In this document: positions 1-64,000 of the stretch, piece by piece
How the letters are laid out: the number at the start of each line of letters is the position of its first letter
Numbering within the stretch: the first letter of the stretch is position 1
Origin: Sulfurospirillum cavolei
Lineage (GTDB): Bacteria; Campylobacterota; Campylobacteria; Campylobacterales; Sulfurospirillaceae
Direction of reading: 5' to 3'
NCBI RefSeq assembly: GCF_001548055.1
Contig: NZ_AP014724.1
Coordinates: forward strand, 1,922,001 to 1,986,000
Length of the DNA stretch: 64,000 bases
Notes under the pieces: model-generated
The model's database searches: none
The model's input: the letters and a program-made list of their open reading frames with translations, nothing else
What the model was told of the DNA's origin: nothing
Program-made: the position numbers and the translations under genes

Positions 1-435
1 ACAGTTCGACTTTTTCATTTTCTCTTGAATCGGTACGTTTCGTTTTGTTTGACGATGCGCGCACATCTCGTTGGAGGTGCAACTCTTTTCTAAGAGGTAT
101 AACACCTTTAACCAAACAATCACGGGAGGCTTCTTCACAAGCAGTTTATGCCCTTGAACTTCCACTAACAAACGATGCGATGCCTCTCTAAGGACACTCC
201 AAAAATCACGTTGCCCTTGAAATTTTGTGTCGGTATAGTACCAAAACGTTCGTTTGAGTTCCACTAAAATCTCTAAACCATTGCTGTAAAACTCTTCCAC
301 CAGAACATACGTCCCTGCTATCATCTGTTCAACTGCCGCCTTGGCATTGGTGTCATGATAAAAACGTATCAATTCGATTTCTGAGGTAATAATTGGCGGT
401 CACTCGGGTTGGAGCGTGCGTAAATCATGATTCAT
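1..435 (-). pseudogene. Decayed gene of unknown function, cut by window edge
   Basis: Reading the minus strand from an ATG at 435 gives a short frame ending at an in-frame stop at 400-402. A +1 shift there opens a continuous frame (PPIITSEIELIRFY...) that stops at 188-190. A second shift restores a frame (VLREASHRLLVEVQGHK...) running to base 1 and beyond the window. Three consecutive segments joined by two shifts look like one protein of at least 140 residues broken by frameshifts. I do not recognise the family. Basic residues (KKPP, KMKKS) occur near its C-terminal part. The upstream 436-634 stretch holds no gene; it carries a TACAAT box at 551-556 that probably serves the next plus-strand gene. 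Confidence 0.5.
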
Positions 436-634
436 GAATGATGCCTTTGTAGTGTGGTGCAGTTTAGTGTATATAGGCTTTGGTATGGGTTGGGGTTTAG
501 AGTATGGGGCAAAGTAACCTCGCTCCCTTTATGCCTTTATGCAATTTTGCTACAATAAACTTTTTTAAATTAATCACAAAATCTTAAAACATAAAAAATA
601 AATTCCAATCGACTTTGCTCAAGGAGAAAAAATC

Positions 635-961
635 ATGAATTACTCATACCAAGTTCAAAAGCTGTCTGAGGCAAGAAGGGCTTTAATGTTGCCTCATGAT
701 GTAGGAGAAGCGCATGCAATCGCTATCGCATTTCGTGCGTGCTCTTGCGCATTTAATACTCTTGATGAAAACCAATTAGAAGAAAAAGCAAGAGGCTGGA
801 TTTATAATATTAAGAACTTTATGAGTACGACTGGTATAGTTGATGATTTAGGCGAAGGTACATTGCTAATCAAAGCACAAAGCCTTTCAAAAGATGAGCA
901 ACGAAAATTATCAGATAGTATTGATGAACTTGCACATTGGTTTAATAGATATAGGGGCTAA
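635..961 (+). CDS. Hypothetical small protein (108 aa)
   Basis: An ATG with a strong ribosome binding site (AAGGAG at 621-626) opens a 108-codon frame. The product is soluble, probably all-helical, with no signal peptide, membrane segment or metal motif. It begins MNYSYQVQKL and ends HWFNRYRG. I do not recognise it. It stands alone: the gene before it is decayed and on the other strand, and a long hairpin follows its stop codon. It lies in an accessory patch beside a toxin-antitoxin pair, so it may itself be mobile or defence-related, but nothing in the sequence shows a function. Confidence 0.7.
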   Translation: MNYSYQVQKLSEARRALMLPHDVGEAHAIAIAFRACSCAFNTLDENQLEEKARGWIYNIKNFMSTTGIVDDLGEGTLLIKAQSLSKDEQRKLSDSIDELAHWFNRYRG

Positions 962-986
962 GACTACAGTTTTAACTAATTTTATA

Positions 987-1012
987 TATTACCCGTTTCA
1001 AAACGGGTAATA
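987..1012 (+). terminator. 12-bp-arm hairpin between convergent genes
   Basis: TATTACCCGTTT at 987-998 and its exact reverse complement at 1001-1012 are separated by two bases. The hairpin lies 26 bases after the stop of the small hypothetical gene and before the end of the convergent toxin gene. It lacks a long U-tract on the plus strand, so termination is probable but not certain; an AT-rich tract follows on the minus strand. Confidence 0.5.
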
Positions 1013-1053
1013 AGCTTTAGGGGTCATTATACGAGGGCTAAACTTTCAACTTC

Positions 1054-1326
1054 TTATTTAAACAATTTAGAATGCTTACCAACTTCCACCAAAACTAATT
1101 CCACTTCATCGTTATTGATTTTGTAGATGAGCAGTAAATCAGGTTTAATGTGACACTCCCTGCATCCTTTATAGTTGCCTATCAGAAAATGATCTTTGTA
1201 TTTTTCATCCAAACTTTCACCCTGAGCAAGTTTAAGAACAATCGTTAAAACAAGTTCTTGCTCAGAGGATGAGAGCTTTTTATAGGCTTTTTTGAAAGAA
1301 GATGTACGAAAGATGGCGTATTTCAT
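1054..1326 (-). CDS. yafQ: YafQ-type type II toxin (mRNA endonuclease)
   Basis: This 90-residue protein belongs to the RelE/ParE superfamily, YafQ branch. The diagnostic C-terminal half is present: GNYKGCRECHIKPDLLLIYK (residues about 50-69), with the ECHI and DLLLIYK strands, then a histidine in GKHSKLF at the C-terminus that is catalytic in YafQ. Family members cut mRNA on the ribosome when freed from the antitoxin. The start overlaps the last 4 bases of the antitoxin gene, indicating translational coupling in the order antitoxin-toxin. Length and residues look intact, so it is probably active. Confidence 0.9.
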   Translation of the reverse strand: MKYAIFRTSSFKKAYKKLSSSEQELVLTIVLKLAQGESLDEKYKDHFLIGNYKGCRECHIKPDLLLIYKINNDEVELVLVEVGKHSKLFK

Positions 1327-1574
1327 GACTCAAGATCGGCTTTGAGTGCTTCGATGGAATCAAAGGATTTTCCTTCTCTTTTTTCTAGTTCTTTCAGTGC
1401 TTTTTTCATTCTCTCCGTTGGCACTTTTAACTCAAAAGGGATGGAATACGTCATAGCAACTTGCTTACAAAAAAGGTTAATGCCTTCACTGAGGTTCATA
1501 CCATACTGTTTTAACACTTCTGAAGCAATAATCTTAGTCTCTTCATCAATACGAACACTGGTTCCTGTTCTCAT
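1323..1574 (-). CDS. dinJ: DinJ/RelB-type antitoxin
   Basis: The protein (83 aa from the preferred ATG) starts MRTGTSVRID, followed by a ribbon-helix-helix typical of DinJ: a basic beta strand (TSVRIDEETK), then two helices including MNLSEGINLFCKQVA. The C-terminal part (RMKKALKELEKREGKSFDSI) would wrap the toxin. An upstream GTG at 1604 extends the frame, but the ATG at 1574 has a ribosome binding site (GGAG) and the GTG falls inside the operator palindrome, so 1574 is chosen. It should neutralise YafQ and autorepress the operon from the palindrome just upstream. Confidence 0.88.
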   Translation of the reverse strand: MRTGTSVRIDEETKIIASEVLKQYGMNLSEGINLFCKQVAMTYSIPFELKVPTERMKKALKELEKREGKSFDSIEALKADLES

Positions 1575-1592
1575 CGTATCTCCTTTTTTATA

Positions 1593-1620
1593 TAATTGTA
1601 CCACAAACGTAGTACAATTA
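1593..1620. promoter_or_regulatory. Operator palindrome of the dinJ-yafQ operon
   Basis: Arms 1593-1604 (TAATTGTACCAC) and 1609-1620 (GTAGTACAATTA) match at 11 of 12 positions around a 4-base centre; the outer 9 bases are perfect. It sits immediately upstream of the antitoxin start, where DinJ/RelB antitoxins bind for autorepression. Binding is inferred from position and symmetry. Confidence 0.75.
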
Positions 1621-1628
1621 CAAACACT

Positions 1629-2762
1629 TTAACGACTCTTCTTAAGCAAAAACTCCCGCCCGACTTTCACTCTTGGAACGCCACCGTAAGCGATGATGTC
1701 GGCGGTGGCGTTGGTTTCGCTCCAACGATCGGGAAGAAAAGAGCCTGTGCCGATAATGTCGATGGGGGCTTTTGCCCATGCCATTGAGCGGCATTTTGAG
1801 GGTGTAAATCCTGAAGAAGCGATGATGCGAACGTTTGTAAAGCCTGCGTTATCAAGATTTTCCCGCATGCTCCAGATGGCGGCGGCTGAAACGCCTGTGC
1901 CGATGAGATCATGCAGTTCCGCTTCGGTGCGATAATCTCTCACAGCATCAGGCGCGTGGCGTCCGAGCACGTCGTAGCTTTTTTGGGTATCGAGTCCTTC
2001 TAAAAAGCGTCCACCGTGCGTATCAAGTCGCACAGCGATCTTGCCCTCGTGCGCTAAAGCGGCAAAGGCATTACACACTTCGAGCGTATCGGTGATTTCG
2101 CGACCGAAGTAATCGGCTAAGATGGGTATGTTTTCTTCAGGAAAGCATTCATGGAACATGGAAGCGGCTTTGAGTGTTGAGCCGGCATATCCGATGAGCG
2201 CGTGAGGCACCGTTCCTAGCCCTTTTTCACGGCCGAAAAAATGCGCTGTTGCATCGGTCGCATTGCCGATAAACCCAACCGCTTCAAACTTCTTTTGCGC
2301 CGCTTTGGAGCCAACGGACGCCCCATACGCCATAATCTCCGCCATCTCAGTCCCAGCGCAATGCCTTGCATCCATCGCTAAAAAAGCAACATGCGGAAGG
2401 ATCTGGCACATCTCGTAAGCATTGTACGCCGCAACGCACGCCGAGCCCAATTTTTGCAAGATGAGCGTTTCATGTTCTGCTAAAAATGTAAACGAACCGG
2501 ACAGGTAAAACAGCGGCTCACCCGCCCCCACCCATTCGCCCTCTTCGTGCATCACCTCAATGCTGATCGTTTGCCCCGCTTTCTTGGCTTGCTCTTTTAT
2601 ATACACCGTGGCAAGGCGCACCGCTGAGAGAACGGGACGGCGTAAAAAGAAAGCGTACGTGACTTCCGTGTCGCCGAAACGTTCGACAATCGTTTGAGTA
2701 TTGGAAAAATATTTATCGGTCCATGCCGATACGTCATTGCAAGCGTATTGATCCCGTGGCAT
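1629..2762 (-). CDS. Nicotinate phosphoribosyltransferase family protein
   Basis: The 377-residue product matches the nicotinate phosphoribosyltransferase fold: an N-terminal segment (YFSNTQTIVERFGDTEVTY), a central DARHCAGTEMAEIMAYGA region and a C-terminal phosphate-binding segment rich in glycine (RIIASSGF, IGTGSFLP). This enzyme makes nicotinate mononucleotide from nicotinate and PRPP in the NAD salvage route. The ATG has AAAGGA upstream at good spacing and a TATAAA box. It is a single gene between the toxin-antitoxin pair and the divergent transporter. Some members of this family are not proven to use nicotinate, so the substrate is inferred. Confidence 0.8.
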   Translation of the reverse strand: MPRDQYACNDVSAWTDKYFSNTQTIVERFGDTEVTYAFFLRRPVLSAVRLATVYIKEQAKKAGQTISIEVMHEEGEWVGAGEPLFYLSGSFTFLAEHETLILQKLGSACVAAYNAYEMCQILPHVAFLAMDARHCAGTEMAEIMAYGASVGSKAAQKKFEAVGFIGNATDATAHFFGREKGLGTVPHALIGYAGSTLKAASMFHECFPEENIPILADYFGREITDTLEVCNAFAALAHEGKIAVRLDTHGGRFLEGLDTQKSYDVLGRHAPDAVRDYRTEAELHDLIGTGVSAAAIWSMRENLDNAGFTNVRIIASSGFTPSKCRSMAWAKAPIDIIGTGSFLPDRWSETNATADIIAYGGVPRVKVGREFLLKKSR

Positions 2763-2906
2763 ACGATTCCTTTATCATTTTATAGCGACCTTATAGTCTT
2801 CTTTTGCTATACAACTGCTTAGAAAGCTTTTTGAACAAGGTATTTTTTGAGCAGATTGCCTTTAAATTTATCGCTTACATGTTATACTTTTCGAAAGGAT
2901 TTTACG

Positions 2907-3767
2907 ATGCGATATTTGCTTTTAACTACCTTTATTTGGGCGTTTTCGTTTAGTTTTATCGGTGAAATTTTAGCCGGTCGGGTTGATAGCTACTTTGCGG
3001 TACTGGTACGAATCTGTCTCGCATCGCTGGTCTTTTTACCTTTTACGAAATTTCGCGGCATAGATAAGGCGTTAAAAGTTAAAATCATGCTCATCGGCAG
3101 TGTGCAAATCGGTTTTATGTATATCTTCTTCTATCAATCGTTTTTATTCCTCAGCGTTCCGGAAGTCATTCTTTTTACGATTTTTACGCCTATTTACGTG
3201 ACGCTGATTTACGATGGGCTGAAAGGGCAATTTAACCCGCTGTATCTGGTAAGTACGGGGATGGCGGTTTTGGGAGCGTATATTATCCGTTACCAAAACG
3301 TCGATTCCGAGTTTATTACGGGTTTTTTGATGGTGCAAGGAGCCAATATCTGTTTTGCCCTTGGACAAAGTGCTTATAAAAAAGTAATGGAATCCAACCC
3401 AAATATCATACATCGTGATGTATTCGGGTACTTTTACTTCGGTGCATTGCTCGTCGGTATCGTCGCTTTCGCTTTATTGTCCGATCATAGCAAACTCTCG
3501 CCCACACTTTTACAGTGGAGCGTCTTGCTTTGGCTAGGAATCGTCGCTTCCGGGATCGGCTATTTTTTATGGAACAAGGGTGCTTGCGATGTCGATGCGG
3601 GAGTTTTAGGTATCATGAATAACGCATTGGTTCCGGCAGGTTTAGTGATGAACCTTCTGCTTTGGAAAACACCCGTCGATTACGTTTCACTGTCGATCGG
3701 TAGCGGCGTTATCCTCTTTTCCTTAGCTTTACATTACCGCTTGATCAACCGTTCGCGTTCCTTGTAG
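2907..3767 (+). CDS. EamA/DMT-family transporter
   Basis: The frame encodes about ten hydrophobic segments in two similar halves, as in drug/metabolite transporter (EamA) proteins of about 300 residues. The ATG at 2907 (MRYLLLTTFIWAFSF) is preferred because AAAGGA lies just upstream and the product then starts directly with a membrane helix; an upstream start at 2847 would add 20 non-hydrophobic residues. Such proteins export amino acids, amines or other metabolites; the substrate cannot be read from the sequence. It is monocistronic, divergent from the phosphoribosyltransferase gene. Confidence 0.8.
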   Translation: MRYLLLTTFIWAFSFSFIGEILAGRVDSYFAVLVRICLASLVFLPFTKFRGIDKALKVKIMLIGSVQIGFMYIFFYQSFLFLSVPEVILFTIFTPIYVTLIYDGLKGQFNPLYLVSTGMAVLGAYIIRYQNVDSEFITGFLMVQGANICFALGQSAYKKVMESNPNIIHRDVFGYFYFGALLVGIVAFALLSDHSKLSPTLLQWSVLLWLGIVASGIGYFLWNKGACDVDAGVLGIMNNALVPAGLVMNLLLWKTPVDYVSLSIGSGVILFSLALHYRLINRSRSL

Positions 3768-4250
3768 CCGCTCTTTTCTCCTTGCGTTTTCATTCGTAAA
3801 GCAATCCGTGTTAAACTATGACTACGTGATCAAAACTAGCTTCCAAATGACGTGCATTTTGCCTTTTGTTAGTTTTTAATTAAGATTTTTTATTAGTTTA
3901 TTTATTCAGCTATTTTCATGCTACGAACTTAATGTAAGATTTCTTCGAAGGAAGATTTAGGCATTTAAGGTCTTGGTAAGCCTAAATAGATATATCATAA
4001 CGAAGTCATTCGAGTATGATATATTGCTTCTAGTACAAGAGTCGTTTGAGTCGTTAGAGTTCTTTTATAGCCCTTGAAGCAGTGATGCGTTCGGTAGAAA
4101 CGCTTTCATTTTTAAAGATTAAAACTGAGTTTTTGCTGAGACTTAGGCAATATTTAATTTTTAAAAGTGTTTAGCGACGGCGAAGGCCCTTATTTCGAGT
4201 AGTTGTCAAAGAGGTTTATTCAAAATTACACAAATCATAGAGGAACGTCT
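3768..4250 (+). promoter_or_regulatory. 483-bp leader/promoter region of the hyf operon
   Basis: No open frame of note. The region is AT-rich compared with the flanking genes and holds three short symmetric elements: arms 3990-3998/4016-4024, a small hairpin GCGTT...AACGC near 4088-4104, and AAAACTGAGTTTT near 4121-4133. A ribosome binding site GAGGA lies just before the hyfA ATG at 4251. I found no convincing sigma-54 (-24/-12) site, so the promoter type is open. Confidence 0.45.
3990..4024. promoter_or_regulatory. Inverted repeat upstream of hyf (candidate operator)
   Basis: ATATATCAT (3990-3998) and ATGATATAT (4016-4024) are exact reverse complements. The 17-base spacer contains a second nested pair, CGAA and TTCG. 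The symmetry fits either a dimeric regulator site or an RNA hairpin in the leader. It has no gene of its own and is the strongest symmetric element in the long hyf upstream region. Confidence 0.4.
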
Positions 4251-4904
4251 ATGTCCAAAGTTCATAAATTCGTTATTACAAATCCGGATATCTGCATTGC
4301 ATGTAACGCCTGCATGAAAGCTTGCGTGAAACATGCTTATATACGTGGGAAGCTCTCCAAAGCAAGGCTCGACGTGCTTAGCCTAGAGAGCGGTAAAATG
4401 CCCAATCAATGCCGTCAGTGCGACGATGCACCGTGCGCCAACGTTTGTCCGACGGGTGCGCTTCGCATCGACAATGCGTGCGTTGAGCTGTGCGAGGAGA
4501 TTTGCATCGGCTGTAAACTCTGTACGATTGCCTGTCCTTACGGAGCTATTCACGTCGATGCGGAATGCCCGCCTTCCGTTCGAGACGAATGGGAAAGCAA
4601 CTTGGAAGCCGGTTGCGTCAGCGGGCTCAAAAGTATCGCAATTAAATGCGATTTGTGCGCGGGTATCGAAACCGGCCCTGCATGTGTCGGCGTTTGCCCG
4701 ACGGGCGCGCTCGTTATGATCGACCCCGTGCTTGAAGAGTGCAAATTCGGCAAAAAAATCAAAGGCGATATGGCTCCGTTTTTAAAAGCCGTCGTTCCGA
4801 ATGCGAATATTGAAAATATCCCGGCACCCGAAGTCAAAAAGCCCAAAGAGCCTAAACCCGCACCGGCTCCGGAAACATCCGAATCCACTAAAGAGGAAGC
4901 CTAA
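4251..4904 (+). CDS. hyfA: HyfA-type polyferredoxin subunit, four [4Fe-4S] clusters
   Basis: The 217-residue protein carries four ferredoxin-type cysteine groups: CIACNACMKAC, CRQCDDAPCANVC, CIGCKLCTIAC and CDLCAGIETGPACVGVC. This is the layout of HycB/HyfA electron-transfer subunits, which link a partner oxidoreductase to the hydrogenase core on the cytoplasmic face. A proline/lysine/glutamate-rich tail (about residues 190-217) is extra and probably disordered. The ATG at 4251 is chosen over 4203 for its GAGGA site. First gene of the operon; its stop overlaps the hyfB start. No formate dehydrogenase gene is adjacent, so the electron partner is not defined. Confidence 0.88.
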   Translation: MSKVHKFVITNPDICIACNACMKACVKHAYIRGKLSKARLDVLSLESGKMPNQCRQCDDAPCANVCPTGALRIDNACVELCEEICIGCKLCTIACPYGAIHVDAECPPSVRDEWESNLEAGCVSGLKSIAIKCDLCAGIETGPACVGVCPTGALVMIDPVLEECKFGKKIKGDMAPFLKAVVPNANIENIPAPEVKKPKEPKPAPAPETSESTKEEA

Positions 4905-6844
4905 TGCAAACGATATACACTCTTTTTTTATTAACCTCGCTTGTCTCTCTCGCGCTGTATAAAAAACCGCTTCTTGCGCAAAAAATAGGATTTGGTTGTG
5001 CCGGTCTTATTTCGCTTTACGCAGCGGTTTTTTTCTTTTCCAACCTCGATGAAACGATGTTGTGGAAATTGCCGGGCAGTTTTATCAGCTTGCCGCTTTT
5101 TAAGCTCGATTCACTCGGAATGTTCTTTAGCTTCTTGGTCAGTTTCATCGCCTTTGCGGTTTCGCTTTTCAGTTTCGATTATGCAAAGTTTTACGAGAAA
5201 AAAGCCAATTTAGCGGTTTTTGCCTCCTTGTTTAACGCATTTATCCTCTCCATGCTTTTAGTCATCGCGAGCGATAACGTCTTTTCGTTTATGCTTTTAT
5301 GGGAAGTGATGACGCTCCTTTCAGCACTCTTGATTCTCATCAACGACGAAGAGGGTGCGGGCAAACGCGTCATGATTTATCTCGGTATCGCACAAATCGG
5401 AGCTTCGTGTTTGATGGTTGCTCTGATTATTATGGCAAGTCTTGCCGGTACGTTTGAGTTTAGTCAATTTGAACATCTCGACATCGGTATGGGTATGAGT
5501 ATAACGCTCTTTTCGCTTCTTCTTTTGGGACTCGGCTCCAAAGCGGGTATGTTTCCGTTTCACGTTTGGTTACCCGTTGCCTACTGCCAATGCCCCTCAA
5601 ACGCTTCGGCTCTCATGAGCGGCGTTATGATTAAAGTTGCCCTTTTTGCGTTTATCAAATTTTCGCTTCTTTTACCTCAAGTCGTTTATTTCGGTTATAT
5701 CCTGCTTGCAATCGGAGCACTAAGCTGTATCTTCGGTATTATCTATGCGTTAATTTCCAACGATTATAAAGCCTCTATCGCTTACAGTTCGTGCGAAAAC
5801 GTCGGTATCATCTTTTTAGGACTCGGCGGTGCGTTTTACGGTTTGGGAACCGACTCGCCGATCATTGCGTTAATGGGATTTATCGCAGGGTTTTACCATA
5901 TTTTAAACCATGCGGTTTTCAAATCGCTTCTATTTATGCTCAGCGGTAACATTTTTACCGAAACCCAAACACGCGATATGGACGCGCTTGGCGGATTGCA
6001 TAAAAAGATGCCGATCACGTCCGTTATCTTTTTTGTCGCAGCACTTTCCATTTGTGCGCTTCCGCCGCTTAACGGCTTTGCAAGCGAATGGCTCATCTAT
6101 AAAACATCCGTCATAGGCGGTATGGCAGAAGGCGGAAATTCTCGCTTTTTCTTCTCGCTCGCCGTTATTGCGCTTTCCATTACCGGAGCAATGGCGATTA
6201 TGGCATTTTCCAAAGTTTACGGCGCGATTTTCTTAGGTGTCGCACGGGATAGCAAAAGCATTGAAAACGCTAAAGAGGTTTCCGTCGGTAGACTCGCTCC
6301 GCTAGCCTTACTCGCAAGCCTTTGCGTCGGTTTCGGTCTTTTTATGAACGATGTCGTAGGCATGCTCACGAAAATCGTTCTAACGATCATACCGCAAACC
6401 AGTGCCGGTGTCGCAGGGCTGATCTCCATGCCGCTGATCGTGGCAATCATGCTCTTATGTTCCGTATTGCCTTTTGTTTTCCTCTATTTTCTCAAAGCCA
6501 ACAACAAAGAAGTACGTGTAAGCGACCCTTGGGCATGCGGCTTTTTATACAATAAAAATATGCAAATCGGCTCCAACTCTTTTACCGGAGACGTGAGAAA
6601 GGCGTTAAGTTTTCTCATCAAGCACGAACAAGAGATCAAATTGGACGGCTATTTTTCCAAAGCGGTCTATATCAAGAAAACACACGACTTTTTTTGGGAA
6701 AAACTTTACAAACCCGTCATTGATCTTGTGATGAACATTGCCGAAGAAATCGGTATTTTTCAAAACGGACGCACTAACCTTTACGCGGGTTATATTTTGA
6801 TTTATCTTTGTTTGATACTCATTTTTGGGTACTACTACTTATAA
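4904..6844 (+). CDS. hyfB: HyfB, NuoL/Mrp-like antiporter subunit
   Basis: This 646-residue, strongly hydrophobic protein belongs to the proton-conducting membrane transporter family (NuoL/M/N, HycC/HyfB). The conserved central region is visible: GLGSKAGMFPFHVWLPVAYC with the transport lysine, and the ALPPLNGFASEW segment typical of the HycC/HyfB/NuoL group. It should form part of the membrane arm that couples hydrogen turnover to ion movement. It starts on the ATG that overlaps the hyfA stop (TAATG) and is followed after 12 bases by hyfC. Confidence 0.88.
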   Translation: MQTIYTLFLLTSLVSLALYKKPLLAQKIGFGCAGLISLYAAVFFFSNLDETMLWKLPGSFISLPLFKLDSLGMFFSFLVSFIAFAVSLFSFDYAKFYEKKANLAVFASLFNAFILSMLLVIASDNVFSFMLLWEVMTLLSALLILINDEEGAGKRVMIYLGIAQIGASCLMVALIIMASLAGTFEFSQFEHLDIGMGMSITLFSLLLLGLGSKAGMFPFHVWLPVAYCQCPSNASALMSGVMIKVALFAFIKFSLLLPQVVYFGYILLAIGALSCIFGIIYALISNDYKASIAYSSCENVGIIFLGLGGAFYGLGTDSPIIALMGFIAGFYHILNHAVFKSLLFMLSGNIFTETQTRDMDALGGLHKKMPITSVIFFVAALSICALPPLNGFASEWLIYKTSVIGGMAEGGNSRFFFSLAVIALSITGAMAIMAFSKVYGAIFLGVARDSKSIENAKEVSVGRLAPLALLASLCVGFGLFMNDVVGMLTKIVLTIIPQTSAGVAGLISMPLIVAIMLLCSVLPFVFLYFLKANNKEVRVSDPWACGFLYNKNMQIGSNSFTGDVRKALSFLIKHEQEIKLDGYFSKAVYIKKTHDFFWEKLYKPVIDLVMNIAEEIGIFQNGRTNLYAGYILIYLCLILIFGYYYL

Positions 6845-6856
6845 GGAGAGGGCACG

Positions 6857-7783
6857 ATGGATTTTATTTACCTACTAACACAACTGGTGTCGGCAATCAT
6901 AGTGGCTCCTCTTTTTGACGGTATTTCACGAAAATTAAGAGCCAAATTTCAATCGCGTATAGGACCGAGCATTTTTCAAACCTATTACGATATTTTTAAA
7001 CTCTTAAAAAGAGGACGAACCAAATCAAGCAGTACGAGTTACGTTTACCAAATCGCACCCTACTTGCTTTTTATCAGCGCGGCGGCGATGTTTTGTACCT
7101 TACCGATTACGTACGGGGCGAATTCAAGTGCCTTGACACACTTTTCGGACATTTTCGTGTTGCTCTATTTTGGGGCATTGTTCCGCTTTATCTTTATCGT
7201 TGCGGGTATCGATACCGCCAATCCTTATGCGGGTATTAGTGCCAGCAGGGAAGGAACCATCGGTTTTTACACCGAAGAGGTTGCCGTCATTTGTCTCATC
7301 GTCGTGATGATGGGCACGGGAAGTACCGGCTTGCCTTTTATCTCTTCTTTGGTACAAACGGGAGAGTACGGTTATGCGATTCCTTCTTTTGCCATCGCTT
7401 CTACGGCTTTTTTGTGGGTCATGTACGTTGAGACGGGTCGAAAACCTTACGACTTGGCAGAAGCCGAACAAGAGTTGCAAGAGGGAGTGCTCGGAGAATT
7501 TTGCGGTAAAGATTTTGCGATCATCGATATAGCGATTTTATTGAAGCAAATTACGGTATTAGGCTTTTTCCTTGTCGTGTTTATGCCTTGGGCGGGTCTT
7601 GTCGATAATCCGATTTTATCGTTGGTGCTTTTCTTGGTTGAAGTAGGCTTTTTATATGTAATGAGCGTTTTTATCGATAACTTCGGACCGAGATTTACGA
7701 TCAACAAAGGAATGAAACGCACGATGCTCTTTGCGCTTGCGATTTCGTGTACTTCGTTAGTACTCTATATTATGGGGATTTAA
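6857..7783 (+). CDS. hyfC: HyfC, NuoH-like membrane anchor
   Basis: The 308-residue protein is a NuoH/HycD/HyfC homologue with about eight membrane segments. The family's cytoplasmic loops are present: RAKFQSRIGPSIFQTYYDI near the N-terminus, the SREGTIGFYTEE loop, and the ETGRKPYDLAEAEQELQEG segment rich in acidic residues. It docks the soluble hydrogenase arm to the membrane. The start has AAGGAGAG upstream. It ends 2 bases before the hyfE ATG. Confidence 0.88.
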   Translation: MDFIYLLTQLVSAIIVAPLFDGISRKLRAKFQSRIGPSIFQTYYDIFKLLKRGRTKSSSTSYVYQIAPYLLFISAAAMFCTLPITYGANSSALTHFSDIFVLLYFGALFRFIFIVAGIDTANPYAGISASREGTIGFYTEEVAVICLIVVMMGTGSTGLPFISSLVQTGEYGYAIPSFAIASTAFLWVMYVETGRKPYDLAEAEQELQEGVLGEFCGKDFAIIDIAILLKQITVLGFFLVVFMPWAGLVDNPILSLVLFLVEVGFLYVMSVFIDNFGPRFTINKGMKRTMLFALAISCTSLVLYIMGI

Positions 7784-7785
7784 CT

Positions 7786-8439
7786 ATGGCAACTATTAAC
7801 CTAATCGATATTATCGCCGTCTTAATGATGGGAACGAGTTTTGCGGTCTTTAGTTTAAGACAATACCGACACAGCGTTTTGGCGTATGCCCTGCAAACGC
7901 TTTTATTGGTTGCGATCTTTTTGGCGTTGTACGACAAATACGATTCGCACGAACTGTTGGTTTGGTCCGTTACCGCTTTTATCATTAAAGTGGTCTGCGT
8001 ACCGCTTTACCTCTTGCGATTGATTAAAAAACTAGGCGTTGTCGTCGATGACGAACCCGTGGGCGGCTTTTTTATCTCGCCCGTCGTAGCACTTAGCTTT
8101 TCGCTGGCGGTTGCGATGATGTTTTACAAAGTGTTTATTCACTTTTCGATTTTTAAAGACGTCTTGCCGCTTTTTGCCGCTTCGTTTATCTTTATGATGG
8201 GCATTTTCGGCTTTATTTTACGAACCTCTTTTCTTAAACAGATCCTTTCGTATTGTCTGTTTGAAAACGGCATTCACTTAAGTTTGGCGTTGATGGCATA
8301 CACTTCACATGAATTGGTCGAAGTGGGTATTTTAACCGACGCCGTTTTTGCGGTTATTATTATGAGTATTTTGGCAAAGCGATTTTACGCCTCTTACGGA
8401 AGTCTCAATACATCTAAAGCGGTCAATTTAAGGGGATAA
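7786..8439 (+). CDS. hyfE: HyfE, NuoK-like membrane subunit
   Basis: This 217-residue protein has six or seven predicted membrane segments and the size and order of HyfE, a NuoK-related subunit of hydrogenase 4-type complexes. The start at 7786 (MATINLIDII) follows the hyfC stop; the longer frame from 7747 would overlap hyfC. E. coli hyf has a hyfD gene between hyfC and hyfE; no such gene exists here. It is followed after one base by hyfF. Confidence 0.82.
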   Translation: MATINLIDIIAVLMMGTSFAVFSLRQYRHSVLAYALQTLLLVAIFLALYDKYDSHELLVWSVTAFIIKVVCVPLYLLRLIKKLGVVVDDEPVGGFFISPVVALSFSLAVAMMFYKVFIHFSIFKDVLPLFAASFIFMMGIFGFILRTSFLKQILSYCLFENGIHLSLALMAYTSHELVEVGILTDAVFAVIIMSILAKRFYASYGSLNTSKAVNLRG

Positions 8440-8440
8440 C

Positions 8441-9910
8441 ATGGATCTTTTATTATTAATACTCACCGTACCTTTTGCTTTTGGCGTTATCATGTTCTTG
8501 ATGCCGCTTCATTTTAAGTTTTTGCAGACGTTTCATATCCTCTTGAGCGTGATTGTTTCGTCGCTTTTATTGTGTGCCGTAGGCAAGGTCGTCAATAAAG
8601 AGGTGCTCTCCTTATTTCACGACTTTATCTTTTTAGATTCGATGGGGGCTATCTTTTTGTCGCTCATCGCCATTACGGGACTTCTTGCCAACGTTTACGC
8701 CACGACCTATATGAAATGGGAACTAGAGGGCGGACATATTAGCTTGCGTGAAGTCAAAAACTACTTTGCGCTCAGTTTTATCTTTACGTGGACGATGAGT
8801 TTAAGCGTCTTATGCAACAACATCGCGTTTATGTGGGCAGCCATCGAAGCTACAACGCTTGCATCCGTGTTTCTCGTCGCGGTTCACAACGATAAAAAAT
8901 CGACCGAAAGCGGTTACAAATACATCGTATTGTGCAGTATCGGTTTGGCGTTTGCCCTGTATGCAACCATTTTACTCTACTCTGCCGCCAACGGTAAAAT
9001 CGACGGCGAAGCGATGCTGTACACCAACTTGCTTGCCAATGCGGCAAGTCTAGACCCTATGGCGTTAAAACTGGTCTTTATCTTTGCGTTAATCGGTTTT
9101 GGAACCAAAGCCGGATTGGCACCGACGCATACGTGGCTTCCCGACGTTCATGCCGAAGGACCCGCACCGACATCCGCATTGCTCTCGGGCGTCCTTTTAA
9201 AATGTGCTATGTTAGGATTGATTCGCTATTACGCGGTCGTTGCTAACGGCGTCGGATTTGATTTTGTCGAAACGGTTATGGTAGTGAGCGGTACGTTAAC
9301 GCTTTTCGTCTCCGCCTTTTTCTTGATTCGCCAACACAACGTCAAACGTATGTTTGCGTACCACTCGATCGCACATATGGGCGTTATCGCTTTTGGTTTG
9401 GGCGTAGGCGGTGCTATCGGATTGTTCGCGGCCTTGTTTCACTGTGCGGCGCACTCGTTTACCAAAGCCTTAGCCTTTTGTTCAACCGGCAATATCGCCA
9501 GAATTTACGGTACGAAAGATATGACCAAAATGGGTAATATGATCCGCATCGCGCCTTTAACGGCGGTACTTTTCGGTATTGCGATCTGTTCATTGGTCGG
9601 TGTTCCGGGATTTGCCATTTTCGTCAGCGAATTTTTAATCTTTAAAGCCGCCGCCATTGACGGTAAATACATTTTAATGGGTATCTTTGCGGTTGCCTTA
9701 GCGATTATTTTTATCGCCGATTTTTCACACTTCTTTTTAGCATCCTTCGGTAAAGTGGAAGGTAAAGTAGAGCATAACGGCGAAATGAAGCTCAGCGAAA
9801 ATTTACCGTTGATTGCTTTAGCCGTTTTGATCGTCAGCTTCGGTATTTGGCAGTTCGATTCCTTTACGTTCTTACTTGATCAGAGCGTTAAAACCATACT
9901 AAAACAATAG
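8441..9910 (+). CDS. hyfF: HyfF, NuoN/NuoL-like antiporter subunit
   Basis: This 489-residue polytopic membrane protein is the second antiporter-like subunit. Family residues include LIGFGTKAGLAPTHTWLPDVHAE with the key lysine, and an ICSLVGVPGFAIFVSEFLIF segment near the C-terminal half, with a glutamate in the membrane. With HyfB it gives the complex two Mrp/Nuo-type modules, one fewer than E. coli Hyf, which also has HyfD. This supports a Hyf-like ion-pumping complex rather than the simpler Hyc layout. Confidence 0.85.
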   Translation: MDLLLLILTVPFAFGVIMFLMPLHFKFLQTFHILLSVIVSSLLLCAVGKVVNKEVLSLFHDFIFLDSMGAIFLSLIAITGLLANVYATTYMKWELEGGHISLREVKNYFALSFIFTWTMSLSVLCNNIAFMWAAIEATTLASVFLVAVHNDKKSTESGYKYIVLCSIGLAFALYATILLYSAANGKIDGEAMLYTNLLANAASLDPMALKLVFIFALIGFGTKAGLAPTHTWLPDVHAEGPAPTSALLSGVLLKCAMLGLIRYYAVVANGVGFDFVETVMVVSGTLTLFVSAFFLIRQHNVKRMFAYHSIAHMGVIAFGLGVGGAIGLFAALFHCAAHSFTKALAFCSTGNIARIYGTKDMTKMGNMIRIAPLTAVLFGIAICSLVGVPGFAIFVSEFLIFKAAAIDGKYILMGIFAVALAIIFIADFSHFFLASFGKVEGKVEHNGEMKLSENLPLIALAVLIVSFGIWQFDSFTFLLDQSVKTILKQ

Positions 9911-9919
9911 GACTTTCTA

Positions 9920-11659
9920 ATGAAATGTGATAAATTTATAGAAGCGCTAGGACAAAGAGTTAAAATTTTAGAAGTCACGAGGCAGTACGAAGATCAAGTG
10001 ACCGCTTTAGTGGAGCTAAACGACCTTCCCGAAGCGGTACGTTTCTTGTATTACGATATGGGCGGTTATCTCTCCACGATGATTCCCAACGACGAGCGAA
10101 GCATCAACAAACATTATGCGCTTTACTACGCGCTTTCGATGGAAGGCGGCAAAATGTTTGAGGGAGACGAAATCGCACAAGACGAAAAATGTTTCGTTAC
10201 CGTTAAAGTGCTTATCTCTCCCGAATCATTGGTTTTCCCGTCCGTGACGCCGTTGGTGCCGGCTTGCGTCTGGTATGAAAGAGAAGCTTACGATATGTTC
10301 GGTTTGATCGCCGAGGGCTTGCCCGATAAAAGACGCTTGGTCTTAAGCGACGACTGGCCGGACAATCTCTTCCCGCTTCGAAAAGACGCGATGGATTACC
10401 GCTATCGTCCCGATATGAAAGAGCATTATATGGAGCCCGAATACGACTTTTTACGTCCGGAAGGCTCGGGGATGATCGACGTCCCTTTGGGACCTTTGCA
10501 TATTACGGCGGACGAACCGGGGCACTTTAGACTCTATTGCGACGGCGATACCATTATCGATGCGGATTACCGACTCTTTTACCAACACCGCGGTATGGAA
10601 AAACTGGCCGAAAACCGTATGAACTACGATCAAATGGGCTATTTAGCGGAACGCGTATGCGGTATTTGCGGTTACGCCCATGCGATTGCGTGTATCGAGG
10701 CGGCGGAAAAAGCGATCAACTTGGAAATTCCCGCTCGTGCGCAAGCCATTCGTATCGTCTGTTCAGAGATCGAAAGACTTCACAGTCACCTTTTAAATAT
10801 CGGTTTGGCATGCGAAGTGACGGGTAACTACAACGCGTTTATGCACATTTTTAGAATTCGCGAATACTCGATGAAACTTGCCGAACTGGTCACCGGCGGA
10901 CGTAAAACTTACGGTAACGTCGTTATGGGCGGACTAAGACGCGATATGACGGGTCATGAGATAAAAGAGAGTTTACGCATCTTGCATATCATCGAAACGC
11001 AAGTCGAAGAGGTTTGGGATGCCGTGATGGACGATCAACGCCAAATGAAACGCTGGAAAGGTGTGGGAATTCTTGATAAACAAGTCGCACGCGACTTTTC
11101 GCCCGTCGGTCCGAACATCAGAGGTAGCGGTATTAAACGCGACACCCGTTACGACCACCCGTACGACTTTTTCAAACAAGTCAAATTCGATGTTGCGGTT
11201 GTCGAAGGCGGCGACGTATTTGCCAGAGAGATGGTGCGTTATATGGAACTCAAAAGCTCCGTTTCCATCATTCGCCAATGCTTCGAGTTGATGCCTCAAA
11301 CCGCGATCATCGTCGATCCGAAATTTCACGTTAAACCCGAGAACTACTCTTTGGCGTACGTCGAAGCACCCAGAGGCGAGAACGTTCACTGGATCATGCA
11401 AGGCAGCGCGCAAAAAGTGTATCGCTGGAGATGCCGTGCCGCAACGTACAACAACTGGCCGAGCCTTCGTTTTCAATTCCGCGGTAATACGATTGCCGAC
11501 GCCGCACTTATCGTATGTAGCTTAGATCCGTGCTATTCATGTACGGAGCGTGTAACCGTCGTGGACGTTCGAAGCAAAAAAAGCAAAATTTTGACGCACA
11601 ACGATTTGAAAGCGTTTTCGCAAACCCTTAAAAACAGTCCTATGAAGGATCTCAAATGA
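9920..11659 (+). CDS. hyfG: HyfG, [NiFe]-hydrogenase large subunit (NuoC-NuoD fusion)
   Basis: The 579-residue protein has an N-terminal NuoC-like domain (about 1-170) and a catalytic NuoD-like large subunit. Both nickel-binding motifs are intact: RVCGICGYAHA (around residue 245) and DPCYSCTERV near the C-terminus. After the second motif an extension of roughly 30 residues (TVVDVRSKKSK...) remains; in HycE this is removed by HycI after nickel insertion, probably here after the arginine of CTER. The enzyme oxidises or produces hydrogen at the cytoplasmic side. It overlaps hyfH by 4 bases. Confidence 0.93.
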   Translation: MKCDKFIEALGQRVKILEVTRQYEDQVTALVELNDLPEAVRFLYYDMGGYLSTMIPNDERSINKHYALYYALSMEGGKMFEGDEIAQDEKCFVTVKVLISPESLVFPSVTPLVPACVWYEREAYDMFGLIAEGLPDKRRLVLSDDWPDNLFPLRKDAMDYRYRPDMKEHYMEPEYDFLRPEGSGMIDVPLGPLHITADEPGHFRLYCDGDTIIDADYRLFYQHRGMEKLAENRMNYDQMGYLAERVCGICGYAHAIACIEAAEKAINLEIPARAQAIRIVCSEIERLHSHLLNIGLACEVTGNYNAFMHIFRIREYSMKLAELVTGGRKTYGNVVMGGLRRDMTGHEIKESLRILHIIETQVEEVWDAVMDDQRQMKRWKGVGILDKQVARDFSPVGPNIRGSGIKRDTRYDHPYDFFKQVKFDVAVVEGGDVFAREMVRYMELKSSVSIIRQCFELMPQTAIIVDPKFHVKPENYSLAYVEAPRGENVHWIMQGSAQKVYRWRCRAATYNNWPSLRFQFRGNTIADAALIVCSLDPCYSCTERVTVVDVRSKKSKILTHNDLKAFSQTLKNSPMKDLK

Positions 11660-12195
11660 TGAAACTTCTCGATATTAGTAAAAAATACGGCGAAATTACC
11701 CATAAGTACCCGTTTGAGCCTTATAAAGTCGCCGAAAATTTTCGCGGCAAACCCGCTTATATTTACGATCTTTGTATCGGTTGCGCGGCATGCGGCGTTG
11801 CCTGCCCGTCCAATGCGATTACGGTACAATTGAACGAGAATAAAAGCAAATTAATATGGGAATTCGACTGCGGACGCTGTATCTTTTGCGGAAGGTGCGA
11901 CGAAGTGTGCCCGACCGGTGCGATTAAGCTAAGTGAAGAGTTTGAACTGGCGGTTAAATTCGATAAATCCGCGATGATTCAAAGGGGAGAACTGGAAGTA
12001 CAATGTTGCAGCGAATGCGGCAAACCTTTCAGTGCCAAACGCTTGGTCAAATACAGTTTAGAGTGTTTAAGTAAAGCCAATTTGGGCGAAAAACGATTGG
12101 AAGAGGCAAAAAGCTACGTCAACGTTTGCCCTACATGTAAAAAAACGGCTACGGTAGCAAACTTTACCGCCGGCAAAGAGATGGTGATAGAATGA
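11656..12195 (+). CDS. hyfH: HyfH, NuoI-like two-cluster ferredoxin subunit
   Basis: The 179-residue protein has two [4Fe-4S] motifs (CIGCAACGVACP and CGRCIFCGRCDEVCP), as in HycF/HyfH and NuoI. The C-terminal part carries two further cysteine pairs (CCSECGKPF and CPTCKK) that look like a zinc ribbon or an extra metal site; HycF-type proteins have a comparable tail. It relays electrons between HyfA and HyfI. Start and stop overlap both neighbours by 4 bases, so translation is coupled. Confidence 0.88.
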   Translation: MMKLLDISKKYGEITHKYPFEPYKVAENFRGKPAYIYDLCIGCAACGVACPSNAITVQLNENKSKLIWEFDCGRCIFCGRCDEVCPTGAIKLSEEFELAVKFDKSAMIQRGELEVQCCSECGKPFSAKRLVKYSLECLSKANLGEKRLEEAKSYVNVCPTCKKTATVANFTAGKEMVIE

Positions 12196-13013
12196 AAACG
12201 TATGAAGTCCCTCAAAATATTCAAGACGCCAACGACTTGGAGCAAAAACTGGAATTGCTCAAACACATCGGACGTAGTTTTAGCGTTTATCGCATCGACT
12301 GCGGAAGCTGTAACGGCTGTGAAATCGAAATTTTTGCCGCCATTACGCCGCTTTGGGATCCCGAACGCTTCGGTTTCAAACTCGTTGCGAACCCCCGTCA
12401 TGCCGATATTTTGCTGTGCACGGGTCCCGTGACGCGCCAAATGTACTATCCGTTACTTCGCGCCTACGAAGCCACGCCCGATCCTAAAATCGTCGTAGCA
12501 CTCGGGGCGTGCGGCTCTACCGGAGGCATTTTTTACGATGCCTATAGCGTGCTAAGCGGCATCGATAAAATTATTCCTGTCGACGTTTACATTCCCGGCT
12601 GTCCTCCGCATCCTGCGAGCATTATCTACGGACTAACCACCGCGCTTGGCGTTATGGATCAAAGACTTCAAAAAACAAGCTTTGAACACGATAACGAAAT
12701 GCCGCCCGCGGTCGAAGATTCCGTTTTAGGTAATACCCTTTTCGAGAGGGATTTGTTGGTGCACTCCAAACGTCTTATGAGCTATATTTTCGGACGCAAA
12801 CTGTACGACAAATACCTTGCGGCACTCGTCAAAAGCGGCAATATCAAAGACACGAAAGCGACCAAAGCCGCGATTACCGAAGCGATGAAAAAAGAGGACG
12901 ACCCGCGCTATGCGGAGTGTTTGGGTATTTTGCATAACGAAATTTATACCCAATACGTTCCGTGTCAAGAAGAGGATAAAATCAGCCTTCATCGCGTGAA
13001 GTGGGGACGCTAA
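12192..13013 (+). CDS. hyfI: HyfI, [NiFe]-hydrogenase small subunit (NuoB-like)
   Basis: The 273-residue protein has the NuoB/HycG/HyfI cysteine set for the proximal [4Fe-4S] cluster: CGSCNGCEIEI, the cysteine of GACGSTGG, and PGCPPHPASIIYGL. There is no twin-arginine signal, which places it in the cytoplasm as expected for group 4 hydrogenases. The tail of about 90 residues after the NuoB domain is long but seen in HyfI proteins. Its stop overlaps the hyfJ start (TAATG). Confidence 0.9.
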   Translation: MKTYEVPQNIQDANDLEQKLELLKHIGRSFSVYRIDCGSCNGCEIEIFAAITPLWDPERFGFKLVANPRHADILLCTGPVTRQMYYPLLRAYEATPDPKIVVALGACGSTGGIFYDAYSVLSGIDKIIPVDVYIPGCPPHPASIIYGLTTALGVMDQRLQKTSFEHDNEMPPAVEDSVLGNTLFERDLLVHSKRLMSYIFGRKLYDKYLAALVKSGNIKDTKATKAAITEAMKKEDDPRYAECLGILHNEIYTQYVPCQEEDKISLHRVKWGR

Positions 13014-13372
13014 TGGTTGAAGTCTATAAACTGATGCAGCGGCATCTCGACGGCGCAAAATCGGGCGACGCCAAACTCGATCAGATCAAAATCTTTTCAA
13101 CATGTATCGGGCATGGCGTCGGAACGATTGATTTTAGCGAGAAAGTGTTGGAAATACCCGAATGTGAATTCGACGAGATCGTGGCACACGGCGGAGAATA
13201 CCTCAAATTCAAAATCGGTAACCTAAGTCGGTATTTTGAAATCGAAATTTTCCCCGAACATGCCGCGCAATTGGTTCCTCAAATGCTCGAATGCCCTTTA
13301 AAAGAGATTCTTGCGAACTTAAAAGAGGGCTATTTGGTGTTGCGTAAAGATTTCCAAACATCCAGAACATAG
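13013..13372 (+). CDS. hyfJ: HycH/HyfJ-type formate hydrogenlyase assembly protein
   Basis: The 119-residue protein (MVEVYKLMQRHLDGAK...) has the size, position and features of HycH/HyfJ, small soluble proteins needed to mature the group 4 large subunit. The segment TCIGHGVGTIDFSEKVLEIPE is the best conserved part. The ATG at 13013 overlaps the hyfI stop, which decides it over an in-frame upstream start inside hyfI. Assignment rests on context plus these conserved stretches. Confidence 0.75.
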   Translation: MVEVYKLMQRHLDGAKSGDAKLDQIKIFSTCIGHGVGTIDFSEKVLEIPECEFDEIVAHGGEYLKFKIGNLSRYFEIEIFPEHAAQLVPQMLECPLKEILANLKEGYLVLRKDFQTSRT

Positions 13373-13380
13373 GAAGCGAC

Positions 13381-13827
13381 GTGAAAAAAGCACTATTATG
13401 CATCGGAAACGAACTTAGAGGCGACGACGGCGTCGCCATTGCTCTTGGGAGGCTTGTCGAACAACGCCTCCCCTCGTGGACGGTCTTCTTCGGCTACGAT
13501 ACGCCCGAAAATGAATTTGTCGCTTTGCGCGAATTTCAACCCGACGTGATCGTCGTAGTCGATGCAATGAGCGGATTTAAAGAGGATAAAATCGAATTTA
13601 TCGACCTCAGCGACGAGCGTACCTACGTCTACTCGACGCATAACCTACCCACGCCGATTTTGATGAGCTACCTTCGAGAGATTTGCATTCAAACCATTTT
13701 TTTAGGGATATGCGTTTTACTCGAAAACGTCTTGCATTTTAGCGAAGGGTTAAGCCAAAGTGCCCAGACGTCCGTTACCAAAGCGTTCGACAAACTTCAA
13801 GAACTCGACGCGATGCTTGAGGCTTAA
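13381..13827 (+). CDS. hycI: HycI-type hydrogenase maturation protease
   Basis: The 148-residue product begins KKALLCIGNELRGDDGVA, the hallmark of the HyaD/HycI peptidase family, where the early acidic residue (E in GNELRGDDG) and a later aspartate (VVDAM) bind nickel. It removes the C-terminal extension of HyfG. Translation starts at GTG (13381) with AGGA upstream. It is the last gene of the hyf operon and meets the convergent ABC transporter operon at a hairpin. Confidence 0.88.
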   Translation: MKKALLCIGNELRGDDGVAIALGRLVEQRLPSWTVFFGYDTPENEFVALREFQPDVIVVVDAMSGFKEDKIEFIDLSDERTYVYSTHNLPTPILMSYLREICIQTIFLGICVLLENVLHFSEGLSQSAQTSVTKAFDKLQELDAMLEA

Positions 13828-13847
13828 AGCCTAGAGGGCTTTAGCCT
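13820..13847. terminator. Bidirectional hairpin between hycI and the ABC ATPase gene
   Basis: AGGCTTAAAGCC (13820-13831) pairs with GGCTTTAGCCT (13837-13847) with a single-base bulge and a 5-base loop. The stop codons of both convergent genes lie within it. It probably ends both the hyf operon and the long minus-strand operon. Confidence 0.6.
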
Positions 13848-14592
13848 GTTTCAAGCGTGCTAAAATCGTTTCGTAAAGATGCTTGATTTTTAAGGAAGCG
13901 TTACGTTGTTCCTTGGGCGTTTGCGGCGTCACAACCTCTAAAATACGACCGGGTCGTCCGTGCATCAGCACCACTCTATCACCCAATAACAAAGCTTCGC
14001 GAAGCGAGTGCGTCACCAAAACCGCGCTCATGCGGTTTTCGCTAAAAAAGCGCTGCATCGCTTCGTCCATCATCTCTCGTCCCACCTCGTCAAGCGCGGA
14101 AAAAGGCTCATCCATCAAAATGAGTTTGGACTCCATCGCAAGGGCACGTGCAAGTGCGGCTCGTTGTTTCATACCGCCTGAAATCTCCCTCGGATAGGCT
14201 TTCGCAAACGAAGCAATGCCCGTTTTTTCCATATATTCTTGGGCTTTTTCTCGCTTTTGATTTTTGGAAAGCGCGGTACGATGCAACGGTAACATCACGT
14301 TTTCTTCGATGCTTAACCATACAAAAAGCCCCGAATCTTGCGGAATGAAACTGCGCGAATGATGCGGTGCGACAACGGCTTCGTCGCGGTGCAATACCGT
14401 ACCGCTATTAGGCGTCTCAAACCCCGTAAACAGACGAAGCAAGGTCGATTTGCCGCAACCGCTCTCGCCTACGATAGAGATGCATTCTCCTACATGTAAC
14501 GTCAGATCGATCTTTTGAACGGCAACGACGCAACGGTTTTCATGGGCTAAAAAATAGGCTTTGCTTAAACCTTCGGCTAAGAGTTCAACCAT
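13831..14592 (-). CDS. ABC transporter ATP-binding protein, NitT/TauT/SsuB type
   Basis: The 253-residue ATPase has all motifs: Walker A GESGCGKST (about residues 40-48), the Q-loop FIPQDSG, signature ISGGMKQR, Walker B LILMDEP and the switch histidine VTHSLREA. It resembles ATPases of nitrate/taurine/alkanesulfonate-type importers. The gene overlaps the permease gene by 8 bases and is the last of a nine-gene minus-strand operon. It powers uptake through the adjacent permease; the substrate is unknown. Confidence 0.85.
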   Translation of the reverse strand: MVELLAEGLSKAYFLAHENRCVVAVQKIDLTLHVGECISIVGESGCGKSTLLRLFTGFETPNSGTVLHRDEAVVAPHHSRSFIPQDSGLFVWLSIEENVMLPLHRTALSKNQKREKAQEYMEKTGIASFAKAYPREISGGMKQRAALARALAMESKLILMDEPFSALDEVGREMMDEAMQRFFSENRMSAVLVTHSLREALLLGDRVVLMHGRPGRILEVVTPQTPKEQRNASLKIKHLYETILARLKQAKAL

Positions 14593-15361
14593 TGCCTACC
14601 CGCTGTAAAATTTTCTTTTCCAAAACCCTAAATCCCCATTTTTCCGCAACGATTCCCACCGCACAGATCAAGCCGATGGAGATAAACACGACTTCAAAAT
14701 CAAGCGACCAACGTGATTGAATAATGGCATAGCCCAGCCCCACGCTACTACCGACGACCATCTCCGCCGCGATCAATACGCGCCAACCGATAGCCAGTCC
14801 CAAACGAAGTCCCGTTAAGATCGGCAAAGCGCATAAGGGCAGGATGAGCGTAAAAAAAAGTCGAAACGAAGAGAGGTTCATCATCTTTGCCATGGAAAAC
14901 GTTTGTGCGGGAATCGAATGAATCGCTAATGCCGTGTGCATAAAAATCAGAGGAAACGCGCTCATCGCGATCATAAAAAGCGTCGCTCTCTCGCCGATAC
15001 CGAACAAGAGCATTGCAAAAGGAATCCATGCAAGACCGGGCATCATCTGCAAAACGGTTCCGACATGTAAAGCGATCGCATAGGCTTTTTCAAAAAAACC
15101 GCAGACCGTCCCAAGCGTCACGCCGAAAAAAACGGCGATACTATAAGCGATCAGCCACCGCTTCAAACTCATCGTAAAATGGGAAAAAAGTGAAGTGTCG
15201 TAAACGCTTTCGCCGCTTAAAAGCGAAACGAGACGCATCACAACCGCATCGGGCATCGGAAAGGGAATATGCCGCACCGCTTCGACGCTCAGGGCGAAAA
15301 GCCACCAAAAAAGCGTAAAAGCACCCATCCAGGCGAGAATCCAAAGAGACGACTTTAGCAC
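14585..15361 (-). CDS. ABC transporter permease, NitT/TauT type
   Basis: This is a BPD-type inner-membrane permease with about six helices; the EAA-like loop appears around FSMAKMMNLSSFRLFFTLILP. A long frame from 15520 exists, but the GTG at 15361 has an AAGGA site 6 bases upstream that overlaps the stop of the preceding gene, and it gives the usual length (258 aa); an ATG at 15397 is the alternative. It works with the ATPase and the periplasmic binding protein encoded on either side. Confidence 0.8.
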   Translation of the reverse strand: MLKSSLWILAWMGAFTLFWWLFALSVEAVRHIPFPMPDAVVMRLVSLLSGESVYDTSLFSHFTMSLKRWLIAYSIAVFFGVTLGTVCGFFEKAYAIALHVGTVLQMMPGLAWIPFAMLLFGIGERATLFMIAMSAFPLIFMHTALAIHSIPAQTFSMAKMMNLSSFRLFFTLILPLCALPILTGLRLGLAIGWRVLIAAEMVVGSSVGLGYAIIQSRWSLDFEVVFISIGLICAVGIVAEKWGFRVLEKKILQRVGNG

Positions 15362-15371
15362 ACGCGTTCCT

Positions 15372-16271
15372 TTAATGCGCCGTACATTTTTCCACATCGG
15401 GGAGATGGGAAAGTTTGTGAGCGTCGTATAAAAATTCCGCCATTTTAACCAAACTTGCCTTGGTTGTCGTGTCGATACCGATGCGATAAAAATGGTACGC
15501 CATCGCTTCTTTCGTCGCACCGACCGAAAGCTTGGAAAATTTTGAGACGATCTGTGCGCTTTCTTCGGGTGACTCGTTAATGAATTTCGCCGCTTTTTCG
15601 AGTGCCCTCAACACGCCGTCCATGTGAGACGCATGCTCTTTAAAACTCGACGCTTTGACCATCAGCAAAAGCGGATAGGTATTGCCCACGCCGTCCAAAC
15701 TCTCGATGCGTTTTCCAATGCCTTTTTCAACCAAAACCGAAGGAGTCGGCTCGCTTGCGATGACCGCATCGACCTCTTTGGACGCCAACGCCGATGCCAT
15801 CAACGAAGGTTCCAAGTCCATCAACTCTTTGTCCAACGTTATACCCTCCGCTTTGGCTTTAAGCATCACGCCGCCGTGCGTCGAAGTGCCTTTTTTCACG
15901 GCGATCTTTTTGCCCTCAAGGTCTCGAAGCGACTGTGCCGAAGCGTCCACGGGAACGACCACGCCGTGACGTTTTTCGCCGCCGCCCAAAGCGGTAAGGA
16001 TTTGAATGTTAGGACAATATTTTGCCACCGCGATCAACGCGGCGGTATCGCCCATCGTCGCAATATCCGCATCGCCGAAGATCAATGCTTCGCCGGTCGC
16101 AGGCCCGCTCGTAAAACGTTTTGCCGCGATTTCAATGCCCTCTTCTTCAAAAAACTTCTTCTCGATCGCTACGATCACGACCGCATCGACGACACGATCT
16201 TGCAAGGCAATAACCAAAGGCTTCGTCCATCCCAAACTTACTATCGTCATAACTAACAATACAAAACGCAT
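15372..16271 (-). CDS. Periplasmic substrate-binding protein, NMT1/SsuA-like
   Basis: The protein (299 aa from the ATG at 16271, which has GGAG upstream) starts with a signal peptide (MRFVLLVMTIVSLGW). The fold is that of NitT/TauT/SsuA binding proteins: KPLVIALQDRVVDAVVIVAIEKKFFEEEGIEI, then a GDADIATMGDTAAL segment and KGTSTHGG where ligand normally binds. It should catch a small anion or heterocycle in the periplasm. It lies between the radical SAM fusion and the permease gene, so its ligand may be a substrate, precursor or cofactor for that enzyme; this is inference from context. Confidence 0.82.
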   Translation of the reverse strand: MRFVLLVMTIVSLGWTKPLVIALQDRVVDAVVIVAIEKKFFEEEGIEIAAKRFTSGPATGEALIFGDADIATMGDTAALIAVAKYCPNIQILTALGGGEKRHGVVVPVDASAQSLRDLEGKKIAVKKGTSTHGGVMLKAKAEGITLDKELMDLEPSLMASALASKEVDAVIASEPTPSVLVEKGIGKRIESLDGVGNTYPLLLMVKASSFKEHASHMDGVLRALEKAAKFINESPEESAQIVSKFSKLSVGATKEAMAYHFYRIGIDTTTKASLVKMAEFLYDAHKLSHLPDVEKCTAH

Positions 16272-16279
16272 GGTTACTC

Positions 16280-19200
16280 CTAAAATATCGGGCACTTTTT
16301 GCCGTAGCAATACGCATTAAATTTTTTCTGGTCGCACTTCGTCTGTTCTTCTGCCCAAAGCCTTACATGTAAGAAATCTTCCGACAACGAAGAGGCGATC
16401 GTGAGTGCCGTCCAGACTTCTCGGTTGCAGCAGCGCGCCGCTTCGTATTCGGCGATTGTGCCCAAAACCGCATGCGTCACTTTTTGCGCTTGAGAGCGTG
16501 CCGCTTTTGCCACGGGAGAGGCTTCCAACAAAATCGCAAATCCGATGCCCACTCCCGCCGCCGCACCGCACATTCCTAAAAATCCGCATGCGCCTCCGAT
16601 TACGCTTGAGCCTCGAGATAGAGCCGTTTTGAGCGCATTTTCGGGGAGTTTACCGCCGCTATTGCGATAAGCGGTTACGATGATGGCTGGTACCATCGCA
16701 TGGTGTTCGGGACCGTGTTTGGGAATGCTCGGATGCGCTCTGATCTGCTTGAAAAGCTTTAACATGTCGCGTTCTTGAGAGCTTCGGCACAAATGCTCAA
16801 TCACCACAAGCGCGTCTTTAGCGTGGCACGCGTCGCACACGTAGTGTCCGTTTTCACATGTCACGCTACTCAAATGCACGCTGTTGCAATAATGGCACGC
16901 GACCTCTTGCACCGCCGTTTCATAGCGCAAAGGTGCTTTACAGACCATACAATCGTGCGCGGCTTTAGGTTTTATGAGACCGAAGCTTTCCGCGGCAAGG
17001 CTTCGTAACGACGGTTTCGACTCCGGAGGAAGCGCGCAGTTGCAAGCAGCACCTTCTTGATTGACGATGTTACCCTCCGCGTCGAAACAAAATAAAACGC
17101 TTTGCAATGCCTTTGCCGTACGGGCTCGAACTTTGGTTTTAACGCCTTTGTAAAGAACGATGCCCTCTTCGAGAATCAAACGCTCTCCCTCGCCCTTGTA
17201 CATCACGTCGACGTACGTTTCATGCGAGGGTTTGTATGCTTCAAAACTCAACGAATAAAAAGGATGCCCTTGCACTTCGCGGTAAAAGAAGCGTTTCAAT
17301 AAGCGAATGTTCGTAAAACCGCTTTCCAAAAGTAAGCCCGTTAAATGCGTTTGGCTCAAAGCACCCGCGATGCACTCACCGCCGAGCTTGGCATCGTTTT
17401 TAATGCCCGCACTCGCTTCTTCGTCGCACACGACGTCCGAAACGACGAGCCTTCCGCCCTCTTTCAAGACGCGAAAGATTTGTGCGAAGAGTTTGCGTTT
17501 GTGCGTGGAAAGATTGAGCACGCAATTGGAAGTTACGACGTCGACGCTGGCATCGTCTAAAGGTAAGGCTTCCAAATAGCCTTGATAAAACGATAGATTG
17601 TCGTATCCGAGGTTGTGCGCGACCGCTTTTGCGCCTTCTTGGGCGATACGCAACATCGAGGGAAGCATATCGACGCCGATAACACGTCCGTTTTCTCCCA
17701 CGAGTTTGGAAGCGATGAAGCACTCCACACCTCGACCCGAACCTAGATCGAGCATCGTCTCGCCCGCTTGTAAATCGGCTTCGAGAATCGGACTGCCGCA
17801 ACCGTAGCCTCGAAAGCGCAACGCCTCGGGAATATGCGAGAGTAACGCCTCATCGTAGCATACGGGATTTAAAATATCCTCTTTATCTTCCAATGCCGCA
17901 TCATGGTAAAACGCTTTAACGATGCGAAGCGATTCGCTTTCTCCGGTAGCGATCATACAATTCGCATGCGTGTGCGCTATGCCTTCATGCGCGCCGCAAG
18001 TGTACAAAATATCGCCCATTTCCAAACACAAACCGGCTTTTTTCGGTTCGTACGAAGCCGCCTCGGCAAGCATCATTTCCATCGCCAATGCACGCATTAA
18101 AGGCTCGTAAGGATCATCGCCCATCAAAGTTCGGGCATGATGGAAACTATGGTCCAAATCGCCGCCGCCCAGTAAAAACCGTAAGGGCGTTTTCAAATCG
18201 ACGACGGAACTTCGGGCGATACGTTCGGCCGTCTCGCTTTTCAAAGCTTCGGCAATCGTTTTTCCTTGCATAAGAAGTTCTTTTTCTCCGACGGTTGCCG
18301 CACTTGGATAAAACCGTCCGTCATAGCCCAAAGCCAAGGAACTGCGTCCGGAACTCGAACCGTCGTGAACCGTGCCTTTGGGCGCGAAAATTTGGGTTTT
18401 TAAGGCTTCAAAATTGTCAATCGCGACACCGTGTTCGCATGCGTACATGTAAGCGTTGAGCAAAGCGTCCAACAGTACGTCCGTCGACACGATAGGAGTG
18501 TCGCTCCCGCGTCCGTGCACAAAATACCATAACAAATGCAGATGCGTCGCTCCCGCATTTTTCGTCGTATCGATCAGACCTAAAAGCGTATGAAGGTTGT
18601 GGGGATGAACGCAAAAAGAGAACGAAAACGCATACGCGTTGTCTCGAAGCCATGCCGCGTTACGCAAGACCTTGGCAAACGTACCTTTACCTCGAAGCGC
18701 GTCGTGTTCGGCTTCCAGTCCGTCTACGCTGATTTGAAACGAAAGGCGTTTGGAATCAAACGAAGCGGCTGAAAAGACTTTTTGCACCAAAACACCGTTT
18801 GTCAGGACAACGACGTTCGTCGCTTCGTAGTTCAAAATCGTCTCGATCAGCTCCAAAAAGCGCGGATGCACCAAAGGTTCGCCGCCGGTGACGATAAACA
18901 AACGACACCCGAGCGCATACGCTTCTTGCAGATGTTTTTGAATCGTTTCAAAGGCTAACATGTCACTCTCTTCGGGCGAAGAACTAAACAGACAATGCTT
19001 ACATGTCAGATTGCATCGGTTGGTCAGGTGAATCCAAAATTCCGCTAGAGCGGGGGCTTTCGTTTCGTACTTAGGACGATAAACGCGCGGATTGGGTAGG
19101 GCGATACGTTTTTGAAAATGCACGTCGCCTTGTTGCAGTAAAAAGTCGGCTTCGGCATTGGGAATAAACCAATCGGCACCGTGTTCGTAGACGTAGATTG

Positions 19201-19288
19201 CACGGTTTTTATACGTAATTTTTTGCCACAAAGACCTAAAATCATTGATCTCTTCACGGATCGTTTCAGTGTAACTCACGGGTTTCAT
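16280..19288 (-). CDS. Radical SAM - ArsM-like methyltransferase - DUF5714 fusion (1002 aa)
   Basis: Three enzymes appear fused. Residues about 80-340 form a radical SAM domain: cluster cysteines C92, C96, C99 (RCNLTCKHC) and GGEP at 135-138. Residues about 480-680 form a class I methyltransferase: DLGSGRG at 514-520, YGCGSP at 495-500, SNCVLNL at 587-593 and GGECIAGA around 639. C497, C589 and C639 match the cysteine layout of arsenite methyltransferases. Residues about 775-1002 are DUF5714, with zinc-ribbon-like pairs (C780/C783, C798/C801, C811, C818/C821), then an HG-EHH segment, a GG-CG--G-CGAA segment, ARCCNR and a terminal CPIF. Start overlaps the upstream VTT gene by 23 bases and has GAGG. 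It is the core of the operon. The reaction is unknown; a methylated, radically modified thiophilic product is inferred. Confidence 0.85.
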   Translation of the reverse strand: MKPVSYTETIREEINDFRSLWQKITYKNRAIYVYEHGADWFIPNAEADFLLQQGDVHFQKRIALPNPRVYRPKYETKAPALAEFWIHLTNRCNLTCKHCLFSSSPEESDMLAFETIQKHLQEAYALGCRLFIVTGGEPLVHPRFLELIETILNYEATNVVVLTNGVLVQKVFSAASFDSKRLSFQISVDGLEAEHDALRGKGTFAKVLRNAAWLRDNAYAFSFSFCVHPHNLHTLLGLIDTTKNAGATHLHLLWYFVHGRGSDTPIVSTDVLLDALLNAYMYACEHGVAIDNFEALKTQIFAPKGTVHDGSSSGRSSLALGYDGRFYPSAATVGEKELLMQGKTIAEALKSETAERIARSSVVDLKTPLRFLLGGGDLDHSFHHARTLMGDDPYEPLMRALAMEMMLAEAASYEPKKAGLCLEMGDILYTCGAHEGIAHTHANCMIATGESESLRIVKAFYHDAALEDKEDILNPVCYDEALLSHIPEALRFRGYGCGSPILEADLQAGETMLDLGSGRGVECFIASKLVGENGRVIGVDMLPSMLRIAQEGAKAVAHNLGYDNLSFYQGYLEALPLDDASVDVVTSNCVLNLSTHKRKLFAQIFRVLKEGGRLVVSDVVCDEEASAGIKNDAKLGGECIAGALSQTHLTGLLLESGFTNIRLLKRFFYREVQGHPFYSLSFEAYKPSHETYVDVMYKGEGERLILEEGIVLYKGVKTKVRARTAKALQSVLFCFDAEGNIVNQEGAACNCALPPESKPSLRSLAAESFGLIKPKAAHDCMVCKAPLRYETAVQEVACHYCNSVHLSSVTCENGHYVCDACHAKDALVVIEHLCRSSQERDMLKLFKQIRAHPSIPKHGPEHHAMVPAIIVTAYRNSGGKLPENALKTALSRGSSVIGGACGFLGMCGAAAGVGIGFAILLEASPVAKAARSQAQKVTHAVLGTIAEYEAARCCNREVWTALTIASSLSEDFLHVRLWAEEQTKCDQKKFNAYCYGKKCPIF

Positions 19289-19922
19289 ACCTCTTCACTC
19301 GTTTTTGAACATAGCCTCGAAGGAGCATCGAGACAATGACTAAAAGAACCATCAACGCAATACTTATCCAAAAATCCGTCGTACCGAACGCTAAAGTTTT
19401 TGCGCCGATATTGGCATAGACGAATACGCCGGGCATCATACCCAAAAACGTCGCAAAGAAAAAATCGCGGTAGCGAATCGTCGAAAAACCCGCCGAATAG
19501 CTGATGATGTTAAACGGAACCAACGGCACCAAGCGCAACAGTAAAATCATCAAAAAACCGTGGGACTGTACACTGCGATGAAAATGAATCAGCTTCTCGT
19601 TCGAGAGCTTTGCATGCATCTTTTTACCGTACCAACGGGCAAGGAAAAACGACAACGACCCGCCGCAAAGCGCACCGACGATAATGTAAACGCTGCCTAT
19701 CGTAAAGCCGAAAATGAGTCCGCCCGCCAACGCTAAAATCCCGTCGGGAAAAAATACGAGCGGCGCTAACGTAAAGAGTACAATAAAAATCAGCGGCGCA
19801 TACATACCGAAGCTCAAAACGAACGCCTTAATCGCTTCGACTTGTTCAAACGAGAGAATACCGCTTCGGTAGAAAAAAAACATTAAAAGCCCGAACGCCA
19901 AAAAAAGAAGTGCTTTTTTCAT
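19266..19922 (-). CDS. TVP38/TMEM64 (VTT/DedA-like) membrane protein, copy 2
   Basis: The 218-residue integral membrane protein has the VTT (SNARE-associated) domain: FSFG-type helix, FFPDGILALAGGLIFG, ARWYGKKMHAKLS and the RLVPLVPFNIISYSAGFS motif with its arginine and prolines. Proteins of this family resemble transporters or lipid scramblases; related genes often sit in operons for mercury, selenium or arsenic handling. A second member lies one gene upstream. The protein is the immediate upstream neighbour of, and overlaps, the radical SAM fusion gene. Confidence 0.85.
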   Translation of the reverse strand: MKKALLFLAFGLLMFFFYRSGILSFEQVEAIKAFVLSFGMYAPLIFIVLFTLAPLVFFPDGILALAGGLIFGFTIGSVYIIVGALCGGSLSFFLARWYGKKMHAKLSNEKLIHFHRSVQSHGFLMILLLRLVPLVPFNIISYSAGFSTIRYRDFFFATFLGMMPGVFVYANIGAKTLAFGTTDFWISIALMVLLVIVSMLLRGYVQKRVKRYETRELH

Positions 19923-19945
19923 GGAAAATCCTTTTCAAAACGCGC

Positions 19946-21037
19946 TTACAAGCGTTCGATCATACGACGTGAACGGTAACGGTTGTACCACTTTTTAAGA
20001 ACACCTTGCTTGGCTTGACGCTTGAGGCGGTGCGGCATAAAGATAAAGTCTAACAGATGAAGCCCGTTTTTGCCGCCTTTGCTCATCGACTCGGCGCAAC
20101 TTTGGCAGTAGCTCACGATGCTTTCGCATTGCGTTTGAGCGGCTCTGCTTTGCATCTGCGCTTGGGCAAGATGCGGCGCGCTCAGTTCCATCATACCTCC
20201 GCTTCCGCAACACTGCGTTTTATCGCGGTTAAATTTGAACTCTTCAAACGAAAGACCGATTGTGTGCATTAAAGCCCTCACGTCCTCTTGCAATGCGCTC
20301 TCAAAGCGCGTGGGACAAGGATCGTGCAAAGCAACCGCATCGTACGAACGGTAGCGATCGATCGCGGTTTTGGGAACGCCGATCTCGTTTAAAAGCGAAT
20401 AGAGCGATACGATTGTGATATGCGGCGAATGGGTTTTGATGCTCATATAGCAATTTTCGCATGCCGTGACGACCGTCGTCGCTCCCATTGCGGCAAGGTC
20501 GCTCTCCAAGTGCGATCGGTAGATGTGAAACTGTGCCGTATCGCCCATCATCCGCGTGGGCGTACCGCAACACTGTTGAATGATGCCGATACCGGGCAAT
20601 TGTGAACGCAAATAATCGAAAACCGCATAAATCAGCGAAGGCGAGTACGAAGCAAGGGCGCATCCGGGCATAAACGCCATATGCCTATACGCTCCCGCCG
20701 TAAACGATTTGAGCGTTGAAAAACGTTTTGAAAAACTCTGTTTTTGGTGAAACATGACCGCACCGTAACCGTATTTTTTCAAAACCTTTTGATCGGCGGC
20801 GTAGTGTTCTTTCGTACCTTGAAAGAGTGCTCCAAAATCAATATCTTTCGGGCACACGTGCGCGCACAAACCGCACGTCGCACACGAAAATGCCGTTGCT
20901 GAGCTCGGTTTTTCACGCGTAAAGCGAAGCAGTAAATTTTTAGGCGAATCGGTGTGCGCATACAGCATCGGACACCCTTTCATGCACGCTTTACAGTCCA
21001 AGCACGTTTCAAGATAGTGCGCGAGCTTAGCGTCCAC
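19946..21037 (-). CDS. Fe-S/CCG-domain oxidoreductase (GlpC/HdrD-like)
   Basis: The 363-residue cytoplasmic protein has two [4Fe-4S] ferredoxin motifs at the N-terminus (CLDCKACMKGCP and CATCGLCAHVCP) and two CCG domains (QQCCGTP around residue 158 and TQCCGSGG near 275). This matches the C-subunit of glycerol-3-phosphate dehydrogenase and heterodisulfide reductase D, which pass electrons to or from quinones or thiols. A basic C-terminal tail (KKWYNRYRSRRMIERL) might bind the membrane. It lies between two VTT genes and overlaps the upstream one by 11 bases. It could supply electrons to the radical SAM domain; that is inference. Confidence 0.82.
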   Translation of the reverse strand: MDAKLAHYLETCLDCKACMKGCPMLYAHTDSPKNLLLRFTREKPSSATAFSCATCGLCAHVCPKDIDFGALFQGTKEHYAADQKVLKKYGYGAVMFHQKQSFSKRFSTLKSFTAGAYRHMAFMPGCALASYSPSLIYAVFDYLRSQLPGIGIIQQCCGTPTRMMGDTAQFHIYRSHLESDLAAMGATTVVTACENCYMSIKTHSPHITIVSLYSLLNEIGVPKTAIDRYRSYDAVALHDPCPTRFESALQEDVRALMHTIGLSFEEFKFNRDKTQCCGSGGMMELSAPHLAQAQMQSRAAQTQCESIVSYCQSCAESMSKGGKNGLHLLDFIFMPHRLKRQAKQGVLKKWYNRYRSRRMIERL

Positions 21038-21698
21038 GATACACCCGTTTGATGAGATAGACCAAAATCGTCACGGAAAAAAGAATCAACAAGCCGTACA
21101 CAAACGTTCGCGCCCCGCCCGTTAACATCTCTCCGGCATATGAATAAACCAGCGTCGCCGGTAATTGCCCGATACCCGTAGCGATCACGAACGAGCCAAG
21201 GCGCATCGACGTCAGCCCCGCGGCGTAGCTGACCACGTCAAAGGAAATAAACGGAAGCAATCGCGCGATCAAAATCGCGTACACGCCGTGTTTTTCAAAA
21301 AAAGCGTCCACACTTTCCAACGCCATCTTCGAAGTGAGTTTTTCGACGACTTCGCGACCTAACAATCGCGCGATGTAAAAACACAAAATCGCGCCCGCCA
21401 TCGCACTCGTCCATGAAAGTGCCGCACCCCAAAGCCAACCGAACAACGCCGCATTGGAAAAAGTAATGAGAAACGCCGGCAAAGGTGCCATGACCGATTG
21501 AAACACCATCAGCGCAAACGAAATCAACGGTGCCCAAGCCCCGAACGATAAAATATACGCTTTAATCACTTCCAAATCGAGCCCTTGAAAAAGCGCGATC
21601 CATCCCAAAAACAGCGCACGAGAGCTGGGAAACACTAGCAAGGCGATGAGAACGATACCGCTTAAAAGCAGTACCGCCCGTTTGTGCATTCGCGTCAT
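21027..21698 (-). CDS. TVP38/TMEM64 (VTT/DedA-like) membrane protein, copy 1
   Basis: The 223-residue membrane protein is a VTT-family member like the one encoded two genes downstream, with the RLLPFISFDVVSYAAGLT motif matching the family consensus. The two copies are diverged, so they are old paralogues or have separate roles rather than a recent duplication. The start codon abuts the stop of the first rhodanese gene and the 3' end overlaps the Fe-S protein gene, which shows tight co-expression. Confidence 0.85.
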   Translation of the reverse strand: MTRMHKRAVLLLSGIVLIALLVFPSSRALFLGWIALFQGLDLEVIKAYILSFGAWAPLISFALMVFQSVMAPLPAFLITFSNAALFGWLWGAALSWTSAMAGAILCFYIARLLGREVVEKLTSKMALESVDAFFEKHGVYAILIARLLPFISFDVVSYAAGLTSMRLGSFVIATGIGQLPATLVYSYAGEMLTGGARTFVYGLLILFSVTILVYLIKRVYRGR

Positions 21699-22135
21699 TA
21701 TTTGTCTAACACGTCGCTAATTTTTTCTCTCGGCCAACCCTCTTGACCGTTTTTAAGCGTAAAAAGTTGCTCTTTTTTGAGTCCTTTTTCCAAATAATAA
21801 TCATACGTTCTATCCGCACCGCCGGCACCTCTTGGGCAAACGATGACCACTTTTTGATCGGGTTTAATATCGGGAAGCAACTCTGCCAAGCGCGCTTTTT
21901 CCGCATCGGTTTTAACCGGATACGCATAGGTTTCGTGTGCTCCTTTTAAATGCTCTTTTGCAAATCCCGGTTTTTCTTGAATATCCACGATGACGACTTT
22001 GGAAGGGTCTTTTCGAATCAATTCCGCCGTCTCTTCGGCGGTAATGTAGTTGTAACTGCTAAAAATTCCCGCCATCAACGCACCTTTAAAAAGTGCCGTT
22101 GCCGCCAATGCGCCTAATACTTTCGTCATTTTCAT
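21698..22135 (-). CDS. Secreted rhodanese-like protein 1
   Basis: The protein (145 aa from the ATG at 22135, preceded by AAAGGAT) starts with a signal peptide (MKMTKVLGALAATALFKGAL). The rhodanese domain contains IVDIQEKPGFAKEHLKGA and the active-site loop CPRGAGGADRTYDYY. The loop has the catalytic cysteine but not the standard CX4R pattern, so persulfide chemistry may differ. It is a close tandem paralogue of the next gene. It probably acts in the periplasm on sulfur or a sulfur-like element. Confidence 0.82.
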   Translation of the reverse strand: MKMTKVLGALAATALFKGALMAGIFSSYNYITAEETAELIRKDPSKVVIVDIQEKPGFAKEHLKGAHETYAYPVKTDAEKARLAELLPDIKPDQKVVIVCPRGAGGADRTYDYYLEKGLKKEQLFTLKNGQEGWPREKISDVLDK

Positions 22136-22182
22136 TCTTGTATCCTTTAGAGTATGCGCGTTCTTACGAAACCGCACGAAAT

Positions 22183-22623
22183 TTATTTATCCAAAACGTC
22201 TTTGATTTTATCTCTCGGCCATTCGTATTGACCGCCTTTAAGCGTAAAGAGTTGCTCTTTTTTGAGCCCTTTTTCCAAGTAAAAATCATACGCTCTATCG
22301 GCTCCTCCGCCGCCTCTTGGGCAGACGATGACCACTTTTTGATCGGGTTTAATGTTCGGCAAAAGCTCCGCTAAACGTGCTTTTTCCGCATCGGTTTTAA
22401 CCGGATAGGCATACGTTGAAATAGCACCTTTGAGATGTTCCTCTTCAAAATCGGGTTTTTCTTGAATGTCGACTAACACGAGTTTGGAAGCGTCCTCACG
22501 CATCAACTTTGCCGTTTCGTCGGCGGTAATGTAGTTGTATTTGGCATTTTCTTTGACTTTACCGCCGCAACCGAGCGTCAACAAAGCCGTCAATACCACT
22601 GCGCTTATCGCGAGTATTTTCAT
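22183..22623 (-). CDS. Rhodanese-like lipoprotein 2
   Basis: The 146-residue protein has a signal peptide ending in LLTLGC, a probable lipobox, followed by a rhodanese domain almost identical to that of the neighbouring gene: PVKTDAEKARLAELLPNIKP and the loop CPRGGGGADRAYDFY. Copy 1 is soluble or membrane-anchored by its signal, this copy is probably lipid-anchored. The pair arose by tandem duplication. It is the first gene of the nine-gene operon, with GGAG upstream of its ATG. Confidence 0.82.
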   Translation of the reverse strand: MKILAISAVVLTALLTLGCGGKVKENAKYNYITADETAKLMREDASKLVLVDIQEKPDFEEEHLKGAISTYAYPVKTDAEKARLAELLPNIKPDQKVVIVCPRGGGGADRAYDFYLEKGLKKEQLFTLKGGQYEWPRDKIKDVLDK

Positions 22624-22846
22624 GGATTGCTCCTTTAGGAAATGACATGTAACGAGCCTAAAGAGGGGAGTATGACAAAGAAGAGCACAAAGGAGGTTAT
22701 GTCTTTTTTGATGTACGCTTAAGCCTTAAGCCGTTACATGATGTGGTACAATGATAAACTTTTGTAACTTACAATGAGGTTAAATCGGTCAACGTTTCTT
22801 GACTGATCTAAAAAGTGCCGTCGTTTTAAAAGGAGCGTTCTCTCGT
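22624..22846. promoter_or_regulatory. Divergent promoter region with 15-bp palindrome
   Basis: This 223-bp stretch separates the nine-gene minus operon from the plus-strand kinase and glycosyltransferase genes. GCTTAAG (22717-22723) and CTTAAGC (22725-22731) form a perfect palindrome around one base. CATGTAACG (22646-22654) and CGTTACATG (22732-22740) form a wider inverted repeat. A TACAAT box lies near 22745. An AAAGGAG site precedes the ATG at 22847. A shared regulator of both transcription units is plausible but unidentified. Confidence 0.5.
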
Positions 22847-23926
22847 ATGACAGTTGAAGATATTGCGCGTTACATAGCCGCGCAAAGCGTTTTAGGAAAA
22901 GTATTAAAGCACGATCGTTACGATGTTGACGAAATCGGTGGAGGTAATTTAAATTTTATCTTTCGCGTACAAAGCGCATCCGGAAATTCGCTGATTATCA
23001 AACATGCGCCGCCTTACCTTCGTATGCTCGGAGAAGCGTTTGCTTTGACGCAAGAACGTATCTGCGCGGAGATGCATACGATGCATTATTTTCAAACCAT
23101 CGCGCCTTCGTACGTGCCGCACGTTTACCTGTGCGACGAGGAGCATTTTTGCTTTGCGATGGAAGATTTGCGGGAGTTTCGTTTGATGCAAAACCGCTCC
23201 GACGTGCCGCTTCGCATTTACGAAAAACTGGGCGATTTTTTAGCTTTGCTTTTTTTAAATATGCCGCCGCCTCGTTTGGAGGGTTATTACGAAAATGCGG
23301 CGTTGAAGCGTATCAGCGACGAATATATTTTTTGCTTTCCCCATATCGCCGATCACCCCGCCCTCGTTCGCGTACCCTACTTCACGCCGCGCCCGAAAAG
23401 TCGGCATTTCGAGGCGACGATCGCTTGGCTTAGGACGCGTTTTTTAGAAGCCAAAGAGCACCTTTTACACGGTGATTTGCATACGGGATCGGTCATGACA
23501 AACGGCTACGATCTCAAAATCATCGATGCGGAGTTTGCCTTTTTCGGTCCTTTGGGATTTGACGCGGGTGTTTTGATCGCGCATATCCTTTTTGATGAAA
23601 TTCATGCCTATTGTAGCGATCAAGCAGTGCACTACACAAAACGCATACAAGCCTTGTTTCGCGGTTTTGAGGCACGTGCTCACACCATCTCGTTAGCGTT
23701 TTTACGCGAAAGCGTCGGTTTTTGCGGTGCGGAGTTGTACCGTCGCTTGCTCGTTCCGGCGAAAGCCAAGCCGCTCGAAGCTTTACCGAACGTATCGCAA
23801 AAGGCCCAAGCATATGCCTTAAGCGAAACCTTGGCGATCGATTTGGTTGAAGCATGCTTACATGTAGAATCGCTTGAAGATTTTCTCGCACGCGTGGAGC
23901 GTCGCTTATGTCCCAAAACGCGCTAA
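22847..23926 (+). CDS. Methylthioribose kinase (MtnK) family sugar kinase
   Basis: The product (359 aa) belongs to the MtnK branch of the aminoglycoside-phosphotransferase-like fold: EIGGGNLNFIFRV (about 29-41), catalytic HGDLHTGS (208-215) and DAEFAFFGPLGFDAG (227-241), the last being typical of MtnK. MtnK phosphorylates the anomeric carbon of 5-methylthioribose. No other methionine-salvage gene is in the window. It overlaps the glycosyltransferase gene by 19 bases and faces the radical SAM operon. A 5-deoxyribose or 5-modified ribose produced from S-adenosylmethionine would be a fitting substrate; this is inference. The ATG at 22847 is preferred because of the AAGGAG site. Confidence 0.82.
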   Translation: MTVEDIARYIAAQSVLGKVLKHDRYDVDEIGGGNLNFIFRVQSASGNSLIIKHAPPYLRMLGEAFALTQERICAEMHTMHYFQTIAPSYVPHVYLCDEEHFCFAMEDLREFRLMQNRSDVPLRIYEKLGDFLALLFLNMPPPRLEGYYENAALKRISDEYIFCFPHIADHPALVRVPYFTPRPKSRHFEATIAWLRTRFLEAKEHLLHGDLHTGSVMTNGYDLKIIDAEFAFFGPLGFDAGVLIAHILFDEIHAYCSDQAVHYTKRIQALFRGFEARAHTISLAFLRESVGFCGAELYRRLLVPAKAKPLEALPNVSQKAQAYALSETLAIDLVEACLHVESLEDFLARVERRLCPKTR

Positions 23927-25227
23927 TTTATTTTCTCAAAGCTCCCAAAGAAGGCGACGTCAAAACGCGCCTTGCAAAAAGCATCGGCAACCAAGCGGCG
24001 ACTCGATGCTACACGCTTTTGTGCGAACGGCTTTTGGCACTTGAAGTCGACGAAACCGTCGATCGCTTCATCGCTTACGGCGACGCTCAACACGCCATAC
24101 CGCCGTTTGAAGGCTCTTTCGGTCTCTTTTTTCAAGAAGGCGAAGGCTTGGGAGCACGCATGCAAAACGCGTTTCGGCACTGTTTTGCACAAGGCTACGA
24201 GCGTGTCGTCTTGGTCGGAGCGGATATTCCCGACGTCGACGCATCGCTTTTAAACGAAGCCTTTGATGCACTTGCATCGCACGATGCGATTTGCTCGCCG
24301 ACGTATGACGGCGGCTATTACCTCATCGGCTTTCACGCAACGACTTTCACGCCCAAGGCATTTAAGCATATCGTCTATTCGCAAAGCGACGTTTTTGCCA
24401 AAACGCTCGATGCGCTTTTTCCTCTCGTGGTCGCTCAAGGCAAAACGCTTCACGACCTTGATACCTTGGACGACCTCAGAGCCCTTGCTTTTAAAGCCTC
24501 TTCCTCGTTTCATACCTACGCGCAAGCCCTCTTAAAAACGCTTCCGCGCATCAGCGTCGTCTTGCCCGTGTATCGCGAAGATGAGCGATTACGAAAGATC
24601 ATTGATCAAACGCGTCAGCGAGCGCAAACGGCTTCCATCGAAATCATCGTCGTCGACACCGATGAGAGAACCACCGTCGATGCCGTGGCATTGGAAAACG
24701 TTCGCATCGGATTTAGCCGACAAGGGCGTGCCGCGCAGATGAACGAAGGGCTTTTGATGGCGCAAGGAGAAACCGTGCTGTTTTTACATGCGGACACGCT
24801 GCTTCCCGACGCTTGGGATCGCTTGGTCGAAGAAACCTTACATGTCACGTGTGCGGGAGCGTTTTCATTGGCGATCGACGATGCGCATCCGTGGTTTCGT
24901 TTTATCGAAAACGCCGCCAATCTTCGCGCAAAACTGACACGCGTTCCCTACGGCGACCAAGCCCTCTTTTTCTCGACGCCGTTTCTACGCGAACAAGGCG
25001 GTTTTGCCGACATTGCGTTGATGGAAGACGTGGAAATCATGCGACGCCTCAAAAAGCAACATGTACCGATCGTCATACGAAGCGAAACGGTGTTGACCTC
25101 TTCGCGACGATGGCATCAAGAAGGCTTTGTGTACACGACGCTTCGCAACCGCATTTTAAGCTTTTTATTTTGGCTAGGCGTCTCTCCGAAGCGTTTCATC
25201 AAACGCTATCGAGCACATCGGGACTAA
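23908..25227 (+). CDS. DUF2064 (TIGR04282) - family 2 glycosyltransferase (TIGR04283) fusion
   Basis: The 439-residue protein joins two domains that are usually separate. Residues about 1-205 are DUF2064, a nucleotidyltransferase-like GT-A fold: FLKAPKEGDVKTRLAK, GADIPDVD, SPTYDGGYYLIGFH. Residues about 210-439 are a family 2 glycosyltransferase: ISVVLPVYREDERL, GRAAQMNEGL, LFLHADT, YGDQALFF, MEDVEIMRRL, SSRRWHQEG. In genome surveys these two families are found together beside a radical SAM marker first thought to be selenium-linked and later tied to arsenosugar synthesis. The likely pathway role is to activate and transfer a sugar to an acceptor made by the divergent operon. Confidence 0.85.
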   Translation: MSQNALIYFLKAPKEGDVKTRLAKSIGNQAATRCYTLLCERLLALEVDETVDRFIAYGDAQHAIPPFEGSFGLFFQEGEGLGARMQNAFRHCFAQGYERVVLVGADIPDVDASLLNEAFDALASHDAICSPTYDGGYYLIGFHATTFTPKAFKHIVYSQSDVFAKTLDALFPLVVAQGKTLHDLDTLDDLRALAFKASSSFHTYAQALLKTLPRISVVLPVYREDERLRKIIDQTRQRAQTASIEIIVVDTDERTTVDAVALENVRIGFSRQGRAAQMNEGLLMAQGETVLFLHADTLLPDAWDRLVEETLHVTCAGAFSLAIDDAHPWFRFIENAANLRAKLTRVPYGDQALFFSTPFLREQGGFADIALMEDVEIMRRLKKQHVPIVIRSETVLTSSRRWHQEGFVYTTLRNRILSFLFWLGVSPKRFIKRYRAHRD

Positions 25228-25270
25228 ATTTTGTATAATCATCTTTTTCATACCACCCTTTAGGAAAGCC

Positions 25271-25618
25271 ATGTTACACGGTATCTTGACCCTTTTGCTC
25301 TTTCAATTTGCGGGAGAGTGCATCAGCAAACTTTTTGAGCTTAAAATCCCAGGCCCCATCATCGGTATGGTTTTACTCTTGCTTTTTTTAGTGATACGCA
25401 AGGGAAGCTTTCACGCGCTTGACAATGCCGTTTTTTGGCTCTTGCGCTATTTGCCGTTGTTTATAATTCCTGCGGCGGCGGGCATCATCACACAGGTGGA
25501 GACGATTTCAAACGAACTGGTTGCCATTCTGGCTTCTTTGATTGTCGGAACATTTTTAGCCCTAGCCTTTAGTGCTAAGCTAATGGATATTCTCATTTCG
25601 AAAAAGGAAGAACGATGA
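25271..25618 (+). CDS. lrgA: CidA/LrgA family membrane protein
   Basis: The 115-residue protein has four membrane helices and the family pattern LLLFQFAGECISKLFELKIPGPIIGM near the start. CidA/LrgA proteins are holin-like and affect murein hydrolase activity or export of small metabolites such as pyruvate. It overlaps the LrgB gene by 4 bases. A short upstream gap (25228-25270) has a GGAAAG ribosome binding site. Confidence 0.85.
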   Translation: MLHGILTLLLFQFAGECISKLFELKIPGPIIGMVLLLLFLVIRKGSFHALDNAVFWLLRYLPLFIIPAAAGIITQVETISNELVAILASLIVGTFLALAFSAKLMDILISKKEER

Positions 25619-26325
25619 ATTTTGATGCGCTCATCGCATATATCACGAGTACGCCTTTAACGTGGATTATCGTCACGCTCAGTGCGTATAAAGCGGGGAT
25701 TTTGATTTATGAAAAAACGGGCAAACATGCGTTATTACAGCCTATTGTGATCGCATACGTCATTATGCTTCCCATTCTTATCGTGGCGCAAATTCCTTAC
25801 AAACAGTATTTTGAGTCGGTCAGCATTTTGCACTTTTTTCTAGGACCCGCTACGGTGGCACTTGCTCTTCCCTTATACAAAAACCTCAAACTGATTCGTG
25901 CGTACCTTTTGCCTATTTGCATCACGCTTTTTGCCGGTGGCATTTTTACCATTTTAAGTGCTGTGGGTATTTTATGGCTTTTGAGTGCTTCCAAAATTAC
26001 GATGCTCTCGATGACCACGAAGTCGGTTACCGCACCCATTACGCTGATCACCGCGCAAGACATCGGAGCCAACGCCTCTTTAGCCATCGGATTTGTCGTC
26101 ATCACAGGACTTTTGGGAGCACTCTTTGGGACGTTTGTGTTTAAGCTCTTAAAGATCAAACACGACGCCGCCAAAGGTTTCGCACTCGGACTCATCTCGC
26201 ACGCCGTAGGAACAGCTAGAGCCTTTGAGATCAGCGAAAACGCCGCCGCCTTTTCAGCCTTGGCGATGGGACTCGTGGGCGTGTTTATCGCTGTTTTCCT
26301 GCCGCTTGTGACCCAGTTTTTATAG
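25615..26325 (+). CDS. lrgB: LrgB/CidB family membrane protein
   Basis: The 236-residue integral membrane protein has the LrgB signature segments: STPLTWIIVTLSAYKAG near the N-terminus, LLSASKITMLSMTTKSVTAP in the middle and GLISHAVGTARAFEISE near the C-terminus. It partners LrgA. The stop codon is followed directly by a perfect 14-bp palindrome (GCTTACATGTAAGC, 26325-26338) and by the end of the convergent sensor gene. Confidence 0.87.
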   Translation: MNFDALIAYITSTPLTWIIVTLSAYKAGILIYEKTGKHALLQPIVIAYVIMLPILIVAQIPYKQYFESVSILHFFLGPATVALALPLYKNLKLIRAYLLPICITLFAGGIFTILSAVGILWLLSASKITMLSMTTKSVTAPITLITAQDIGANASLAIGFVVITGLLGALFGTFVFKLLKIKHDAAKGFALGLISHAVGTARAFEISENAAAFSALAMGLVGVFIAVFLPLVTQFL

Positions 26326-26338
26326 CTTACATGTAAGC
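26325..26338. repeat. 14-bp palindrome GCTTACATGTAAGC, member of a repeated word
   Basis: Perfect palindrome between convergent lrgB and the sensor gene. Its core TTACATGTAA occurs at least six times in the window, including inside genes (16363, 29496, 38767, 39348) and within a 16-bp palindrome at 60523-60538 in recN. Here it could also fold as a small terminator hairpin. Confidence 0.6.
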
Positions 26339-26345
26339 ATTAAGC

Positions 26346-27722
26346 TTACTCGCTTTTTTTGCCCTCCGTCGTGCCGTTTTCGACCATTTGGTTGAGGCTC
26401 TTTTTGAGCTTTTGAAGCATTTTATTGACGTGAATGAGGTTTTCCGCCGATTGGATCGCGATGTCTTCGGTGGCGTTGACGTTTTTATCGAATGTCTTTT
26501 TTTCGTTTTCGTCGATGCCCATACCCTCAATCGCGTCTTCGACCTCTTCGGCGATTTGTTGGAGTTGCGACACGGCGTTTTCGGCTTTTTTAAGCGCGTC
26601 TTCGCTCTCTTGCATCGCGAGGTTGACCTTTTGCACGAATTGGGAAATGTGCGTGGAAGCTTCTTGAAGCTCGTCTTCACTGTTGGAAGAGAGGTTGAGA
26701 TGGTGTTTCGTGACGATGTTAACGTCGCCTTGCGCCAACTCTTTGGCTTTTTGCACAAAACCTTCCAGATGCTCGATGACCTCTTTGGTCATCACGAACG
26801 CATAGAGGATAATCACCAAACCGATCAACAAGCCGATGTATTGGAACTTTAAGAAAAGATCGTTTTTATGTTCGCTATGGTCGGTATAGAGCCATACCGC
26901 CTCGTCCATTGCATTTAAAAGCTGAATATTTTTTTCGTAGATATACGCAAGGTGTCGGTTGATCTGCGTCTCTTTTTCGATCAAACGTTCCAGAAAAACA
27001 ACATACTCTTCCCAATACGCGTTCGTCTCTTTCACGACTCCGTAGACTTTCGGATCGTTTTGTACGGCGGGATCGTTCAAAAAGCCCTTAATCGTCTTAT
27101 CGTACAAGGCTTTGGCGTCGGCGTAAATAACCAAGTCTTGCGCGTTTGCCATTCGCAAATAGCGATTAACGTACAGTCCCATACGTTGAGAGAGCATACG
27201 TTGACGACCCGAAAGATCGATATGCACGTTACTCAAATTGGCACCGACCATACGTTGCACGACCGCATCGGAGAGGAACAAAAGCTTTTCGATGCGCGGC
27301 GTTAAAACTTCGGTATCCAAACGAATCGACTCGATGCCGCTTTTCAAGGCTTCGACTTCTTGTTTAAAAGGCTTCCAATACGCCATAACCTCTTCGAGTT
27401 TGGCTTGGATTTTTTCGTTTTGCGGCGCGTAAATGCCTTTGGCATCGTTGCCGTAAAGCAGATCGTTCAGGCTGCTTTCAAAAAGCCCGACCGCGGTGTT
27501 GAGTTCACGAAAATCGTTCCCCTGACGATGCACGATAAAGAAGACTTCTTTGCTCATTTTTTGCGAAAGCATACGCTGTTTGCCGGCGATATTGATGATA
27601 TAAGCGTCTTTTTTGCTCATCTGATTCATCATCACGGTTAACGAGATGATGGCAATAATAACGAACGAAAGCAGCCCTCCGGCGAGCTTCATTTTGGTAC
27701 TGATGGTTTTAGGTGTCATCAT
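26346..27722 (-). CDS. PilJ/NarX-type sensor protein without output domain
   Basis: The 458-residue protein has an N-terminal membrane helix (about 12-32), a periplasmic region with two PilJ/NIT-type boxes (INIAGKQRMLSQKMSKE near 43-59 and DLSGRQRMLSQRMGLY near 168-183), a second membrane helix (about 290-312), a HAMP-like linker and a long coiled coil. In NarX/NarQ and PilJ such boxes line the ligand pocket. No kinase, GGDEF or chemotaxis signalling domain follows; the protein ends with a helical tail. It is followed by a Crp/Fnr gene and the nrf operon, so a nitrate/nitrite-related role is likely by context. Confidence 0.75.
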   Translation of the reverse strand: MMTPKTISTKMKLAGGLLSFVIIAIISLTVMMNQMSKKDAYIINIAGKQRMLSQKMSKEVFFIVHRQGNDFRELNTAVGLFESSLNDLLYGNDAKGIYAPQNEKIQAKLEEVMAYWKPFKQEVEALKSGIESIRLDTEVLTPRIEKLLFLSDAVVQRMVGANLSNVHIDLSGRQRMLSQRMGLYVNRYLRMANAQDLVIYADAKALYDKTIKGFLNDPAVQNDPKVYGVVKETNAYWEEYVVFLERLIEKETQINRHLAYIYEKNIQLLNAMDEAVWLYTDHSEHKNDLFLKFQYIGLLIGLVIILYAFVMTKEVIEHLEGFVQKAKELAQGDVNIVTKHHLNLSSNSEDELQEASTHISQFVQKVNLAMQESEDALKKAENAVSQLQQIAEEVEDAIEGMGIDENEKKTFDKNVNATEDIAIQSAENLIHVNKMLQKLKKSLNQMVENGTTEGKKSE

Positions 27723-27730
27723 CGTTTTGC

Positions 27731-28396
27731 CTATTCGTAAATGTCTTTAAGTTCTTGCGTGTTCAAAATCACGACGTTGTTTTTGTCGATTTCGATCACA
27801 CCGTTACGCGTTAGTTTGTTTAAAATGCGTGAAAGCGTTTCGGGTTGAATGTGCAACATGTAAGCGATTTCATGCTTTTTGAGGGCATTAAAAGTTTCTA
27901 GATCGTTGATCAACATGTGCGCGACTTTCGCCGTTCCGTCAAACACGACGTCGCGGCTAATAATACACTGCATTTGCTGAATCATCTTAAAGGACTCTTC
28001 GAGGATTTTGGTCATAAGGCGATGGTTCGTGTAGATCATCTCGCGAAACGGCGCGCTTTGAATGCTCAAAACCGTGCTGTTTTCTAAAAATTCGGCATTG
28101 GCGTAACAACTGATAAAAAAGCTATCGATGAGTTTTGAGACGTTGAAAATCAACGATTTTGAGAAAAGTTTGTACAAGAAAATCTCGTTTTCGAAACGAT
28201 CGACTTTGTAAAATTTAACCGACCCGTCGATAATATAATACACCGCGTCTTTACTGTCTTTCTCGTAAAAAAGAACGTCGCCTTTTTGGTACTGCTTGAC
28301 CCCGCTAAAATGCGCGATTTTTTCGATGTCGCCCTCTTCGAGCGACTGAAAAATCGGCAAATGAGCGATTAAGGCGGCATGTTCGGTTAATGCCAT
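27731..28396 (-). CDS. Crp/Fnr family transcriptional regulator (nrf-linked, copy 1)
   Basis: The 221-residue protein has an N-terminal cyclic-nucleotide-type beta barrel and a C-terminal helix-turn-helix (HEIAYMLHIQPETLSRILNKLTRNGVIEI, about 178-206). It has no N-terminal cysteine cluster, so it is not an oxygen-sensing FNR. Wolinella uses related Nss regulators to control nitrate and nitrite respiration genes; this role is inferred from position between the NIT-type sensor and nrfJ. It lies 9 bases upstream of the sensor gene in transcription order. Confidence 0.85.
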   Translation of the reverse strand: MALTEHAALIAHLPIFQSLEEGDIEKIAHFSGVKQYQKGDVLFYEKDSKDAVYYIIDGSVKFYKVDRFENEIFLYKLFSKSLIFNVSKLIDSFFISCYANAEFLENSTVLSIQSAPFREMIYTNHRLMTKILEESFKMIQQMQCIISRDVVFDGTAKVAHMLINDLETFNALKKHEIAYMLHIQPETLSRILNKLTRNGVIEIDKNNVVILNTQELKDIYE

Positions 28397-28413
28397 CTGC
28401 GACTCTTTGGGTG

Positions 28414-29064
28414 TTATTTTGTAAACGTTGCGTTTTCAACGATTATCTTATAAATATACCCCGAACCGAAATTTTTGTCAACGGCAACCATACCCGTCGC
28501 GGTCACGATATCACCGACTTTGGGCAATTCTTGAGACGTAAAAACGATGCGTCCGACTTCACGGTTCTCGCCCGTACCGTCTTGGATGTGAATCCAGTTG
28601 CGTCCTAAAATCGCGGAAGAGGCTTTGACGACTTTGCCACGAATCGTAACGCTTTTACCGCTCAATTGCGTTCGTTGTTCCCACGCCTCTTTCACGCTGA
28701 GCGTACCGTTTTGCCGATAAGGCGATACTTCGACGTACGCGTTGATCAACGCAAGATTTCCCGCTTCTTGAACGTGGGTGCGGTATTGAAGATTGGAAGC
28801 GAAGACCAACTCGTCAAACGTGCGACCCAACGCCTTACTTTCAAAATTTTTAGCCTTCATCTCCTCTTGGAAACGGACTTCCGTACCTTTATCGAGCGAA
28901 ACGCCCTCAACCGCGATCCAATACCGTTTTTTCGTATCGTCGATCTGCAAGTAGGTGTAACCGCCGCCTTGCATCACGTCGACGACGACGCCTTCGTAAA
29001 TATCGCCCGCGTGGAGTCCGACGCAACAGGCAAGTGCGACTAAAATGCTATACAGTAGTTTCAT
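28414..29064 (-). CDS. nrfJ: NrfJ-like OB-fold periplasmic protein
   Basis: The 216-residue protein starts with a signal peptide (MKLLYSILVALACCVGLHA) and contains two similar parts with an OB-fold look: VVVDVMQGGGYTYLQIDDTKKRYW and VTIRGKVVKASSAILGRNW followed by IHIQDGTG. It occupies the nrfJ position of the Wolinella nrfHAIJ operon. Its function is not settled in any organism I know; a periplasmic helper is likely. It overlaps nrfI by 17 bases. Confidence 0.78.
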   Translation of the reverse strand: MKLLYSILVALACCVGLHAGDIYEGVVVDVMQGGGYTYLQIDDTKKRYWIAVEGVSLDKGTEVRFQEEMKAKNFESKALGRTFDELVFASNLQYRTHVQEAGNLALINAYVEVSPYRQNGTLSVKEAWEQRTQLSGKSVTIRGKVVKASSAILGRNWIHIQDGTGENREVGRIVFTSQELPKVGDIVTATGMVAVDKNFGSGYIYKIIVENATFTK

Positions 29065-31441
29065 GATTTTCCTTTAAAGTTTTATGAGGATACGATGCGA
29101 CGATCAAGGCTAGCGTTCCCGCAAGGCAGGCGTACACCCAAAGAGGTACGGGAACCGGATCGCCCGAAGCGTACGAATGTTTGCCCGCCAAATAAAAATT
29201 GACGCCGAAATACGTCATCACGATCGAGCTAAATCCCAAAAGCGATAAAACGGCGAAGAGATACGGCGAGTAGAGCTTGGGAAGCAGCCTGACATGTAAG
29301 ATGATCGTATAGACGATAATCGAAATATACGCCCACGTCTCTTTAGGGTCCCAACCCCAATACCGACCCCACGATTCGTTCGCCCATACGCCTCCTAAGA
29401 AATTGCCGATAACCAAAAGGCTCAACCCGATAATCAAGGTAATTTCGTTGATCAGCGTGAGGTGTTTGATATGGCGAACGATCGATTCGGAAGGCTTACA
29501 TGTAAAGAGAATAAGCGTGAAAAAACCCAGCGCGCATCCCAAAGCCAAAAAGCCGTAACTAGCGGTAATAATCGACACGTGAACGGAGAGCCAAAAGGAT
29601 TTTAGCACCGGAACCAAGTTCGTAATTTCCGGATCGATGTGCCCCAAATGCGCCGTAAACATAAAAATCGCCGCCATCATTACCGATCCGGCAAGCGCGA
29701 ACATAAAGCGGCGCAAAAAGAGCATGCAAAACAGCAGACACGACCACGCGATGTAAACGATGGATTCGTACGTATCGCTAAAGGGCGCGTGCGCACTGAC
29801 GTACCAGCGCAACGCCAAGCCGAGCGTATGCAAGACAAAGAGCGCGACAACGACGCCAAAAAGCACGCAATCAAACCGACATGTAAAAAACTTCGGCGCA
29901 AAAACGCGACCGAACGCAACGCATAACAACAAACATCCCACCGCCATATACGCAAGCGTTAAACGCTCGAAAAGCATCAGTTTATTGTAAAAAATTTCCA
30001 CGTTGATGTGCGTCTTTGAGGGCATAACGTCCGCGCCGTATCGGTTTTGAAACCGTGTAAACGTGTCGACATGTAAAAGAGCTTTGTCGTAATCGCGCGC
30101 AAACAACGCTTCGATAAAGGCGGTCGAACTCTCCTGCAAAGCCTGTGATTCTTCGACGTTAATTTGCGCAAACATCTGCTCAAAAGCAACCCACGTACGG
30201 TGTGCGTCGTTTGGAATCGGGAAAATCTTAAACAAAACGCCTTGGTAAAGCATAAAAGCGATGCTCAAACGCTCGTCCGTTTTAATCAAATCGTTCTCGT
30301 AAACGCCCCGATGCGAAGGTTTCATCTCCAACGCTTTTTGAAGTTCGGTTTCGAGTTTGTAGCGGTATCCGTCAAAAAAATCGTCAAAAGACGCCAGTTT
30401 TTGATCGCTCGCAATCCCGATCAAGGCACGAAGCTTAGGCGTTTTCGTTTGAATCATCGCCTGTTTTTTCCATAAACTCGGATGCGAGAGCATGCCTAAC
30501 GAAATTTGCGTCGGGCTCATACCCTCAAGCGTACTTTTACCGCTTAGTTTGTAGAGCACTTCTTGCGCCAAAGTATCAAACGGTTTCATACGTCCCATGC
30601 GCGACTGCACGACGACTTTCCCAAAAGCGTTCGCGACCTCAAGGCTCTTTTCGCGATGCTCGTTCAAATAGTTTTGCACGTAGTCGCTTTGCGAAAAAAG
30701 CGGTATTTGAGTGCTTATGAGCAGCAAAACGAGGCTTAACATACTTTTTTGGGCTTGCGCGATGAGGATTCTAAAACGCGATTTGGGATCGAACAGATTT
30801 AACATCAAACCCAAAAACAACAAAGCGTATCCGACGTACGTCACTTCCGTGCCGGGGTCTTTGGTCACCGAAAGGATCGTTCCTTTTTCGTCGGGATCGT
30901 AAAAAGTTTGAAAAAATTTGTAGCCTTTATAGACCAACGTGCGGTTCATCGCAATCGTATCGTCGAAACGTCGATCGCCGTCGATTACCGTGACGTTGCT
31001 CTCATACGACGAAGGTGCAGAGCTTCCGTAGTAACGTTCCAAAACGAAATCGTTGAGTTTTAAAGCAAAGGGCAGTTTGATGATGTCGCTTTTTTCATTC
31101 GAGACGATAAAATCGACCGTGGCGTTTTCACGAATTTTCATCACCCCTTCAACACCGAAATAACGCGTCAATCCCGCACCGAGCGCAATCACGATCAACG
31201 CAACGTGAAAGATAAATTTGGCACGATGCAAAAGGTACATTCTCGTACGCGCTAAGACCAGCGCGAGGTTTAAACACGTCGCGGCCAGCAATGCTTCGTA
31301 CCACCACGTATTGTAGACGTACATGCGTGCGCTTGCCGTACCGAAATCATTTTCGATAAACGTCGCCGCCGCCGCTCCCAACGCAAGAAAGCTTAAAAGA
31401 AAAAGCATGGTTTTGTACGAGCCTAATATCTTCATCAACAC
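29048..31441 (-). CDS. nrfI: NrfI, fused CcsBA-type cytochrome c synthase
   Basis: The 797-residue membrane protein joins a ResB/CcsB-like N-terminal half to a CcsA half. The CcsA tryptophan-rich motif WGRYWGWDPKETW is near residue 698 and lies between histidines used in haem handling. In Wolinella, NrfI is the dedicated enzyme that attaches haem to the CX2CK site of NrfA. The NrfA encoded just upstream has that site (CWTCK), which supports the assignment. It is the third gene of the operon, separated from nrfA by 95 bases with a hairpin. Confidence 0.9.
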   Translation of the reverse strand: MLMKILGSYKTMLFLLSFLALGAAAATFIENDFGTASARMYVYNTWWYEALLAATCLNLALVLARTRMYLLHRAKFIFHVALIVIALGAGLTRYFGVEGVMKIRENATVDFIVSNEKSDIIKLPFALKLNDFVLERYYGSSAPSSYESNVTVIDGDRRFDDTIAMNRTLVYKGYKFFQTFYDPDEKGTILSVTKDPGTEVTYVGYALLFLGLMLNLFDPKSRFRILIAQAQKSMLSLVLLLISTQIPLFSQSDYVQNYLNEHREKSLEVANAFGKVVVQSRMGRMKPFDTLAQEVLYKLSGKSTLEGMSPTQISLGMLSHPSLWKKQAMIQTKTPKLRALIGIASDQKLASFDDFFDGYRYKLETELQKALEMKPSHRGVYENDLIKTDERLSIAFMLYQGVLFKIFPIPNDAHRTWVAFEQMFAQINVEESQALQESSTAFIEALFARDYDKALLHVDTFTRFQNRYGADVMPSKTHINVEIFYNKLMLFERLTLAYMAVGCLLLCVAFGRVFAPKFFTCRFDCVLFGVVVALFVLHTLGLALRWYVSAHAPFSDTYESIVYIAWSCLLFCMLFLRRFMFALAGSVMMAAIFMFTAHLGHIDPEITNLVPVLKSFWLSVHVSIITASYGFLALGCALGFFTLILFTCKPSESIVRHIKHLTLINEITLIIGLSLLVIGNFLGGVWANESWGRYWGWDPKETWAYISIIVYTIILHVRLLPKLYSPYLFAVLSLLGFSSIVMTYFGVNFYLAGKHSYASGDPVPVPLWVYACLAGTLALIVASYPHKTLKENHETTV

Positions 31442-31504
31442 GGATTTGCCTTTATGTGATACGAAAATAGCTTCGACGTAAGTGGCTTTAGTATAACATA
31501 AAAG

Positions 31505-31528
31505 ACGAAAGGGAAAACTCCCCTTCGT
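31505..31528 (-). terminator. Hairpin between nrfA and nrfI
   Basis: On the minus strand ACGAAGGGG and CCCTTTCGT pair at 8 of 9 positions around a 6-base loop, followed by CTTTTATG. It may act as a partial terminator, allowing abundant NrfHA and a lower level of the synthase NrfI. Confidence 0.5.
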
Positions 31529-31536
31529 TTAGTAGA

Positions 31537-33087
31537 TTACTTTTTATTCCAAGAAGATTTACCGTTATCGATCGTATCGGCATCTTTGTAAAGCTCAGGG
31601 TTGGCTCTACCTTTGGCTTTCGCCTCTTTTTTCCACTCTTGTTCCAACGTTTGTTTAAACTTCATTTTTTCGGCTGAAAGTGCCGCCATATCGACTTTGG
31701 CTAAAGATTGCGCTTTGGCTTTGGTATCGAAATCCGGAGCGATATAGTCCATCACGCCGTGTTTAGCAAGTACGCCGACCAATTTGATACGCGCTTTTTG
31801 AGCATCGTCGCTACCTGCGGCAAGTAAACGTAAGGTCTCTTCGGGAGCGTGGAAGAAGTTTCCGTGACCCGCGATCGCCATATCGACTTTAAATTGACCG
31901 TGGCGAATGAGTTTACGAATCTCTTTAAGCTCGTCGTCATTAGCACCCGCTTCGATCGCTTTTGCCGTTTCAAGGTGTGCTTTTCCTAAATTGTCCAAGG
32001 CGACTTTATTGAGGAACTCTTTACGCTCGTATTTTTGATGAACGATGCCTTTAAGTTTCTCTTCGCTCTCTCTGTGGCAGTTCATACATGTACGATCCAT
32101 CGCTTTAAGCGGGTTCATCAAGACTTGGTGATCGGAGTATTTAACCGCACCTTCTTGCGTATAAGGCATATGACAGTCTGCACATGAAACGCCTTTTTGT
32201 CCGTGAATTCCGGTTTTCCAAAACTCGAAATCGGGGTGTTGCGCTTTGAGCATCGGTGTTTTAGAAAGGGTGTTCGTCCAGTCGGAGAAGCCGATTTTGT
32301 CGTAGTATTCGATCATCCCTTCAACGCCGGCATTTCCCTCTTTACCGATACCGTTATGCCATGGATAAGTCACGACCATCGCCGTTTTTGCTTCACCTTT
32401 AGCATCTTTCCAATCTGTTTTTTGGAAGTAATACTCTACGTGGCATTGCGCACAGACTAAAGAGCGTTTTTCTTGGTGGGTAGACTCTTCAAACGTTTTC
32501 AAACCTGCCGCTTGTAAACCGCGGTTAAGTTGAGGAACGCTGGCGCGAAGCTGAGCCGTTTTGTCGTCGTGGCAGTTGGCACAACCAATCGTGTTGACGA
32601 TTTGTGAACCGTATTTTGCCCATTTACCCGTAAAGAACTCCAATTCGCCGTCTTCTTCGATCAAACGAGGAACATCCGGAGATTTACATGTCCAACAAGC
32701 CGTCGGAAGCGGTCCCGTTTTAGCATCGACGGGAGCTCCCGTACGAAGGCCGTTAACGTTATCTTGTACCGCATAGTAGTGTCCGCGAGGAGAGTTGTAA
32801 TCTTTTGAAAATGCATAACCTGCCCAAATAACGCTAAGGGCCGGATCTTTTTCCAACATGTCGGTAAACGTGTCGTATTCTTTGGTTTTTTTCCAAGAGT
32901 CAAACTGACGTGGATAGTATTTTGCCCACTCTTCGCTCTTATTTTTACCTTCGATGCCTGCTTCACTCGGTGCTTTGGCAAGTTCGACTCTTTGCTTCTC
33001 TTTTTCCGTTATATTGCCGGCAAGTAGTGCCATCGCCCCGATAGCGACAAGTGAGCCAACAAGTAACACTTTGAACTTCATCATCAT
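31537..33087 (-). CDS. nrfA: NrfA, pentahaem ammonia-forming cytochrome c nitrite reductase
   Basis: The 516-residue periplasmic protein has five haem-binding motifs: CWTCK (active-site haem with lysine ligand), CANCH, CAQCH, CADCH and CMNCH. A signal peptide (KFKVLLVGSLVAIGAMALLAG) leads it. It reduces nitrite to ammonium with six electrons supplied by NrfH. Three successive ATG codons open the frame after AAGGAG; the third (33081) has the best spacing, so the true start may be 2 codons later. It follows nrfH after a 117-base spacer holding a repeat. Confidence 0.96.
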   Translation of the reverse strand: MMMKFKVLLVGSLVAIGAMALLAGNITEKEKQRVELAKAPSEAGIEGKNKSEEWAKYYPRQFDSWKKTKEYDTFTDMLEKDPALSVIWAGYAFSKDYNSPRGHYYAVQDNVNGLRTGAPVDAKTGPLPTACWTCKSPDVPRLIEEDGELEFFTGKWAKYGSQIVNTIGCANCHDDKTAQLRASVPQLNRGLQAAGLKTFEESTHQEKRSLVCAQCHVEYYFQKTDWKDAKGEAKTAMVVTYPWHNGIGKEGNAGVEGMIEYYDKIGFSDWTNTLSKTPMLKAQHPDFEFWKTGIHGQKGVSCADCHMPYTQEGAVKYSDHQVLMNPLKAMDRTCMNCHRESEEKLKGIVHQKYERKEFLNKVALDNLGKAHLETAKAIEAGANDDELKEIRKLIRHGQFKVDMAIAGHGNFFHAPEETLRLLAAGSDDAQKARIKLVGVLAKHGVMDYIAPDFDTKAKAQSLAKVDMAALSAEKMKFKQTLEQEWKKEAKAKGRANPELYKDADTIDNGKSSWNKK

Positions 33088-33105
33088 TTCTCCTTTTCTA
33101 TTTTT

Positions 33106-33140
33106 ACACGCTTTAAAAGCAAAGCTCTTAAAACTACGCT
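33106..33140. repeat. 35-bp hairpin repeat, copy A (nrfH-nrfA spacer)
   Basis: This segment matches 44558-44592 at 30 of 35 positions. Each copy folds as a hairpin around AGC-AAA-GCT; the stem mismatch sits at different places in the two copies while pairing is kept. Here it is followed by a second hairpin, TGCCTC-TTT-GAGGCA (33159-33173), with a T-rich tract after it on the plus strand. Confidence 0.55.
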
Positions 33141-33204
33141 GCGCTATACACTGAAGCTTGCCTCTTTGAGGCAGAACTCTTTTTATTGCGCTTCAAAAAT
33201 AAAG

Positions 33205-33738
33205 CTATTGGACTTCTTTAACACCCAAATTATTCGGTGTCGTGGTAAGACCTCTGACTTTGCCGTGCGGTACGCCTTTATGACACTCCCAACAACGTCT
33301 GCCCGTTGCTACGCTTGGATCGTCATAATTGTGGTTGGCGTCTGCATTTTTAACCATTTGAGAGGTTAAACTCGCATGACACGAAATACAATTCTCCTGA
33401 ACTCTCTTCGCACCGTCGTCACTAATCTTGATCGCATTTTTGTACGTATTGAACGTAAACGCTACGCTATGGTTATACCCGTCACGTGCTTTGGCGATAT
33501 ACTTATTCACGATGTTGTCGTGCGGTAAGTGACAATCGATACATCCGGCCCTCCCAGCATGTGAACTGTGTTGCCATGTCGCGTATTGCGTGTTCATGAC
33601 GTGACAGTTGATACAGGCTTTGGGATCGCTGGAGAGATACGACAACGCTTTAGACGCATGTACCATATAGGCAAAAAAGCCGATGGCGACGACGAAAGCT
33701 AAAAGTGCCGCGTACTTTAGGAAATTACTCTTTTTCAC
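33205..33738 (-). CDS. nrfH: NrfH, tetrahaem NapC/NirT-type quinol dehydrogenase
   Basis: The 177-residue protein has one N-terminal membrane helix (FLKYAALLAFVVAIGFFAYM) and four haem motifs: CINCH, CIDCH, CISCH and CWECH. It oxidises menaquinol at the outer face of the membrane and passes electrons to NrfA. It is the first gene of nrfHAIJ, with AGGAGG upstream of its ATG. Confidence 0.95.
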   Translation of the reverse strand: MKKSNFLKYAALLAFVVAIGFFAYMVHASKALSYLSSDPKACINCHVMNTQYATWQHSSHAGRAGCIDCHLPHDNIVNKYIAKARDGYNHSVAFTFNTYKNAIKISDDGAKRVQENCISCHASLTSQMVKNADANHNYDDPSVATGRRCWECHKGVPHGKVRGLTTTPNNLGVKEVQ

Positions 33739-33970
33739 ATTTCCTCCTTTGATATTCTATGTCGCTTCGTATCGAAACATCAGCGACAACGCCTTATTCG
33801 ACCCAAATACAAGATATAACGCTTTCTTGTATCCAAAGACTTACAACCTCCTATTATTAATTTATTATTAAACAAACAATATAGTAAAAGTTATAGGGTT
33901 ATTGTATAAAGAAAGCCGATAAAAAACCTTGGCCTATGTCAATAAAATGCTAAGGGAGTATTGAAAAAAG
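33739..33970 (-). promoter_or_regulatory. nrf promoter region with inverted repeat
   Basis: The 232-bp gap between nrfH and the upstream regulator gene is AT-rich and must hold the nrf promoter. ATACAAG (33807-33813) and CTTGTAT (33826-33832) are exact reverse complements with a 12-base spacer, a candidate regulator site. I saw no full FNR-type TTGAT-N4-ATCAA site. Confidence 0.4.
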
Positions 33971-34609
33971 TTATAGCATTTCTTGAAGTCTGTCCCTATT
34001 TACGATGCGAATATGATGCTCGTCGCCGACTTCGATCAATCCCGAAGCTTTGAATTTAGAAAGCGTACGTGAGAGGGTTTCGGGAGTGAGGTTGAGAATA
34101 GAAGCCACTTGGGTATTTTTAAGCGTTTTAAACAGTTCTTCGTTTTCCAAAAGAAATTTGGCGACCTTCGCCTCGGCGGTCAAAATAACCTCTTTTTGGA
34201 TCACGTCGATCAAGATTTTATGCTTGGCGATCAGCGATTTGATGATTTCAAAGGAGATGTCGGGATTTTTGAAAAAATCTTTTTCCAATGCTTTGTAGTC
34301 GATGCGAAGCACTTCGCTATCGCTCATAAACTCCGCGGTCGCGGGATAAGGAATAGTTTCAAAATGCGCCAATTCCGCCACCAAGCCTCCGGGATAAAAC
34401 TGATGCAAAAAGATCTGCTGACCTTTATGGTTGGTTTTATACACTTTAAGCGTACCTTGAAGCAATACGTGAAGGTATACGGGCTCGTCGCCCTCGTAAA
34501 AAAGAATCTCTTTGGCACGATACTTTTTAACCGAAGAGATTTTTTTCAGTTTTTCAAGTTGGGTATCGCTCAGATGCGAAAAAATAGCAATATCTCGAAG
34601 TCTATCCAT
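33971..34609 (-). CDS. Crp/Fnr family transcriptional regulator (nrf-linked, copy 2)
   Basis: The 212-residue protein has the Crp fold: effector beta barrel (RAKEILFYEGDEPVYLHVLLQGTLKVYK) and a helix-turn-helix (NTQVASILNLTPETLSRTLSKF, near 168-189). No FNR cysteines. It is a distant paralogue of the regulator at the other end of the nrf cluster, so the operon is flanked by two such regulators, as with the Nss proteins of Wolinella. It reads toward nrfH in the same direction. Confidence 0.85.
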   Translation of the reverse strand: MDRLRDIAIFSHLSDTQLEKLKKISSVKKYRAKEILFYEGDEPVYLHVLLQGTLKVYKTNHKGQQIFLHQFYPGGLVAELAHFETIPYPATAEFMSDSEVLRIDYKALEKDFFKNPDISFEIIKSLIAKHKILIDVIQKEVILTAEAKVAKFLLENEELFKTLKNTQVASILNLTPETLSRTLSKFKASGLIEVGDEHHIRIVNRDRLQEML

Positions 34610-34651
34610 TAGTGCGTCCTTCGGTTAAGATTGAACCTATCGTAACCAAAT

Positions 34652-34668
34652 AAGAATTAGAAATTCTT
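34652..34668. promoter_or_regulatory. Palindrome in divergent crp/receiver promoter region
   Basis: AAGAATT (34652-34658) and AATTCTT (34662-34668) flank three bases. It lies between the divergent regulator and receiver genes. An 11-bp tandem repeat (AATGACTTTGA, 34681-34691 and 34692-34702) and a TATAAT box (34708-34713) follow, the latter placed to serve the receiver gene. Confidence 0.4.
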
Positions 34669-34740
34669 GATAGTATCCAAAATGACTTTGAAATGACTTT
34701 GAAACGTTATAATTATTCTAAGAGAATACGAGGATCAAAC

Positions 34741-35118
34741 GTGAAGAAAAAAATCTTTGAATTGCAGATTCTTTATGTTGAAGATGATCTGATTGTTAGA
34801 GATAATACCGCCGATACCTTAAGTTATTTTTTCAAAAATATCACACTTGCCCAAAACGGGAAAGAAGCACTAGAGCACTTGCAGCGTTTTCAACCCGATG
34901 TGTTAATTACCGATTATGTGATGCCTTATATGAATGGGTATACGCTTATTGTTGAAGCGCGCAAGCTTTACCCGAAATTGATCGCTTTTATTACCAGCAG
35001 TTACACCGATCAAGATAAACTACTCAAATGCATTCCTTTAGGAATTAGCGACTATGTTATCAAGCCTCTTGATTATCATAAACTTTCCAAAGTGGTTCAA
35101 ATGATCTGGCTACACTAA
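34741..35118 (+). CDS. Receiver-only response regulator
   Basis: The 125-residue protein is a complete CheY-like receiver: acidic pocket VEDD, phosphoacceptor aspartate in LITDYVMP, a serine in ITSSYTD and lysine in VIKPLDY. There is no DNA-binding domain. Translation most likely starts at GTG 34741, with GAGGA upstream, not at the ATG at 34693, which lies upstream of the TATAAT box. The stop codon falls inside the 4-bp target duplication of the adjacent insertion sequence, so the gene may have been longer before an older rearrangement, though the present stop predates the insertion if the duplication is real. Confidence 0.75.
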   Translation: MKKKIFELQILYVEDDLIVRDNTADTLSYFFKNITLAQNGKEALEHLQRFQPDVLITDYVMPYMNGYTLIVEARKLYPKLIAFITSSYTDQDKLLKCIPLGISDYVIKPLDYHKLSKVVQMIWLH

Positions 35119-35169
35119 ATGATACACAGAGATGATAGAATTTCTGTAAATCATAAAGAGGATAAACGT

Positions 35170-35487
35170 ATGTCAGGGAGAGTACAAAGATATACCCAAG
35201 AATTTAAAGATTCAGCGATACAGTTGGCATTAAACAGTGAGAAATCTGCGATGGTAATTGCCAAAGAGTTGGGGATGAGTGAGAAGACTTTATATGCATG
35301 GTTACGTCAATATCGTCAGAAGCATCATTTGGAATCTCCAATGATTGTACGTTCTTCAATCAACCATCATGCCAAAGAGAGCGTGGAAGAAGAGAACAAG
35401 CGCTTGCGTAAAGAGAATGCCCGTTTAAAGATGGAAAGAGATATCTTAAAAAAGGCAGCGGCGTTCTTCGCAAACGAAGCTCATTGA
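35170..35487 (+). CDS. IS3-family OrfA (helix-turn-helix protein)
   Basis: The 105-residue protein from the ATG at 35170 (GAGGA upstream) has an N-terminal helix-turn-helix that binds the element's ends (YTQEFKDSAIQLAL...AKELGMSEKTLYAWLRQYR) and a leucine-zipper-like tail (EEENKRLRKENARLKMERDILKKA). A slippery heptamer near its end allows fusion to OrfB. Confidence 0.9.
   Translation: MSGRVQRYTQEFKDSAIQLALNSEKSAMVIAKELGMSEKTLYAWLRQYRQKHHLESPMIVRSSINHHAKESVEEENKRLRKENARLKMERDILKKAAAFFANEAH
35448..35454 (+). promoter_or_regulatory. Programmed -1 frameshift site A AAA AAG
   Basis: In the orfA frame the sequence reads TTA AAA AAG, giving the canonical A-AAA-AAG slippery heptamer. After a -1 slip the frame stays open through the orfA stop and continues into orfB, which lies in exactly the -1 frame. 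This is the known way IS150-like elements make the OrfAB transposase. Confidence 0.8.
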
Positions 35488-36356
35488 AGTACGCCTGGAT
35501 CAAAGAGCATTGCAACGAATTCAATGTTGCATCAATGTGTCATATATTAGAGGTATCAAGGAACTGTTATTATCGATGGCTTCGTATTGAAAAACAAGAA
35601 GATACTTTTTTAAATACGATGATCAAGGATATTTTTCTTGGAACCTATCAAACCTATGGCACGCGTCGTCTAAAAAAAAGACTTGAGCAACTCTATGGCT
35701 TGATCGTTTCTCGTAGACGAATTGCAAGGATTATGAAAAAATTAGGACTCAGTTGTCGCAATAAACGTCGTTTTAGAGTGCTTACCACCAATTCCAATCA
35801 TACGTATGCCATTGCCCCTAATCGAATACAACAAGACTTTTATACATCAACGCCCGATCAAATGTATGTGGGCGATATCACCTATATTCCGACACAAGAA
35901 GGGTGGCTGTATTTAGCGGTTGTAATTGATTTATATTCGAGAAGAGTCATCGGGTGGTCTATGGATACACATATGAGTTCCATGCTTGTCAATGATGCTT
36001 TATTTATGGCACTTAAAAAGCGTAATCCTCCTCATGGTGTTATCTGGCATACCGATCGCGGCAGTCAATATGCTTCTGATGCTCACAAAGCCTTACTTAA
36101 GGAATATGGCATCGTTCAGAGTATGAGTGCTAAGGGAAACTGTTACGATAATGCTGTTGCTGAGAGTTTTTTTCACTCGCTAAAAACCGAACTGACACAT
36201 CACATGAAATTTGAAACAAGGAGCCAAGCCAATCAAGCAATATTTGAATATATTGAAGTGTTTTACAATAGACAGAGGTTACACTCAAGTAATGGCTATT
36301 TATCTCCGGTAGATTTTGAAAATAGATACTTGTTACAAAACAACATCAGTGCTTAG
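35484..36356 (+). CDS. IS3-family OrfB (DDE transposase)
   Basis: The 290-codon frame has an HTH_21-like region and the rve integrase core: D in MYVGDITYI, D in WHTDRGSQYAS and E in NAVAESFFHSLK, the DDE triad. It could start at TTG 35484, which overlaps the orfA stop, but production as an OrfAB fusion by frameshifting is more likely. It ends 22 bases before the right end of the element. Confidence 0.92.
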   Translation: MKYAWIKEHCNEFNVASMCHILEVSRNCYYRWLRIEKQEDTFLNTMIKDIFLGTYQTYGTRRLKKRLEQLYGLIVSRRRIARIMKKLGLSCRNKRRFRVLTTNSNHTYAIAPNRIQQDFYTSTPDQMYVGDITYIPTQEGWLYLAVVIDLYSRRVIGWSMDTHMSSMLVNDALFMALKKRNPPHGVIWHTDRGSQYASDAHKALLKEYGIVQSMSAKGNCYDNAVAESFFHSLKTELTHHMKFETRSQANQAIFEYIEVFYNRQRLHSSNGYLSPVDFENRYLLQNNISA

Positions 36357-36381
36357 ACATTTTCTTTTCTGTGTATCATAA

Positions 36382-37209
36382 ACTGTTGACAGATCAGTTT
36401 TAGCGGGCGGAACAAAATCCTACGACTTTAGGCTTGATTTAAGAGTCGTTTGGCAGGCTATTTGTAAAAACCATCCGCGTGCCGATGAAGTTCAATATCC
36501 GCTTTGGCAAGGTCTTGCAACCAAAGATGCCAAAATGAGTAAAGAAGACCTAACACAAAGAGTCAATGAGTGTTTAGGGCTTAACAAACCGGAAGCTGAG
36601 CGTTCCGACAAACAAAAAGAAAATCTTAAAACCATTGTTAACGTCATAAAAATCCCTGAAAAAAGTATTCAAGGGCATCTCGCTTGGGCGACACAACATT
36701 TTCAAGATATTGTTTTCAATCGATTAGACGGACGTAACCCGTTCGGAAATGAACATGTCAAGTATGTCGGTTCATCCAACGATGAAGAACTCAATAAAAA
36801 AGTACTTCGTTATAAGGCTGACCCAACCGCTGTTGCCGATTTTGGTCGAGATACGAATCCAACCGGAGATATTGCACTTCCTATCATTACGATGCGTGGG
36901 ATCAACGATCCTATAGCCTTTGTCGAACTTGCCGATACGTGGGAAGAAACGGTTACAAAAGCAGGACATTCTAGCACGATGGTACAACTCTATACGAACG
37001 ACAAAGAGCACAGTTATCTTAGTGATGCACAATATATTGCGGCAATGAATGCTCTTGTGGCATGGGTTGAAACGGGTAAAAAACCGTCACCCCTTGAAAT
37101 ATCACAAAAATGCGGTATGCTTGATTCCAAATGGCATCCGAAAACAGATTGCCGCATGATGCCCGAATATAAACCGTTGCCTCTTTCAAGTCGCGTACCG
37201 ACACGCTAA
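36382..37209 (+). pseudogene. 5'-truncated alpha/beta hydrolase
   Basis: The frame is open from the right edge of the insertion sequence (TVDRSVLAGGTKSYDFRLD...) and includes an internal ATG at 36535 that would give a 224-residue product. The C-terminal catalytic aspartate (MRGINDPIAFVE) and histidine (NDKEHSYL) of an alpha/beta hydrolase are present, but the N-terminal part with the nucleophile serine and signal peptide is missing. The gene is therefore a remnant. It ends with a strong hairpin. Confidence 0.7.
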
Positions 37210-37218
37210 AGATTTTTC

Positions 37219-37247
37219 TCAGAAGAGCATGATAGGTGCTCTTCTGA
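37219..37247 (+). terminator. 11-bp-arm hairpin after the hydrolase remnant
   Basis: TCAGAAGAGCA (37219-37229) pairs perfectly with TGCTCTTCTGA (37237-37247) around a 7-base loop, 10 bases after the stop codon. The following U-tract is weak. Confidence 0.6.
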
Positions 37248-37266
37248 ATTCTCGTCGAGAAATGGC

Positions 37267-37368
37267 ATGAATATGAATACTTTCCTTTGGTTGATAGTTT
37301 TTGTAAATATCGTACTAATATCGTGGTCAGCGTTGATTATAAATTTTATCGATAAACATCGTCGATAA
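37267..37368 (+). CDS. Possible 33-aa single-span membrane peptide
   Basis: The frame encodes MNMNTFLWLIVFVNIVLISW followed by SALIINFIDKHRR: one hydrophobic helix and a basic end. The ribosome binding site is weak, so expression is doubtful. The rest of the 314-base gap between the hydrolase remnant and glnS (37210-37523) holds the hairpin above and AT-rich promoter-like sequence only. Confidence 0.3.
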   Translation: MNMNTFLWLIVFVNIVLISWSALIINFIDKHRR

Positions 37369-37523
37369 ACGGTTTCGGCTATCATCCTTTTCCTTAATTA
37401 CAGATACTTTAATCCCACATAAGATAAAATAACCTATTCCTTAAATCTTGTTCATTCATCTAGCGCTAACGCTTGATAAAATAAAGATTTGCAAGAGTCA
37501 TCAATCAAAAAGGTTTGAAGAAC

Positions 37524-39764
37524 ATGAGCGAGAGCAAAGATTTTTTACGCGTCAAAGTTGAAGAGGATTTAAAATCCGGTAAGTATCAAGAAGTGACGAC
37601 ACGGTTTCCTCCCGAGCCCAACGGATTTCCACACATCGGACACGCGAAGTCTATTGGTATCAATTTTGGCATTGCGCGCGATTATCACGGAAAGTGTAAC
37701 CTTCGTATGGACGACACCAACCCAACCACTGAGGACATGCGCTACGTCGAAGCGCTCAAAGATGCGGTCACATGGCTTGGGTTTTCATGGGCAGGTGAAG
37801 TGCGTTTTGCCTCAGACTATTTTCCCAAAATCTACGACTATGCCGTGCAACTGGTGAAAATGGGCAAAGCCTACGTCGATAGCCTAGATGAAGAAGCGAT
37901 CCGCGAATACCGTGGAAGTGTTACCGAAGCTGGTCGCCGAAGCGTGTATGCAAATCGTAGCATCGAAGAAAACCTAGACCTATTGGAGCGCATGAAAAAA
38001 GGCGAATTTAAAGATGGCGAGCATGTTTTGCGTGCGAAGATCGACATGAGTGCCGCCAATATGAAAATGCGCGACCCACTTTTATACCGTATCCGCCACG
38101 CGCACCATTTTAGAACAGGCGATGAGTGGTGCATCTACCCGATGTACGACTTTGCGCACTGTTTATCAGACTACATCGAGGGTGTGACGCACTCCATCTG
38201 TACGCTCGAATTTGAGAACAACCGCGACATTTACGACTGGGTTTTAGACGCGCTCGATCTCACCCCGCCTCGTCCGTACCAACACGAATTTGCTCGCCTT
38301 GGCATGAACTACACGGTCATGAGCAAACGTAAACTCTTAGAACTGGTCAATGGAAATTACGTCAACGGCTGGGACGACCCACGTTTGCCTACTATCGCCG
38401 GCTACAAGCGAAGAGGCTATACGCCAGAAGCCATCAACAATTTTTGTGAGCAAATCGGTATCGCCAAAGCCAATTCTACCGTCGATGTGGCACAGCTAGA
38501 ATTTTGCATCAGGGATGACCTCAACCCCAAAGTACCGCGCGTCATGTGTGTGCTAGACCCGCTTAAAGTCGTCATCGAAAACTACGAGGGCGAAGAAGAG
38601 ATCGATGCATCGTATTACCCGCACGATGTACCAAAAGTTGGCTCGCGCACACTTCCTTTTTCACGCGAAATTTACATCGAAAGGGACGATTTTTCAGAAA
38701 ATCCGATTGAGGGCTATTACCGCTTAACGCCCCATCAACCCGTGCGCCTAAAGCATGCCTACATTCTTACATGTAAAGAGGTCATCAAAGATAAAAACGG
38801 AAAGATCGTTGAGATCAAAGCCGTGTACCACCCCGACTCCAAAAGCGGCACCGATATGAGTGGTATTAAAACCAAAAGCGCGATTCATTGGGTGAGTGCC
38901 AAACATGCTAAAAAAGCCGAAGTGCGACTGTATGAGCGTCTGTACAAAGTCGATGCACCGGAGGGATTGGACGATCTTAATCCTGATTCTTTACATGTCA
39001 TCAAAAATGCCCTTATCGAACCTGCGGTCATCACCGAAAAACCGGACGTGCGTTTTCAGTTTGAACGCCAAGGCTATTTTTACGCCGACCCGATCGATTA
39101 TACCGACGAAAAACCTGTCTTCAATAAGATCGTAGGGCTCAAAGACTCGTGGGCAAAAAAGAGTGAAACCGCAAAATCTGCCCCCAAAACAGAGAGCAAA
39201 AAAGCACATGTTGAAGGCGATGTCGCCCCGATGAGTGACGAGGAAAAAGCACGTTTTGAAGCGTACATGAAAAGCGGGCTTAACAATGAGATCGCTAAAA
39301 CCTTGGCGCGCGATGCTGAACTGTCACATTTTTACGAAGCAACGCTTTTACATGTAAAGAGTCCAACCAGCATCGCCAACATCGTAGCCAACGATGTTGC
39401 ACGCGAACTTAAACGCGAGGTTGAGCTGAAATTTGGTGCCAAAGAAGTCGCCGAATTGGTTTCGATGATGGACGAAGGGGTGATCTCCAGTAAGATCGCA
39501 AAACAGATCTTTGAAACGATGGCACAAACAGGCGAAAATCCGACTCACATCGTCGAAACACAAGGGCTTAAACAGATCAGTGACCCTGCTCTTTTAAAAC
39601 CGTTGATCGACGAGGTGATCGCTAAAAACCCCGATAATGTCACCAAATACAAAGCGGGCAATACCAACCTTTTTGGCTTTTTTGTAGGGCAGGTACTTAA
39701 AAACAGTGGCGGAAAAGCCAACCCAAGCGTAGTGAATACCCTCGTGGGCGAGGCATTGAAATAA
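37524..39764 (+). CDS. glnS: Glutaminyl-tRNA synthetase with GatB/YqeY-type C-terminal domain
   Basis: The 746-residue enzyme has the class I motifs PPEPNGFPHIGHAKS (HIGH) and YTVMSKRKL (KMSKS-type), and the GlnRS beta-barrel anticodon domain. After about residue 560 it carries an additional domain matching the GatB/YqeY tail (FEAYMKSGLNNEIAKTLARD... VKSPTSIANIVANDVARELKR ... GISKIAKQIFE-like ... YKAGNTNLFGFFVGQVLK). Such a tail is known in Deinococcus GlnRS, where it aids tRNA binding. Many Campylobacterota lack GlnRS and use GatCAB, so this gene may be acquired. ATG 37524 is used; a TTG at 37515 is possible. Confidence 0.92.
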   Translation: MSESKDFLRVKVEEDLKSGKYQEVTTRFPPEPNGFPHIGHAKSIGINFGIARDYHGKCNLRMDDTNPTTEDMRYVEALKDAVTWLGFSWAGEVRFASDYFPKIYDYAVQLVKMGKAYVDSLDEEAIREYRGSVTEAGRRSVYANRSIEENLDLLERMKKGEFKDGEHVLRAKIDMSAANMKMRDPLLYRIRHAHHFRTGDEWCIYPMYDFAHCLSDYIEGVTHSICTLEFENNRDIYDWVLDALDLTPPRPYQHEFARLGMNYTVMSKRKLLELVNGNYVNGWDDPRLPTIAGYKRRGYTPEAINNFCEQIGIAKANSTVDVAQLEFCIRDDLNPKVPRVMCVLDPLKVVIENYEGEEEIDASYYPHDVPKVGSRTLPFSREIYIERDDFSENPIEGYYRLTPHQPVRLKHAYILTCKEVIKDKNGKIVEIKAVYHPDSKSGTDMSGIKTKSAIHWVSAKHAKKAEVRLYERLYKVDAPEGLDDLNPDSLHVIKNALIEPAVITEKPDVRFQFERQGYFYADPIDYTDEKPVFNKIVGLKDSWAKKSETAKSAPKTESKKAHVEGDVAPMSDEEKARFEAYMKSGLNNEIAKTLARDAELSHFYEATLLHVKSPTSIANIVANDVARELKREVELKFGAKEVAELVSMMDEGVISSKIAKQIFETMAQTGENPTHIVETQGLKQISDPALLKPLIDEVIAKNPDNVTKYKAGNTNLFGFFVGQVLKNSGGKANPSVVNTLVGEALK

Positions 39765-40600
39765 TGTACCGATGGTCATTTTCTCCGATGCGTGACCTAA
39801 GCCTTAACGATCTTCGTATGGCACTGTTAAATTTTATCGCCGCCAAGCAAGCCAACGAGCCTTTTATCGTGCGCGTTGACGATGCCGATAAAGGACATGG
39901 CGTTGAAGATAAAGAGCACGATACTTTGGATATGTTGGCACTCTTTGGTATTTCGTACGCACAGTTGTACTACCAAAGCCGCAATTTCAAATACCACCTC
40001 CAGTTTGCCTCCACACTGTTGGATCAACACAAAGCCTTTATCTGTTTTTGTCCCGAAAACAAAACCCCTTACGACGGTACATGTGAAAACTTAAGCTCCG
40101 AAGAGGTTTTAAATAACCCCAATCCGTTTGTCCTTCGCATGAAAAAACGGACAAAAGACGAAGATAGCTTCGTCATCATGAAAACAGACAAATACCCCAC
40201 GCCACTTTTTGCCCGTGCGTGCGACGATATGCTCCAAGGCGTTACGACGATTATCGACGAAGAAGCCCACCGAAGCAACGCGCCTCAAGAGGAGTGGATT
40301 CGCAAAAGCTTAGGGTACGATCAAGCGATGCACTACGCGTACGTTCCGGCGTTTCAAGACGCAAAGCAGAGCGTGCAAGGACTTTTAGACGAAGGTTTCA
40401 TACCCGAAGCGATCGCCAATTACCTGCTGATGCCAAACCGTATCCTTACGTTGGAAGCCATGATCGCGACATTTGATCCGCAAAGTGATCTTCTTACTTC
40501 GTTCGAAATGGAGACGCTGCGTGCGATCAACCGTGAACATATTCAAAAACTAGACGATTCTCAACATGTTAAAAAATATCCGAAGGAGATTCTCAAATGA
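39764..40600 (+). CDS. Degenerate glutamyl-tRNA synthetase-like protein (278 aa)
   Basis: The protein follows the GluRS catalytic domain from end to end: SFSPMRDLSLNDLRMALLNF at the HIGH position, FIVRVDDAD, AFICFCPENKTPYDGTCENL, TTIIDEEAHRSNAPQEEWI and VQGLLDEGFIPEAIANYLL. The HIGH tetrapeptide is replaced (LSLND) and the KLSKR loop is deleted: the segment AFQDAKQSVQGL joins what should flank it. The anticodon-binding domain is cut to a short tail. It is half the usual length. It cannot be an ordinary aminoacylating enzyme. It is translationally coupled to glnS (TAATG) and to yggT. Confidence 0.8.
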   Translation: MYRWSFSPMRDLSLNDLRMALLNFIAAKQANEPFIVRVDDADKGHGVEDKEHDTLDMLALFGISYAQLYYQSRNFKYHLQFASTLLDQHKAFICFCPENKTPYDGTCENLSSEEVLNNPNPFVLRMKKRTKDEDSFVIMKTDKYPTPLFARACDDMLQGVTTIIDEEAHRSNAPQEEWIRKSLGYDQAMHYAYVPAFQDAKQSVQGLLDEGFIPEAIANYLLMPNRILTLEAMIATFDPQSDLLTSFEMETLRAINREHIQKLDDSQHVKKYPKEILK

Positions 40601-40893
40601 TCGTATTATCTACTCTCGTTGAAGCGTTAGCCTCCTTATTGCATACCGTCATCAACATCTATATTTGGATCGTGATTATCGCGGCATTGCTTTCGTTTGT
40701 CAGACCCGATCCGTACAATCCGATCGTTCAAGTCTTGTACCGCTTGACGAACCCCGTTTACGCATTGATTCGCCGTTACGTTCCGACCTTGATCGGAGGT
40801 ATCGATTTAGCACCGCTTATCGTCATTTTAGCGTTACAATTCATCGACTTATTTGCCGTAAAACTCTTATTCGCGCTTGCCAATGCTTTATAG
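40597..40893 (+). CDS. YggT family membrane protein
   Basis: The 98-residue protein has two membrane helices and the YggT pattern: WIVIIAALLSFVRPDPYNPIVQVLYRLTNPVYALIRRYVP, with the proline/arginine-rich loop. The role is unclear; family members are linked to cell division or osmotic balance. It overlaps both neighbours by a few bases. Confidence 0.87.
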   Translation: MIVLSTLVEALASLLHTVINIYIWIVIIAALLSFVRPDPYNPIVQVLYRLTNPVYALIRRYVPTLIGGIDLAPLIVILALQFIDLFAVKLLFALANAL

Positions 40894-42511
40894 ATTCGTA
40901 CTAAGCCTTTGCTTTTGCTTGCCGCTTTTGGCAAGCGATCCCGTGACGTTGGCCTTTTTTCAAGATAAGCCTCGAAGTCTCGCGAAAGATTTTTACATCT
41001 ACGAATACCTGCAACGTCCCGAAACAACGCCGCAAGAAGCCAAAGCGTTGTTTGGCGCGGTGCATACGATGAATATGCGTTTTTTTCATCTTTTTGCCAA
41101 AAAGATGGACAATCCGACCTACAAGAAAATCTCTAAATGCGTCGATTTGGACGTCAACGCCCTTTTAAAAGAGGATAACGAATGCTTTAACATCGGCATT
41201 ACGCTCAACAAAATCAGTGCTTTAGCGAAAACGCAATTGCCGATTATTCTTTCCAAACTCTCGGCAAAAAGCACGTTGATTCCCATTGTTAAACTGATGC
41301 AAAGCGACGACGTTTACGCCGAGGCACTCAAAAATCCCGACGCTTTTTTAACGCTTTTCAACGGCAGCATCTCCGCGTATAAAGACGGTATTTTCGACCA
41401 AACGTCGTTGGATTCGGCTTACCTTAGTGCCCTTTCAAACAATCCGAAATTTAACGCTTTTGCGATGAGCATCGTGCAAAACGACAAACTCGATACGCTC
41501 CGAGAGTCGCTTCTTCACTTCAAGCCTTCCTTACATGTCAAGTCCAAAACGCTCTTTTATTTAGGTCTCAACGCACTCCGATACGCGCAAATCGATCAAG
41601 CGATGCTCTTTTTTGAACAAAGTATCGAGAGTGCTTCCAAACAAGAAGAGAAAGATAAAGCGCTTTTTTGGCAATACCTTGCGTCCAAAAACGCCAACAC
41701 CTTGCAACGCCTCGCCCAAAGTCGCGACGTCAATATCTACTCGCTTTATGCGCGCGAAACGTTGGAACTTCCCTTCCCTGAAATCGTTTCGCCCGTTTTT
41801 GAAGGCTCACATCCGAGCTTTGACGTGAGCGATCCTTTTGCATGGCCGCGTGTCATGAACCGCGTTTATACGATGAAAAGCGAAGAGGTACAAAACCTAG
41901 CCCAGAGCTTTCGTTACGCCGATACGTTGCCGCATTACGTTTATTTGATGGAGCGCGTCACGCATTACGCTAAAAACTACTATCCGATTCCCTACCCTGA
42001 AGAGATCTCCGGCTATTCGACGCACCGCCAAGCCTTGATGTTGGCGATCGCCAGACAAGAGAGCCGTTTTATCCCCTCGGTGGTTTCGACCTCTTACGCG
42101 CTGGGTATGATGCAGTTTATGCCTTTTGTCGCACGCGACATTGCCGCAAAAGAGAAGATAGAAGATTTTGATATTAAAGCGATGTTTCATCCGCATATCG
42201 CCTATTTGTTCGGCAATATTCACCTCAATTTCTTGGAAAAGAGTCTTTACCATCCGCTCTTCGTCGCATATGCCTACAACGGCGGTATCGGCTTTACGAA
42301 GCGTCATTTACTAGGAGGAGCGTTTAAGGAAGGAGCGTATGAACCTTTTTGGAGTTTGGAGACGATGCAAAACGAAGAGAGCCGCGAATACGGCAAAAAA
42401 GTGCTCGCGAACTACGTTGTTTATCGCGAGCTTTTGGGAGAGAGCGTTTCGATTAAAAATCTTTTTGAAACGTTGCTGATACCCTCTGTGACCGATCGTT
42501 TTCGAAACTAA
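40883..42511 (+). CDS. slt: Soluble lytic murein transglycosylase (Slt family)
   Basis: The 542-residue periplasmic protein begins with a signal peptide (LYRFVLSLCFCLPLLAS) and ends with an Slt/GEWL catalytic domain: IARQESRFIPSVVSTSYALG with the catalytic glutamate, then MMQFMP and AYAYNGGIGF. The middle is a helical superhelix. It cleaves peptidoglycan. The ATG at 40883, inside the yggT end, is preferred to a TTG at 40877. Its last 59 bases overlap the 3' end of the convergent lipoprotein gene. Confidence 0.88.
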   Translation: MLYRFVLSLCFCLPLLASDPVTLAFFQDKPRSLAKDFYIYEYLQRPETTPQEAKALFGAVHTMNMRFFHLFAKKMDNPTYKKISKCVDLDVNALLKEDNECFNIGITLNKISALAKTQLPIILSKLSAKSTLIPIVKLMQSDDVYAEALKNPDAFLTLFNGSISAYKDGIFDQTSLDSAYLSALSNNPKFNAFAMSIVQNDKLDTLRESLLHFKPSLHVKSKTLFYLGLNALRYAQIDQAMLFFEQSIESASKQEEKDKALFWQYLASKNANTLQRLAQSRDVNIYSLYARETLELPFPEIVSPVFEGSHPSFDVSDPFAWPRVMNRVYTMKSEEVQNLAQSFRYADTLPHYVYLMERVTHYAKNYYPIPYPEEISGYSTHRQALMLAIARQESRFIPSVVSTSYALGMMQFMPFVARDIAAKEKIEDFDIKAMFHPHIAYLFGNIHLNFLEKSLYHPLFVAYAYNGGIGFTKRHLLGGAFKEGAYEPFWSLETMQNEESREYGKKVLANYVVYRELLGESVSIKNLFETLLIPSVTDRFRN

Positions 42512-42944
42512 TTTCCATTTTGATCGTTTCGGTTTTCGGAGCCTCGACCAACACGTACTTCGTCCACCCATTGGACGACGGTACGAGTTTTAACAAAAGA
42601 TCGCCTTGTTCTAAGGGCGTCACGGAAAGTGCCTTTTGCCCGTTAATTTTAAAATTTTGCAACATAATCGGCAGAGTCGGTCCATCGCCGGTCGCCAAAT
42701 AGGTTCCGACGATAAATTTTTCGCTCTCTTGGCTCACGTCTTCGTGCGTTAAAGGATTTAAATACGTGACCGTCACGAATGTTTTAGAGGTTGCGGAGTT
42801 GACGATTTCCAACTTTTTCGAGTTGGTCATACTGTAATCGAGAACTTTTTCATTTTCGGCATCCACGAGTTTGGATGCACAGCCGAACATCGAGAAACTT
42901 ATTAAGGCGATTCCCATAAAACGATAAACTCTGTGCTGCATCAA
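42453..42944 (-). CDS. YcfL/DUF1425-like lipoprotein
   Basis: The 163-residue product has a lipoprotein signal (MGIALISFSMFGC) and an immunoglobulin-like beta domain with the DUF1425/YcfL look (VTVTYLNPLTHEDVSQESEKFIV...). Function unknown. It is encoded convergently to slt, with overlapping 3' ends, and divergently from mobB. Confidence 0.7.
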   Translation of the reverse strand: MMQHRVYRFMGIALISFSMFGCASKLVDAENEKVLDYSMTNSKKLEIVNSATSKTFVTVTYLNPLTHEDVSQESEKFIVGTYLATGDGPTLPIMLQNFKINGQKALSVTPLEQGDLLLKLVPSSNGWTKYVLVEAPKTETIKMEISFENDRSQRVSATFQKDF

Positions 42945-43018
42945 TTTAGACTCAATTTTTATTTGATATAATAAAACGTTTTTTTAAAAAGTCATCATAA
43001 CATAAAAAGCAGGAAAAA

Positions 43019-43516
43019 ATGAAGTCTTTAGCCGTGGCATTCACCGGACCCTCCGATAGTGGGAAAACAACGCTCATTTTAAAAGTGGCGGCACTTTTAA
43101 AACGCGATTATACGCTCGCCATCGTCAAAAACGATCCAAGCGACAAAGCACACTTCGACGTCGAGGGAAAGGACAGTTGGAAATTTTCGCAAACGGGAGC
43201 GGAGGTCGTCGTCACATCTCCGACGCGCACGACGCTTTTTTCAAAACGCCACAAAACGTTAGACGACATTATCGCAATGCTCGGCAATTTCGATTTTTTA
43301 CTCGTCGAAGGGCTTAAAACGTTGCCGCTACCGCGCATCGCCGTTTTTCGAGGAAAACTCAATGAAAGTTACTTTGACTGTTCCGACGCCATCGCCGTCG
43401 ATGAAACCGTCAACCTCAACGATTATACGCTCCCCTCGACGATTACGATACTGGATTTAAACAACCCCGAGCAAGTCGTTGCTTGGATTATGCAAAACGC
43501 TAAAAAGGTACGATAA
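43019..43516 (+). CDS. mobB: MobB, molybdopterin-guanine dinucleotide biosynthesis adaptor
   Basis: The 165-residue GTPase-like protein has a P-loop ([18 protein letters not shown]) and a Walker B-like [15 protein letters not shown]. It assists guanylation of molybdopterin for enzymes such as formate dehydrogenase and nitrate reductase. The gene overlaps nothing and is followed by fbp after one base. Confidence 0.88.
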
Positions 43517-43517
43517 C

Positions 43518-44357
43518 ATGACAGAAATTTACGAAGCGATTAAACGCTCCGCCGCACGCATCAAAGAAGCCATCGCATTTGACGATACGGGATACTCCGA
43601 AAATATCAATTCAACGGGCGATACGCAGTTGAAACTGGACATCAAAAGCGATCTGATCATTGAAGAGGAGTTTGCAAAAGTCGCTTGCATCAAAGAGATC
43701 GTCAGCGAAGAAAAAGAGGGAAAAACCCCTTTACATGGAGACGGAATTTACAGCATCGGATACGATCCGTTAGATGGTTCGAGCCTTATCGACGTCAATT
43801 TAAGCGTAGGCTCCATTTTCGGTATTTACGAAGGCGGTTTTGCGGGTAAAAACCTCAAAGCGGCAGTTTACGTCGTCTACGGACCGCGCGTCGAATTGGT
43901 CATTGCGCACGAAAACGTTACGCTTTACCGCTTGAACCAAAAAGGCGAATTCGTTTTGATCAAAGAGATCAAACTGGGAGCTAAAGGCAAACTCAACGCA
44001 CCGGGTGCGACGCAAATGGGATGGGAGCCGCGCCATAAAGCCCTTATCGACGCGATTTTCGCAGACGGCTATCGCTTGCGTTACTCCGGCGGTATGGTTC
44101 CGGACTTGCACCAAATCTTGCTTAAAGGCGGCGGATTGTTCTCGTATCCCGCCACCAGCGACGTACCCAAAGGCAAGCTTCGTATGATTTTCGAAGTGTT
44201 TCCGTTTGCTTTCGTTTACGAGAAAGCCGGCGGTGCCGCGATCGACGGGAAAATGCGTCTGTTAGACCTCACGCCTTCACATCCGCACGATACGACGCCA
44301 TGCTTTTTCGGCTCTCAAACGGAAATAGAACGCGTTAAGCAGTGCTATGCAAAGTGA
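43518..44357 (+). CDS. fbp: Class I fructose-1,6-bisphosphatase
   Basis: The 279-residue enzyme has the metal site [24 protein letters not shown] and the C-terminal [22 protein letters not shown] segment of class I FBPases. It works in gluconeogenesis, fitting an organism that grows on organic acids. The ATG at 43518 follows the mobB stop; a longer frame from 43479 lies within mobB. Confidence 0.9.
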
Positions 44358-44544
44358 CGTAAGCGATATTTTTGAACAGACGCTTCAAGAGAAAAAAAGC
44401 GAACTTCAAGCATGTCAAAATGCCCAAAACGTTTTGACATGTAGCGACTGCGACAAAATGTTCGAATGCGAAATCCGCAAAGCCTACGTCAAAGCGGTTT
44501 ACGAGAGTATGTCCAAAGGTCAAGGCGGCGGATTTGAGTTTTGA
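44347..44544 (+). CDS. Small cysteine-containing hypothetical protein (65 aa)
   Basis: The frame overlaps the fbp end by 11 bases and encodes 65 residues with a [10 protein letters not shown] cluster and a C-terminal KGQGGGFEF tail. I recall similar short proteins between fbp and metG in other Campylobacterota, but no function. Four cysteines in the core (ACQ, CSDC, CEIR) could bind a metal. Confidence 0.7.
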
Positions 44545-44557
44545 GTTTATAGTGTTG

Positions 44558-44592
44558 ACACGTTTTGAAAGCAAAGCTTTAAAAACTACGTT
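44558..44592. repeat. 35-bp hairpin repeat, copy B (upstream of metG)
   Basis: Matches copy A at 33106-33140 in 30 of 35 bases, same orientation. The stem here is AAAGC-AAA-GCTTT plus outer T/A pairs. It is followed by GGGCA...TGCCC and GCACC-TTC-GGTGC hairpins within the 152-bp metG upstream region, so it may belong to a compound structured element. Confidence 0.55.
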
Positions 44593-44696
44593 AACATCGG
44601 GCAATTCTTAGCGAAATGCCCGCGCACCTTCGGTGCTCTAAGTCTTTGCAAAATATTTTTTGTAAAATGCTAATCAATTTTTAACTAGGAAAAACG

Positions 44697-46634
44697 ATGT
44701 CCCAAAAAGCTTATATTACCACCCCTATTTATTACGTCAACGACGTACCGCATATCGGACATGCATACACGACGATTATCGCCGACACGATGGCGCGCTA
44801 TTATCGTTTGAAGGGCTATGAAACGTTCTTTTTAACCGGAACCGACGAACACGGTCAAAAAATCGAAGAAGCCGCCAAAGCGCGCAACAAAACGCCTCAG
44901 GCCTATGCCGACGAAATCAGCGGAAAATTCCGCGCTTTATGGGATAGCTTTGAAATTAGCTACGATAAATTTATCCGCACTACCGATGCCGAGCACAAAG
45001 CGGGCGTTCAAAAAGCGTTTGAAGTGATGTTCGCAAACGGCGACATCTACAAAGGCGAGTATGAGGGTCACTACTGTGTCAGTTGTGAGACGTTCTTTAC
45101 CGACACGCAACTGGTCGATGAAGACAAATGCCCTGACTGCGGCAAGCTCACACGCTTGGTCAAAGAGGAGAGCTACTTTTTTAAACTCTCCAAATACCAA
45201 GAAGACCTCATCCAATGGTACAACAACGACGAAAAATGCGTCCTTCCCAAAGGCAAAAAAAACGAAGTCATCAGCTTCGTAAAACAAGGTTTGCGCGATC
45301 TTTCCATTACGCGTACGAGTTTTGACTGGGGCATCAAACTTCCCTCCTCCATGAACGATAGCAAACACGTGATGTACGTTTGGCTGGATGCGCTCTTAAA
45401 CTACGTCACCGCCTTAGGATACGGTAACGACGAAAAGAATATGCACTTTTGGCCCGCAACCGTTCAATTGGTCGGAAAAGATATTTTGCGCTTCCATGCG
45501 ATCTATTGGCCGGCATTTTTAATGAGCTTAGGGCTTGCTTTACCCAAACATGTCGCCGCACACGGTTGGTGGACGCGCAACGGCGAGAAGATGAGCAAAA
45601 GTAAAGGTAACGTCGTCAATCCCAAAGAGGTCGCCGACGCATACGGATTGGAAAATTTCCGCTATTTTATGCTTCGCGAAGTGCCCTTCGGACAAGACGG
45701 CGATTTTAGCCAAAAAGCCTTAATGGATCGTATCAACTCCGACCTCGGAAACGAACTGGGCAATCTTTTAAACCGTATCATCGGTATGAGCGGCAAATAC
45801 AGCGAAGGCATCGTTACGTCCAAAGACGTCGAAACCTTTCATACGGCAGAACTTAAAGCGGTTGACGAGATTTTAAACAACGTCGAAGTCTATTTGCAAG
45901 AGATGCAAACCAACCGCTATTTGGAAGAGCTTTGGAAAACCCTCAGTATCGCGAACCAAGCTATTACGATCCACGAACCGTGGGTTAAAATCAAAGAAGG
46001 CAAAATCGACCAAGCTTTAGCACTCGTCGCGCTGGTATCCAATATTTTGGCACGCGTGAGCATTTTATTGCATCCGATTATGCCTAAAACGACAATGACG
46101 ATCGCCCGTGCGCTCGGTTTTGAAATTACGACGGCCGCATACGACCGTTTTGTGCTTCGCAAAGACTTTTTAGACACGTTTACCATCGAAAAAGTACCGC
46201 CTTTATTCCCGCGCATTGAAGAAGAGTTGATGGCGCAACCCACGCCACCTGCCCTCGAAGCGACGCCGACACCGGTAAAAAATGCCAAAAAAGAACATAA
46301 AGCCGAGTCGATCATTACGATTGATCAATTTTTTGAGACTTCGCTCAAAATCGGAACAATCTTGGAAGCTAGTGTTGTAGAAGGTAGCGATCGACTCTTA
46401 AAACTTACCGTCGACGTCGGAGAAAATGAACCGCGCCAAATCGTTGCGGGCATTCGAGAATACTATACGCCAGAATCGCTTATCAACACCCAAGTGTGCG
46501 TCGTCGCCAATCTCAAACCGGCAACGATCAAAGGCTTGCTCAGCCAAGGAATGCTTTTAGCGGCTAAAGACAAAGAGGGACTCTGCCTGATTCGCCCTGA
46601 AAAACCGCGCGCAAACGGCGCATCCGTTGGATGA
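44697..46634 (+). CDS. metG: Methionyl-tRNA synthetase with C-terminal tRNA-binding domain
   Basis: The 645-residue enzyme has YVNDVPHIGHAYT (HIGH), a zinc knuckle (CVSC...CPDC), KMSKSKGN near 301, an anticodon domain and a Trbp111-like C-terminal domain (IDQFFETSLKIGTILEASVV). It charges initiator and elongator tRNA-Met. It overlaps the next gene by 4 bases. Confidence 0.95.
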   Translation: MSQKAYITTPIYYVNDVPHIGHAYTTIIADTMARYYRLKGYETFFLTGTDEHGQKIEEAAKARNKTPQAYADEISGKFRALWDSFEISYDKFIRTTDAEHKAGVQKAFEVMFANGDIYKGEYEGHYCVSCETFFTDTQLVDEDKCPDCGKLTRLVKEESYFFKLSKYQEDLIQWYNNDEKCVLPKGKKNEVISFVKQGLRDLSITRTSFDWGIKLPSSMNDSKHVMYVWLDALLNYVTALGYGNDEKNMHFWPATVQLVGKDILRFHAIYWPAFLMSLGLALPKHVAAHGWWTRNGEKMSKSKGNVVNPKEVADAYGLENFRYFMLREVPFGQDGDFSQKALMDRINSDLGNELGNLLNRIIGMSGKYSEGIVTSKDVETFHTAELKAVDEILNNVEVYLQEMQTNRYLEELWKTLSIANQAITIHEPWVKIKEGKIDQALALVALVSNILARVSILLHPIMPKTTMTIARALGFEITTAAYDRFVLRKDFLDTFTIEKVPPLFPRIEEELMAQPTPPALEATPTPVKNAKKEHKAESIITIDQFFETSLKIGTILEASVVEGSDRLLKLTVDVGENEPRQIVAGIREYYTPESLINTQVCVVANLKPATIKGLLSQGMLLAAKDKEGLCLIRPEKPRANGASVG

Positions 46635-47641
46635 AAATAAAAAATTTCGTCCGCATCGTCGACGGTAGGCTTCGAACCGAACCGCCCGTCGATGCTTTTG
46701 CTTCGATTCAATTTGAGCTTTCACGCCTGATGTCGGGCGATCTTTTTATCGATACCCAAGCTTCCAGACAAACGCTGCATGCCGCTATCGACAAAGGTGC
46801 TTATGCCGTGCTAAGCACGCTTTCTTACGTCGATGAAGACACCGAATGCGCATGGATCGAAGTCGATAGTATCGAAACGACGCTGGTACGATTGTTGCGT
46901 TACCTCATCAACGAAAAGCATCTGCGTCTTTTTTTGTTTTCGCCGATCCAAGCCTCTTTGTTCGAGTATCTGCATACGCCTAAACAGTTAAAACGGCTCA
47001 AAGGCGATCTTCTCTTCATCGCACGAACGATCTTACAAGCTAAAGAGGAGGACGCTTTTTATATGAGCGACGATGGCCTCGCCTTTAAAATCGCACCCGA
47101 TATTCTACATGTCCAAACCGCACTATCGCCTTTCGTACCGGTGAACGCTAAAGGTATTTTTTTAAGCTCGTTTCACTATCGCGAACGTTACCTACACGAA
47201 CAAAAATTGCCGGCGCATTACGTCGAAGAGTGCTTATCGCTTCTGTCTTTTTGCGACGAACACTCTTTGGCGTACGCCGTGGAACAACTCACGTTTTGCG
47301 AGCATTTTTACCCGCAGTTTGTGACACCTTCGCTTGCAAAAAAAGAGTTCGGAATGAGCGATCGTGCTTTGATTTTCGAGCCTGATGTCTCTTTGGTGCC
47401 CAAGCATCTTGCCTACCTTGCCCATTGCGTCGATCCTTCGACGACCGTGCTCTGCCTTCCGGAAATAAGCGATTTTACGCTTCCGACCGACATGTTTAGG
47501 ACGCTCCGTTTTAAAACGTATGCAAAACTAAAAGAGACACTGGCATGCATGCGTTTTTCGTACGCTTTGATTTCAGGCGACAAAGAGTCTTTTGAACCGT
47601 TTTACACAACGGCGATGACACGACAACCGACCCTCTTTTAA
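46631..47641 (+). CDS. Mur ligase N-terminal-like protein of unknown role
   Basis: The 336-residue soluble protein has an N-terminal part resembling the substrate-binding domain of MurE/MurF: RLMSGDLFIDTQASRQTLHAAIDKGAYAVLS. The remainder lacks an ATP-binding GKT motif, so it is not a full ligase. I recall such genes next to metG in Campylobacterota. Role unknown; a peptidoglycan-related function is only a guess from the domain. Confidence 0.6.
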   Translation: MKIKNFVRIVDGRLRTEPPVDAFASIQFELSRLMSGDLFIDTQASRQTLHAAIDKGAYAVLSTLSYVDEDTECAWIEVDSIETTLVRLLRYLINEKHLRLFLFSPIQASLFEYLHTPKQLKRLKGDLLFIARTILQAKEEDAFYMSDDGLAFKIAPDILHVQTALSPFVPVNAKGIFLSSFHYRERYLHEQKLPAHYVEECLSLLSFCDEHSLAYAVEQLTFCEHFYPQFVTPSLAKKEFGMSDRALIFEPDVSLVPKHLAYLAHCVDPSTTVLCLPEISDFTLPTDMFRTLRFKTYAKLKETLACMRFSYALISGDKESFEPFYTTAMTRQPTLF

Positions 47642-47652
47642 AGGAGTTTTTT

Positions 47653-48078
47653 ATGGTGTTAAGTATCGATAACGACGAAGCTATAACGCTTCCGGAAGCC
47701 CTATTGGAACGTATTTGCGCGGAGCACACCGACAAAGAGGTCGAGTTGGTTATCGTCGATGCAAAAAGCATGCATGCGCTCAATCTCGAACACCGAAACG
47801 TCGATAAAACCACCGATGTGCTAAGCTTCCCCATCGATGATTTTCCCCATGCGCCACTGGGTTCTATCGTGATTAACTACGAACTTGCTTTTCAAAAAGC
47901 TGCCGAACTCGGGCATGAAAAAGAAGAAGAAATCGCGCTTTTATTCATTCACGGCTTATTACATCTCTTGGGATTTGACCATGAAACCGATCACGGAGAG
48001 ATGCGCAAAAAAGAAGAGGAGTGGATTTTTCATTATGCGCTTCCCAAAAGTTTGATCGTCCGTACGGAAGAAGCTTAA
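47653..48078 (+). CDS. ybeY: YbeY endoribonuclease (16S rRNA maturation)
   Basis: The 141-residue protein has the zinc site HGLLHLLGFDHETDH (H-X3-H-X5-H) and the preceding TDVLSFPIDD strand. It processes the 3' end of 16S rRNA and is part of ribosome quality control. AAGGAG precedes the ATG. Confidence 0.93.
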   Translation: MVLSIDNDEAITLPEALLERICAEHTDKEVELVIVDAKSMHALNLEHRNVDKTTDVLSFPIDDFPHAPLGSIVINYELAFQKAAELGHEKEEEIALLFIHGLLHLLGFDHETDHGEMRKKEEEWIFHYALPKSLIVRTEEA

Positions 48079-48657
48079 ATGCTTCACATCGGTATCGTTA
48101 TTTTTCCTGAGGTCGAGGAACTTGATTTTGTTGCACCGTTTGAAGTGTTAAGCTATATCAACAAGATTCAACAAAACAGCACGCGCGTTTTACTCATTGC
48201 TCCGAGCTTAGAGCCGATAGAAGCTTTTAACGGTCTTAAAATTATCCCGCACGAAAGCTACGAAACGGCACCGTCGCTTGATATTTTAATTTTTCCCGGA
48301 GGGAAAGGTCGCATACGTTGGATGAAAGATGCGCCGACACTTGCCTTTTTACATCGACAGTACTCCTCTCTTTCCTACCTTGCTTCCGTATGCACGGGCG
48401 CTTTTTTTCTTGCCGAAGCGGGTCTGCTACGAGGGAAAAAAGCGACAACCCATGCTAAGGCTTTTAACGAACTGGCCGATTACGGCGTTCAGGTCGTCTC
48501 TTCCAAAATCGTTCGTGAAGGAAAAATCATCAGTGCCGGAGGCGTTAGTTCGGGATTGGAACTTGGATTTTATCTTTTAAAAGAGCTTTTCGGTACACAA
48601 GCGGCACGAGAGGTTGCGGAAAATATCGAATATTCCGTCGATATCGACGCTTTGTAA
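48079..48657 (+). CDS. DJ-1/PfpI family protein
   Basis: The 192-residue protein has the family fold with the nucleophile cysteine in SVCTGAFFLAEAGLL and the upstream FPGGKG segment. It resembles isonitrile hydratase-like and AraC-type amidase domains; the true substrate is unknown. It starts directly after the ybeY stop. Confidence 0.8.
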   Translation: MLHIGIVIFPEVEELDFVAPFEVLSYINKIQQNSTRVLLIAPSLEPIEAFNGLKIIPHESYETAPSLDILIFPGGKGRIRWMKDAPTLAFLHRQYSSLSYLASVCTGAFFLAEAGLLRGKKATTHAKAFNELADYGVQVVSSKIVREGKIISAGGVSSGLELGFYLLKELFGTQAAREVAENIEYSVDIDAL

Positions 48658-48666
48658 ACGATCGAA

Positions 48667-50490
48667 TTATTTTTTAGACTCTTTGGGTTTTTCCGGTAGC
48701 GTGATATAACCCATTTCATAAAGTTTATCGTATATCTTAGAAGCAATCGGCCCGCCCTCGCTTCCGCCGTGCCCTCCGTGTTCGACCAAAACGGTTACGA
48801 CGTATTGTGGATTTTCGTAAGGACCGTACGTTGTGAGCCATGCATGTGAACGTTGGTAATACTCCATGTCCTCTTCGCGCATTCGCTTTTTCTCGGTTTG
48901 AGAGATCCCTACGACTTGCGCCGTACCCGTTTTAGCGGCGATTTTAAACGGAGCCGTCAAGCGTAAGTGGTTTAATCCCGTTCCGCCTTGAACGTTAGCG
49001 ACTTCGTACATACCTTCGCGCGTTACTTTTAAAAAGCGTTTTTCGTTTTCGCTAACAATCGTAGGATCGACCGGAAAATCAATGGTCGTATCGTTGACTT
49101 TGCGTAAAAAATGCGGCGTAACGCCGTTACCCGTCGCTAAAAATGCGGTATATTTGGCAATTTGAACCGGCGTCACCAAAAAGTATCCCTGCCCAATCGA
49201 CGTAATCAGCGTCTCTCCTTGAGACCAACCTCTCCCGTAACGCTCTTTTTTCCATTCGCGACTCGGTACCGTACCCGTAAACTCACGAGGAAGATCGATG
49301 CCCGTTTTAGCGGCAAAGCCGATTTTGGATAAAAACGGTGCAATATTATCGATACCGACTTTAAGGCTTGTTTTATAAAAGTAGTCGTCGCAACTTTGTC
49401 GGATCGCTTTTACGTAAGAGATCATGCCGTGCCCCTCTTTTTTCCAATCACGGAAAATACGACCGCCAAGTTCCATCGCTCCGGTCGACTCGATCATTGT
49501 CGAGGGGGTAATAATCCCCGTATTAAGCATCGCCATTCCTACACCCATTTTAACGATAGAACCGGGAGGATAAAGCCCGTTCACAAGCTTATTGGTAAAA
49601 GGATGATTCAAATCGTTTGCTAGTAACGACCACTCTTCTTGCGAAATACCGTTGACGAATTTATTGAGATCGTATTCGGGAAAACTCGCTGCGGCTAAAA
49701 TAGCACCGTTTTGGACGTTCATAACAACCACGGCACCGCTATCGTCTCCAAAAAGCGTCGTAATATATTGTTGTAATTCCAAATCAAGACTGAGTACCAA
49801 ATCGTTGCTGGTCGGCAAGGTTTTGCTCACGACTTCAATCTCTTGATTAAAGGCCGTTACTTTGGTTCTTTTCTCGCCTTTAACCCCTTGCAATACGGCA
49901 TTGTAATACTTTTCGATGCCCGTTTTTCCGGAAAATCCTACTAGCTTTGCGGTAGCGTCTTCCGCCACGTCTTGGGTATTGGCGCGACCGACGTAACCGA
50001 TGACATGTGAGGCTAAATTGCCGTAAGGATAATGACGTTTGGAAGCAATTTGAATCCTGAGATTTTCATGTTGGGCAATGCGTGCGAAATGCGGGATTAG
50101 CTTGTCGTACGGAATAAAAGGAATCACGTCGACGTAATCGTGGTTATACGCCGAGTCGGTTCGCAAATACTCTTTCGTCATCTCTTTAACGCTAGAATCG
50201 GTCAATAAAGAAGCCAAAAACGCTATCTCTTCATCTAAGACGTTACGTTGCGACTTTAAACTCAACCGCGGTTTAATACCGATCGAAAAACCTAAACGAT
50301 TGACGGAGAGAGGTTTGAGATTGCGATCTAAAATAACACCTCTAAGCGGAGCCAATTCATCGACTTTAACGGCATTTTGTTTTGCGATCTCTTCGTAATA
50401 AGCATTTGATTTGATGCTGATGTAATAAACGCGTACCAATAAAGCTGTCCAAACAATGAAAAAGAGGCCTAAAACTATTTTGATTCTCAC
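48667..50490 (-). CDS. mrdA: Penicillin-binding protein 2 (MrdA)
   Basis: The 607-residue transpeptidase has one N-terminal membrane helix, a dimerisation domain (APLRGVILDRNLKPLSVNR), and the active-site motifs SIVK (PGSIVKMG), SCD and KTGTAQV. It builds the side wall in rod growth. Its start overlaps the MreD-like gene by 4 bases. Confidence 0.92.
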   Translation of the reverse strand: MRIKIVLGLFFIVWTALLVRVYYISIKSNAYYEEIAKQNAVKVDELAPLRGVILDRNLKPLSVNRLGFSIGIKPRLSLKSQRNVLDEEIAFLASLLTDSSVKEMTKEYLRTDSAYNHDYVDVIPFIPYDKLIPHFARIAQHENLRIQIASKRHYPYGNLASHVIGYVGRANTQDVAEDATAKLVGFSGKTGIEKYYNAVLQGVKGEKRTKVTAFNQEIEVVSKTLPTSNDLVLSLDLELQQYITTLFGDDSGAVVVMNVQNGAILAAASFPEYDLNKFVNGISQEEWSLLANDLNHPFTNKLVNGLYPPGSIVKMGVGMAMLNTGIITPSTMIESTGAMELGGRIFRDWKKEGHGMISYVKAIRQSCDDYFYKTSLKVGIDNIAPFLSKIGFAAKTGIDLPREFTGTVPSREWKKERYGRGWSQGETLITSIGQGYFLVTPVQIAKYTAFLATGNGVTPHFLRKVNDTTIDFPVDPTIVSENEKRFLKVTREGMYEVANVQGGTGLNHLRLTAPFKIAAKTGTAQVVGISQTEKKRMREEDMEYYQRSHAWLTTYGPYENPQYVVTVLVEHGGHGGSEGGPIASKIYDKLYEMGYITLPEKPKESKK

Positions 50491-50978
50491 CGTGACACCC
50501 TAAAAAGCATAAACGAAAGTAACGAATCCAGCGCAATAGAGTAAAAATAGTAATTGGAAAAATAAGGGAACGTCTCGTTATCCAAATACGCTAAAAAACA
50601 ATTCAGCAAATAGTGCCCGAGATACGCAACGATCACGTAGCTTGCCAAAATACAATTATCACATGTAATCAAAGTTTGAATTTTTAACAATGCAAAGCGG
50701 TACACTAAAATAAATAAAACGACATACGAGAAGAGGTAAAAACCCTTGCTCGCATCGTAAAAACAAAGATATACGAAGCCCAACGCAATGTTGGCGGCTT
50801 TGACTTCACGGTGTTCAAATTCCAAGATCAAATATGCAAAAACGACGCCGACGAACGTCGGTATCCACGGATACAGCGAAGACATAATTTGGCATAAAAC
50901 CAAAATGCCCGTAAGTCCGATAAAGGTTAAATATGTTTGATGAGTGCGATTTCGTCGCATATCGGAAAATGCTTGCAT
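50487..50978 (-). CDS. MreD-like membrane protein
   Basis: The 163-residue protein has about five membrane helices and lies directly upstream of the PBP2 gene, where mreD is often found. Sequence alone gives no specific motif, so the call rests on size, hydrophobicity and context. The start overlaps the end of the acetyltransferase gene; a second ATG at 50960 is possible. Confidence 0.5.
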   Translation of the reverse strand: MQAFSDMRRNRTHQTYLTFIGLTGILVLCQIMSSLYPWIPTFVGVVFAYLILEFEHREVKAANIALGFVYLCFYDASKGFYLFSYVVLFILVYRFALLKIQTLITCDNCILASYVIVAYLGHYLLNCFLAYLDNETFPYFSNYYFYSIALDSLLSFMLFRVSR

Positions 50979-51385
50979 TTAATACAATCCGCCCATATTT
51001 TATGAGAGGGAAGTGCTTCTTTGGGGATTTCACTAAATCCGAGCGTTTCAAAGAATCCCTTTTGATAGGTTAGCGTAAAGACTTTTTTCACTCCTAAAAA
51101 TTCGCCTTCTGTTAATAAATTTTCAATAATACCCCGACCGATACCTTTTCCCCGATACCCTTCTTTAACGATAAGACTGCGAATTTCCGCTAGATCGGGC
51201 GCATGAAAATGAAGTGCCCCGAAACCGATGATTTCATCGTCTTCTTTGGCTAAAATGTACGAACGTATATTGGTCGACATCTCATCCGCACTGCGAAAGA
51301 GGATAATGCCTTTTTCGACTTCTAAGCGCACGACCTCTTGCATCAAAGCAATATCGCTGAGCTTTGCTTTTGTGTAACGTATCAT
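50927..51385 (-). CDS. argO: ArgO-type N-acetylglutamate synthase (short GNAT)
   Basis: The 152-residue GNAT protein has the acetyl-CoA loop VKEGYRGKGIGRGIIENLL and a cysteine-containing end (IWADCIKCKHFPICDEIA) that recalls the short ArgO enzymes described in Campylobacter. It would start arginine synthesis in the absence of a classical ArgA. The function is inferred from this similarity. Confidence 0.72.
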   Translation of the reverse strand: MIRYTKAKLSDIALMQEVVRLEVEKGIILFRSADEMSTNIRSYILAKEDDEIIGFGALHFHAPDLAEIRSLIVKEGYRGKGIGRGIIENLLTEGEFLGVKKVFTLTYQKGFFETLGFSEIPKEALPSHKIWADCIKCKHFPICDEIALIKHI

Positions 51386-51984
51386 AATTGTGCTCCGAAA
51401 ACCACGTTAAAAATCTGTGCCAAGAGTTGTTCAATCCCTTTCTTTCGACTGCTAGAGACCAATAAAGCATCCGGATAGTGTTTTTTGATCACGCTGATTT
51501 CGCTTTGCGTAAGCTTATCGGCTTTCGTAAAAATGCGTAAAATCGTTTGATCGGGACGAACGACGTCGTGCAAATAGTCGTGTACGGCTTTGTCGTTTTC
51601 CAAAAAAGGGTGTCTTGCATCTACGAGATGAAGAAACAATCGAATCGAAACGCGTTTTTTTAAGTATTCCGTCAGATTTTTTTGCCACTCGTCTTTCATG
51701 CTGTGCGATACCCTCGCATAACCGAAACCGGGTAAATCGACCCATTGAAGCGTAAAAGCCGTTTCGTCCTGCGTCAACGTGACGTGAAAAAAGTTAATCA
51801 GCCTTGTTTTTCCGGGGGTGGAAGAACTTTTGGCCAAATCTTTTCGATTGCTAAGCGCATTAATTAAAGAGCTTTTACCGACATTACTACGTCCGATAAA
51901 CGCCACTTCGCTAATGCCCTCGGGCGTGCTTTCATCCAGTTTGGAAGCCGACTTTACAAAGCGGGCTTCTTTGACGTGGATCAC
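51382..51984 (-). CDS. engB: Ribosome biogenesis GTPase YsxC/EngB
   Basis: The 200-residue GTPase shows G1 GRSNVGKSS, TPGKTR, G3 DLPGFGYA and G4 TKADK. It assists assembly of the large ribosomal subunit. It overlaps both neighbours by 4 bases, part of a long minus-strand operon. Confidence 0.93.
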   Translation of the reverse strand: MIHVKEARFVKSASKLDESTPEGISEVAFIGRSNVGKSSLINALSNRKDLAKSSSTPGKTRLINFFHVTLTQDETAFTLQWVDLPGFGYARVSHSMKDEWQKNLTEYLKKRVSIRLFLHLVDARHPFLENDKAVHDYLHDVVRPDQTILRIFTKADKLTQSEISVIKKHYPDALLVSSSRKKGIEQLLAQIFNVVFGAQL

Positions 51985-52445
51985 TGTTTTTTATCCTCGA
52001 CCTTAAAGATAAACTTCACAGGAGCACTTCCTTTTCCGTCCACTTCGTAATGACCGCTGATCTGATCGACGCGAATCAATTCGCCGTAGACTTTTTTATC
52101 GGTATCGATTTCATGTAAGAACGCCTTTTTTTCTAATGTGTAAAGGCTTTTATTAGGATCGTACGTCATCTTGTCGGCTTCACCGTAATAGTGCTTTTCT
52201 TTCATCATCATATTGCCCTTCGCGTCGCCCGTAGCAACATAAAGGATCGGCTGCTTTTTCTCGTCGAAATGGATCGTAATCTTTTTCGCCGTGAGCTTAT
52301 CGCCCTCTTTAATGACGGTTACGTTTCCTTCAAAAATACTGATTCGTTTGGCTTCGTCCGCAAAAAATTTATCGGCGGTCACCTGTACTTCTGCGGCAAC
52401 AAGCATCGAACAAACACATGTTGCGAGGATGATCAAAAATTTCAT
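51981..52445 (-). CDS. lptA: LptA, periplasmic LPS transport bridge protein
   Basis: The 154-residue protein has a signal peptide (MKFLIILATCVCSMLVAAEV) and an OstA-like beta domain (EGNVTVIKEGDKLTAKKITIHF). It carries lipopolysaccharide across the periplasm. It lies between lptC and engB. Confidence 0.85.
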   Translation of the reverse strand: MKFLIILATCVCSMLVAAEVQVTADKFFADEAKRISIFEGNVTVIKEGDKLTAKKITIHFDEKKQPILYVATGDAKGNMMMKEKHYYGEADKMTYDPNKSLYTLEKKAFLHEIDTDKKVYGELIRVDQISGHYEVDGKGSAPVKFIFKVEDKKQ

Positions 52446-52981
52446 TTGCCTTTTCTCTCCACTTGTTGAATCACGGAATGAATACTGTTTGCAGCAATTG
52501 TGCCCTCTTTCATCTGATAAACAAATGAAAGACCGTTCGTACGGCTTCGTTCTTGAGAAAAAATAAAGGGTTTTTCACTGCGTAAAACTTCCGTATTTAG
52601 ATCGTAAAAAATATCTTCACCTTCTAGTGCAACGCCGTCGCTACGAACGTAATGCGAATTGCTCATACAGTGAATCACTTTATCGCGAACCAAAGCTTTA
52701 TCGGTCGTTAAAACGCCTCTAAGTCCTTTGTCGGTTCGATGTTCGGCCGTGACGGTTTGAAGCTCGTCAAAATCTTTAAAACGCATAACGCGCGTCGAAT
52801 TCACGATACTTTCGATACCGTTATCCTTAATCTGATAATTTTGAGCATGAATCAGTTCGATTTCGGGAATCTGATTGCCGTTGAGATCAACGATGCGTAA
52901 GGTGTAAGGCTCTTTGATAATTAAAAAAACGCTCATGCCTAAAAAGAGGAGTGCTCCGTAGACGAATAATCTTACAACCAA
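52442..52981 (-). CDS. lptC: LptC-like LPS export protein
   Basis: The 179-residue protein has one N-terminal membrane helix and a beta-jellyroll region (GVLTTDKALVRDKVIHCMSNSHYV). It follows kdsC (overlap 10 bases) and precedes lptA, the usual order. Sequence is divergent, so context carries much of the call. Confidence 0.75.
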   Translation of the reverse strand: MVVRLFVYGALLFLGMSVFLIIKEPYTLRIVDLNGNQIPEIELIHAQNYQIKDNGIESIVNSTRVMRFKDFDELQTVTAEHRTDKGLRGVLTTDKALVRDKVIHCMSNSHYVRSDGVALEGEDIFYDLNTEVLRSEKPFIFSQERSRTNGLSFVYQMKEGTIAANSIHSVIQQVERKGK

Positions 52982-53469
52982 GGGTTTACGAATGCCTCGC
53001 TCAAATTTTCCGATGCTACGACATAATCGATCATCTCACGTACCGCACCGTGACCTCCGTTGCGAGATAAAACGACGCTGACCTCTTGTTTGACCGAAGG
53101 AAGCGCATCGTTGGGCGCAAACGAAAGAGCCACCGAACGCAAGAGTGCTAAGTCGTTAAGATCGTCGCCGATAGCGGCAACATTTTCAAAAGAGAGATTT
53201 TCGGCACGAAGAATCTCTTCTAAAACCGCTTTTTTGTTTTTCACGTTCTGATACAAATAACTGATGCCGAGCTCTTTTGCACGGCGTTCCACGACACGTG
53301 AACCGCGTCCGGTAATAATCGCGCTCTTTTTCCCGAGTTTCATCCATGCGACAATTCCAAATCCGTCTTTGACGTTAAAAACTTTAAATTCTTCCTGATC
53401 GCCGTTACCGTACATAATTCCGCCGTCCGTCAAACAACCGTCGACGTCAAACACTAAAAGTTCAATCAC
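52972..53469 (-). CDS. kdsC: KdsC, 3-deoxy-manno-octulosonate-8-phosphate phosphatase
   Basis: The 165-residue HAD phosphatase has the motif LLVFDVDGCLTDGG and a C-terminal AIGDDLNDLALL. It releases phosphate from KDO-8-P for the LPS core. It overlaps hisB by 4 bases. Confidence 0.9.
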   Translation of the reverse strand: MIELLVFDVDGCLTDGGIMYGNGDQEEFKVFNVKDGFGIVAWMKLGKKSAIITGRGSRVVERRAKELGISYLYQNVKNKKAVLEEILRAENLSFENVAAIGDDLNDLALLRSVALSFAPNDALPSVKQEVSVVLSRNGGHGAVREMIDYVVASENLSEAFVNPWL

Positions 53470-54041
53470 AAAACGCCCTTTGTACTTGGAATACCCGCAC
53501 GTTCGTTTTTAACCAAAGCGCGTCTCAGAGCGACCGCAAATGCTTTAAACGCCGCTTCCAAAAGATGGTGCTTGTTTCTGCCGCGTCGTGCGATAATGTG
53601 CGCACTCAAAGCGGCATTTTGCACAACGGCTCTAAAAAATTCTTCGGCTAGTTCGACGTCGAAATCACCGACTTTTCCTTCCGCTTCTATTTCGTAAACC
53701 AAATAAGCGCGATTGCTCAAGTCCAAATCGCATTCAACCGCCGCTTCGTCCATAACGACGACGGCATTGCCGTACCGTTCAACTTTTTCAATCGGATAGA
53801 TCGCGGCTTTAAGTGCTTGCCCTAAAACGATTCCCGTATCCTCGACGCTATGATGAAAATCGATATGCGTATCGCCTTGACATGTAAGGGTTAAATCGAT
53901 TTGAGCATGCTTCGAAAATGCTTCCAACATATGGTCGAAAAAGCCGATACCCGTTGAGATAGAAGATTGTCCGCTTCCTTCTAAATTGAGCTCGACGCGA
54001 ATCTTCGTCTCTTTCGTAATGCGTTCTACGGTTTTTATCAT
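53466..54041 (-). CDS. hisB: Imidazoleglycerol-phosphate dehydratase
   Basis: The 191-residue monofunctional HisB has the paired metal motifs DFHHSVEDTGIVLGQAL and RRGRNKHHLLEAAFKAF, plus FFDHMLEAFSKH. It acts in histidine synthesis. It is inserted between LPS genes and rlpA without other his genes nearby. Confidence 0.94.
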   Translation of the reverse strand: MIKTVERITKETKIRVELNLEGSGQSSISTGIGFFDHMLEAFSKHAQIDLTLTCQGDTHIDFHHSVEDTGIVLGQALKAAIYPIEKVERYGNAVVVMDEAAVECDLDLSNRAYLVYEIEAEGKVGDFDVELAEEFFRAVVQNAALSAHIIARRGRNKHHLLEAAFKAFAVALRRALVKNERAGIPSTKGVL

Positions 54042-54042
54042 G

Positions 54043-54834
54043 TTATTCCCTTACGATAAATGAGCCTTTAAATTGCCCTTTTGCAATAAAATCGGAGGCT
54101 TCCGCTTCACTCCCGAAACCTTTCAACCAGACGCGATAAATCGGCTGATTTTCAAACGTTCCTTCTTTCACGACCGCATTGTAGCGATTATTAACATTCA
54201 TATTGCTTTGAGCAAACCGTGCGGCACCCTCTTTGCTTCTAAACGCGCCGATTTGAATCAAATAATCGCTCTCTACGACACTTTCTTTAGGTGCACCCGC
54301 CGGTGCAACGACGCCGGCGAAGCCGATGACTTCCAATCCAACAGGCCCCGTACCGTTGGCAACGAGTTCCAACCTCGAAGCCGCCGTATAGGAAAGATCG
54401 ATGATACGCGTTCCCACAAAAGGCCCTCGATCGTTGACGCGCACGACAATACTTTTATTGTTTTTAAGGTTGGTCACTTTGAGCATCGTGTTCATCGGAA
54501 GGGTTTTATGCGCGGCGGTTAAATCGTACATGTTATACACTTCGCCGTTTGAGGTTTTTTTGCCGTGAAAATCTTTGCCGTACCAGCTTGCCACGCCGCT
54601 GAAATAATCCCCGACGCTGACCATCGTCGGATAGTAGGTTTTCCCGTCGATCGTATAAGGTCGCATCGTGGCACGGTGCATTGCGGGGGAGTTGTTAATG
54701 GAAGCCGCTTCTTCGCTAGAACCGCTTGCTCCTCGGGGCGTATGTACATACGAACTCCGGGAAGAGCATCCCGTGAAACACGAAATGCACGCAAGAATAA
54801 GAAGGCTAAAGGCACTAACGTTTCGGAATAACAA
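54043..54834 (-). CDS. rlpA: RlpA-type septal lytic transglycosylase lipoprotein with SPOR domain
   Basis: The 263-residue protein has a lipoprotein signal ending in CFTGC, a double-psi beta-barrel (GVASWYGKDFHGKKTSNGE...VRVNDRGPFVGTRIIDLS with the catalytic-site residues) and a C-terminal SPOR domain (about 188-263) that binds denuded glycan strands. It overlaps the mltD gene by 20 bases. Confidence 0.9.
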   Translation of the reverse strand: MLFRNVSAFSLLILACISCFTGCSSRSSYVHTPRGASGSSEEAASINNSPAMHRATMRPYTIDGKTYYPTMVSVGDYFSGVASWYGKDFHGKKTSNGEVYNMYDLTAAHKTLPMNTMLKVTNLKNNKSIVVRVNDRGPFVGTRIIDLSYTAASRLELVANGTGPVGLEVIGFAGVVAPAGAPKESVVESDYLIQIGAFRSKEGAARFAQSNMNVNNRYNAVVKEGTFENQPIYRVWLKGFGSEAEASDFIAKGQFKGSFIVRE

Positions 54835-56050
54835 TACTCTCTCCCGCTTTTACCCAAGCTTCTTTTTTATGATTCGCTTTTAAAAGCGTATCGAGGGAAA
54901 TATCGTATTTTTTAGAAATACTCTCCATAGAGTCACCCGCTTTCGCGATGTAAACCGCTTCTTGCATCAAAGACGTAGACGCTTTCGGAGCTCCTAAAGG
55001 AACGATGAGTTCGGTTTTCGGTTTGAGTGCGGCACTTTTTAAGCCGTTGAGTTCGATCAGTTTTTGCGATGCGGTACCGTATTTTTGTGCGATTTTATCT
55101 AACGAATCGCCCTTTTGGGCAACGTAAAGAGCATACTTTTGAGGTTCTTTCGTCGTATCGAAATTTTGCGTAAAGGCAACTTGACGATCTTGCGGAATGT
55201 AAACGTAACTTTCGGTATTCACGGGCGGCGTAAAAGCGTGCTTCAGATGCGGATTGTAAGCTTTAAGCTCGTTCATCGAGATGCTCATACTTTCCGCAAT
55301 ATCTTTAAGCGACGTACCGCCTTTAACGCTCACTTTAACAAACGTAGCGTTGTTGGCGCGATTGAGAAGATACTCCGAACCGTTATCGAGCATCACGTCG
55401 GTACTGTTAGAGATATAGCTCATCATCAAAATTTTACGAATATAAAGTCGGCTCTCTTTGGGTAAATATTTCTTATGCTCGTCCAATAAAACGTTAATAT
55501 CGTCCGTTCCCGCTTTTTCAATGGCTTTGGAAACCGTTCCCTCACCGCAATTGTACGCTAATGCGGCCAGATACCATTTGCCGAACATGGCATGTAAGTT
55601 TTTCAAATAAGCAATAGCGGCTTCGGTCGATTTAACCGGATCGCGCCTGTAATCGACAAAACTATCGTTGGTTAAACGGTAAAGTTTGGCCGTTGCAGGA
55701 ATAAATTGCCAGATACCCGAAGCTCTTGCTGAGGAAGAAGAGTAAGGATTGAAACTCGATTCCGTCATTGCAAGGTATAAAAATTCGGAAGGAACGCTCG
55801 CTTCTTGCATCATTTTTTGCAAAATCGGAATAAATTTATCGCCGTTTTCAAGCGTTTTGAGAAAGTGTTTGGTTTTATACGTCTCGGCATCTTCTTTCAT
55901 GGAGATAAAAATAGAATCTTTTAAAAAAGTGTTGGGAAGATCGAAATTTTTAAGAGCGGTTAGTTGTTGTTGGTAGTCGGTGTTATCGGTGCTTAAGAAA
56001 GCATGCAGGCTCTGAAAGATTAAAAAAAGGGCTACGATAACCTTGTACAT
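54815..56050 (-). CDS. mltD: MltD-like lytic transglycosylase with LysM domains
   Basis: The 411-residue protein has a signal peptide, an SLT catalytic domain (LYLAMTESSFNPYSSSSARA with the glutamate; GIWQFIPATA) and three LysM-like repeats (starting near GGTSLKDIAES, KGDSLDKIAQK and AGDSMESISKK). It cuts peptidoglycan glycan chains. Confidence 0.88.
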   Translation of the reverse strand: MYKVIVALFLIFQSLHAFLSTDNTDYQQQLTALKNFDLPNTFLKDSIFISMKEDAETYKTKHFLKTLENGDKFIPILQKMMQEASVPSEFLYLAMTESSFNPYSSSSARASGIWQFIPATAKLYRLTNDSFVDYRRDPVKSTEAAIAYLKNLHAMFGKWYLAALAYNCGEGTVSKAIEKAGTDDINVLLDEHKKYLPKESRLYIRKILMMSYISNSTDVMLDNGSEYLLNRANNATFVKVSVKGGTSLKDIAESMSISMNELKAYNPHLKHAFTPPVNTESYVYIPQDRQVAFTQNFDTTKEPQKYALYVAQKGDSLDKIAQKYGTASQKLIELNGLKSAALKPKTELIVPLGAPKASTSLMQEAVYIAKAGDSMESISKKYDISLDTLLKANHKKEAWVKAGESIVIPKR

Positions 56051-56088
56051 GCCTCTCCTTTTCGTGTCGTTTTTGCTTGATGTTATCT

Positions 56089-56889
56089 TTAGATTGTATC
56101 AAACTTTATCTTTTCTAAAGCTTTAAAGAGAAAAAGAGCATTTTTTGTGGTTAAATCGTGTATATCCGTAACACTCATCTCTAAAACCTCCGCCATCTTC
56201 TCGGCAACGAATCGCGTGTAAAAAGGCTCGTTTCTCTGCCCTCGAAAAGGCACCGGCGTTAGGTAAGGAGCGTCGGTTTCGATCAAAAGCTTATCTTTTG
56301 GAATTAACGGTAAAACTTCAACAAGGCTCTTGGCATTTTTAAACGTTAAGACGCCGCCGATACCGAAATAAAACCCGTGATCGGCTAAATCGAGCAAATG
56401 TTTGGAGGCATTGTAGCAATGCAAAATACCGCCGATAACACCCGCATCTTCTTCCAATAAAATACGTTTGCTATCGTCGTTTGCGTCGCGTATGTGTACG
56501 ATGAGGGGTTTTTGGAGCTCTTTTGCCAAACGCACGTGACATCGAAAAATCTCTTTTTGTCGCTCTTTTTCCTGTACCATCGCTTCCGCTTCTTCGGGTA
56601 AGCGAAAATAGTCCAATCCGCACTCGCCTATCGCAATGCATTTTTCATCTTCTAAAAAGCGGCGCAAAACGGTTTCGTCGTATTGATCATGATGGTATGG
56701 ATGCACGCCCGCCGCAAAAAAAATATGTTCGTAGCGATGTGCCAGAGTTTGGGCGCGCTCAAGATCATGGAGATCCGCTCCCGGAATAACGATGCCTTTC
56801 ACGCCACCTTTGCTGGCCCGTAAAACGACTTCATCCAAATCGTCCGCAAATTGCGTATCGTCCAAATGGCAATGGGTATCGATGATCAT
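56089..56889 (-). CDS. tatD: TatD family metal-dependent hydrolase
   Basis: The 266-residue protein has DTHCHLDD at the start, GECGLDYFR, and the C-terminal IETDAPYLTPVPFRGQRNEP pattern of TatD DNases. It starts on the base next to the cbrR stop (overlap of 1). Confidence 0.92.
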   Translation of the reverse strand: MIIDTHCHLDDTQFADDLDEVVLRASKGGVKGIVIPGADLHDLERAQTLAHRYEHIFFAAGVHPYHHDQYDETVLRRFLEDEKCIAIGECGLDYFRLPEEAEAMVQEKERQKEIFRCHVRLAKELQKPLIVHIRDANDDSKRILLEEDAGVIGGILHCYNASKHLLDLADHGFYFGIGGVLTFKNAKSLVEVLPLIPKDKLLIETDAPYLTPVPFRGQRNEPFYTRFVAEKMAEVLEMSVTDIHDLTTKNALFLFKALEKIKFDTI

Positions 56890-58142
56890 TAAGCGACTTC
56901 CACGCGATTGCGCCCGTTTTGTTTGGCTTTATAAAGCGCTTGATCGGCTAAATGCACGATCTCTTCGAGGGAACCGACGTCGTTAAACGTCACGCCGATC
57001 GAAACGCTGACATGTAAAGATTTTGTTTCCGGTACGCTGATCGCTAAATGCGATACGACATCGGTAAATTTAACAAAATAGGCTAACGCTTTTTTGGGGT
57101 CGCACTGTTTGAGCACGACGCAAAACTCATCGCCGCCGAAGCGCGAAATAAAAGCATTATCGCAAAAATGGTTTTTCAGCTGTTCGGACAAGGCAACAAT
57201 CACGGCGTCGCCGATGCGGTGCCCTAAAGTATCATTGATTTGTTTGAACTGATCGATGTCGATCAATCCCAGAGCAAAAGGTTCGCTGTGCTCTTTCGCC
57301 TCTTTAAAATAGTGTTGCATCTGCTCAAAGAAAAAACGCCTGTTTGCCAAACCGCTCAGAAAATCGCTTTGCGCCATAGCTTTAATCGTAGCGATATATT
57401 CCAGTGCGTCCAGCGAATTGTCGATACGACATGTAATCTCTTCTTGACTAAAAGGCTTATTGATAAAATCGTTCGCGCCGATTTTTAAAAAATGCGCCGA
57501 AATCAATTCCGCGTTGCTAGCGGTCATCGCAATAATGGACAGTTCGTTTTTCGAATAACGTTTGCGTACCTCTTTCGTTAATTCCACGCCGTCGATAACG
57601 GGCATTAAATAGTCCGTCAAAATCAGTTTAATATCCGGATTGTCTTCTAAAAACGCCAAAGCTTCTTCGCCGTGTGCCGCCACAAGCACTTTAAACATAT
57701 GCCGTTGTAAAAAATCTTTAATTTGTGCACGAGCAACAATCGAATCGTCGACGACAAGCACTTTAACATCGCGATTTTTATGCAGGCGTTCGATCAACGA
57801 AAAAATATAATTCACGTCGTCGATATTGCCTTTATGAACGTAATCGATAACCTCTTTTTTTAAGATTTTTTCGCGCGTCTCGTGATCCATTGAACCGGTC
57901 AGGACGATGGAAGGAATCTTATGGCTTAAAATCATATCGACCACTTCACCCTCCGGTGCATCGGGCAGATTCAAATCCAAAAGAGCCACGAAGTAGTCTT
58001 TTTCTTTTTCAACCAATGCTAACGCTTCTTCGTAGCTATACGCGGCATCGATGTCAAAATCAAGGCTGGATTGCATTTTTTTAACGATCAGTTTTGAGAG
58101 TGCTTTATTGTCTTCGACGATGAGTATTTTTTCACGCGACAT
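56889..58142 (-). CDS. cbrR: CbrR-like response regulator: two receivers plus GGDEF
   Basis: The 417-residue protein has two CheY-like receivers (phosphoaspartates in LLDLNLPD and LTDYLMPV) and a diguanylate cyclase domain with an intact RFGGDEFCVVL. The first receiver lacks the usual KP lysine-proline. No RXXD inhibitory site precedes GGDEF (the place holds HFCD). The layout and the tatD neighbour match CbrR, a bile-resistance regulator in Campylobacter. Confidence 0.85.
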   Translation of the reverse strand: MSREKILIVEDNKALSKLIVKKMQSSLDFDIDAAYSYEEALALVEKEKDYFVALLDLNLPDAPEGEVVDMILSHKIPSIVLTGSMDHETREKILKKEVIDYVHKGNIDDVNYIFSLIERLHKNRDVKVLVVDDSIVARAQIKDFLQRHMFKVLVAAHGEEALAFLEDNPDIKLILTDYLMPVIDGVELTKEVRKRYSKNELSIIAMTASNAELISAHFLKIGANDFINKPFSQEEITCRIDNSLDALEYIATIKAMAQSDFLSGLANRRFFFEQMQHYFKEAKEHSEPFALGLIDIDQFKQINDTLGHRIGDAVIVALSEQLKNHFCDNAFISRFGGDEFCVVLKQCDPKKALAYFVKFTDVVSHLAISVPETKSLHVSVSIGVTFNDVGSLEEIVHLADQALYKAKQNGRNRVEVA

Positions 58143-58224
58143 TCAAAATCCTAATTGAGGGCATTAACGTTCGTTGGATTTTTGATTGTAACATAAAAGC
58201 ATTGGGAGTTTTCTAAAAGAAGGC

Positions 58225-58246
58225 GACGGCGGAAGATTCCGCCGTC
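58225..58246 (-). terminator. Terminator of the lactate permease gene
   Basis: GACGGCGGA and TCCGCCGTC form a perfect 9-bp stem with a 4-base loop, followed on the minus strand by a CT-rich stretch with TTTT. It is 14 bases beyond the lldP stop. Confidence 0.75.
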
Positions 58247-58259
58247 TCAAAAGGCTAAT

Positions 58260-59909
58260 TTACGGAACCATCCATGTTAAAATATACGCTTGCGCCATCG
58301 TCATAATACCCATGACCACGACTAGCACCAAGCTGTGCTTAACCGTAAATCGGAAGAGATCGGACTCTTTTCCGACAATACCGGCAGACGCACATGCGAT
58401 GGAAATCGATTGCGGAGAAATCATCTTGCCGCAGACGCCGCCCGTGGTATTCGCCGCAACCATTAAGGTCTCGTTTAAGCCCAATTGGTGTGCGGTAGAT
58501 TGTTGCAAGCCGCAGAAAAGCGCATTGGAAGAGGTGTCCGACCCGGTAAGGAAAACACCCAACCATCCCAAAATCGGAGAAAAGAACGGGAATAAGAAGC
58601 CCGTATTCGCCAATACCAACGCCATCGTCGTCGACATACCCGAATAGTTCATCACAAACGCAAACCCTAAAACCATACCGATCGACAAGATAGCCCATTT
58701 CAACTCAAAAAGGGTTTCGCCCATCGTTTTTACCGCCGTTTTCATATCGACGCGCAAAATAAACATCGAGATAATTGCGGCAAAGAAAATGGCCGTTCCG
58801 GTTGCCGAAATCGGGTTAAACGTATAAATTACGGGGAATGCCGTCGGTTTAGCGACAATCGGTGCCATTTTAAAGATCGCGTTGCTGATAGAACTAAATT
58901 CAAAGTTGAAAATCGTCCCCGCCATAATCGCACCTTTGGCAAAATAGGCTTTAAACGCGTTGGTCGTCCAAATCGTAACCATAATCGAAAGAATGATAAA
59001 CGGAGACCATGCTTTTAAAACTTCCCCACCCGTATGTGCTTTTTGCGTCTCACGTTCCAATTCGGCGGATACGTGACCTTTTAAGATATTTTTAGGTTTC
59101 CAAAATTTGAGGAAAACGGTCGTAGCAATGATAGAAATGATCGCCGATGTAACGTCCGGTAACTCAGGTCCGATAAAGTTTGACGTCGCGTATTGCGAAA
59201 ACGCAAAACTTCCGCCGGCAACAAGTGCCGCAGGCCACACTTCTTTTACGCCCTTAAAACCGTCCATCATCGCTACGATCCATAACGGAATAATGATCGA
59301 AAGAAACGGCAATTGACGTCCAGCCATCGCGCCGACCAAAAACGGATCGATACCGGTGACTTTACCCGCAACTAAGATGGGAATACCCAAGGCACCAAAC
59401 GCGACAGGAGCGGTATTGGCGATCAAACAAAGACCGGCGGCGTAAAGCGGAGCAAATCCGAGACCGACCAAAATTGCCGCCGTAATCGCGACCGGAGCGC
59501 CAAAACCGGCGGCACCTTCCAAAAAGGCTCCGAAAGAAAAACCGATCAAAATAACTTGAATACGCTGATCTTCCGTAATGGAAATGATAGAGTTACGTAT
59601 AATGCCGAATTGCCCGCTTTTAACCGTTAATTTGTACAAGAAAACGGAAGCGACGATAATCCAAGCAATCGGCCACAATCCGAACAAAAACCCGTATGCG
59701 GCGGATGAAACCACCATACCCGTAGGCATTCCGAAAGCAACAACGGCAACGATCATCGACAATGCCAACGTAATCGTCGCAGCCAAATGCCCTTTCATTC
59801 GAAAAACGGCCAACGCCATAAAGAAAAACACAATCGGAATTAACGCCACGAGTGCCGATAACCCTAAACTTCCACCGATAGGTGCATAAACTTGTTGCCA
59901 AGTTTGCAT
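58260..59909 (-). CDS. lldP: L-lactate permease (LldP/LctP family)
   Basis: The 549-residue protein has about 13 membrane segments and the family landmarks: GFSFGAFLEGAAGFGAPVAI, GVFLTGSDTSSNALFC and a C-terminal MISPQSISIACASAG. It imports lactate or glycolate with protons. It has a strong AAGGAGG site and stands alone between cbrR and recN, an insertion relative to the Campylobacter order. No lactate dehydrogenase genes are adjacent. Confidence 0.9.
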   Translation of the reverse strand: MQTWQQVYAPIGGSLGLSALVALIPIVFFFMALAVFRMKGHLAATITLALSMIVAVVAFGMPTGMVVSSAAYGFLFGLWPIAWIIVASVFLYKLTVKSGQFGIIRNSIISITEDQRIQVILIGFSFGAFLEGAAGFGAPVAITAAILVGLGFAPLYAAGLCLIANTAPVAFGALGIPILVAGKVTGIDPFLVGAMAGRQLPFLSIIIPLWIVAMMDGFKGVKEVWPAALVAGGSFAFSQYATSNFIGPELPDVTSAIISIIATTVFLKFWKPKNILKGHVSAELERETQKAHTGGEVLKAWSPFIILSIMVTIWTTNAFKAYFAKGAIMAGTIFNFEFSSISNAIFKMAPIVAKPTAFPVIYTFNPISATGTAIFFAAIISMFILRVDMKTAVKTMGETLFELKWAILSIGMVLGFAFVMNYSGMSTTMALVLANTGFLFPFFSPILGWLGVFLTGSDTSSNALFCGLQQSTAHQLGLNETLMVAANTTGGVCGKMISPQSISIACASAGIVGKESDLFRFTVKHSLVLVVVMGIMTMAQAYILTWMVP

Positions 59910-60010
59910 ACGTACCTCCTTTTGAATGTAAACTCTACACGCAGAGTAAAAGAACGGTATGATATTCGTATGATTTTAGAAGAATAAAAAAAGAAGCACT
60001 GAAAAAGTTG

Positions 60011-61561
60011 TTACGATTTTGCACTTTCAAGAAGGGTTTTAGCAAACTGTTTTGCCTCATCGGTAACATGTTCGCCGCTGACCATGCGGGCAAGTTCTTC
60101 CATTCGCTCTTCGCCTTGCAGTTCTCTTACCGAGCTGGTCGATCCTTGCTTCGCAACCAAGAAGTGTTGATCGGCACGTGAAGAGAGTTGCGGCTGATGC
60201 GAAATCGCAAAAATTTGGTACCGCGTACACAGTTGCTTTAAGACGTTGGCAACGCTCATAGACTCCTTTCCGCTCAAATTGGCGTCGATCTCGTCCAAGA
60301 TTAAAACACCTCCGCCGGAGAGTAGAAACGTGTTTTGCACCGCTAAAAACGCCAACCGCAAACGGTTGTATTCACCCGAACTGATTTTCTTCAAATCCAC
60401 TTTGCCCAAAGCGATTTGAACGACGTCGCAACCGTATTCGCTTAAAGTTCCCTCTTGCATGTTTACGCTTAAAGGCGGCATGTAAAGTTGGGATAAATAG
60501 GCGTTCAAATGTTCTTGCAACGCGCTTACATGTAAGCGTCTTTTGTGAGATAAAACCTGCGCCGAAGCCGTGACATCGCTTTCGTATTTGGCAAGAGCTT
60601 TTTCCAAGCGGCTTTTTTCAAACGCTATATTTTCGTAACGCGCCAACTCTTCTTGGCGTTTTGTGCGGTGTTCTAACGCGCCTTCGATCGAACCGTAGCG
60701 TTTTTTCAATTGGGAAATTTTTTCGATGCGATCGAGTAAATTTTCGACGTCGATCTCTTCCAAGGCTTCTAGAGTGTCGCTTTGTTTTTCAAAAATCAAA
60801 CGCAATTCGTTAATACACGCATCGAAAAACGCGGCGTCCGCTTCCATAAGATGCAGTGCTTCGTAAACGCTTGATTCTAAAGCAAAGATTTCAGAGGCTT
60901 TTTGCATCGCCTGTTCGATTTTTTCTTTTTTAGAAAGCGACTTCTTAAACGAAAGCAATTCTTCGTCTTCACCGATTTTAGGCGACACTTCATCGATTTT
61001 AGTAATTTCGAAACGAGCAAATTCTTTTAGATCTTCAATTTTTTTCTCTTCGGCTTCCACGCTTTCAAGCTCGTTTTTTAAGGTAATGTACTCTTGAAAA
61101 AGCGTTTGAAAATGCGCCACGTTTTGAAGGTGCGTTGCTTCATGCGAAGCGCAAACGCCGTCTAAAAGTTCGATTAAGCGTTTCGTGTCGAATTCGCTAC
61201 TGTCTTTAACGCCCAAAGAACTTAAAAACGTACGCGAAATGTCTGAAAGAGCTTTTTTGGAAACGCTTTGTGCATTGATGAAATAGCGCGCACTTTTGGC
61301 TTTCAAAAATTTAAACACGTTGGGACTTTCTTCTTCAAAACCGAACGCTTCCAAACCGAGCTTTTGAGTAATCGTCGCTTCGATAACGTCGGCTTGTGCT
61401 TCGCCATAACCGAATACGCTCAGCATCCCTTGCATTAAAACCGATTTACCCGCGCCGCTAGGCCCCGTAAAAACGATCAAGCCGTTTTGAAACTCGAGCT
61501 CGCACGCCTCAAACGAAAGATGGTTTTTTAACAACAATCGCTCTATCACATGTGCCCCCAA
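60011..61561 (-). CDS. recN: RecN, SMC-like DNA repair ATPase
   Basis: The 516-residue protein has Walker A TGPSGAGKS at the start, a central coiled coil (about 160-340), the signature SSGEYNRLRLAFLAVQ and Walker B GGVLILDEIDANLSGKES. It joins broken DNA ends in double-strand break repair. It is shorter than E. coli RecN, usual for this phylum. It overlaps nadK by 16 bases. Confidence 0.92.
   Translation of the reverse strand: MGAHVIERLLLKNHLSFEACELEFQNGLIVFTGPSGAGKSVLMQGMLSVFGYGEAQADVIEATITQKLGLEAFGFEEESPNVFKFLKAKSARYFINAQSVSKKALSDISRTFLSSLGVKDSSEFDTKRLIELLDGVCASHEATHLQNVAHFQTLFQEYITLKNELESVEAEEKKIEDLKEFARFEITKIDEVSPKIGEDEELLSFKKSLSKKEKIEQAMQKASEIFALESSVYEALHLMEADAAFFDACINELRLIFEKQSDTLEALEEIDVENLLDRIEKISQLKKRYGSIEGALEHRTKRQEELARYENIAFEKSRLEKALAKYESDVTASAQVLSHKRRLHVSALQEHLNAYLSQLYMPPLSVNMQEGTLSEYGCDVVQIALGKVDLKKISSGEYNRLRLAFLAVQNTFLLSGGGVLILDEIDANLSGKESMSVANVLKQLCTRYQIFAISHQPQLSSRADQHFLVAKQGSTSSVRELQGEERMEELARMVSGEHVTDEAKQFAKTLLESAKS
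60523..60538. repeat. 16-bp palindrome CGCTTACATGTAAGCG inside recN
   Basis: Perfect 16-bp palindrome, the longest instance in the window of the repeated TTACATGTAA word. It falls in the coding sequence of the coiled-coil region and so is tolerated or selected in spite of coding. Confidence 0.7.
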
Positions 61562-62421
61562 CGTAACTTCTTTTTCAACACGTCAAAATAGTCATGCTCC
61601 AAACGGTGAATCAACCGTGCACCCTTTTTGGCGATCTTAACGCTGATGCGATCAAAATCGTTCATACTATACGTCTCCTGCCCGTCGATAACGACGACCG
61701 TATCGTCTTCGCTCTCTAACGAAATTTCAAAATCAACCGGCAAAACCAAAGGACGTTGCGTAAGCGAATGCGGGCAAATCGGCGTTAAAATCAAAGCTTC
61801 GGTCAACGGATAGAGCAACGGACCTCCGGCGGAAAGGTTGTATGCGGTCGAACCGGTCGGCGTCGAGACGATAACGCCGTCGCCGTAATAGGTGTTAAAT
61901 AAATGCCCGTCGACGTAAGCGCGTACGGTACTCATGTGAGAGATTTTGGAACGCGACACGACAACGTCGTTAAACGCAACCGCTTTTTGGATATGCCCTT
62001 TGGCGTGTAGGGAGACTTCCAACATCATACGCGTATCGATACGGTAATTTCCGGTAAAAAGTCCTTCGATAAAAGGGCTAATCTCTTCGGTTTGAATATC
62101 CGTCAAAAAGCCCAGTTGTCCGGCGTAAATGCCTAACACGGGCTTGTGATACGCAAAGCTACGACGACACAACGAAATTAGCGTACCGTCTCCACCGAGC
62201 GAAATGAGAAAATCGCTTCGAGCGCACATCGTATCAAAAGGCGTTCCTTCCAATCCGAGCGTTTGCGCGCTCACTTCGTCGATCAGTAACGAAACACCTC
62301 GTCGGTGCAATGCCCCGCGAATTTCGTCGACGAAAATACGAAGCGACGCGTCATTAGGTTTGCTTGTCAGTCCGACGCACGTAATAGCCGATAAAAGTTG
62401 ATTGTGTTGTGTTATCTTCAT
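61546..62421 (-). CDS. nadK: NAD kinase
   Basis: The 291-residue protein has the GGDGT motif (ISLGGDGTLI) and the NAD-binding TPTGSTAYNLSAGGPL. It makes NADP. It is the first gene of a recN-nadK pair and diverges from the lipoprotein gene with about 75 bases between the starts. Confidence 0.94.
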   Translation of the reverse strand: MKITQHNQLLSAITCVGLTSKPNDASLRIFVDEIRGALHRRGVSLLIDEVSAQTLGLEGTPFDTMCARSDFLISLGGDGTLISLCRRSFAYHKPVLGIYAGQLGFLTDIQTEEISPFIEGLFTGNYRIDTRMMLEVSLHAKGHIQKAVAFNDVVVSRSKISHMSTVRAYVDGHLFNTYYGDGVIVSTPTGSTAYNLSAGGPLLYPLTEALILTPICPHSLTQRPLVLPVDFEISLESEDDTVVVIDGQETYSMNDFDRISVKIAKKGARLIHRLEHDYFDVLKKKLRWGHM

Positions 62422-62497
62422 GGAAACTCATTCTACCTTGTATTTTATTAATCATCGATTATGTTATAATTCGCGCCAAATATCACTAGGAGAAAAC

Positions 62498-63067
62498 ATG
62501 AAAACCTTACTGTTTTTTATGGGTATGATGCTCTTGCTTTTGAGCGGTTGTACGTATAAAAATGAAGCTTTGAACCTCGAATCGTATAAAGCCGAGTACA
62601 AAGGCCCTGTTAGCAAAGAGAAAAAAACGGTCTATGTCAGACTCGTTAAAGACCTTCGAGCCGATAAAAAAGTCATCGGTTACGTCGAACAAAAAGGCGA
62701 CACTTTAACCCAATTTTACAGCAACGTCAACTTTGAAGATCGCTATAAAGAAGGTCTTGGCTACGCGTTGAACCTTGCGGGTTTCAACACCGACGCTTCC
62801 GCACAAGCGGCATCTTTGGTCGCGGAAATTTATCTTAAAAATATCCAACTCGTTTATAACGACAAAAATTTCGATGCGAATTTATACGGCGAAATTGAAA
62901 TCGAAGTTATCGTAAGACGCGGTGACGAAGTGATCACGCAAAACTTTAAACAAAAAGGGAGCAAATGGATCGCGCCTTCGTACAACTCTAAAGACTTGGA
63001 GCCCTTTTTATACGGTCTCTTTTCCGATAGTATCGATCAAATCGTAACGCGCTTAACACGGATGTAA
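62498..63067 (+). CDS. YajG-like lipoprotein
   Basis: The 189-residue product has a lipoprotein signal (MKTLLFFMGMMLLLLSGC) and a YajG-type domain (KKTVYVRLVKDLRADKKVIGYV...). AGGAGA precedes the ATG at 62498; an upstream start at 62402 would overlap nadK and hide the signal peptide. Function unknown; outer-membrane anchored by prediction. Confidence 0.8.
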   Translation: MKTLLFFMGMMLLLLSGCTYKNEALNLESYKAEYKGPVSKEKKTVYVRLVKDLRADKKVIGYVEQKGDTLTQFYSNVNFEDRYKEGLGYALNLAGFNTDASAQAASLVAEIYLKNIQLVYNDKNFDANLYGEIEIEVIVRRGDEVITQNFKQKGSKWIAPSYNSKDLEPFLYGLFSDSIDQIVTRLTRM

Positions 63068-63068
63068 C

Positions 63069-63087
63069 GGTAGGAAATTTTCCTACC
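63069..63087. terminator. Bidirectional hairpin between lipoprotein and GGDEF genes
   Basis: GGTAGGAAA and TTTCCTACC form a perfect 9-bp stem around one base. It overlaps the stop of the minus-strand GGDEF gene and directly follows the plus-strand stop. Confidence 0.6.
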
Positions 63088-63922
63088 AACTGCTGATAGA
63101 GACGCGATTTCGTCCGTATTTTTTTGCTAAATAAAGGGCTTGATCGGTCTCTTCAAGTAGTGCTTCTTTATCTAAAATCACATGACTCAAGGCGCAAACA
63201 CCTAAACTAATCGTCGCTTGTACAACCTCTTGTGTCGTCTCGACGGTTGCCATCACGGTTTTTTCAACTTTCTCGCGTAATCTCTCCGCCAAAAGCGACG
63301 CCTCTTTTTTATCGGTATTGGGCGTAATAATGACGATTTCCTCACCGCCGTAGCGAGCTACAACGTCGCTATCGCGTACGGTTTCCATGATAATATTCGA
63401 CAGGTTTTTCAATACTTCGTCTCCGACCGTGTGCCCGTAAACGTCGTTGATTTTTTTAAAATAATCCACATCGACGAGAATCAGGCTCAAAGGAAGTTTA
63501 TAACGCTTGGAAAGAGCGACTTCTTCGGAGAGACGTTGATCGAAGTAGCGTCTATTTTTAAGCCTTGTTAAACCGTCGGTAATGCTTTCTTGCTGCAAAA
63601 GAGCCAAATGTTTCATATCGTTCGCGGTATAAAGTGCCAACTGTCCGACTAAAAAGGCAAACGTACCACCTAAGAAAAGCACCAAAGCGATCATAACCGA
63701 GATAAACGAAGAGGTGTCTTTGTGTACCCAAAGATCGTATCCTAAAACCAGATAGCCGATTAAAAAAGAGAGAATCAAAACACTCAAAGTTTTCCACTGA
63801 CGAATCAGCTTTTGATCCGTCAAATCTAAAATTAACTGATTAATAGGTCGAAGAGATCGTATTAAAAAGAAAGCTCCTACGGCTAAAAGCGTTAGCTCTA
63901 GGCAAATCATTACATTGTTCAT
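63083..63922 (-). CDS. Membrane-bound diguanylate cyclase (GGDEF)
   Basis: The protein (279 aa from the ATG at 63922; a GTG at 63940 would add 6 residues) has three N-terminal membrane helices (about 5-100) and a GGDEF domain. The active-site signature is ARYGGEEIVII, with I instead of F. An RXXD inhibitory site (RDSD) precedes it. It probably makes cyclic di-GMP in response to an unknown membrane signal. The remaining 78 bases to the window end hold no gene. Confidence 0.87.
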   Translation of the reverse strand: MNNVMICLELTLLAVGAFFLIRSLRPINQLILDLTDQKLIRQWKTLSVLILSFLIGYLVLGYDLWVHKDTSSFISVMIALVLFLGGTFAFLVGQLALYTANDMKHLALLQQESITDGLTRLKNRRYFDQRLSEEVALSKRYKLPLSLILVDVDYFKKINDVYGHTVGDEVLKNLSNIIMETVRDSDVVARYGGEEIVIITPNTDKKEASLLAERLREKVEKTVMATVETTQEVVQATISLGVCALSHVILDKEALLEETDQALYLAKKYGRNRVSISSW

Positions 63923-64000
63923 GCTACCCCGAATCCTCACAAATTAAAAACCATATGCTCAAGGATTGTACCACAAAAAAGAGTAATCGCCTCTAAAATA

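Follow-up and report, generated by a model that had tools for sequence, protein, structure and literature searches.

The eleven genes at positions 13831–25227 of the window (the whole analyzed stretch of 64,000 nucleotides) probably constitute a locus for arsenosugar-type, possibly arsenosugar-lipid, biosynthesis in which one 1002-aa polypeptide replaces both ArsM and ArsS; we infer the chemical steps and the product from gene content. Arsenosugars are major natural organoarsenicals, and ArsM and ArsS carry out the first steps of their synthesis. To our knowledge, the later sugar steps have no assigned enzymes, and none were found in open-access papers. We give about an even chance to the wider reading, according to which a single chain of independent evolutionary origin both methylates arsenic and attaches it to an adenosyl group, and is linked to a route through a sugar 1-phosphate (MTR-type kinase, TIGR04282, and TIGR04283) that explains the late arsenosugar steps in general.

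All eleven genes are present in the host genome, which is of the Sulfurospirillum type and 2.7 Mb in size. The minus strand encodes, in order, rhodanese 2 (22183..22623; PF00581, 44 bits), rhodanese 1 (21698..22177; PF00581, 36 bits), the VTT (TVP38/TMEM64-like) membrane protein VTT2 (21027..21698; PF09335, 97 bits), an Fe-S protein with 4Fe-4S dicluster and CCG domains (HdrD/GlpC-like; 19946..21037; PF02754 and PF13534; NF045663, 242 bits), the membrane protein VTT1 (19266..19922; PF09335, 100 bits), the 1002-aa fusion (16280..19288), and an SsuA/NMT1-type ABC importer. The importer consists of a substrate-binding protein (15372..16310; PF09084, 64 bits; TIGR01728, 145.7 bits against a cut-off of 163.5), a permease (14585..15520; PF00528, 65 bits), and an ATPase (13831..14592; PF00005, 111 bits). 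The divergent plus-strand pair encodes an S-methyl-5-thioribose (MTR) kinase homologue (MTRK; 22799..23926) and a two-domain DUF2064-GT2 protein (GT; 23908..25227), and the two genes overlap by 19 bp. The minus-strand genes are spaced by +23 bp or less, down to small overlaps, apart from over-long ORF starts. The large overlap of the substrate-binding protein and permease genes is probably an artifact of such start choices, the former starting at an internal ATG near position 16271 and the latter likewise further in. Both rhodaneses carry a conserved CPRG.GGADR loop (CPRGAGGADR in rhodanese 1 and CPRGGGGADR in rhodanese 2) and export-signal-like starts, which resemble a signal peptide in rhodanese 1 and a lipobox (LTLGC) in rhodanese 2. 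No RNA families or tRNAs were found within the window, and promoter and terminator scans of the window gave results no better than shuffles.

The fusion was present in 18 of the 24 Sulfurospirillum genomes, where the sequences were 60–88% identical, and also in sister genera. The gene arrangement is beyond chance because a core of rhodanese 2, VTT2 (in some cases), the CCG protein, VTT1, and the fusion, with the divergent MTRK-GT pair, recurs in Sulfurospirillum and, locally rearranged, in the sister genera. The coordinates, the tight spacing, and this recurrence confirm the nine-gene minus-strand operon divergent from a two-gene plus-strand operon that the initial annotation described. The same annotation counted the ABC importer as a part of the pathway; the trio is dispensable and, like rhodanese 1, is absent from many relatives. 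In two relatives (L033 and G017), the genes after the fusion encode not the trio but an aquaglyceroporin and a CobW-type GTPase, and in G017 the fusion itself is split into two genes, encoding radical SAM-ArsM and DUF5714. A contig scan with short patterns gave fusion matches in Campylobacterota only. No paper on such a locus was found in the open-access literature.

We examined the co-occurrence of the families in one draw of 249 Campylobacterales genomes scored at the curated cut-offs. TIGR04283 was present in 17 genomes, DUF5714 (as the fusion) in 13, and ArsS in 4; the 17 TIGR04283 genomes were exactly the 13 fusion genomes and the 4 ArsS genomes, and both enzymes together occurred in none, in counts that come from related genomes, largely of one genus, and represent few independent events. 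Within the genus, the TIGR04283 glycosyltransferase was found in 17/18 fusion genomes and 0/6 fusion-free genomes. The lone fusion genome that lacked it is an 86%-complete MAG, the contigs of which end at MTRK.

The surroundings of ArsS contain many of the same genes. In a sister genus (G024), the operon of rhodanese 2, VTT2, the CCG protein, and VTT1 adjoins a true ArsS-ArsM fusion (TIGR04167, 360 bits; cut-off, 300), together with a MerA-like oxidoreductase, and the MTRK-GT pair is located on another contig. ArsS-ArsM adjoins TIGR04283 in G033 and a rhodanese 2 homologue in L046. The ArsS loci of G104 and G200 contain a VTT pair, a CCG protein, TIGR04282, and TIGR04283, and a VTT2 homologue with 51–53% identity occurs in the ArsS loci L088 and L089. 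VTT proteins and oxidoreductases also lie alongside ArsS in Pseudanabaena, Acinetobacter, and Cupriavidus; VTT proteins thus belong to canonical ArsS loci too. Because the fusion and ArsS alternate and the same operon stands beside ArsS-ArsM in G024, the 1002-aa protein most likely takes the place of ArsM plus ArsS. The association beyond chance that the initial annotation had put forward as its check was therefore found, and good support for its core proposal, arsenosugar synthesis in a distinct form that lacks ArsS, comes from the glycosyltransferase scores, the complementary co-occurrence, and the G024 locus. In regard to arsenic transport, arsB was present in 9/9 genomes tested, and the distribution of Acr3 did not track the locus.

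The fusion comprises a radical SAM domain (residues ~80–265; PF04055, 70 bits), an ArsM-type methyltransferase domain (~470–670; Methyltransf_31, 107 bits), and a Cys-rich C-terminal DUF5714 domain (830–1001; PF18978, 195 bits). The radical SAM CX3CX2C motif (CNLTCKHC) was kept in 21–22 of the 22 aligned fusion rows. We rejected the assignment of this part as ArsS. The best ArsS (TIGR04167) match in the genome was a partial one inside the fusion with 58.0 bits against a cut-off of 300, other radical SAM models, including those of RiPP maturases and heme-pathway enzymes, scored higher (up to 75 bits), and DUF3641 (PF12345) with its conserved cysteines, which ArsS has at its C-terminus, was not found in the fusion. 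The residue after the DG.xY motif is Ser in the fusion and Cys in ArsS. A profile match between this part and ArsS (E 3e-12) is not special, given the higher scores of other radical SAM families. The best solved match was SkfB, and a fold search returned only generic SPASM/RiPP-type matches. The methyltransferase domain forms its own clade, and one origin for the fusion and the ArsS-ArsM fusions was rejected for this domain (AU p 0.0006, in a tree with long branches and only two ArsS-fused rows). The methyltransferase domains do not group, so radical SAM and ArsM appear to have been joined independently in the fusion.

This divergence of the radical SAM part also suits a different reading, in which the product is a glycosylated organoarsenical, the radical SAM part transfers another group (such as an additional methyl, or the 3-amino-3-carboxypropyl of arsinothricin synthesis), and the kinase acts in the salvage or decoration of another compound. 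Other C-As chemistry is known among radical SAM enzymes (PMC12159101), and the methyltransferase domain also matches the arsinothricin ArsM model, with 177.7 bits, below the cut-off of 500. We nevertheless consider this reading unlikely, given that the kinase, TIGR04282, and TIGR04283 are common to ArsS loci, where the known product type is a 5'-substituted adenosine.

The element handled by the locus is arsenic with fair confidence, as judged from the following features. Three cysteines of the fusion (497, 589, and 639) align with the As-binding cysteines of the solved CmArsM and are invariant in the 22 aligned rows; the same holds for 17 cysteines within or preceding DUF5714. The arsenite methyltransferase model PRK11873 matches the fusion with 212 bits, below its curated cut-off of 263, the domain being embedded in the fusion. 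An arsenic-related role for DUF5714 is supported because free-standing members adjoin ars genes; a Paraclostridium plasmid carries one beside arsM-acr3-arsR, and in Lachnospira one lies next to arsR. An ars operon with a matching gene order, arsM-acr3-MPPE-arsR1, is known from Paraclostridium strain EML (PMC11653729). The DUF5714 model (pLDDT 71.5, of moderate confidence) gave no fold match at E ≤ 0.001, and no paper on DUF5714 was found in the open-access literature. We also tried DUF5714 as a relative of the C-GCAxxG-C-C protein that follows ArsS in L088, for which a profile comparison of few sequences gave no support.

The same logic applied to a selenium, antimony, or thio compound seems quite improbable. 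The NCBIfam relatives of the methyltransferase and DUF5714 parts include several selenoproteins, and rhodaneses handle sulfur or selenium, but the invariance of all three As-binding cysteines, the position of DUF5714 beside ars genes, the alternation with ArsS, and the consistent presence of arsB point to arsenic. The "metalloid or sulfur-like element" of the initial annotation can thus be narrowed to arsenic with fair confidence.

The GT protein is of the arsenosugar type by its scores against TIGR04282 (157.1 bits; curated cut-off, 134) and TIGR04283 (205.1 bits; curated cut-off, 182), although the NCBI name of both families, "arsenosugar biosynthesis glycosyltransferase", reflects genome association and not assayed activity. 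Its partner MTRK, a putative C1 kinase of a 5-substituted ribose, retains the catalytic motifs HGDLHTGS and IDAEF..GP.GFD, has solved relatives (2pyw and 2olc), and scores 212 bits against TIGR01767 (MtnK), below the cut-off of 275. Of the genomes tested, all 13 with the fusion contained it, as did G024, and none of three fusion-free congeners did; a weak match in G033 adjoins MtnA. The salvage isomerase MtnA was absent from the host genome and from 19/20 genomes searched. Methionine or 5-deoxyribose salvage by MTRK is unlikely because of this absence and the score below the MtnK cut-off. The nucleosidase MtnN was present in 20/20 genomes tested, encoded outside the locus.

Other loci appear to solve the activation of the sugar with different enzymes. 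An MTA phosphorylase takes the place of MTRK in Burkholderia, Acinetobacter, and Cupriavidus ArsS loci, and G104 and G200 have a ThiK/GntI-like kinase domain as the fusion partner of TIGR04282. A phosphorylase, or a nucleosidase plus a kinase, are alternative published routes to 5-deoxyribose 1-phosphate (PMC6079011). This gene content suggests a common logic across the loci, consisting of C1-phosphorylation, then nucleotide activation, then transfer, and thereby a role for the kinase, to which the initial annotation had assigned none.

A salvage operon for 5'-deoxyadenosine or methylthioadenosine, in which the kinase would dispose of the by-product of the radical SAM reaction, with the remaining genes present only incidentally, is very improbable. 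MTR kinases also accept 5-deoxyribose (PMC6079011), but the lack of MtnA is nearly general, no aldolase is encoded within the locus, and every complete locus examined pairs the kinase with a TIGR04282/04283 protein. Chance grouping and a salvage operon are both disfavored as ordinary explanations. A RiPP maturation system in which a precursor peptide is the substrate of the radical SAM part has a similarly slight probability: among solved structures, RiPP maturases such as SkfB are the closest, and predicted N-terminal strands and helices could form a peptide-recognition-like domain, but confidence in the model is modest (pLDDT 66), the tight operon leaves no space for a precursor gene, and the accompanying genes are of the arsenosugar type.

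In the arsenosugar pathway that we propose, the central methyltransferase domain would turn As(III) into dimethylarsenite, to whose arsenic the radical SAM domain would attach a 5'-deoxyadenosyl group, and the Cys-rich DUF5714 domain may hold or hand over trivalent arsenic. Adenine would be removed by the housekeeping MTA/SAH nucleosidase, after which MTRK would phosphorylate C1 of 5-dimethylarsinoyl ribose, the TIGR04282 domain would form an NDP-sugar, and the TIGR04283 domain would transfer it to an acceptor. As a guess, the CCG Fe-S protein, the periplasmic rhodaneses, and the VTT proteins may serve redox and membrane steps. The points that count against the arsenosugar reading are that the radical SAM part is no closer to ArsS than to RiPP and heme-pathway enzymes, that the nucleosidase lies outside the locus, that Acr3 does not follow it, and that DUF5714 has no fold match.

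If the fusion has the proposed role, it provides anaerobic Campylobacterota with another, apparently separate route to the bond between arsenic and the adenosyl group, and its substitution for ArsM and ArsS would stand out as an instance of independent origin. The comparison of the loci, with a kinase here and a TIGR04282-fused kinase or an MTA phosphorylase elsewhere, suggests one logic for the activation and transfer of arsenic-ribose. The locus also offers a first functional context for DUF5714.

Among known systems, the ArsM/ArsS arsenosugar loci (TIGR04167, NF038099, TIGR04282, and TIGR04283) share with this locus TIGR04282 and TIGR04283 above the cut-offs, an ArsM-type methyltransferase, a radical SAM domain, VTT proteins, an Fe-S/redox protein, and a rhodanese, and some of them also fuse radical SAM and ArsM. 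In contrast, the present locus lacks ArsS and DUF3641, contains a three-domain fusion with DUF5714, and encodes a separate MTR kinase homologue, whereas the known loci have an MTA phosphorylase or a TIGR04282-fused kinase. The methyltransferase domain resembles CmArsM and bacterial ArsM in its fold and its three As-binding cysteines and differs in its own clade and in being embedded between radical SAM and DUF5714. MTRK has the catalytic motifs of MtnK (HGDLHTGS and DxEF..GP.GFD), but it falls below the family cut-off (212 vs 275 bits), occurs in a genome without MtnA, and is paired with a glycosyltransferase. The C-terminal domain shares its Cys-rich character with DUF5714 (PF18978, 195 bits) and the MbdU double selenoprotein (NF045648); it is fused to radical SAM-ArsM here, whereas DUF5714 is free-standing on Clostridia plasmids.

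Two adjacent genes, encoding a radical SAM-ArsM protein (726 aa) and a DUF5714 protein (269 aa), take the place of the radical SAM-ArsM-DUF5714 fusion in one relative (genome G017, L053:9439-12428). Because DUF5714 is encoded there as a separate gene, the gene arrangement suggests that this domain can act as its own chain, unless the split is a frameshift. In a congener without the operon (G013, locus L056), a C-terminal remnant of DUF5714 adjoins lrgAB (C1:797095-797244), which suggests that the operon locus was lost from this genome. On a Paraclostridium bifermentans plasmid (L100), a DUF5714 gene adjoins arsM (L100:9773-10531) in convergent orientation. An in-frame TGA replaces the codon for the expected GEC arsenic-binding cysteine of this ArsM, and the protein may therefore be a selenocysteine form.

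In the window, a hydrogenase-4/formate hydrogenlyase-type operon (4203-13827), the last gene of which encodes a HycI-like peptidase, lies immediately upstream of the ABC importer genes on the opposite strand. An rve-type integrase/transposase ORF (35484-36356) is followed about 1 kb downstream by a gene for a glutaminyl-tRNA synthetase (GlnRS)-YqeY/GatB fusion (37515-39764; NF011291 match, 1226 bits). GlnRS is unusual in Campylobacterota, and thus this gene may have been acquired.

In two arsenosugar loci with a true ArsS, a ThiK/GntI-like kinase domain is fused to TIGR04282 (L088:6848-8296 and L089:5941-7452); this pairing of a kinase with a nucleotidyltransferase appears to be undescribed.
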